A program made the translations under genes and the position numbers. The notes beneath the pieces are model-generated. The model did no database searches. It was not told the origin of the DNA and saw nothing but the letters and a program-made list of their open reading frames with translations. This document shows, one piece after another, positions 1 through 23,199 of a stretch of 23,199 nucleotides of DNA. This DNA is from a virus. Each line of letters opens with the position of its first letter. The stretch's first letter is position 1. The stretch spans positions 1-23,199 of the IMG/VR virus record IMGVR_UViG_3300032240_000423, one strand, 5' to 3'.

Positions 1-9
1 GGGCTTTGG

Positions 10-38
10 TTGACACTAGAGCCCTTTTGCGTTATAAT
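10..38 (+). promoter_or_regulatory. Early sigma70-type promoter P1
   Basis: TTGACA at 10-15, a 17-nt spacer and TATAAT at 33-38. A CA-rich leader and CAGGAG follow, then the gene at 66. Positions 1-7 can pair with 18-24 (GGGCTTT / AGAGCCC, one G:U), which places the -35 box inside a hairpin loop. Confidence 0.85.
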
Positions 39-65
39 ACACACATACACTAAACAGGAGCGACC

Positions 66-335
66 ATGTTAGACATTAACAAAATTGTAAAGACATACAG
101 CGGCCGGATCGGCTGTATGTGCGGATGCCTCGGCAAGTACAGCTACACAGCAGACGGCGCCAAAAACTACAGCCCTGGCTACGACGTCACAGACAGCGTT
201 AACGAGCGCAGTGTCAAAATCATTGCTAAAAAGGTTCTTAGCAACCCTAATGTCAAGTTTGAAGGCGATTATGCGTTTGTAGAGGATCGTGATCGTAATA
301 AAATACAAATGGTTGTCTTTAAGGAGAAGGTATGA
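66..335 (+). CDS. Small conserved-looking phage protein with CMCGC cysteine cluster
   Basis: This 89-residue protein has no function I can assign. Near its N-terminus (residues about 13-24) it has SGRIGCMCGCLGKY, a cysteine- and glycine-rich stretch that could bind a metal. The rest is mixed and charged, with no membrane segment. The ATG at 66 is chosen because CAGGAG lies just upstream and promoter P1 ends 27 nt before it. Its stop overlaps the next start by 4 nt, so the two genes are probably translationally coupled. It is the first gene of the early block visible here. Confidence 0.75.
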   Translation: MLDINKIVKTYSGRIGCMCGCLGKYSYTADGAKNYSPGYDVTDSVNERSVKIIAKKVLSNPNVKFEGDYAFVEDRDRNKIQMVVFKEKV

Positions 336-568
336 TCACAGCAGACAAGCTAGCCCTACTGACCAACATGCCTGCGGCCATGCTCACAATGGGCATCCAG
401 CAGGCCGGCTACAAAGACGACAAGTTCACAGCGTCCAAGTTCCTGGGCATCACCAACGGTGGGCAATTCTGCTACACTGTGGTCTACCCAGTTGATGGAG
501 GTACGGACTCCTGTAAGGTTTTTGTAAGCTATGACCCTACAAAAGATCAGGTTACTGTTGACTACTAG
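332..568 (+). CDS. Hypothetical small early protein
   Basis: This 78-residue protein has no recognised domain. The start at 332 overlaps the previous gene in an ATGA arrangement and has AAGGAG upstream, within that gene's last codons. The sequence is soluble-looking, with an alanine/methionine-rich first third and a beta-rich second half (FCYTVVYPV, CKVFVSY). It shares promoter P1 with the gene at 66. The next promoter's -35 box begins 2 nt after its stop, so intergenic space is almost nil. Confidence 0.7.
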   Translation: MITADKLALLTNMPAAMLTMGIQQAGYKDDKFTASKFLGITNGGQFCYTVVYPVDGGTDSCKVFVSYDPTKDQVTVDY

Positions 569-569
569 G

Positions 570-598
570 TTGACAGTTTGGTAAATTTGCGTTATAAT
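570..598 (+). promoter_or_regulatory. Early sigma70-type promoter P2
   Basis: TTGACA at 570-575, a 17-nt spacer and TATAAT at 593-598. The leader ACATACATCGCAACAAGGAG matches that of the promoter at 3303. I see no strong inverted repeat around this -35. Confidence 0.85.
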
Positions 599-623
599 AC
601 ATACATCGCAACAAGGAGCTGAT

Positions 624-866
624 ATGAAAGTTAAAGACCTTATCGAGCAGTTGGGCTACATGGACCAGGACGCTGACGTTCACTTTGCTTACGGCTATGG
701 CGATTACTGGCGCACCACAGTAGCCCCAAAGGTTACTCAAGTGTTTGAGGGTGCCGTAGTGTACAGCGACTACCATCGCATGGACAAGCTGGCTGACGAG
801 GACTTTGAAGACGAAGAGCCCGGCAACCCGGACGAGAACGCTCGCCGAGTTGTTGTCATTGAATAA
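624..866 (+). CDS. Small acidic early protein, MKVKDLI family
   Basis: This 80-residue protein starts at 624 with AAGGAG at a good distance. The N-terminus (MKVKDLIEQLGYMDQDADVHF) has the same layout as the protein at 4870: a helix LIxxL, then a D-rich turn, then a V-containing beta strand. The two are therefore probably paralogs. Such LIE-L-DPDA-V proteins are frequent in phage genomes but their role is not known to me. The C-terminal half is strongly acidic (ADEDFEDEEP), a feature seen in DNA-mimic inhibitors, although that link is only speculation. Its TAA stop lies inside the left arm of the hairpin at the next promoter. Confidence 0.75.
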   Translation: MKVKDLIEQLGYMDQDADVHFAYGYGDYWRTTVAPKVTQVFEGAVVYSDYHRMDKLADEDFEDEEPGNPDENARRVVVIE

Positions 867-875
867 CCCTAGAGG

Positions 876-904
876 TTGACGGGTTATCCAAAAGGTGTTA
901 TAAT
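876..904 (+). promoter_or_regulatory. Early sigma70-type promoter P3
   Basis: TTGACG at 876-881, a 17-nt spacer and TATAAT at 899-904. The stretch 871-907 is repeated identically at the promoter at 4802. ATAACCC (863-869) and GGGTTAT (881-887) form a perfect 7-bp inverted repeat that brackets the -35. Confidence 0.85.
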
Positions 905-930
905 ACAGACTTAGCAACAAAGGAGTTCCA

Positions 931-1116
931 ATGAAGATCACTATCACTGTTCCGAAACACGCTATCAAATCAGTTAAAGAGTATGTCAAAGAGGTATCGG
1001 GTAAAAAGCCTTCCAAAGAAGAATTGGCCAAGTTCTTTGAGCAGGACATTGTGGGTTTTTACAGCGATACCTTTGAAGAAGGTATTGAAGGTGCTGTGGA
1101 AAACTATTTCGGTTGA
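931..1116 (+). CDS. Hypothetical 61-residue early protein
   Basis: This short protein is lysine- and glutamate-rich. It begins with a beta strand (MKITITVPKHA) followed by amphipathic helices (KSVKEYVKEVSGKKPSKEE), and there is no known domain. AAAGGAG precedes the ATG. Its stop codon TGA (1114-1116) lies inside the TTGACA -35 box of the next promoter, an economical overlap of coding and regulatory sequence. Confidence 0.7.
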   Translation: MKITITVPKHAIKSVKEYVKEVSGKKPSKEELAKFFEQDIVGFYSDTFEEGIEGAVENYFG

Positions 1117-1141
1117 CAGGGTTGGTAAAACCTGCTATAAT
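1113..1141 (+). promoter_or_regulatory. Early sigma70-type promoter P4
   Basis: TTGACA at 1113-1118, a 17-nt spacer and TATAAT at 1136-1141, followed by the leader and AGGAGC before 1177. The -35 contains the preceding gene's stop codon. Confidence 0.85.
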
Positions 1142-1176
1142 TAACACTTACACAGACAACACACTAGGAGCACACA

Positions 1177-1653
1177 ATGGGAACACGAAGCACTATCGCA
1201 CTTGAGTTCGCAGACGGCACAGTACAGCAAGTCTACTGCCACTGGGACGGCTACTTGGATCACAACGGCAAGATCTTGTTGGAACACTACAGCGATCCGT
1301 TCAAACTGCGCGACTTGATTGATCAAGGCGGCATCAGCTCGTTGGGCATTGAGATCGGTGAGAAGCACGCCTTTAGCCAATTTGAACTGCGGGCTGAAGA
1401 AGTCCAAGCATACAAAGAACTGACCGAGAACTGGACTACATTCTACACACGCGATCGTGGCGAGGATTTGAGTATTGAGAAATACAAAGACATCCAGGAC
1501 TATCGCGAGAATGTCTACGGCGAGGAGTACGACTATATCCTGTGCCAGCGAGAAGGCAAAGCTCAGTGGTTCGTGCGTTCTTACAGAACAGACGGCAACT
1601 GGGTAGCATTGGAAGTAGCATTTGAAGAACAAGCAATCGCAGAGGAAAACTGA
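1177..1653 (+). CDS. Conserved-type phage protein beginning MGTRSTIALE
   Basis: This 158-residue protein has a very recognisable N-terminus: MGTRSTIALEFADG, followed by VYCHWDGYLDHNG (about residues 19-31). I associate this pattern with a family of uncharacterised proteins in phages and some bacteria. It is rich in aromatic and acidic residues, soluble, and lacks membrane segments or ATP-binding motifs. AGGAGC before the ATG and promoter P4 fix the start. The next gene follows after 1 nt, so the two form a unit. The function is unknown. Confidence 0.8.
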   Translation: MGTRSTIALEFADGTVQQVYCHWDGYLDHNGKILLEHYSDPFKLRDLIDQGGISSLGIEIGEKHAFSQFELRAEEVQAYKELTENWTTFYTRDRGEDLSIEKYKDIQDYRENVYGEEYDYILCQREGKAQWFVRSYRTDGNWVALEVAFEEQAIAEEN

Positions 1654-1654
1654 A

Positions 1655-1837
1655 ATGAGCGCAATTAAAGATCTGGCCTACGACATTGAGTCGTTGTACA
1701 TCGAAGGCATGAGTGCCAAGGCTATTGCGGCAGAACTGAACTGCCCAATCGACGTGGTCTTGAGCTTTTTGGAAGATATTGGTGTGGCAGATTCGCCACA
1801 GGAGGAGTACGACCCATACGCAACTATCAACTCCTAA
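1655..1837 (+). CDS. Small protein with HTH-like segment
   Basis: This 60-residue protein starts at the ATG at 1655, directly after the previous stop. GAGGAAAA lies upstream inside the previous gene. An upstream in-frame ATG at 1622 was rejected because it sits deep inside the preceding gene. Residues about 18-40 (GMSAKAIAAELNCPIDVVLSF) read like a helix-turn-helix of the kind that begins 'G-S-xx-IA-ELN', and an acidic tail follows. It may be a small DNA-binding regulator, but this rests on the pattern alone. It is co-transcribed with the gene at 1177. Confidence 0.7.
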   Translation: MSAIKDLAYDIESLYIEGMSAKAIAAELNCPIDVVLSFLEDIGVADSPQEEYDPYATINS

Positions 1838-1848
1838 TCAAAAAACGG

Positions 1849-1877
1849 TTGACAGCGGACCGAAACCGTTGTATAAT
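1849..1877 (+). promoter_or_regulatory. Early sigma70-type promoter P5 with long leader
   Basis: TTGACA at 1849-1854, a 17-nt spacer and TATAAT at 1872-1877. AACGGTT (1844-1850) and AACCGTT (1864-1870) form a 7-bp inverted repeat across the -35 and spacer. The leader to 1936 is longer than at the other promoters and differs in sequence. Confidence 0.85.
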
Positions 1878-1883
1878 TAACTT

Positions 1884-1943
1884 ATGGAAAGCAATAGTGC
1901 CTACCATATAACAACACACAGAGAAGAGGTATTTTATGTCTAA
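1884..1943 (+). CDS. Possible leaderless upstream peptide (19 aa)
   Basis: An ATG at 1884 lies 7 nt after the -10 box of P5, where transcription should begin. It opens a frame of 19 codons (MESNSAYHITTHREEVFYV) that ends at 1941-1943, 8 nt inside the gene at 1936. It has no ribosome binding site, so it could be translated only as a leaderless message. It may be a leader peptide affecting the H1-like gene, or it may be chance. Confidence 0.2.
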   Translation: MESNSAYHITTHREEVFYV

Positions 1944-2367
1944 AACTTTTAAATTCGCAGGTGTTTCTAAACGTGCAGGTTCTTTCAAAGCCCGCTTTGC
2001 CAATGATCAGATGCGTGTCAAAGTGCTCGCTAAGACTGGCAGTTCCGACATTGATTTGATTGAGCTCAAAGAGCCCATGACCAAGTTGGATGCTGTTGCG
2101 TTCCTGTTGAAGATCAACTTCGACAATGGTAATGCTTTGGTCCGTGAGGCATTGGAAGCATATCAGTCCAAGCACACTGAGACTACCAAGTCTACCGCGG
2201 CTCCTAAGGCTAAGACCAAGGCTGCTCCTAAAGCTAAGAAGTCTACGCCGTCTATGGACGCTATCAAGGCCAAGGTGGCTGCTTCTAAGAAGACAGCTCC
2301 TAAGTCTACAGTGACCAAGGCAGAGGTTGCCGCACAGTTGGCTGACTTGGAAGACGCACCGTTCTAA
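1936..2367 (+). CDS. Histone-H1-like basic DNA-binding protein
   Basis: This 143-residue protein has two parts. Residues 1-80 are a compact domain (SKRAGSFKARFANDQ, DIDLIELKEPMTKLDAVAFLL). Residues about 83-128 form a low-complexity tail of K, A, P, S and T with repeated KAAPKAK / AAPKAK / SKKTAPKS units, like the C-terminal tail of histone H1 or bacterial H1-like proteins. The last 15 residues are acidic. Such tails bind DNA without sequence specificity, so I infer a nucleoid-binding or DNA-compacting role, or silencing of host DNA. It has its own promoter with a distinctive long leader and GAAGAGG before the start, which suggests stronger or different control than the other early genes. Confidence 0.75.
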   Translation: MSKTFKFAGVSKRAGSFKARFANDQMRVKVLAKTGSSDIDLIELKEPMTKLDAVAFLLKINFDNGNALVREALEAYQSKHTETTKSTAAPKAKTKAAPKAKKSTPSMDAIKAKVAASKKTAPKSTVTKAEVAAQLADLEDAPF

Positions 2368-2368
2368 T

Positions 2369-2417
2369 CCCCACCGGGCAGGCGAGTGCCGTAAGACCCG
2401 GAAACCGTACTGCGGGG
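2369..2417 (+). other. Structured intergenic RNA element
   Basis: Between the stop at 2367 and the start at 2440 the sequence can fold into nested helices. These are CCCC 2369-2372 with GGGG 2414-2417, CCGGG 2374-2378 with CCCGG 2397-2401, and GGC 2381-2383 with GCC 2388-2390. No U-run follows, so it is not a classic terminator. It may be a processing or stability element between the H1-like gene and the membrane protein gene. I do not recognise an RNA family. Confidence 0.4.
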
Positions 2418-2439
2418 TATTCACTTTCTAGGAGCACTT

Positions 2440-2622
2440 ATGAATAAGATTCTTATGTTTATTTTGATTATCGCAATCCTGATAATCATTGGTCCGTTCC
2501 TGTCCATCTGGGCATTGAACACATTGTTTCCAGTGTTGGCTATTCCTTACACCTTTGAGACCTGGGCCGCTATCATCCTGATCAAAGGATTGTTGACTGT
2601 TAGTGTCAACAAGAAGGATTGA
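2440..2622 (+). CDS. Small membrane protein, two transmembrane segments
   Basis: This 60-residue protein is dominated by hydrophobic residues: MNKILMFILIIAILIIIGPFLSIWAL (first membrane helix, about 4-26) and FETWAAIILIKGLLTVSV (second, about 39-56), with a short charged tail. AGGAGC precedes the ATG. No holin is proven: the size and topology would fit one, but its place in an early block argues against lysis. A role at the host membrane, such as superinfection exclusion, is only an inference. It has no promoter of its own in the usual style and is probably read through from P5. Confidence 0.7.
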   Translation: MNKILMFILIIAILIIIGPFLSIWALNTLFPVLAIPYTFETWAAIILIKGLLTVSVNKKD

Positions 2623-2623
2623 T

Positions 2624-2842
2624 ATGAGTAGACTAGAGTACCATGGCCGTCCCTATGTGGCCTTCGATGCTAGCAACAAAGACCATCGTAGGTACTTTGC
2701 TGAATTTCAAAGGTCAAGGACGTGGGGTCACTGCCCGGTTCGATTCATTATACATGACGATCACGGAGACTTAGTTACTCTGATTCAGCGTCGTCTTATT
2801 GATCATTATGTTTTTAGAGAGTTTGGCAAAGTTGAGGCTTGA
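2624..2842 (+). CDS. Hypothetical early protein, 72 aa
   Basis: The ATG at 2624 comes 1 nt after the previous stop, with AAGGATT upstream. An in-frame start 7 codons earlier lies inside the membrane protein gene and lacks support. The protein is basic and aromatic-rich (HRRYFAEFQRSRTWGHCPVRF, residues about 22-42) with no known motif. Its TGA stop falls within the TTGACC -35 of the following promoter. The function is unknown. Confidence 0.65.
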   Translation: MSRLEYHGRPYVAFDASNKDHRRYFAEFQRSRTWGHCPVRFIIHDDHGDLVTLIQRRLIDHYVFREFGKVEA

Positions 2843-2867
2843 CCTTGCTTGTGTATACTGTTAAACT
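2839..2867 (+). promoter_or_regulatory. Divergent-looking sigma70 promoter with inverted repeat
   Basis: TTGACC at 2839-2844, a 17-nt spacer and TAAACT at 2862-2867. A 7-nt inverted repeat, ATACTGT (2856-2862) and ACAGTAT (2884-2890), overlaps the -10 region and could be an operator. A second TATAAA lies at 2888. This promoter differs from the repeated early module. Confidence 0.5.
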
Positions 2868-2911
2868 AGTATCAACTGTTCACACAGTATAAAACAAAAA
2901 GGAAAACTAAA

Positions 2912-3184
2912 ATGGTTTATTCAATCAACAAGGGTACAAAGACCCACAAGTTGTTCACCGCAATGAAGAACGGTGAGAAGCTATCTGCTTCCGAAGCACA
3001 GAAGCGTTTCGGTGTTAAGAACATTGCTGCAGAAGCAAGCCGCATCCGTCAAGCTGGTTTCGCAGTTTATGCGAACACTCGCAAGGCTGGTAACGGTGTT
3101 CAAGTTACCGAGTACGAAATTGGCCAACCAAGCCGCAAGTTGATTGCCGCTGGTTACAAGGCTATGGCACTTGGCCTAGTCTAA
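2912..3184 (+). CDS. Small HTH-like phage protein
   Basis: This 90-residue protein is basic and helix-rich. Residues about 9-50 (THKLFTAMKNGEKLSASEAQKRFG, then NIAAEASRIRQAGFAVYANTRK) read as a winged-helix-type fold: a helix, a second helix starting with SASEA, a recognition helix AAEASRIRQ and a beta wing. The C-terminus (KLIAAGYKAMALGLV) is another helix. I infer DNA binding, probably a regulator. AAAAAGGAAAAC precedes the ATG, and the gene has its own atypical promoter and a strong hairpin after it. It is thus an isolated unit that may be expressed at a different time from its neighbours. Confidence 0.75.
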   Translation: MVYSINKGTKTHKLFTAMKNGEKLSASEAQKRFGVKNIAAEASRIRQAGFAVYANTRKAGNGVQVTEYEIGQPSRKLIAAGYKAMALGLV

Positions 3185-3201
3185 GAGTTCGCTCCGAAAG
3201 T

Positions 3202-3275
3202 CCTGGGTGGGGTAGTGTCCCCCAGGCACCCCCTAGAACCCCTCCACGCTGTGAAGCAGTTGAGGGGTTCGTCTT
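3202..3275 (+). terminator. Tandem hairpins, probable terminator
   Basis: Two hairpins follow the gene ending at 3184. The first is CCTGGG 3202-3207 with CCCAGG 3221-3226. The second is GAACCCCTC 3236-3244 with GAGGGGTTC 3262-3270, 9 perfect base pairs, followed by GTCTTTGTTG. The trailing T-run is weak, but stem strength and position favour termination. Confidence 0.6.
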
Positions 3276-3302
3276 TGTTGCTAAAATACAACACCTGAGA
3301 GG

Positions 3303-3331
3303 TTGACAAGTTGGTAAAACCTTGTTATAAT
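3303..3331 (+). promoter_or_regulatory. Early sigma70-type promoter P7
   Basis: TTGACA at 3303-3308, a 17-nt spacer and TATAAT at 3326-3331. The CA-rich leader and AAGGAGC follow, then the ATG at 3358. Confidence 0.85.
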
Positions 3332-3357
3332 ACATACATCGCAACAAGGAGCAGACC

Positions 3358-3471
3358 ATGTTAAAATTGATAGGTTGGTGTACTGTAGTTTGGGCCATGT
3401 TCTATTTTGGTATCGCCCAGCTGATCGCAATCTACACCATAGTCGTTGTCTCTTTCATCGCAGGAGTTTAA
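3358..3471 (+). CDS. Small single-pass membrane peptide (37 aa)
   Basis: An ATG at 3358, 6 nt after AAGGAGCAGACC begins to end, opens a 37-codon frame: MLKLIGWCTVVWAMFYFGIA, then QLIAIYTIVVVSFIAGV. Nearly all of it is hydrophobic, so it is one or two short membrane helices. The perfect promoter and ribosome site in front of it, and the next gene starting right after it, make it a real gene despite its size. It may be a host-membrane effector, but nothing in the sequence shows what it does. Confidence 0.7.
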   Translation: MLKLIGWCTVVWAMFYFGIAQLIAIYTIVVVSFIAGV

Positions 3472-3472
3472 T

Positions 3473-3697
3473 ATGGGATACAAGGTTCTCGCAGACAAAT
3501 TCGAAACAGACCAGATGCGTACCAAGTACGGCCCGCGTCAGGGACTTGAAGGTCCGTTCATGTTCGCAGGCGGCCGTGTTCTGTACTACGATGTCAAAGA
3601 GGGTCAGTACTATGACCCTGCCACAGACTTCTACGTCGAGCGTTCAGAGATGGATCTGATCAACCAAAACTTAATCAACATGATTGCGAGGGCCTAA
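3473..3697 (+). CDS. Hypothetical early protein, 74 aa
   Basis: The ATG at 3473 has CAGGAGTTT in front and starts 1 nt after the membrane peptide ends, so I prefer it to an upstream in-frame start at 3446 that lies inside that gene. The product (MGYKVLADKFETDQMRTKYG..., with FMFAGGRVLYYDVKEGQYYDP in the middle) is soluble with several beta-strand-like stretches. The family is unknown. Its stop overlaps the next start by 1 nt. Confidence 0.7.
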   Translation: MGYKVLADKFETDQMRTKYGPRQGLEGPFMFAGGRVLYYDVKEGQYYDPATDFYVERSEMDLINQNLINMIARA

Positions 3698-3891
3698 TGG
3701 TAGTACTACAAGAGACCACAGAGTGGCCGGAAGGCCAAGCCGGCAACCACATCTACATCTTTAAGACCAAGCCCGCAGGTCGTACTGGCGAGGCCATTGC
3801 CTACATTCCTCAAGGGCAGACCAAGGTACAGAAGTTTAAGAACCCTTACAAACTTGACCTGCGTGGCCGTACCTTTGAGGAAGTCAAATGA
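3697..3891 (+). CDS. Hypothetical early protein, 64 aa
   Basis: A TAATG overlap with the preceding gene suggests translational coupling. The protein is basic and short (KTKPAGRTGEAIAYIPQGQTKVQKF, residues about 24-48), with no membrane segment or known motif. There is an ATGA overlap with the next gene. It is part of the four-gene unit driven by P7. Confidence 0.65.
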   Translation: MVVLQETTEWPEGQAGNHIYIFKTKPAGRTGEAIAYIPQGQTKVQKFKNPYKLDLRGRTFEEVK

Positions 3892-4082
3892 CCGAACTCC
3901 GCATCGTTGACAAGGATGTCAATCCTTTAGAGTTGATGGTCGTACACGATGACCTTAAGAGCCGTGGTGTCCGTCATGCTACCATCTACAAAGGCAACAA
4001 CTGTATCTGGGTCAGCTACAACCTGATTGATGCCTACTACATCTTTAAGAACTTTGAGCTGGTAGACATACAGTACGATTGA
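3888..4082 (+). CDS. Hypothetical early protein, 64 aa
   Basis: It starts in an ATGA overlap with the previous gene and ends the P7 unit. It alternates hydrophobic strands (ATIYKGNNCIWVSYNLI) and helices, and looks like a small alpha/beta fold. I do not recognise a family. A 7-bp hairpin with a GAAA loop follows its stop almost at once. Confidence 0.65.
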   Translation: MTELRIVDKDVNPLELMVVHDDLKSRGVRHATIYKGNNCIWVSYNLIDAYYIFKNFELVDIQYD

Positions 4083-4083
4083 G

Positions 4084-4101
4084 TGTTGTAGAAATACAAC
4101 A
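4084..4101 (+). terminator. GAAA-tetraloop hairpin at end of P7 unit
   Basis: TGTTGTA (4084-4090), loop GAAA, TACAACA (4095-4101): a perfect 7-bp stem with a stable GNRA-type loop, 2 nt after a stop codon. No T-run follows, so it may protect the mRNA 3' end or slow polymerase rather than terminate by itself. Confidence 0.4.
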
Positions 4102-4129
4102 ACCCGGCACTCCGCAATAGCCCTACAGG

Positions 4130-4158
4130 TTGACAGGGCATTGGTTTTACCTTATAAT
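4130..4158 (+). promoter_or_regulatory. Early sigma70-type promoter P8
   Basis: TTGACA at 4130-4135, a 17-nt spacer and TATAAT at 4153-4158. CAAT-A-GCCCT (4115-4124) pairs with AGGGCATTG (4135-4143), 9 bp with one bulged A, placing the -35 mostly in the loop. Confidence 0.85.
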
Positions 4159-4184
4159 ACATACATAGACACTAAGGAGCAAAG

Positions 4185-4424
4185 ATGATTGATACAGTTT
4201 CATTTTACGAAGTACATGGCAAGACATACGAACAGAAACACGGCAACCCTTTTGATCGCGGTTCCGCTGACTCATACTACGGGCGTCGTCGTTGCCCACA
4301 CAAGGGCGGTGTAGGCGGCAACTCCGGCCCTCGTATCGAACAGCTGGATGACAACGAGCTGGAAGCCTACCACGCAGGCTACGATTGGAACGAGCAGTTC
4401 GGCGACAAAAAGAATTACGATTGA
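4185..4424 (+). CDS. Hypothetical early protein, 79 aa
   Basis: This is a single gene between two early promoters, with AAGGAGC before the ATG. It is polar and glycine-rich: NPFDRGSADSYYGRRR (about 21-36), then a CPHKGG stretch and an acidic end. The DRGSADSYYGR motif is distinctive, and I think it occurs in other phages as an unannotated short family. It has no membrane segments. The function is unknown. Confidence 0.7.
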   Translation: MIDTVSFYEVHGKTYEQKHGNPFDRGSADSYYGRRRCPHKGGVGGNSGPRIEQLDDNELEAYHAGYDWNEQFGDKKNYD

Positions 4425-4426
4425 GG

Positions 4427-4455
4427 TTGACCTTTTGGTAAAACCTTGCTATAAT
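4427..4455 (+). promoter_or_regulatory. Early sigma70-type promoter P9
   Basis: TTGACC at 4427-4432, a 17-nt spacer and TATAAT at 4450-4455. It starts 2 nt after the preceding stop and leads to AAGGAGC and the ATG at 4484. Confidence 0.85.
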
Positions 4456-4483
4456 ACAGACATACACTAACAAGGAGCACACA

Positions 4484-4792
4484 ATGGCTAAACTCTTAAT
4501 TTCCACCCAAGTCTACGAAAACTACGGCGCCCACGATTGGGAAGGCGTTGGCGAGTGCCCTCAGTACTGGAAAGCCAAAGGCGGTTCAGACTATGTGGTC
4601 AAGAAGTTCCGTGGCGATGCTACCACAGCGGTCATGTGCCTCCGCACACAGATCGAGTGTGACAACCAACACATCCGCGAGTCTATCATTGACTTCCGCG
4701 TAGTGCCTGACAACTACCTCACAGAGTACGAACAGGCTCAGTTAGATTACGAAGGCGCGATCGCATACAGTCCCAAGGAACTTGCCTGGTAA
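4484..4792 (+). CDS. Conserved-type hypothetical phage protein, 102 aa
   Basis: The protein begins MAKLLISTQVYENYGAHDW and continues with a Trp- and Gly-rich stretch (GVGECPQYWKAKGG), then a helical C-terminal part. The pattern of I-S-T-Q-V-Y-E-N-Y-G-A-H is one I associate with uncharacterised phage proteins. It is soluble with no known catalytic motif. It stands alone with its own promoter, and its stop codon lies in the left arm of the hairpin at the next promoter. Confidence 0.7.
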   Translation: MAKLLISTQVYENYGAHDWEGVGECPQYWKAKGGSDYVVKKFRGDATTAVMCLRTQIECDNQHIRESIIDFRVVPDNYLTEYEQAQLDYEGAIAYSPKELAW

Positions 4793-4801
4793 CCCGAGAG
4801 G

Positions 4802-4830
4802 TTGACGGGTTATCCAAAAGGTGTTATAAT
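4802..4830 (+). promoter_or_regulatory. Early sigma70-type promoter P10
   Basis: TTGACG at 4802-4807, a 17-nt spacer and TATAAT at 4825-4830. It is a near copy of the promoter at 876. TAACCC (4790-4795) pairs with GGGTTA (4807-4812), and a G:U and a G-C pair extend the stem. Confidence 0.85.
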
Positions 4831-4869
4831 ACATACATGAACAAGATACTAACACACAAGGAACACAAA

Positions 4870-5049
4870 ATGAAACCCTCACTGACAGTCGCAGAGTTGA
4901 TCGCAATCTTGAGCCGGTTGGATGGCAACATGCCTGTTGAGATTGGTATGAACCAAGAATACCAACGCGGCATCGATGCTGAAGACATCCGTGTCGATTC
5001 GTTTGATTTCCACAACAACGGCGAGCCGTTTGTGTTTATCGGCGATTGA
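4870..5049 (+). CDS. Small early protein, paralog-like to the 624 gene
   Basis: The ATG at 4870 is chosen because AAGGA lies before it. An in-frame ATG at 4837 sits just where transcription should start and would add 11 residues only if read leaderless. The 59-residue product (MKPSLTVAELIAILSRLDGN, then MPVEIGMN) shows the same helix, aspartate turn and V-strand order as the 624 product, suggesting an ancient duplication. A VFIGD end follows. The function is unknown. Confidence 0.7.
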   Translation: MKPSLTVAELIAILSRLDGNMPVEIGMNQEYQRGIDAEDIRVDSFDFHNNGEPFVFIGD

Positions 5050-5058
5050 CCCTACAGG

Positions 5059-5087
5059 TTGACAGGTTATTCATTCTTTGTTATAAT
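5059..5087 (+). promoter_or_regulatory. Early sigma70-type promoter P11
   Basis: TTGACA at 5059-5064, a 17-nt spacer and TATAAT at 5082-5087, then a leader with AAGGAGC before 5113. A weak 5-bp pairing (TGACC / GGTTA) spans the -35. Confidence 0.85.
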
Positions 5088-5112
5088 ACACACATACACT
5101 AAGGAGCATATT

Positions 5113-5295
5113 ATGAAACAGATCGGATCAGTAGCAGTTTTTCTCAGCCTCATTTGCTTTATGTTCATCGCAGGTGGCGTTGAGCATCTACCACCTAATC
5201 CCAGCATCAACGACATTGTCAACTTGATCGGTGCTTCGGCAGTGGCATTGGCCATGGGCCTGTTGGGTATCAGCATCATCAATGAAGGAGAATAA
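5113..5295 (+). CDS. Small membrane protein, two transmembrane segments
   Basis: The ATG at 5113 follows AAGGAGC, and any longer frame would begin inside the promoter. The 60-residue product has two hydrophobic helices: IGSVAVFLSLICFMFIAGGV (about 3-22) and IVNLIGASAVALAMGLLGI (about 36-54), joined by a proline-rich turn (LPPNPS). It is a likely inner-membrane protein of the early phase. Candidates are exclusion or signalling, but nothing in the sequence decides. The next gene starts after 1 nt. Confidence 0.7.
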   Translation: MKQIGSVAVFLSLICFMFIAGGVEHLPPNPSINDIVNLIGASAVALAMGLLGISIINEGE

Positions 5296-5296
5296 C

Positions 5297-5563
5297 ATGA
5301 CTGTGGAATTTACTATCGACGGACTCAACCCTCGCCAACAGGTCCTGGCAGATATGATCTGGGCCTTTGAAGACTTTCGGGATGTGAAAAAGTTCATCCG
5401 TGCTTTGCCCACACGGGCCCTACAGGATGAAGCCCACTCCATTGTAGAGCTGATGAAGATGGCGGCACTTGAACAGTGCTACGAAGGCATCCAAGACAAA
5501 CAACTTGAACCTCAATGGCCTTTTGATGCCAAGGCCCTGCTTGACAAGATTGCCAAACGATAG
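5297..5563 (+). CDS. Hypothetical helical protein, 88 aa
   Basis: It begins at the ATG at 5297, with GGAG at the end of the preceding gene as its ribosome site. It is mostly helical (LADMIWAFEDFRDVKKFIRA, then LQDEAHSIVELMKMAALEQCY) and ends in a basic tail. The promoter for the next gene has its -35 box (5541-5546) inside the last codons of this gene. No domain is recognised. Confidence 0.7.
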   Translation: MTVEFTIDGLNPRQQVLADMIWAFEDFRDVKKFIRALPTRALQDEAHSIVELMKMAALEQCYEGIQDKQLEPQWPFDAKALLDKIAKR

Positions 5564-5569
5564 TACAAT
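5541..5569 (+). promoter_or_regulatory. Early sigma70-type promoter P12, embedded in a coding end
   Basis: TTGACA at 5541-5546, a 17-nt spacer and TACAAT at 5564-5569. The -35 and spacer lie within the end of the 5297 gene; only the -10 lies outside it. The leader is short and A-rich, with AAGGAGC before 5597. Confidence 0.75.
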
Positions 5570-5596
5570 ACACACTTACACACAAAAGGAGCTAGC

Positions 5597-5986
5597 ATGT
5601 ATAATTGGGATGAACTTATCCGCCCCATGGAGTTGCAGGATGCCATCAACTTCCTCGGAGCCAGCCGCAAAGCCTACAACAAGAACTCGGGCGAGCCTGC
5701 CCTGAACTTCCGTGAGACCTTTGACATGATTGAAGAGTGCTCGTGCAATGTGGGCACCAACAAGGACTTTGCCATGATGAAGGCCATCAAGGGCTACATT
5801 GAAGAAGAGCTAGCCCAGCGTGAAGCAGAGCTGTGGAAGCAACTAGCCAAGCAGGTTGAAGTCAAGACTGTCAACAAGATGCTCAAGGACGACATGTTGT
5901 TTGAGGACAGTGACGACTACCAGATGACCGATGAAGAAGCCGCAGAGTACTACGGTGATGAATACGAGAGCGACGAAGACTATTAA
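5597..5986 (+). CDS. Acidic helical early protein, 129 aa
   Basis: The protein is largely helical (IKGYIEEELAQREAELWKQL, residues about 66-85, likely a short coiled coil). It ends in a strongly acidic tail (DSDDYQ, DEEAAEYYGDEYESDEDY). Acidic tails of this kind occur in DNA-mimic or chaperone-like phage proteins, but this is not evidence of such a role here. AAGGAGC fixes the start. It is a single-gene unit. Confidence 0.75.
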   Translation: MYNWDELIRPMELQDAINFLGASRKAYNKNSGEPALNFRETFDMIEECSCNVGTNKDFAMMKAIKGYIEEELAQREAELWKQLAKQVEVKTVNKMLKDDMLFEDSDDYQMTDEEAAEYYGDEYESDEDY

Positions 5987-5995
5987 CCCTACAGG

Positions 5996-6024
5996 TTGAC
6001 AGGGCTCCGGCCCTGTGCTACAAT
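5996..6024 (+). promoter_or_regulatory. Early sigma70-type promoter P13 with palindromic spacer
   Basis: TTGACA at 5996-6001, a 17-nt spacer and TACAAT at 6019-6024. ACAGGGC and GCCCTGT face each other across TCCG, starting in the -35 and filling most of the spacer. The same element recurs at 6629. Confidence 0.8.
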
Positions 6025-6051
6025 GCACACATACACTAACAAGGAGCCGAT

Positions 6052-6189
6052 ATGAAACAAGTAGAATCACAATCCAGCACCGGTGGCACTATCACTGAGT
6101 TCTTTGACAAGGACGGCGTTCGCGTCAAAGTGGTACATACCGCAGGCAAAGCCTACACAGGCAAGATTGCACAGCAAGAAGCCAAATAA
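6052..6189 (+). CDS. Very small early protein, 45 aa
   Basis: An ATG at 6052 with AAGGAGC in front opens 45 codons ending at 6189. The product is polar: an N-terminal serine/threonine-rich stretch (VESQSSTGGTITEFF), then a strand-turn-strand (GVRVKVVHTAGKAYTGKI). Perfect promoter and ribosome site on one side, and a new promoter on the other, argue that it is expressed. No family is recognised. Confidence 0.7.
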   Translation: MKQVESQSSTGGTITEFFDKDGVRVKVVHTAGKAYTGKIAQQEAK

Positions 6190-6198
6190 CCCTAGAGG

Positions 6199-6227
6199 TT
6201 GACAGGTTATTGGTTTTACCGTATAAT
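6199..6227 (+). promoter_or_regulatory. Early sigma70-type promoter P14
   Basis: TTGACA at 6199-6204, a 17-nt spacer and TATAAT at 6222-6227. AATAACC (6185-6191) and GGTTATT (6205-6211) form a perfect 7-bp inverted repeat with the -35 in its loop. Confidence 0.85.
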
Positions 6228-6259
6228 ACATACATCAACAACGCACTAAGGAGCACACT

Positions 6260-6619
6260 ATGTTCGCACTAGCAACCAAAGAAGCCTTCAACGCAGAAGC
6301 CGTTCAAGCCGTACTCAACGAAGCAGAGATCCAGGCCCGTACAGCCGCCAAAGCATTCTACAATGCTCACGGTGATCGTGACGCTTGTGGCTTTGCTTGG
6401 GTCAGCGTTTGGGGCGTTCGCAGTAACAGCCGTTTGGGCAAGACCCTGGCCAGCTACGGCTTCCGCAAGAGCTACGACGGCAGTCTTCAGCTGTGGAACC
6501 CCAGCAAGGCAGGCGTACAATCAATCAGCATTCTGGAAGCCGGCGCTGACGCTTACGCAAAGGTTCTGCGTGAGAAGTTGGGCTTGGAGCGATGCTACAG
6601 CGGTTCACGCATGGATTAA
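6260..6619 (+). CDS. Conserved-type hypothetical phage protein, 119 aa
   Basis: It begins with a helical, alanine-rich half (ATKEAFNAEAVQAVLNEAEI) and continues with a Trp- and Gly-containing core (GDRDACGFAWVSVWGVRSNS). This GFAWV(S/x)V motif followed by SRLGKTL is distinctive and I believe it marks a phage family of unknown function. It is soluble. AAGGAGC and P14 fix the start. Confidence 0.75.
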   Translation: MFALATKEAFNAEAVQAVLNEAEIQARTAAKAFYNAHGDRDACGFAWVSVWGVRSNSRLGKTLASYGFRKSYDGSLQLWNPSKAGVQSISILEAGADAYAKVLREKLGLERCYSGSRMD

Positions 6620-6625
6620 ATATAG

Positions 6626-6654
6626 TAGACAGGGCTCCGGCCCTGTGCTATAAT
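6626..6654 (+). promoter_or_regulatory. Promoter P15 for the AAA+ operon, with palindromic spacer
   Basis: TAGACA (weaker -35) at 6626-6631, a 17-nt spacer and TATAAT at 6649-6654. The spacer carries the same ACAGGGC-TCCG-GCCCTGT element as P13. The leader differs from the other modules: it lacks AAGGAGC and has only AGAAAGA before the ATG at 6689. Confidence 0.8.
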
Positions 6655-6688
6655 ACACACTTCAGCAACATTTTATAGAAAGACTAAC

Positions 6689-7567
6689 ATGGCAACATCC
6701 AAAGCCCGCAAGCCCAGCAAGGCCACCGTTACTAGTAACGTCATTGAGTTTGACACGGAAGCCATTGCCAAGAAAGAGTTGGCCATCGCTAAAGAAAGCG
6801 ATACCAGCATCCTGACTCGCTTGACTGAGCGTTTCGACATTCTCACAGAGATGACCAAAGCCGTTAAACGTGGCGACATCCGTGCTATGATTGTGTCGGG
6901 TCCTCCTGGCGTGGGCAAGAGCCACAACGTCGAAGCAGTCTTACAAAAGGACGGCTTGTTTGACATCATCGGCGAGCGCAAGCCTAGGTTCGAAGTGGTC
7001 AAGGGTGCCATGTCTAGCATTGGCTTGTACTCAAAGCTCTACGAGTACAGCGATGAGAAGTCTGTGCTTGTGTTTGACGACTGTGACGACATCCTACAAG
7101 AAGAGCTGAGCCTGAACATCCTTAAGGGTGCTTTGGATTCGGGTCAGCGCCGTTTCATCTCTTGGAACACTGACAGCCGTATCCTTCGCAGTGAAGGCAT
7201 TCCGGATCGCTTCGAGTTCAAGGGCGCGGCTATTTTCATTACCAACATCAAGTTCGAGCACGTTCGCAGTAAGAAGCTTCGTAGCCACTTGGACGCATTG
7301 GAAAGCCGTTGCCACTACATGGACTTGGAAATGGACACCAATCGCGAGAAGCTCCTTTGGATCCGCCAGATCACCAATGCTGGCATGCTGGACCGCTTTG
7401 AGTTCGATGACATCCAAAAGGACGAAGTTCTGGAGTTCATCAACACTAACCAGGATCGACTTCGTGAGCTGAGCCTGCGTATGGTGCTGAAAGTAGCACA
7501 ACTCCGCAAAGCCATGCCTGCTGTTTGGCAAGCCTATGCTCGTCAAACTTGTATGAAGCGAGCATGA
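6689..7567 (+). CDS. AAA+ family ATPase
   Basis: This 292-residue protein has a clear P-loop ATPase core. Walker A is GPPGVGKS at residues 71-78, Walker B is VLVFDDCDD at 126-134, and a sensor-1-like asparagine lies in FITNIK (about 183-188). Arginines follow in HVRSKKLRSH, where an arginine finger could sit. The first 60 residues are charged and poorly structured. AAA+ proteins of this kind remodel proteins or nucleic acids, usually as hexamers. The client is unknown and no nuclease or protease domain is attached. Its stop overlaps the next start (ATGA), so it is coupled to a membrane protein and a zinc-binding protein. This three-gene unit looks more like a functional module than its neighbours. 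Confidence 0.85.
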   Translation: MATSKARKPSKATVTSNVIEFDTEAIAKKELAIAKESDTSILTRLTERFDILTEMTKAVKRGDIRAMIVSGPPGVGKSHNVEAVLQKDGLFDIIGERKPRFEVVKGAMSSIGLYSKLYEYSDEKSVLVFDDCDDILQEELSLNILKGALDSGQRRFISWNTDSRILRSEGIPDRFEFKGAAIFITNIKFEHVRSKKLRSHLDALESRCHYMDLEMDTNREKLLWIRQITNAGMLDRFEFDDIQKDEVLEFINTNQDRLRELSLRMVLKVAQLRKAMPAVWQAYARQTCMKRA

Positions 7568-7806
7568 TCACACGTATAGCATTGTTCGCTACTCTAGGGT
7601 GCCTGATAGACGCCCTAGGGTTCAACTACACCACAGCAGCCTTTTGGTGCTTGCTGGCGCTGTTTATAGCACAAGGCTACCTAGCACACCAAGAGGGCTT
7701 TGATCAAGCCACAGACCTATCACAGGCGACCTGGCAGGCAGCTAAGAAACTATTAGAAGAAGCACAGGCTCTACGCCGAGCTAAAGGATACCCAGATGAA
7801 CTCTAA
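7564..7806 (+). CDS. Small membrane-anchored helical protein
   Basis: It starts in an ATGA overlap with the AAA+ gene. Residues about 3-40 hold two closely spaced hydrophobic segments (ITRIALFATLGCLIDALGF and AAFWCLLALFIAQGYLAH). A long charged helix follows to the end (WQAAKKLLEEAQALRRAKGY), facing the cytoplasm. Because it lies in the AAA+ operon it could tether that ATPase to the membrane; this is an inference from position only. Its end overlaps the next gene by 11 nt. Confidence 0.7.
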   Translation: MITRIALFATLGCLIDALGFNYTTAAFWCLLALFIAQGYLAHQEGFDQATDLSQATWQAAKKLLEEAQALRRAKGYPDEL

Positions 7807-8068
7807 CACTACAACTATCACGGAGTGCCAGTACTTGGGCACAGCACTGGTACCTTGTGGGTGCGCTAGCCTAGCGGGCAGGAGCTACTGTGAGGAACAC
7901 TACAGCATAGTCTACCAACGGGGCACAGCCCGTGCCAAGCGCCACAAAGAGATCCGTACAGTGGACCGGGTCAAGGTGGTTGAACAGTTAATGAACGAAG
8001 CCATAGCTGAACTGGAAGCAGAAGGCTTTGACTGCTACGGAAAGCGTGAACTGACTTTAGAGGACTAA
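7796..8068 (+). CDS. Small zinc-binding protein, GcrA-like cysteine pattern
   Basis: Residues about 11-35 show C-x9-C-x-C, then YC-x2-H (CQYLG, PCGC, GRSYCEEHY), followed by VYQRGTARAKR. The C...PCG...SYC-x2-H layout resembles the C-terminal zinc motif of GcrA-type regulators and of many short phage proteins. The second half is a charged helix. I infer a structural zinc site and possible DNA or protein contact. It is the last gene of the plus-strand early block. Confidence 0.7.
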   Translation: MNSNTTTITECQYLGTALVPCGCASLAGRSYCEEHYSIVYQRGTARAKRHKEIRTVDRVKVVEQLMNEAIAELEAEGFDCYGKRELTLED

Positions 8069-8103
8069 GGGGTGGTGTGGGGCCACCTTAGGGGGTAGGG
8101 GGG
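8069..8103 (+). other. G-rich tract, possible G-quadruplex
   Basis: Directly after the stop codon ending at 8068 come four runs of G: 8069-8072, 8079-8082, 8091-8095 and 8098-8103, with short loops. This satisfies the usual G-quadruplex pattern on the plus strand and in the RNA. GGTGG and CCACC (8071-8075 / 8083-8087) offer a competing hairpin. Confidence 0.5.
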
Positions 8104-8118
8104 TCTTACTACACAAAC

Positions 8119-8142
8119 GCTTGTTGCTTTTACGCAACAAGC
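8119..8142 (+). terminator. Perfect 9-bp hairpin in the convergent gap
   Basis: GCTTGTTGC (8119-8127) and GCAACAAGC (8134-8142) pair perfectly around TTTTAC. It lies between the converging genes ending at 8068 and 8340, so it probably helps end transcription, although no long T-run follows. Confidence 0.5.
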
Positions 8143-8339
8143 ATGCCTTTACTTCTAAAACTCCCCACATTTTTTCCCCGCGTAAAAACCCTGACTTAGA
8201 GTAAAAACCCCTAGATCTAGATCTCCAGACCTGCTTTTTATTGCACAGCAATTTTTTCCTGCATGCATAGGTTTCGGCTCCCTACTTTTTGGATCTGTGA
8301 AATTTTTTTACAGCAATTTTTCACTGTATATATAGAGGC
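8143..8339. other. Non-coding AT-rich gap with short repeats
   Basis: No gene is visible. GTAAAAACCC occurs twice (8182-8191, 8201-8210). AGATCTAGATCT (8213-8224) is a 12-nt palindrome. CAGCAATTTTT occurs twice (8246-8256, 8311-8321). GTGAAA and TTTCAC (8297-8302 / 8319-8324) flank an A/T-rich loop. The purpose is unknown; a role as a terminator region or as an origin-like element is possible but not shown. Confidence 0.4.
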
Positions 8340-8543
8340 CTAGTAAAAGAATATAGCGTATAAGAACAAGGCTGTAAACACCAGTCCAATCACTGTTCCA
8401 AAATCAAAGCCAGTGCTATTTGGATCATAGGGTCTACCACCTGCTACGCCCAGCATACTAGTACAATGTGGACAACGGCTAGCCAGCATGGGCACTGGTT
8501 GCTGGCAAGCATGGCAATAACATGTATATTGTTGATAATTCAT
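8340..8543 (-). CDS. Zinc-ribbon protein with C-terminal membrane anchor
   Basis: This 67-residue protein has two cysteine pairs, C10-x2-C13 and C24-x2-C27 (CHAC and CPHC), forming a typical zinc-ribbon knuckle. A glycine/proline linker follows, then one hydrophobic helix at residues about 48-67 ending at the C-terminus. It is therefore probably tail-anchored in the inner membrane with the ribbon in the cytoplasm. A sigma70 promoter lies right in front, with the -10 only 7 nt from the ATG and no ribosome site, so the mRNA may be leaderless. The function is unknown. Confidence 0.65.
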   Translation of the reverse strand: MNYQQYTCYCHACQQPVPMLASRCPHCTSMLGVAGGRPYDPNSTGFDFGTVIGLVFTALFLYAIFFY

Positions 8544-8550
8544 ACTTTAT

Positions 8551-8579
8551 ACTATACACTCTATTCTACTCACTGTCAA
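8551..8579 (-). promoter_or_regulatory. Minus-strand sigma70 promoter, near-leaderless
   Basis: On the minus strand TTGACA (8579-8574), a 17-nt spacer and TATAGT (8556-8551). The ATG at 8543 begins 8 nt after the -10, where transcription should start. Confidence 0.65.
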
Positions 8580-8591
8580 TCTAACTAGTTT

Positions 8592-8598
8592 GTAAATA
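8592..8598 (+). promoter_or_regulatory. Late-type promoter box GTAAATA
   Basis: GTAAATA followed by TCGTATT and then ATG at 8606. The 16-nt string TAAATATCGTATTATG is identical to the one in front of the minus gene at 12555. It resembles the T4 late -10 element TATAAATA. No -35 box is present. Confidence 0.55.
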
Positions 8599-8605
8599 TC
8601 GTATT

Positions 8606-9217
8606 ATGACAACATCAACATTAAACACATTAAAAACACGTAGAAGTATGCTGGAGATAGACCTTTGGGGACAGGCACAATATGGTGGATTTTGGACAGA
8701 CAAACAACGTAGACATCAGTATCTAAGTCGTTTGTACGAGCCATTATTTGCTCCCTATAGAGATCAGCCACAACGTTTATTAGAGCTGGGTAGTGCACAC
8801 GGGGGTAGTTTAACCTTATGGGCAGAGTGGTTTGACAGCGTAGAACTAGTGGGCTGTGACATACATCCTAATAGTGCTAATGGAGAATTCATTCCAGATC
8901 GGGCTAGACCCAAGTATGACAGTTTTTTAGTCAACTATTGCTGTGATGGATTTACCAGTGAACAGGCATCGGCTTTCGGCATGTTTGACATCATCATTGA
9001 AGACGCTGAACACAGTCAACGACAGATGCTACAGACCATTGAATTATACTTGCCCAGCGTTAGATCAGGTGGATTACTAGTCATAGAGGATATTCACAGT
9101 GGTGTCAGCAGGGATGTACTGGTCGCTGCCTTGGCGGGCGCTAGATCGACTTGGCACGACTTTAGAAGTTACACTCACACTGATGACTCGCAGTGTCTAG
9201 TGGTGTATAAGGATTAA
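8606..9217 (+). CDS. Class I SAM-dependent methyltransferase
   Basis: This 203-residue protein has a Rossmann-type methyltransferase core. Motif I is LLELGSAHGGS (about residues 58-68), an acidic end of strand 2 lies in LVGCDIHPNS, and motifs IV-V lie near FDIIIEDAEHS and RSGGLLVIEDIH. The IEDAEHS and VIEDIH blocks are like those of sugar O-methyltransferases of the macrocin / cephalosporin-hydroxylase-associated type, so a small-molecule or sugar substrate is more likely than DNA. The substrate is unknown. It has its own late-type promoter and converges on the halogenase gene, with a hairpin between them. Confidence 0.8.
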   Translation: MTTSTLNTLKTRRSMLEIDLWGQAQYGGFWTDKQRRHQYLSRLYEPLFAPYRDQPQRLLELGSAHGGSLTLWAEWFDSVELVGCDIHPNSANGEFIPDRARPKYDSFLVNYCCDGFTSEQASAFGMFDIIIEDAEHSQRQMLQTIELYLPSVRSGGLLVIEDIHSGVSRDVLVAALAGARSTWHDFRSYTHTDDSQCLVVYKD

Positions 9218-9249
9218 GTAGGTAGATAATTAGGGCGGAAAATCTTTTT

Positions 9250-9283
9250 GCAGCTTTTCTGCTACGCAGGGCGCTTCGCGCTC
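9250..9283. terminator. Bidirectional hairpins between converging genes
   Basis: GCAG 9250-9253 with CTGC 9259-9262, and GGGCGC 9269-9274 with GCGCTC 9278-9283 (one G:U, triloop TTC). They sit in the 72-nt gap between stops at 9217 and 9290. On the minus strand a run of A/T follows (AAAAAGATTTT). Confidence 0.5.
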
Positions 9284-9289
9284 TTGGGC

Positions 9290-10825
9290 CTATCTCAACG
9301 CTGGATGAAGCTGTCTGCCTACCTCAGTGTGCTCGGGTCTTAACAATGTGTTGGTACGCATTCTAGTAATAAACTCAGTGTGTGGCATGGCGTCTTTTAA
9401 CACTTTGTTAATAAACTCCTGCTCTTTGTTAAAATTGTCAAGGTAGCCCGGGGGCAACACTGACTCCTGTGTGGCAATCACTGAATCAAGCCAACCGTAC
9501 TCTAACATAGGGTATATGAACACACCATAGCCCACGCTGCCTTCTCCGGCATACCAATCGTGTACATCGGGCCAGCGATGTTGTATCAGCTGTTGAATAT
9601 ACTCTACTTGCGGTCTTAAGGGTAGACTCTGTTGATGCCGCCAAAAGTCTGTGTCATTACGGCCACTGCGATAGTGTACCTGTATAAGATCGGCACAGTT
9701 ATCCACGCCCTGATTGACATTTTTATTCAACATATCTGTGACCTGTCCTTGGGGTGTAACACCCTGGGGACGTAGCCATCTGCTGGTTAAATTAGCTAAG
9801 TGTCCTAGAGTGCCGTGTATGCTGGTTGCTTGTAGGGGTTCAAGGAAACTGCCCGCTAGTCCTATGCTGGCCACATTCTTACAAAACGGCTGCTCCACAC
9901 GGCCCGGATCAAATTTAATGATTTTAATGGGCTCAATAGCTTCACCCCAGTGCTGTTCAAGCTCTTGCTGTACTTGTTCGTCAGTGATAAAACGACTGTC
10001 ATAGACATAACCACAGCCCAGACGCTCTTGCGTGGGTATGTTCCACTGCCATCCTGATTTCATGGCATAGGCTTCTGTCAAGGGACTGATTGTAGTCCTG
10101 TGGGGTTTGATAAAAGGCATGGCTCTGTTACAGGTAAGAAAGTCACTGTAACTGTGCCATCCAGCACCAACTTCTTGGCCAAGTACACGGGCAAATCCGC
10201 TGGCATCCACCCATACATCTGCTTTGAGCATTCTACCATTGGTTAACTTTACAGCGGTGATATAGCCACGTTCATCTTTGAAACACTGCTTGACTTCGCT
10301 GTCGATACAGGGTATATTGTATTCAGCTACAGCTTTTTTCTTTAGTGTTTGTCCCACATGGTGTCCATCAAAATGATAGGCATTGGTTGGTAGAACTCGT
10401 AGGTTATCTCGATGTATGGTGCTGAGATCTCTGGATCCCAGTGCTCCATTAATTGTGCTCAGGGCCGCTTTGTTTCGTCCATACTTTTGACAAACATGCA
10501 TCAATGAATAATCCCAGGCATCATTGATAGCGGCATGAGTGTTATCTATTGGGGCTATAAAACTGGTACCGTCGCCCTTCCAATTATGGAATCTTATGCC
10601 TAGCTTTTGAGTGCCTTTACTGCCTTCCATGAACTCGTAATGGTCGAACTTAAATGCTTTGTGTATGACATCGGCAAAGATGCCCGTGGTTCCTTCTCCG
10701 GCTCCAATGATGCCTATCTTGGAACTTTCTACCACAGTGATTTCATGTGAGTTGGGTTGTTGGGTGGCAATCCAAAGAGCAGCCAACCAACCTGCTGTTC
10801 CACCGCCAATGATACATATTTTCAT
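9290..10825 (-). CDS. Flavin-dependent tryptophan halogenase family protein
   Basis: This 511-residue protein has the full family layout. The FAD-binding GGGTAGW is at residues 7-13, GEGT at 43-46, the catalytic-type lysine in QKLGIRF at K74, the signature WQWNIP at 259-264, and EPLQATSIH at 329-337. The family uses FADH2, oxygen and chloride or bromide to make a hypohalous intermediate that is passed through a tunnel to the lysine, then to tryptophan or an indole-like substrate. At EPLQAT many members have Glu where this has Gln, so regiochemistry or substrate may differ. A flavin reductase partner is not in the window. No ribosome site is evident. GATAATTA lies close to the ATG, similar to the late-type boxes elsewhere here. 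Confidence 0.9.
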   Translation of the reverse strand: MKICIIGGGTAGWLAALWIATQQPNSHEITVVESSKIGIIGAGEGTTGIFADVIHKAFKFDHYEFMEGSKGTQKLGIRFHNWKGDGTSFIAPIDNTHAAINDAWDYSLMHVCQKYGRNKAALSTINGALGSRDLSTIHRDNLRVLPTNAYHFDGHHVGQTLKKKAVAEYNIPCIDSEVKQCFKDERGYITAVKLTNGRMLKADVWVDASGFARVLGQEVGAGWHSYSDFLTCNRAMPFIKPHRTTISPLTEAYAMKSGWQWNIPTQERLGCGYVYDSRFITDEQVQQELEQHWGEAIEPIKIIKFDPGRVEQPFCKNVASIGLAGSFLEPLQATSIHGTLGHLANLTSRWLRPQGVTPQGQVTDMLNKNVNQGVDNCADLIQVHYRSGRNDTDFWRHQQSLPLRPQVEYIQQLIQHRWPDVHDWYAGEGSVGYGVFIYPMLEYGWLDSVIATQESVLPPGYLDNFNKEQEFINKVLKDAMPHTEFITRMRTNTLLRPEHTEVGRQLHPALR

Positions 10826-10921
10826 ATCAGTAATTATCTTAGATTTTTTGTTTTACCAATTATATTGGGTTTTTTCTAATTTCTGTATAAGTAAGAATAT
10901 ACCACCCTACTATGAGGCCCT

Positions 10922-11362
10922 ATGCTATATGTTATTCAAAAACTAGACGATCCAATGACCCATTTGGTTGCCGATGATCCGGTACGACCAGAGATACCTC
11001 TAGATTTTAGAATCAGTGATAGCAGTGAAATTTTTGTATGGACCGATGAAGCTACAGGACGTCCTGGCGCTGTAGTATGCGTGGCTTATCGTTGTAGTAT
11101 TCCTAGCAACGTTTTTGAACTAGTTGAGCGCCCTGTGGATGTGCCCAGTGCGGCAATCTTCTATACTATTTGGAGTTACACATCGGGTAGCGGACGTAAA
11201 TTAATTCGTGCCGCACAATCGTGGATTAAAAACAATCGTCCAGAAATCACTGAATTTGTAACACTAAGTCCGCCCACTGAAATGGCCAAAGTATTTCACA
11301 TACGCAACGGTGCCGGTATACTTCGTGTCAACACAGACACAGTAAACTATCAATATACTTAA
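10922..11362 (+). CDS. GNAT-like acyltransferase, weakly similar
   Basis: This 146-residue protein has a C-terminal half that fits a GNAT fold: SGSGRKLIRAAQSWIKNN (about 87-104) in the acyl-CoA loop/helix position, then EFVTLSPPTEMAKVFHIRNGAGI, a strand-helix pair with an aromatic and NGA typical of the last GNAT strands. The canonical Q/RxxGxG/A is loose (TSGSGRK), so activity is uncertain. TGAGG precedes the ATG. It is a lone plus gene whose TAA stop shares TTAA with the opposite gene's stop. Confidence 0.6.
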   Translation: MLYVIQKLDDPMTHLVADDPVRPEIPLDFRISDSSEIFVWTDEATGRPGAVVCVAYRCSIPSNVFELVERPVDVPSAAIFYTIWSYTSGSGRKLIRAAQSWIKNNRPEITEFVTLSPPTEMAKVFHIRNGAGILRVNTDTVNYQYT

Positions 11363-11862
11363 TACAGTTTTCGATAAACTAGATCAAGTTGATCAAGAGC
11401 TAGTTTATAATCATTGGTGACATGTATGGCATGCCCACCGGCAGCTCGCCATTCTTGAATGTTGCTTGTTCTGTCATCAACTAATATATCACCAGGATTG
11501 CAGTGTTTTTGTTTATCCTGGCTGTACGGGCCAAATTTAACTTTGACATCTGGATAGTATTCTTCCATCCATTCAATTTTGTCTTGGGCACAGTCTGGAA
11601 CATCGTCGTTATGCGGAAGAGCAGTTAACATATATAGATCCCAACCTAGGTGATCTCTAAAACGTCTTGCCAGGTTCATCATTTCATCTGACATGGGCAT
11701 CTTAGGAAGAATACGATAAAAATGTTCAACTGCTTTGAGTCTTGCCCAGTCATGATCTGGCCATCTGCCTTCGGGGCTAAGTGTATCTGTTCCTAGTACT
11801 TGTCGGGCCAATGCTTCCCAGTCGGCTACTACACCGTCCATGTCTATGTAAATTGTTGGCAT
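11359..11862 (-). CDS. HAD-family 5'(3')-deoxyribonucleotidase-like
   Basis: This 167-residue protein has HAD motif I, YIDMDGVVADW (residues 5-15), with nucleophile D7 and acid D9. Motif II lies around LYMLTAL, and motif IV is DILVDDRTSN with the metal-binding Asp pair near the C-terminus. The family removes phosphate from deoxynucleoside monophosphates. In phages it may tune nucleotide pools or remove host DNA breakdown products. The size fits the short phage versions. It begins directly after the preceding stop (TAAATG), so it forms an operon with the nucleotidyltransferase. Confidence 0.8.
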   Translation of the reverse strand: MPTIYIDMDGVVADWEALARQVLGTDTLSPEGRWPDHDWARLKAVEHFYRILPKMPMSDEMMNLARRFRDHLGWDLYMLTALPHNDDVPDCAQDKIEWMEEYYPDVKVKFGPYSQDKQKHCNPGDILVDDRTSNIQEWRAAGGHAIHVTNDYKLALDQLDLVYRKLY

Positions 11863-12555
11863 TTATTTTACGCTTAATTGTTGGTCGTGTAATTGATCTA
11901 TTAACTTTTGTATGCCGCGGAGTGTCTCGTCGTTGCGTAGACTTTTGTATACTAAATTAGGTATACTAAATTCTCCCTCAGCTTGTTTAAGTCCTAGTTT
12001 TCTATAACTACGTAACAAGTTTAACGTATTTCTACAAGTTTGTAAATCCCCTGTTTTTACCGAATGCTGGATCACGGTATGCCAAACTTTTACCATGTGC
12101 TCAAGTTTGGACTGATCGTATTCTGGAATTTGTGGGGACGGTTCTTTGATCCATCTATTGCTAATAATACTGTAACTGCTACTAACAGCAGGAGAGCGCT
12201 GGTCTTCGACATATAATTCTACTGGTATCCCGTAAATCTCTACATTGTATTGTTCTTTGTATAATAATCTTTTACTATCAAATAACTCGGCAGCTTCTCT
12301 ATCACAATCAACAGAATCAAAGTCTGCTATCAAATGTAAATCTAGATCACTGTGTTCTGTATAATTGTAATTAGCATTGCCGCCAGCAACTATAACATCA
12401 ACTACTTTAAATGGGACTCCAATATATTCTTTGAAATCAACAGCAATTTTTTCCAGTGCTTGTTTAACTTCTGGTTTAAGACGTCCGTTGGACCATAACT
12501 TAGGATTAAGTGTTGCGTGTTTTTCGACAGGGGCTGAAAACTCAGTAAAATTCAT
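11863..12555 (-). CDS. Nucleotidyltransferase (NTase-fold) protein
   Basis: This 230-residue protein has the NTase signature GG-(x)n-DLD: AGGNANYNYTEHSDLDLHLI at about residues 57-76, with metal-binding aspartates D70 and D72. A third acidic residue is probably in VELYVED. The N-terminal 50 residues and the C-terminal helical half (HTVIQHSVKTGDLQTCRN and onward) resemble the helical parts of nucleotide-adding enzymes. The target may be a protein, RNA or antibiotic-like molecule and is not shown. A late-type box lies 7 nt in front of the ATG without a ribosome site. It is co-transcribed with the nucleotidase. Confidence 0.8.
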   Translation of the reverse strand: MNFTEFSAPVEKHATLNPKLWSNGRLKPEVKQALEKIAVDFKEYIGVPFKVVDVIVAGGNANYNYTEHSDLDLHLIADFDSVDCDREAAELFDSKRLLYKEQYNVEIYGIPVELYVEDQRSPAVSSSYSIISNRWIKEPSPQIPEYDQSKLEHMVKVWHTVIQHSVKTGDLQTCRNTLNLLRSYRKLGLKQAEGEFSIPNLVYKSLRNDETLRGIQKLIDQLHDQQLSVK

Positions 12556-12561
12556 AATACG

Positions 12562-12580
12562 ATATTTATCTAGTTAAATA
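12562..12580. promoter_or_regulatory. Back-to-back late-type promoters
   Basis: The 32-nt gap between the ATGs at 12555 (-) and 12588 (+) holds GATAAATA on the minus strand (12570-12563) and GTTAAATA on the plus strand (12573-12580). The arms ATAATACGATATTTA and TTAAATATGGTATTAT mirror each other with little mismatch. Each ATG lies 7 nt beyond its box. Confidence 0.6.
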
Positions 12581-12587
12581 TGGTATT

Positions 12588-13142
12588 ATGCCATCAAAAT
12601 CTTACTTAGGTCATTTATTGGCCGCTAACCCTAGCAATCCGCGAGATTCACTGAGCAATACCGTTATATTGGTATGCTCTAATACCCCTAGACTAACTTT
12701 TGGATTACAGGTTAATCAACCTCTTCCTGACCTAACTGTAGGAGAAATTATATCAGGATTAGGATTATACCACGAATCTGAACAACCTATATATCATGGC
12801 GGAAACTTAAAGACTGAAAAAATACACGTGGTACATAGTACGGATTGGATGGGAATGACTAGCCAAAATATTACTCCAGACTTGGCCATTACCAGCGATA
12901 TTAGTGTACTTACTGCAATGTGTGCCGGAGAAGGTCCTACACAATTTAGAGCATGTGCTGGGTTCTGGGCATGGGAACCAGGTACCTTAGAAAGACAAAT
13001 GGATCCTAAATCGACAAATGTAAATCATCGCTGGGAAAGTGTGCCAGCAACTCCTGAGCTGATATTTGATCAACCTAGTCAGGATCACTGGCACAATATT
13101 TTAGCTGCCTGTGTACAGCATCAAACTTCGATGTTATTTTAA
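12588..13142 (+). CDS. AlgH/YqgE (UPF0301) family protein
   Basis: This 184-residue protein fits the bacterial AlgH/YqgE family over most of its length. It has the start pattern of a leading block followed by TVILVCSNT, then IYHGGNLKTEKIHVVHSTDW (the family's GGP...vlH block), DLAITSDISVLTAM, then the CAGFWAWEPGTLERQM block that corresponds to GysgWgpGQLE, and a final WESVPATPELIFD matching the W...lF end. The bacterial proteins are often called transcriptional regulators but have no proven activity. A phage copy is unusual. It has its own late-type promoter and probably a leaderless mRNA. Its stop overlaps the helicase stop. Confidence 0.8.
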   Translation: MPSKSYLGHLLAANPSNPRDSLSNTVILVCSNTPRLTFGLQVNQPLPDLTVGEIISGLGLYHESEQPIYHGGNLKTEKIHVVHSTDWMGMTSQNITPDLAITSDISVLTAMCAGEGPTQFRACAGFWAWEPGTLERQMDPKSTNVNHRWESVPATPELIFDQPSQDHWHNILAACVQHQTSMLF

Positions 13143-14629
13143 TCTTTTTCAGGATTTAGATTGGGCATATTGTTTACCCATTTTCTAATCAGCGGTGCGC
13201 CTACTTCCTGTTTGGGCTTCTTTAGATTAATTCCTTGAGTAGGATCAACATCTCTAATCTCTCCTGTTTCGGGATCAGTGGTAGTGCTTACTGTACTTGT
13301 ACGTTTTAGGTTACCATATATTCCGCTACTTGAATTATTAGGTTTGCTGTTGCTATTTCCGCCGTTGTAATTGCTGTCGTCGTCTTCGCCTAAGTCGCTG
13401 ATACGCAAAGTATCTACGTTAAATTCTAAATCAACTTTTTGTCCAACACCACTACTAGAGCGAGTCTTCATAAACTGGATTTGATAGCGTCCACGTTCCT
13501 TCATAGCACGACTTGTAAAGATACCTATGACATTATCTGCTGTCATAATCTTACTCAAACCGCCCGAAATATGACTGTGATCAAACTCAATTTCCTCAAC
13601 AGCAGAGCGGTTCAACTGCGATGCTGTAACAGTAATACATTGTGTTTCCATAGCCAAGTTTCTGATCTCTTCTGACACATATTTGTCTTTTACGAACAGA
13701 TCACTAGGACTGACCTTCACAGATAAAGGCATCATCAAATCGAGGTAATCTATGAGAATTACGTCGGGTTTTACGCCTTTTTTGACCTGATATTCCTTCA
13801 AATAGGCTCGAATATCGTTACAATTTTTACCTGAGGGCATATACTTAACTTGTAGGTTTCCTGACTTCTTGCCCAACATTTTAACCTTTAATTCCACATC
13901 GTCGATGTTCTTAAAAACCTCACGAGTTGTAATTCCAGTCATCATAGAATCCAAACGCATAGACACTAAACCTTCCGAAAGTTCGAATGTTAGATATAAA
14001 ACATTCAATCCTTGTAAGGCCCAGTTAACGCCAAGATTAGCCAAGAATAAACTTTTGCCGCCACCAGAACCAGCACAAAAAATATTAAGCTCTCCGCGAT
14101 TAAATCCACCGTAAAGTTTCTTGTCAATGCTAGGCCACCCTGTAGATATTTGTCCATTTCCGTCCTTTAGTTTGCTTAATCGAGCTCTCGGGTCTTCAAA
14201 GTAATCAGTACCCATATCTTTGTTTAAACTGATCTGAATAGCATCTTTGATCAACTTTTCAACAGGACCATAGTCGCCTGCTTCTAGCAAATCACTAGAT
14301 TCAATGATAGCCCTCTCTAGTCCTTTATGACGACTAAAGTTTTCAAACTCATCCATTAACCATTCGTAATTTTCTTTTGGCAATGCTACTGGATTAAAGT
14401 CACTATTAGTCGAAGCATTAACAATACTCGATTCTGGCATAACCTTGTAGTCATCTACATATTTGTTAATAAATTCAGCTGCCGTTTGTAGTTTTTGATC
14501 GAAGTTTAATGGATCAAAAATATTCTGACATCTAATAAATGTTTCTGAATCACTGAGAAACATCTCAATGTACAGCTTCTGCATCTCAAAGTTATAATTA
14601 GGTTTTGGTAGTTTTTCTTTTTTATTCAT
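13139..14629 (-). CDS. 41: Replicative DNA helicase, gp41/DnaB type
   Basis: This 496-residue protein is a RecA-fold hexameric helicase. Walker A is AGSGGGKS at 186-193, Walker B is DVILIDYLDLM at 289-299, and ASQLNR at 336-341 holds the conserved glutamine and the region before the arginine finger. Residues 1-140 form a helical N-terminal domain, and the last 90 residues are low-complexity (N/S/G-rich), ending in a conserved-looking tail. It unwinds DNA ahead of the leading polymerase and works with the primase. The length is close to T4 gp41 (475). Its start overlaps the primase end by 8 nt, so the two primosome proteins are translationally linked. Confidence 0.92.
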   Translation of the reverse strand: MNKKEKLPKPNYNFEMQKLYIEMFLSDSETFIRCQNIFDPLNFDQKLQTAAEFINKYVDDYKVMPESSIVNASTNSDFNPVALPKENYEWLMDEFENFSRHKGLERAIIESSDLLEAGDYGPVEKLIKDAIQISLNKDMGTDYFEDPRARLSKLKDGNGQISTGWPSIDKKLYGGFNRGELNIFCAGSGGGKSLFLANLGVNWALQGLNVLYLTFELSEGLVSMRLDSMMTGITTREVFKNIDDVELKVKMLGKKSGNLQVKYMPSGKNCNDIRAYLKEYQVKKGVKPDVILIDYLDLMMPLSVKVSPSDLFVKDKYVSEEIRNLAMETQCITVTASQLNRSAVEEIEFDHSHISGGLSKIMTADNVIGIFTSRAMKERGRYQIQFMKTRSSSGVGQKVDLEFNVDTLRISDLGEDDDSNYNGGNSNSKPNNSSSGIYGNLKRTSTVSTTTDPETGEIRDVDPTQGINLKKPKQEVGAPLIRKWVNNMPNLNPEKD

Positions 14630-15608
14630 CGGTTATTGCTTCTAGTTTTTTCTTAAGTAAATTTATTTTTATCTCTCCGCTAACCCTATAGTGTAAGATT
14701 GTGGACAATACATATAGTCTTCCGTATTTCCTTACAGCATCTGCTACATCTTTAATATCATCACCCCACGGTGGTAAACTAGCACTCCAATTATTTTTTA
14801 TGGCATGTTTGAGCATTTTAGCACCAGGCCTATCTCGATCGGGTACACAGATAACTTCTTTACCTAATGCTTGTAATCTAGCAACTTGGGCATCGTTAGG
14901 TTCGTTAGTCATAATGGCCACACCGTCTATTGCGATAGCATCAAACTGGCCTTCTAAGGCAATGACGTATTGTCTATCACGATGCTGCCTATCTAGGTTA
15001 AACACATACCCGCTTTGACTTTCTGTTAGATACTTAGGTTTGCCGTCTGTAATTTTACGTCCAGTGTATCCGACAATCTTACCATCTTGATAGAAAGGGA
15101 TTAACAATCTGTCTTTGTATCCGGGTGCCGGTGACCACATCCATTTGTACCAATCTATATCCATACCTCTGTTTAACAGATATTGTATCATGTTAGTAAC
15201 ATCGGTTCCTTCTTGTATCCACTCTGTTAGAGATTTACTATCTTCAGGAAGTTCAACTTCATTAAGTTCAAAGTTTAAAACTTTATTAGGACGCGGCATG
15301 TTCTCTTGATGTTTAAGAGCTTGTATTCCTAATTTGCCAATATCATTTTCAGACATACCTAACCAGCGAAATAGTAGTTTGGTATTGTTGCTTAATAATT
15401 TACCAGGGCTCCATCCTGCTTTAAATCCACAATTAAAGCAATGATAACTCCAGCTATCGCTGTCAGTTTTAACGCCTCCGCGCTTTCTTGAATCTGGTTT
15501 TTCACCCCTATGGTGGCAACATACTGCGTTGAAGCTTATCCATCCACCAGATGTGTTCTTTCTGGAAGAGGGTAATAGAGCAAATAGTGCAGCCTGTATT
15601 TCATTCAT
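14622..15608 (-). CDS. 61: DNA primase, gp61/DnaG type
   Basis: This 328-residue protein has an N-terminal zinc site, C30-C31-H32-H33 and C57-x2-C60 (VCCHHRG and HCFNCG), a linker, then a Toprim domain: ALEGQFDAIAIDG (catalytic E219) and PDRDRPG (D257, D259) that bind the metals. It makes RNA primers for lagging-strand synthesis together with gp41. It is the first gene of a two-gene operon with the helicase. A sigma70 promoter lies immediately upstream with its -10 six nt from the ATG, so the mRNA is predicted to be leaderless. Confidence 0.92.
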   Translation of the reverse strand: MNEIQAALFALLPSSRKNTSGGWISFNAVCCHHRGEKPDSRKRGGVKTDSDSWSYHCFNCGFKAGWSPGKLLSNNTKLLFRWLGMSENDIGKLGIQALKHQENMPRPNKVLNFELNEVELPEDSKSLTEWIQEGTDVTNMIQYLLNRGMDIDWYKWMWSPAPGYKDRLLIPFYQDGKIVGYTGRKITDGKPKYLTESQSGYVFNLDRQHRDRQYVIALEGQFDAIAIDGVAIMTNEPNDAQVARLQALGKEVICVPDRDRPGAKMLKHAIKNNWSASLPPWGDDIKDVADAVRKYGRLYVLSTILHYRVSGEIKINLLKKKLEAITDE

Positions 15609-15614
15609 CTTACT

Positions 15615-15643
15615 ATAATACAGGATTAGTTAAGTTATGTCAA
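15615..15643 (-). promoter_or_regulatory. 61: Minus-strand sigma70 promoter for primase-helicase
   Basis: TTGACA (15643-15638), a 17-nt spacer and TATTAT (15620-15615) on the minus strand. The ATG is at 15608, only 6 nt after the -10, and no ribosome binding site fits between them. Confidence 0.7.
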
Positions 15644-16486
15644 TTAACTTCTGTATAGTAGTTTATCAAAAGTTCCGCGATAGCTAAAATTAGTCCGATT
15701 GCTTGATTCCAAAGGACCTTTAGCAGGAACATACATTACCTGTACATAAGAATATACACCGTTGAAATTAACAAAATCTACTCCGGTAAAACCGTTATAA
15801 GTCTGGGTAGTAATTGTAGAGTATGGAGACAAATAGTCTGCTTCGTTACTCAATGTGCCTTGTATATAAACGGTGCCTTTGAAATTGGTCATATAAAATG
15901 CCATGGTATGTAAAGCAGAGTTTCCATTGAATTCTGGATGAGCTTGAATTGCTCTACTTTTGAATTCATATAGCTGTGATCCGGCATCGTAGCTCTCTTG
16001 GAATGTTGTTACTTCGGCGCTAGGTTGAAGAACAGGATTAACATCGTTTAATAAATGTAATGTTCCAGCTACTCCGTAATAGGTGTTGGCATAGGTTGGC
16101 AAATACGATCCATCAGAGTCGAGTGCTTTAACTACAAATTGATAACTGCTACGATCTAAATCTAGTGTATCACTTTCGTTTAATGTTAACAAAGCAAGAC
16201 CTCTTGTACTTGTGGTAACACCATCATCGAGCACTTCTAATTGTTTTTCAATGAGTAGTCGTTGATTCAACGCATCAAACATAGAAAATACATAGGTTTG
16301 TGTATTACTAACTGAAACACGCTTTTGATCGCTGTTTTTAAATTGTATCTGTACTTTGTTCTTGATACCCTTTTGTATTTTTAAATCGCGTTGGTACATG
16401 ACTTGATTGACTCCCTTGCCGGTAGAATCCAAATCTAATATTACGTCAAGAATATTTTGGTATAAATAGATTGGTAAATTTTGCAT
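15644..16486 (-). CDS. Probable virion structural protein, beta-rich
   Basis: This 280-residue protein is rich in beta-strand patterns, threonine, serine and aromatic residues, with no catalytic motif. The N-terminal 120 residues (MQNLPIYLYQN, then KNKVQIQFKNSDQKRVSVSN, then SMFDALNQRLLIEK and GLALLTLNESDTLDL) resemble N-terminal domains of baseplate upper proteins (BppU-like): an immunoglobulin-like sandwich with a Q(I/V)QF strand. I infer a baseplate or tail-fibre component. A late-type AATAAATA box lies 5 nt before the ATG. It is upstream of, and close to, the primase promoter, but late-type control separates it from replication genes. Confidence 0.6.
   Translation of the reverse strand: MQNLPIYLYQNILDVILDLDSTGKGVNQVMYQRDLKIQKGIKNKVQIQFKNSDQKRVSVSNTQTYVFSMFDALNQRLLIEKQLEVLDDGVTTSTRGLALLTLNESDTLDLDRSSYQFVVKALDSDGSYLPTYANTYYGVAGTLHLLNDVNPVLQPSAEVTTFQESYDAGSQLYEFKSRAIQAHPEFNGNSALHTMAFYMTNFKGTVYIQGTLSNEADYLSPYSTITTQTYNGFTGVDFVNFNGVYSYVQVMYVPAKGPLESSNRTNFSYRGTFDKLLYRS
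16461..16468 (+). promoter_or_regulatory. Exact T4-type late promoter TATAAATA
   Basis: TATAAATA is an exact match to the T4 late -10 consensus. It lies inside the opposite gene and is 36 nt upstream of the ATG at 16504, leaving a leader of about 30 nt. Confidence 0.65.
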
Positions 16487-16491
16487 ATACG

Positions 16492-16499
16492 TATTTATT
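16492..16499 (-). promoter_or_regulatory. Late-type promoter box AATAAATA
   Basis: On the minus strand AATAAATA is followed by CGTAT and the ATG at 16486. The arrangement matches that at 12555 and 8606, and there is no room for a ribosome site. Confidence 0.55.
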
Positions 16500-16503
16500 A
16501 ATA

Positions 16504-16887
16504 ATGTTCAGTCCAACTCAGTTCCAAGAAAACTATCCATTTGTATCATGTGTTAAATCCAATGACATAGAATACGTTGGGATCGTAATCAATTTTGATG
16601 ATTACGTTGCTAGCATATATGATATATCTCACATCAAATCCGATGCTGAAAAAAAATTATTTTTAGAAATGGGAGAAGTTTGGTGGTGGGAAAGTAACAG
16701 AAAGATACCTATTAACATATTTCTTAAAAAAGAAATGAGTATCTTCAAATATTCTATTAAAACATTTAATTCAAAAGATATTGAGCTAGTGTTTGGCCCA
16801 ACTGTTAATCTTAGCGAAATTGCTGAGAAACGTATAAAAAGAAAATCAATACAATTAGTTAGAAATCCTAAGAGTACTCGTAACTAA
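16504..16887 (+). CDS. Hypothetical late protein, 127 aa
   Basis: The ATG at 16504 is preferred to one 11 codons upstream because the upstream codons (VNFAYTYLLI) belong to the overlapping antisense gene and promoter. The product is alpha/beta (NDIEYVGIVINFDDYVASIYD), then a helical acidic part with WWWES, and a basic C-terminus. No family is recognised. It is a lone plus gene with an exact late promoter. Its 3' end overlaps that of the mini-DnaE gene by 20 nt on the opposite strand. Confidence 0.65.
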   Translation: MFSPTQFQENYPFVSCVKSNDIEYVGIVINFDDYVASIYDISHIKSDAEKKLFLEMGEVWWWESNRKIPINIFLKKEMSIFKYSIKTFNSKDIELVFGPTVNLSEIAEKRIKRKSIQLVRNPKSTRN

Positions 16888-17446
16888 TACCTTCGCATAT
16901 TAGATTCATGTGAACCACAATAGCTGTTGCGTAAGCAATAGCATGTGCCTTCTTAAAATAATACTCATCAGTGGTCGGTTTGATCCAGACCTCGTTCATA
17001 ATCGTCGTCCAATCCTTCCCAATCAGATAACGCTTGGCAGGGCGGATCATAGCAAGGACCGCACCTAATTGTTCCACTGAAGTAGGGCAGGTCTTCCTCA
17101 GTACCTCCCCATGCCCGTTCAAATGAAATAACAGATTCACGAACTCGTCTTGTAAAAGTAAATCCCATAGTGGCTCCTTATTCATTAGTTCAATTAAGTG
17201 CTCTTCATTTCGAACACCATTATAAACGCCGACGTTTAAGAAATCTAATTTAAAATATCCTCTAGCTTCTGCTTCTTTATAATCGATGCTAGCAGTATTA
17301 GTTAACGGATTATACGGAATAGAAGTACAATATACACCAGTATTGTGCTTTTTATAAGTTCCATTTTCTTTTATTGCCGCTGGAACATGCTTGATAATAT
17401 CAAGTGCTTTTGTTCTATCTAAGAAGTCAATGTCAATATCCGGCAT
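16868..17446 (-). CDS. Miniature DnaE-like (Pol III alpha) protein
   Basis: This 192-residue protein shows motifs of the bacterial DNA polymerase III alpha subunit. PDIDIDF (residues 2-8) matches PDFDVDF, which carries two of the three catalytic aspartates of DnaE. FKLDFLNV (65-72) matches the KFDFLG block with the third. A MIRPA segment corresponds to the RPGP region, and YFKKAHAIAYATA (163-175) to the FNKSH-AYA block near the end of the core. Everything between is compressed: DnaE is over 1000 residues, and here the PHP, palm inserts, beta-binding and OB domains are gone. Whether it polymerises DNA is unknown; it could be a nucleotide-binding relic. The start at 17446 overlaps the upstream gene by 14 nt. 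It is the last gene of the operon. Confidence 0.75.
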   Translation of the reverse strand: MPDIDIDFLDRTKALDIIKHVPAAIKENGTYKKHNTGVYCTSIPYNPLTNTASIDYKEAEARGYFKLDFLNVGVYNGVRNEEHLIELMNKEPLWDLLLQDEFVNLLFHLNGHGEVLRKTCPTSVEQLGAVLAMIRPAKRYLIGKDWTTIMNEVWIKPTTDEYYFKKAHAIAYATAIVVHMNLICEGISYEYS

Positions 17447-18221
17447 GTCTAATCTCGTCGTATGATGGTGCGTAGTTACCGCGGTGCTGAACAGTAATAC
17501 TTGCCGCAGTGTTAGCAAACATTATAGCAATTTTTATGTTTTTTGTCAATAAGTATTGGTAAGTTAGCGCCGCTAAAAAAGTATCACCTGCTCCGCACAC
17601 ATCCGAAACTTCAACTTGGATAGTTTTGTATGTCTTATCTTTGTTACCAAGTTGTTTGAGCATCGATCCTCGTTCACCTAAAGTAACAATTAAATTTTTA
17701 GGAATACTAACTGTATTATTATATTCTAATTCATTAATTTTAAGGTACACATGATCTGCGCTAAATCTAGACAAGTCTTGTTTTTTGGTATCAATAAACA
17801 CAGGACAATTTACTGACTTAATAATATTTTCAATATGTTCATAAGTTAGAAAACCTTTATTGTAGTCTGATATTACAACGGCGTCATAACTGTCAATAGG
17901 GCTAAGGTGTATTCGTCCACTCCACGGCACAACATTTGGTTCATCATCTACTCTTATCAAATGTTGTCCCGATCGTTTATCAATATATCTTGTCTTTTTA
18001 ATAATAGAATCGTTGGTAATAAAATCAGCATCAATTCCTAATTGTTTGAGATTATTGTCTACATTAGCAGCCATGCCAGGTACTATCATGGTATCTACAA
18101 TTTTAATAACAGGCACAGGTGCTTCAGGACTCAGTCTATCAACTGTTCCAATCTTGTATTCATCTACACAACTATCACCGATTAGCAATACGTTCAATGA
18201 TGTTTGTTGTTGAGTAGTCAT
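17433..18221 (-). CDS. hldE1: D-glycero-beta-D-manno-heptose-7-phosphate kinase (HldE N-terminal half)
   Basis: This 262-residue protein is a PfkB-family sugar kinase. RLSPEAPVPV (near residues 29-38) is a signature of HldE kinase domains, GMAANVDNNL contacts sugar, and VCGAGDTFLAAL holds the catalytic aspartate (GAGDTF, about 210-215). The E. coli kinase domain has about 318 residues, so this one is compact. It phosphorylates heptose-7-phosphate at C1, making the substrate for the adenylyltransferase next to it. I chose the ATG at 18221 over that at 18233 because GATAGAG lies before it. It overlaps the end of the adenylyltransferase gene by 47 nt, unusual for this operon. Confidence 0.85.
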   Translation of the reverse strand: MTTQQQTSLNVLLIGDSCVDEYKIGTVDRLSPEAPVPVIKIVDTMIVPGMAANVDNNLKQLGIDADFITNDSIIKKTRYIDKRSGQHLIRVDDEPNVVPWSGRIHLSPIDSYDAVVISDYNKGFLTYEHIENIIKSVNCPVFIDTKKQDLSRFSADHVYLKINELEYNNTVSIPKNLIVTLGERGSMLKQLGNKDKTYKTIQVEVSDVCGAGDTFLAALTYQYLLTKNIKIAIMFANTAASITVQHRGNYAPSYDEIRHAGY

Positions 18222-18573
18222 CGACTCTATCATAATAAATTACTTGTTTACAATATTGTTCTGCGGTAGAACCTTTGTCATGTTTCCAATCACTACCTTT
18301 AACATAAACATCAGGTTGATACTCTTTCATTATTTCAATTAATTCTTCTTTGCTATCAAAAAAATAAACGGTATCGACACACTCTAAACTTTCTAACATA
18401 TATCGCCTATCATCTTGATTATTAATAGGTCGAGTTGGACCTTTGAGTTCTGCTACTCTTCGATCTGTGTCAATTGCTACCAATAAGTGATTGCCGAGAC
18501 TTTTTGCATGTTGTAGCATCATTAGATGTCCTCGATGGATAATATCAAAAGTTCCATTAACCATTACTTTCAT
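18175..18573 (-). CDS. hldE2: Heptose-1-phosphate adenylyltransferase (HldE C-terminal half)
   Basis: This 132-residue protein is a cytidylyltransferase-like enzyme. NGTFDIIHRGHL (6-17) is the HxGH nucleotide-binding motif, and YSTTNIIERI (120-129) is the ISTTxxI motif. VKGSDW is shared with HldE/RfaE. It joins ATP to heptose-1-phosphate to give ADP-D,D-heptose. In E. coli this domain is fused to the kinase, but here the two are separate genes in reverse order. It overlaps the epimerase gene by 4 nt. Confidence 0.88.
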   Translation of the reverse strand: MKVMVNGTFDIIHRGHLMMLQHAKSLGNHLLVAIDTDRRVAELKGPTRPINNQDDRRYMLESLECVDTVYFFDSKEELIEIMKEYQPDVYVKGSDWKHDKGSTAEQYCKQVIYYDRVDDYSTTNIIERIANR

Positions 18574-19340
18574 GGATAATGCTTTCTTAAATTAGTTAGA
18601 TCGGCACAGGTATATGCTTGGTATTGTTTGGCTATATTTTCAGGCATAGGAATGTATTCAATTTTGGCATTATACTTTTTAGCAATTTCATTAGCAACTT
18701 CAGTAAACGATTTTGGCTTACCTGTTCCTATATTCCATACACCAGATTCTTTAACGTTGAAAAACTTTTCGTGGACATCAACAACTGTTTCCACAGGAAC
18801 AAAATCTCGTTTGAAGTTTTCAGATCCTTCAAACAATTTAATAACACCTGTTTCTTTGGCTTGTTTTTCAAATTTATAGTATGGACTTGCTTGATCGCCT
18901 TTGTGATCTTCGTAGGGTCCATATACATTGAAGTATCTAAATCCTTGAACAATGATTTTATCAAATCTGTTAATTTTCACATGTCTATCAAATAGATATT
19001 TGCTCCAGGCATAAGGACTTTGTGGGGATACAGGTGCATCTTCGTTGAAGTTTAATGTTGGACCATATACACTAGCAGAACTAGAATATTGTAAGTTGAC
19101 TCCGGCAACTTGACATGCCATGAGCATTACACAACTGAAGTCATGATTTTGTCTCATAACCTTATCAACATCTGTTTCTGTTGTAGAAGTAACCGCACCT
19201 AAATGTATTACCCAATCGAGGCCTTCGAGTTCTGGCGGCTCATCGCCCCACTCGTAAAAACTTAACTCATGTTTATTTTTTAAAGCATTGGTTATATTTT
19301 GACCAATAAATCCTTTATATCCTGTGATTAGTATTTTCAT
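18570..19340 (-). CDS. hldD: ADP-L-glycero-D-manno-heptose 6-epimerase
   Basis: This 256-residue protein is a short-chain dehydrogenase-type epimerase. The nucleotide-binding GYKGFIG lies at 7-13, SSSASVYG at 86-93, YAWSK with catalytic Tyr110 and Lys114, and FNVYGPYEDHKGDQASPYY and LFEGSENFKRDFV blocks match HldD specifically. The end PENIAKQYQAYTCADLTNLR is also typical. It turns ADP-D,D-heptose into ADP-L,D-heptose, the LPS inner-core donor. It is shorter than the E. coli enzyme (310). It overlaps the cupin gene and adenylyltransferase gene by 4 nt each. Confidence 0.92.
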   Translation of the reverse strand: MKILITGYKGFIGQNITNALKNKHELSFYEWGDEPPELEGLDWVIHLGAVTSTTETDVDKVMRQNHDFSCVMLMACQVAGVNLQYSSSASVYGPTLNFNEDAPVSPQSPYAWSKYLFDRHVKINRFDKIIVQGFRYFNVYGPYEDHKGDQASPYYKFEKQAKETGVIKLFEGSENFKRDFVPVETVVDVHEKFFNVKESGVWNIGTGKPKSFTEVANEIAKKYNAKIEYIPMPENIAKQYQAYTCADLTNLRKHYP

Positions 19341-19693
19341 TTTTGACTGTCACCTTTCATTACACGGTAATTGTCTTCAACACTATCAGGTGTACTAACT
19401 TCAATGAGCATACCTTCTTCTAAACAAATAACTTGATGAGGCAACAAAGGAGGATTGTGCCATACACTACCTTCATTTAGTTCTTTTTCATATACCTCTG
19501 CATTATTGGTATCAACCCATCGAACAATAAATTTTCCATTCAATACAAACCAAGTTTCGTCTTTCTCAGAATGGAAATGCATACTGAACTTTGCGTCTTT
19601 GTTAAACTTTAAAAGTTTACCACAGTATTTGTCATTGGTGGCCCAGATTAATTCGTGGCCCCATCCTTTTTCTACAAATCCATTTAATCTCAT
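19337..19693 (-). CDS. Cupin, mannose-6-phosphate isomerase-like
   Basis: The ATG at 19693, with AGAGG in front and an ATGA overlap with the preceding gene, is preferred to the ATG at 19738. The 118-residue product is a single cupin barrel: GWGHELIWATNDKYCGKLL, SMHFHSEKDETWFVLNGKF (metal-binding HFH and E, about 38-56), and a second motif at PPLLPHQVICLEEG. The KGWGHE start and H-F-H-x-E-K-x-E-T pattern are like the C-terminal cupin of type II phosphomannose isomerases. Sitting before hldD, it probably handles a sugar phosphate. The exact reaction is not shown. Confidence 0.75.
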   Translation of the reverse strand: MRLNGFVEKGWGHELIWATNDKYCGKLLKFNKDAKFSMHFHSEKDETWFVLNGKFIVRWVDTNNAEVYEKELNEGSVWHNPPLLPHQVICLEEGMLIEVSTPDSVEDNYRVMKGDSQK

Positions 19694-19878
19694 GACAATA
19701 CCTCTGAAAATCTCTGTAAGAAACTTTCTAGATAACAACTGTATTCTCTAGGGTCTTCTTGACTGTTATCTTTAATATAATGTATCCAGATATGTCCGTC
19801 AATCTCAATTGTGCTTAATACATGAAAGGTATCTCTTCCATTACCTGCCCACTTACTTCCTTGTTTTGGTATTTTCAT
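19690..19878 (-). CDS. Small hypothetical protein, 62 aa
   Basis: This short protein (MKIPKQGSKWAGNGRDTFHV, then a beta-rich middle IDGHIWIHYI and an ESFLQRFSEV end) looks like the small SH3-like or DUF1653-type beta barrel found in many phages: G-S-K-W near the start, HVLSTIEIDGHIWIHY in the core and YSCYLESFLQRF at the end. The function is unknown. There are ATGA overlaps on both sides. Confidence 0.7.
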   Translation of the reverse strand: MKIPKQGSKWAGNGRDTFHVLSTIEIDGHIWIHYIKDNSQEDPREYSCYLESFLQRFSEVLS

Positions 19879-20258
19879 AGTTCTCCACTTTCGGCTAATT
19901 TTAACATTAGGCTATATTGTTCATATGCTTTTTTTACTGCTGGATACTTGTGCAGCAAATACTTCTCTCGTTCTTTTTGTTCCATAAGCATTTCAAACAT
20001 TTGATAATGCCCTTGTTTCTTCATGTTGTTAAACACTTCAGATTCAAAATTTGCAATACGCTCTAGTTCACTTTCGGCAATTTCTACAGTATACAGGGGT
20101 TCTGAATCATACACAATATCTTGGTGTATCATATTGAAGTCGGCAGGATCTTGAAAGTAATTAATGTTTACTTTATGATATCGGTGTGCTCGTTTGTTTG
20201 TATCAAGCACTCTAATTCTGTGATGTTCGCAAAAAGGTCTTAAATTTTCACTGGTCAT
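19875..20258 (-). CDS. Hypothetical phage protein, 127 aa
   Basis: The N-terminal 35 residues (MTSENLRPFCEHHRIRVLDTN, then KRAHRYHKVNINYF) hold Cys and His residues; the rest is helical and charged (MFEMLMEQKEREKYLLHKYP). There is no known domain. The pattern PFCEHHRIR is distinctive, and the gene always reads as part of the operon, with 4-nt overlaps to the zinc-finger gene and the small barrel gene. Confidence 0.7.
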   Translation of the reverse strand: MTSENLRPFCEHHRIRVLDTNKRAHRYHKVNINYFQDPADFNMIHQDIVYDSEPLYTVEIAESELERIANFESEVFNNMKKQGHYQMFEMLMEQKEREKYLLHKYPAVKKAYEQYSLMLKLAESGEL

Positions 20259-20950
20259 TTTATTCCAACTTCATTACATATTTCTTTTACAAGAGCAACA
20301 TCTGCAGGAACATCTTTAAAATGTCTCACCCAATGAGGAACATCAAATGCCGGAGCAATCATTTCTAATTGTTCGTCACTCATTTTTCTAATCATGCCTT
20401 GTCCTGTTACACTGTTTAATATAACCCAGGGACTTATATGGCCGTTGCGTATATCATGTACTGCTTTATTTAAACTGACATAAGAAAAATAATGAGCAAA
20501 GTTGGCATTGTGTTCGTCTCCCCATTCCATCATAGTAGACATACTTCTTTGAACCGCACTTTCTACAGGTTCTGTTTTTATAATTCCGTAAAGATATTGT
20601 TCATATAGTTCGTCTCGACACCAATGGTCTAGTTTAACTCCGCTCTTAATTACATAATCAATAAACTTATCCGGATAAAGTGGATTAACATTATTAATAA
20701 AACTACCAAATTTTACAAAAGCATTGTAGTAACTACTGTCAGCAAAGTTGTCGTACGATTTTAATTTTTTAGCATTTTGTGTTAGTTGCCAGAAGCGATT
20801 AAATGCCATAAAACCTGCCTGAACACGCTTCTCATCTTTTTGTAGAGCACGCCTTTTTCGTTCGCACATGTGAGCAACAAGAGTTTTATCTTTCATAAAA
20901 CTTTTACCACAATGTACACATTTATAAGGCTGTTCGACCAGTGTTATCAT
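20255..20950 (-). CDS. Phage protein with N-terminal zinc finger, 231 aa
   Basis: Residues 10-32 show YKCVHCGKSFMKDKTLVAHMC, a CxxC-x12-HxC zinc finger close to C2H2 type, followed by a basic stretch (ERKRRALQKDEKR). The other 190 residues (FADSSYYNAFVKFGSFINNVNP, DKFIDYVIKSGVKLDHWCRDELYEQYL) are helical and carry a pattern I associate with T4-like marine phages, without a known role. I infer DNA or RNA binding. It is next to the glycosylase. Confidence 0.8.
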   Translation of the reverse strand: MITLVEQPYKCVHCGKSFMKDKTLVAHMCERKRRALQKDEKRVQAGFMAFNRFWQLTQNAKKLKSYDNFADSSYYNAFVKFGSFINNVNPLYPDKFIDYVIKSGVKLDHWCRDELYEQYLYGIIKTEPVESAVQRSMSTMMEWGDEHNANFAHYFSYVSLNKAVHDIRNGHISPWVILNSVTGQGMIRKMSDEQLEMIAPAFDVPHWVRHFKDVPADVALVKEICNEVGIK

Positions 20951-21354
20951 TCTATTTCTTCTTCTAAATATCTTTTTAATTCTTTATCTGTTGGTTGTAC
21001 AGAGTAATTTTGTTTAAAAAATATTTCATAGCTATCACTGCCATACTTGCCTATTCCGTACAAGTCAGTAGCATCAACACCGTCCCATGTTAGATAGTCT
21101 CGACTCATACCTACTAAACGCTTGTATCTAATATTGTTCATACCCAAGGGTTTGATAATGCTTTTGACAAATTCCTCATCCGCATTGATTAATGCATATG
21201 GTGTTGGAAACCAATATAAGAACTCAGGTAGTGTGGTCTTAACTGGTTTACGACCAGTTTGATTCAGCATGATCACGCCTACCATATGTTCCCAACTGTT
21301 ACGGATCTGTTGTTGTACCATTAAGTCATCTCGAAGAGGTTCAAACCAGCTCAT
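20947..21354 (-). CDS. MBD4-like HhH-GPD DNA glycosylase
   Basis: This 135-residue protein looks like a free-standing version of the MBD4 catalytic domain (a G:T and G:U mismatch glycosylase). The N-terminal block WEHMVGVIMLNQTGRKPVK (21-39) matches the WkLLIATIFLNrT block; IIKPLGMNNIRYKRL follows the KPLGLYDLRAK pattern. The helix-hairpin-helix LYGIGKYGSDSYEIF (98-112) is almost the same as LHGIGKYGNDSYRIF in MBD4, and the catalytic aspartate falls at D123 in QPTDKELKRY (MBD4: HPEDHKLNKY). It would remove a mispaired T or U opposite G. No Fe-S cluster cysteines are present, which also fits MBD4. Confidence 0.88.
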   Translation of the reverse strand: MSWFEPLRDDLMVQQQIRNSWEHMVGVIMLNQTGRKPVKTTLPEFLYWFPTPYALINADEEFVKSIIKPLGMNNIRYKRLVGMSRDYLTWDGVDATDLYGIGKYGSDSYEIFFKQNYSVQPTDKELKRYLEEEIE

Positions 21355-21842
21355 TCGTATTCTTTCCGTTCTTTTTTATCAAATCCCATATTGTCGAGTA
21401 ACTCTTTCTTTTCCTCATCAGTCATTAGACTGGCCAGTAACTTGACTTCTTGGGGCTTCATAGCAGGATTCAATTCGGCTATTAATTTCTCAAATTTATT
21501 AAATTGATATTTAAGAGCAGGTAGATATTCATGAAATGTTGTTTCTCCAACTCCAGTAGAAGCATATAATTTCCATAATAACTGATTATGTTTATTGCTT
21601 AATTCCCAATGATTTTTATTAATGCGTTCATTGACAGTTTCTACGTACCATTCTCGAATATCTTTTATATCATGATTAGAGTTAGAAACATATCTCATTA
21701 AAACATAGGGGCTAAATTCTTTTAACTGTTTTTCATTTAAGGATTCGTAGAATTCATAATTTCGTAGATCAACTGCTCCGAGCAATACCTTGAGATCAAG
21801 TTCTCTTTTCTTTGGAGGTTTTTTAGGTTTCGTCGTCGCCAT
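21351..21842 (-). CDS. Helical phage protein, clamp-loader small subunit candidate
   Basis: This 163-residue protein has a basic N-terminus (KPKKPPKKRELDL), then a mostly helical body: LLGAVDLRNYEFYESLNEKQLKEF, SPYVLMRYVSN and, near the end, LLASLMTDEEKKELLDNMGFDKKE. Length, helical content and the FSPYVLMRYVS-like block recall short gp62-type clamp-loader proteins of marine T4-like phages, but similarity to T4 gp62 itself is not visible. The large subunit gp44 is not in the window. Treat the role as a guess. Its start overlaps the preceding gene by 20 nt. Confidence 0.6.
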   Translation of the reverse strand: MATTKPKKPPKKRELDLKVLLGAVDLRNYEFYESLNEKQLKEFSPYVLMRYVSNSNHDIKDIREWYVETVNERINKNHWELSNKHNQLLWKLYASTGVGETTFHEYLPALKYQFNKFEKLIAELNPAMKPQEVKLLASLMTDEEKKELLDNMGFDKKERKEYE

Positions 21843-22134
21843 TTTTTAGTCCATTGCTATGTTTGTCTGTGATCTTTTCTAAATCTTGAAAAATTCGTTT
21901 TTCTTGTTGTGTAAGTTTATCTTTGTGTGTCTTTCGCGGATTACCGCAAAGATAACATTCAGGGTTTCCGCAATCCATGGCATGACGTTTGTTCAATCGA
22001 TTAGGTTGAGTAACTTCTTTAGGATTGTATTCACTTACTCGATGTTCTTTAGCAATCTTAGTTTGTTTCTTAATAGCATTCTCATCTTTCAGTAAACGTT
22101 TTGAATGTTTAAATTTATCTTGCTCTGTACTCAT
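21823..22134 (-). CDS. Small protein with CxxxxCxxC zinc-like knuckle
   Basis: This 103-residue protein is basic and polar. Residues 51-70 (HAMDCGNPECYLCGNPRKTH) hold three cysteines and flanking histidines that could bind one zinc. The surrounding helices (KFKHSKRLLKDENAIKKQTK and KLTQQEKRIFQDL) are charged. I associate the CGNP-x-C-YLCGNPR pattern with marine T4-like phages, but no function is known to me. The start is 2 nt after the preceding stop. Confidence 0.75.
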   Translation of the reverse strand: MSTEQDKFKHSKRLLKDENAIKKQTKIAKEHRVSEYNPKEVTQPNRLNKRHAMDCGNPECYLCGNPRKTHKDKLTQQEKRIFQDLEKITDKHSNGLKNGDDET

Positions 22135-22136
22135 AA

Positions 22137-22421
22137 TTACTCCTTACTAAGATGATATAATATTTTAACACGTTCTAGTGCTTCGTGTAAAGTGGGATTT
22201 GTCTTTGCCGCACTGCGTATTTCGCCCCACAATTTATCTTCCATTATGTGATCGTGAAGCGGACGCCCGTCACCTGTCCTTGGATCAAAGCCGGGTTTGG
22301 TAGGATCATAGTCCCATCCTATTGCTTCTCTTGTACTAGGATCGGCACCAAATTCTTTAGCGTAAGTCACACCGCCGCTCCTTTCGTAAATGTATTTTAC
22401 GCCTGGTTTAAGACTGCCCAT
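22137..22421 (-). CDS. Hypothetical phage protein, 94 aa
   Basis: The sequence is glycine- and aspartate-rich: LKPGVKYIYERSGGVTYAKE near the start, then GADPSTREAIGWDYDPTKPG, DPRTGDGRPLHDHIMEDKLW and a final helix. The K-P-G-V-K-Y-I-Y-E-R start and GWDYD block look conserved-type rather than random. No enzyme motif or membrane segment is seen. The start follows the preceding stop by 1 nt. Confidence 0.7.
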   Translation of the reverse strand: MGSLKPGVKYIYERSGGVTYAKEFGADPSTREAIGWDYDPTKPGFDPRTGDGRPLHDHIMEDKLWGEIRSAAKTNPTLHEALERVKILYHLSKE

Positions 22422-22422
22422 A

Positions 22423-22926
22423 TTACCAACACTTAGTATAATCTACAATTTCACTTTGACGGCTAACTTCTTTTACAAAGTAAGCACACGTGGGTTTTGA
22501 ACCAGCGTGAAGAGGAGTACATAGTAGTTGACCAGGACGCATTTTAGGAAAGTACCATTTAACATCTTGATAAATGTCAATAATATCTATGTCTAAAAAT
22601 TCTGGTCTAAAACTACTCAAAGGGTTAAAACAGAATGTCTTAAAACCTCGATCGTTAAGACTAGTTAATGGAAGAACTTCCATGTCAGGTCCTTCGGGAT
22701 CTCCAACAATAGTACACCAATCTAATGGCATTGTAAGATCGTTGTCTCCAATTTTAAGAACAACAGCTGGGCCTGTGAAGCTCTCAAGAAAAATTAGTGG
22801 AATAAAAAAATAATCAGGATTTAAATTATCAGAATTATCCATAACAGAAAATCTTAAATCTTCATTAATTTCCTCTGGAAGTTCGTTGAGATAAAATGTT
22901 TTATCTTCTAGTGTGAGTATTTGCAT
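22423..22926 (-). CDS. Hypothetical phage protein, 167 aa
   Basis: This is a soluble, beta-rich protein (MQILTLEDKTFYLNELPEEI, PAVVLKIGDNDLTMPLDW, CTIVGDPEGPDMEV), with an end rich in prolines and aromatic residues (WYFPKMRPGQLLCTPLHAG). It starts with a TAATG overlap on the helicase stop, so it is translationally coupled to uvsW. Its position suggests a link to replication or recombination, but no family is recognised. Confidence 0.7.
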   Translation of the reverse strand: MQILTLEDKTFYLNELPEEINEDLRFSVMDNSDNLNPDYFFIPLIFLESFTGPAVVLKIGDNDLTMPLDWCTIVGDPEGPDMEVLPLTSLNDRGFKTFCFNPLSSFRPEFLDIDIIDIYQDVKWYFPKMRPGQLLCTPLHAGSKPTCAYFVKEVSRQSEIVDYTKCW

Positions 22927-23199
22927 TATTGATATTTGACTTTCTTAATAGTAAAAGGATATTTGGCATCCTTGTAAAACTTTTTACGCTCTGTAAGATG
23001 GCGTTTAGCATATTTGGTACTGGCTGTTAGATCCCATATCTCTACATGATCCTTGTCGTCTGCTTTTCTAATGCCGCGCCCAATGCTTTGTATAACTCTA
23101 ACAAAGCTCTTTCCGGGCTCAAGAAGAACCAGATTAAAAATACGGGGGATATTAATACCCACAGCGGCCACACCGTAAGTCGCCACAATAATCTTGTTA
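22926..23199 (-). CDS. uvsW: UvsW-type DNA/RNA helicase, C-terminal part (runs off the window)
   Basis: The open frame continues to the window edge, so the start lies outside. The visible 90 residues hold superfamily 2 helicase motif V (IIVATYGVAAVGINIPRIFN) and motif VI (VRVIQSIGRGIRKADDK, with the QxxGRxxR arginines), followed by the typical short UvsW end. T4 UvsW unwinds R-loops and branched DNA, ending origin-driven replication and helping recombination repair. The internal ATG at 23186 is not a start. It leads the long operon that follows. Confidence 0.88.
   Translation of the reverse strand, partial: NKIIVATYGVAAVGINIPRIFNLVLLEPGKSFVRVIQSIGRGIRKADDKDHVEIWDLTASTKYAKRHLTERKKFYKDAKYPFTIKKVKYQ

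Follow-up and report, generated by a model that had tools for sequence, protein, structure and literature searches.

The DNA analysed here (the window, 23,199 nt) is a 23.2-kb virus record with T4-type replication genes; family scans located a DnaB-type helicase and a primase-like gene (Table 1), and a helicase C-terminus lies at the right end. On the minus strand, the window also carries a gene for a tryptophan-halogenase-family flavoprotein (9290–10825; PF04820, E 9e-88) and a run of ORFs of the sugar-nucleotide type (17433–19740), with a PfkB-type kinase and, by eye, cytidylyltransferase-like and epimerase-like products. The subject of this report is gene A, a small ORF whose exact coordinates had been given in the preliminary description of this DNA and which relatives in IMG/VR confirm as a real gene. 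The strong promoter proposed in the same description is present as well, as a full 12/12 match to TTGACA-17-TATAAT that ends 58 nt before the start codon. A promoter scoring at least 10/12 was found within 150 nt of all 64 distinct close members of the gene A family (33 at 12, 24 at 11 and 7 at 10). Such promoters are common in these loci, where 467 of 1129 ORFs of at least 100 aa score at least 10/12, and positions 1–6000 of the window contain 22 promoter-like sites (6.9 ± 2.9 in shuffles). About a dozen plus-strand genes at positions 1–6700 have their own near-consensus promoter, followed by a short hairpin-free leader of the ACATACAT...AAGGAGC type. The promoter type suggests that gene A is expressed early, and its small protein is probably abundant.

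The surroundings of gene A are partly conserved. Two upstream ORFs and one downstream neighbour recur on the same strand in about half of the 140 loci searched with tblastn (Table 1). Gene B, the syntenic partner, had a same-strand match in 65/140 loci and lay at most 2.5 kb downstream of gene A in 58 of the 125 loci that extend far enough; in three marine-type loci that were read (see below for this group), it either starts 12 nt downstream of gene A or overlaps that gene's 3' end. A relative of gene B adjoins an S21-like gene in Pelagibacter phage HTVC008M, in which gene A was not found. Like gene A, gene B has a promoter and a leader hairpin of its own. The gene B hairpin of the window folds at −3.6 kcal/mol (z −1.0). 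Across 55 distinct leaders of gene B, 43 reach −3 kcal/mol or below, a few of the 55 being mis-set starts inside marine-type gene A.

Table 1. Position of gene A, its parts and neighbouring features in the window
Feature	Position	Strand	Basis and remarks
Upstream ORF, phrog_1987	1177–1653	+	tblastn, 75/140 loci, same strand
Upstream ORF, weak HTH	1655–1837	+	tblastn, 70/140 loci, same strand
Sigma-70-type promoter TTGACA-17-TATAAT	1849–1877	+	12/12 match
5'-terminal RNA hairpin UAUGG..GCA-AUAG-UGC..CCAUA	1883–1908	+	Fold −6.3 kcal/mol; family statistics
Shine-Dalgarno-like AAGAGG	1924–1929	+	Sequence and fold; ~15 nt 3' of hairpin, outside it
Gene A	1936–2367	+	143 aa, ATG start; relatives in IMG/VR
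N-terminal domain, residues 1–80	1936–2175	+	AlphaFold2; topology β-β-α-β-α-α
Disordered K/A/P-rich basic linker, residues 81–137	2176–2346	+	pLDDT 50–61; composition, charge
Motif P[ST]MDAIKAK in linker, residues 105–113	2248–2274	+	Recurrent in alignment; P105
C-terminal tip LEDAPF, residues 138–143	2347–2364	+	Strict pattern, 72/118 C-termini
Conserved neighbour ORF, unknown function	2624–2842	+	tblastn, 79/140 loci, same strand; median 59 nt from gene A
Gene B promoter TTGACC-17-TAAACT and leader hairpin (2875–2888)	2839–2888	+	Promoter scan, fold
Gene B, winged-helix HTH_39 / phrog_4973	2912–3184	+	Syntenic partner of gene A
DnaB-type helicase	13139–14629		Family scan
Primase-like	14622–15608		Family scan

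Searches of IMG/VR yielded 19 relatives with the single window sequence as query, 185 with an alignment (one scan, 80 kept) and 99 with a distant member (80 kept). ORFs taken from 162 locus entries gave 118 distinct complete gene A proteins, window included, which fall into several classes. The main branch (72/118) combines a tail rich in lysine, alanine and proline (K/A/P) with a strict acidic-hydrophobic tip at the very C-terminus. In two proteins (L027 and L124), the tip motif is followed by a short extension and is thus internal. A further 21 have a tail without the strict tip; eight of these end in ALM/ALV (EPALM, GEALM, GEALV, SALM), and three are near-misses (EEASF, EEASF and EDAAF). 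Eleven homologues consist of the domain only (83–93 aa), and 12 are of a type with ~110 aa and low K/A/P content, which we call marine-type as a working label for the group L174–L195 with no habitat implied. Gene A was single in 20 of 22 contigs tested and present twice in two; two copies of the domain in one phage contig are seen in G025 (L166) and G006 (L057).

The preliminary description had suggested looking for the N-terminal domain in other phages, and the domain is indeed carried by many metagenomic phage contigs, while isolated phages yielded none. tblastn against 50,697 phage records found no homologue with the window protein (E ≤ 1) or with a marine-type query (E ≤ 10), and three further members gave only weak matches (best E 8, 4 and 0.2). 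Two of the weak matches, when examined, proved to lie inside larger ORFs. A gene A profile found no match in five isolate phages and matched 22/22 contigs that had yielded loci. Bacterial genome contigs scanned with the gene A alignment contained no relative. The gene A family belongs to uncultured T4-like phages.

AlphaFold2 modelling bears out the layout of a compact domain joined to a tail that had been proposed for this protein. In a model of the full protein, pLDDT is ~88 for residues 1–80 and falls to the values in Table 1 beyond; with 111 sequences, the N-terminal 80–84 residues are predicted with high confidence (pLDDT 89.4, pTM 0.74). A search of the PDB returned no fold match at E ≤ 0.001, and Foldseek and VIA-align matches were all weak (best VIA-align Z 2.8); those to p56, T7 Gp2 and MbtH-like structures (Z 2–2.8) were taken as noise. 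Six BFVD models matched at E ≤ 0.001, all of them uncharacterised proteins of uncultured phages. No convincing model for the family was found in Pfam, PHROG or NCBIfam: the best match was phrog_20829 (unknown function; E 0.0058) with one domain-only member, and none of 17 members scanned matched a PHROG below E 0.02. Judged from these comparisons and from the model, the N-terminal domain appears to be a new domain family, which also occurs alone. Five of its 16 invariant or near-invariant residues in the 111-row alignment are lysine or arginine (K18, R20, R27, K29, K50), which makes nucleic-acid binding by the gene A protein plausible.

The tail consists of a variable linker and a conserved tip. 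The tail of the window protein has the composition noted in the preliminary description (K/A/P 56%, net charge +10 without the last eight residues), and the median charge in tip-class members is +8 without the tip. The linker is poorly conserved and varies in length and sequence; a recurrent element is the P[ST]MDAIKAK motif, whose P105 is present in 56 of 61 alignment rows with a residue at that column. The best-kept part of the tail is the tip, which the preliminary description did not mention. It carries a charge of about −2 to −3 behind the basic linker and follows the pattern [DE][DEN]xP[FY]. Of the 72 proteins that have it, 68 show Glu at −5, 64 Asp at −4 and 66 Ala at −3, and the last residue is Phe in 56 and Tyr in 16. 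In 64 aligned rows, E139 reaches 3.6 bits and A141 3.9 bits, whereas most linker columns lie between 1.5 and 3. In L086 the tail is neutral and not of the K/A/P type, yet the tip is kept (LDDQPY); L130 and L142 end in MDENIPF. LEDAPF, in which acidic residues precede a C-terminal x-Pro-Phe, resembles the tip of bacterial single-stranded DNA-binding protein (SSB).

These features bear on the label of a histone-H1-like protein under which gene A was first described. No Hc1 or linker-histone Pfam model matched the window protein at E ≤ 1 (the only match was DUF4148 at E 0.48), and the seven families that matched among 17 members included none that is histone-like (best E 0.04). Membership of H1/Hc1 is therefore rejected by sequence, and the label reflects the composition of the linker only. 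Eukaryotic H1 contains a globular winged-helix domain; the gene A model is β-β-α-β-α-α, and its Foldseek and VIA-align matches, as given above, are all weak. The preliminary description had named homologues without the basic tail as an observation that would speak against it; such are the 11 domain-only and 12 marine-type proteins among the 118, and the tail of L086 is neutral. A nucleoid-type architectural protein, its basic tail coating or condensing host or phage DNA, would still account for the charged K/A/P tail of tail-and-tip members and for the conserved K/R residues of the domain; the strong promoter and hairpin leader fit an abundant product of this kind, and phage precedents have been described, namely a histone-H1-like protein of moraphages (PMC12619734) and T4 MotB, an early nonspecific DNA-binding protein with the nucleoid as a possible target (PMC6070864, PMC7827196). 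We nevertheless regard this explanation as somewhat unlikely. Tailless homologues keep the hairpin leader (domain-only) or the gene B neighbour (marine-type), no histone family matches, and the most conserved part of the tail is acidic-hydrophobic, whereas a pure DNA-condensing tail needs no such tip.

The tip motif is rare at protein ends. Among 4771 distinct ORFs of at least 60 aa from 100 loci and the window, SSB-like ends were found only in gene A and in a 76-aa ORF. This ORF, which ends in EFDDVPF, lies at 1618–1848 of locus L208 on the minus strand (phage G008), and the same ORF starts at 4904 in L012. In the whole phage G008, a terminal motif occurs in 2/251 ORFs (0.02 expected); within the last 70 residues, the motif occurs in 3/251 ORFs (gene A, the gp32 SSB and the 76-aa ORF), which is little above the 0.98 expected by chance, so that the weight rests on the two terminal motifs. 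In 180 of the 194 kb of phage G003, the only ORF of 195 with the motif is gene A itself.

The gp32 SSB (phrog_1192) of the same phages carries a [DE][DE]xP[FW] motif inside its tail in 11 of the 14 tails read (loci L101–L114 out of 15 gp32 hits, L115 being left out; PAPW in L112 was left uncounted). These internal motifs are of the DDxPF/DAPW type. Among four gp32 tails of isolate phages, one has an internal motif (DDLPW in Pseudomonas phage Paride, L221). Co-variation of the gene A tip with the gp32 motif was not seen: four ALM/ALV-ending members belong to phages with a motif-bearing gp32, and in the phage of L043 the tip is present and gp32 lacks the motif. The likeness of the tip may point either to the hub of proteins around bacterial SSB or to a phage-encoded reader of gp32 tails.

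In E. coli, the SSB tip DDDIPF docks in basic-rimmed pockets of many repair and replication proteins; the pockets described use the terminal carboxylate, which in DnaG is bound by an arginine (PMC5872125). By analogy, the acidic stretch and x-Pro-Phe/Tyr end of gene A could dock in pockets that read SSB tips, those of host SSB partners or of phage readers of gp32 tails. The motif is internal in gp32, L027 and L124, while the known pockets use the carboxylate, and host SSB partners may therefore not be the readers. Docking is also disfavoured by the eight ALM/ALV ends, by the Tyr ends (16/72) and by the failure of the gp32 motif to track the tip. Alternatively, the acidic tip may control the binding of nucleic acid through fold-back onto the basic domain or linker, the protein being an RNA or DNA chaperone. 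A basic linker with an acidic tip is the layout described for Hfq, in which the tip regulates nucleic-acid binding by folding back and for which SSB is named as another example (PMC5606850). A purely electrostatic tip, however, leaves the fixed Pro-Phe/Tyr end unexplained, and we consider fold-back unlikely.

The leader of gene A is the second distinctive feature of the locus. The preliminary description had called it distinct, and its fold of −6.3 kcal/mol indeed stands apart from those of the 16 other strong window promoters that were folded, as none of the 13 on the plus strand is below −3.3 kcal/mol. By itself, the hairpin of the window does not reach significance (z −0.89; 37/200 shuffles fold as well), and it is convincing only through family comparison. 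Among promoters of these loci that score at least 11/12, a 5' fold of −5 kcal/mol or below was found for 80/103 family leaders and for 80/1501 others. The first 36 nt of 101 non-marine leaders (113 distinct leaders minus 12 marine-type; L166, with a weak promoter, was also dropped) have a median z of −2.6, with 76/101 below −2. With the transcription start placed from the promoter, the stem-loop sits at the mRNA 5' end or only a few nt from it: of 91 leaders that fold at −4 kcal/mol or below, 71 have their first paired base 5–9 nt downstream of the −10 hexamer. The 12 marine-type leaders lack a clear hairpin, as do, for example, L043/L044, L061/L063, L084, L092, L099 and L159. In domain-only members, 10/11 have a hairpin (−8.8 kcal/mol or below), the exception being L092; as these members have no tip, leader and tip are separate traits. 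An N-terminal extension of the protein translated from a leaderless start was rejected: some hairpins contain ATG, but of 81 leaders with an ATG near the start, only 15 have it in frame with an open reading frame through to gene A. An Rfam scan of positions 1800–3300 returned a chance match only (E 0.86), and no tRNA was found.

Comparison of the leaders, which are related in sequence so that the hairpin, covariation and palindrome counts are not independent events, supports a conserved structure. RNAalifold predicted no pair in a mixed alignment of 59 leaders because the stems fall in two registers. When the leaders were split by their own fold (27 + 20 rows used, 12 left out), the two register classes contained 21 + 16 cells changed on both sides, compared with 6.7 + 5.0 in shuffled data (0/500 as high) and at most 8 + 5 in slid controls. 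Splitting by own fold favours structure, and the slid controls and the G-U test therefore weigh more. In a palindrome search blind to G-U pairs, 63/98 leaders (11.1 in shuffles) showed Watson-Crick matches at 6–7 of 7 positions; of the 87 mismatches, 38 were G.T/T.G (15% in shuffles) and 15 were A.C/C.A. This excess of G-U suggests that the mRNA strand is the one under selection. It bears on the possibility that the inverted repeat serves a dimeric repressor as its DNA operator and is not an RNA structure: the repeat sits at the usual operator position, and coevolution with a repressor would also change both arms together. Such an operator is, however, at odds with the G.T/T.G excess and, by a modest margin, with the strand that folds better (the mRNA strand in 62/101 leaders, the other strand in 33/101), and we think it very improbable.

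The hairpin could also be an RNA operator to which the gene A or gene B protein binds to control its own synthesis, as it accompanies both genes and its loops lean to AUAG/AUGG/xGG (AUAG being the commonest, with 13), with stems that are variable (101 leaders have 70 distinct 5' arms). With 40 different loops and a Shine-Dalgarno sequence that lies outside the hairpin, at a median of 18 nt after it in the family, this seems quite improbable. By analogy with known 5' stem-loops, we infer instead that the conserved structure protects the mRNA: a hairpin at the 5' end would most likely shield the transcript from 5'-dependent decay and thereby allow much protein to be made.

In our leading explanation, which we hold tentatively, the gene A product is an accessory protein of phage DNA metabolism that is made early and probably in large amounts. 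The folded domain and flexible basic linker would keep the protein attached to nucleic acid or to a phage complex, its SSB-like tip would dock on SSB partners or on phage readers of the gp32 tail, and its mRNA would be protected by the hairpin. Docking would let it, at an early stage of infection, bring these partners to phage DNA or compete for them. Overall, it resembles a histone less than it does a protein that plugs into the machinery of DNA replication and repair. A bolder form of this explanation, possible but doubtful, is that a widespread, undescribed family with a new domain that also occurs alone uses a hairpin-protected early mRNA to deliver the SSB tip at high dose, and so hijacks or blocks the host SSB-partner hub or steers that of gp32. 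A literature search judged by title found no paper describing a phage mimic of the SSB tip.

A stronger finding than the H1 label is thus what appears to be a new domain family, found on many phage contigs and without a convincing family model, whose main branch carries an SSB-like tip on a basic linker behind a conserved RNA hairpin. If the docking explanation is true, the SSB docking tip exists in phages on free-standing carrier proteins, and with these one could ask directly which SSB partners a phage requires, or has to neutralise, at an early stage of infection. The paired hairpin leaders offer a case in which to test whether phages use mRNA protection, or leader control, to set gene dosage.

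Compared with known systems, gene A resembles histone-H1-like/Hc1 proteins (PF07432), including those of moraphages (PMC12619734), in its lysine-, alanine- and proline-rich tail and differs in the lack of a sequence match, in the conserved acidic tip and in its many tailless homologues. Like T4 MotB (PMC6070864, PMC7827196), it is a small, presumably early protein of T4-like phages with the nucleoid as a possible target, although the PHROG scan above gives it no convincing relative; MotB was compared by description only. The 5'-terminal stem-loops that can stabilise mRNAs such as ompA and papA (according to reference titles in PMC3997798) share with the gene A leader a hairpin at about the first transcribed base and a free Shine-Dalgarno sequence, whereas the phage-borne hairpins lie on two neighbouring genes, their stems are fully diverged among relatives and their effect is predicted. 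With the gp32 SSB of the same phages, gene A shares the tail motif, which is internal in gp32 and terminal in gene A, and no similarity was found between the folded domains. With bacterial SSB, it shares a disordered, variable linker and a highly conserved acidic x-Pro-Phe end; it differs in having mostly Ala instead of Ile at −3, in the Tyr ends, in its strongly basic linker and in the absence of a recognised SSB/OB-fold domain. No SSB family matched the N-terminal domain in Pfam, PHROG or NCBIfam, and the only SSB-named match, to phrog_1192 (E 0.045), covers the tail (residues 75–140).
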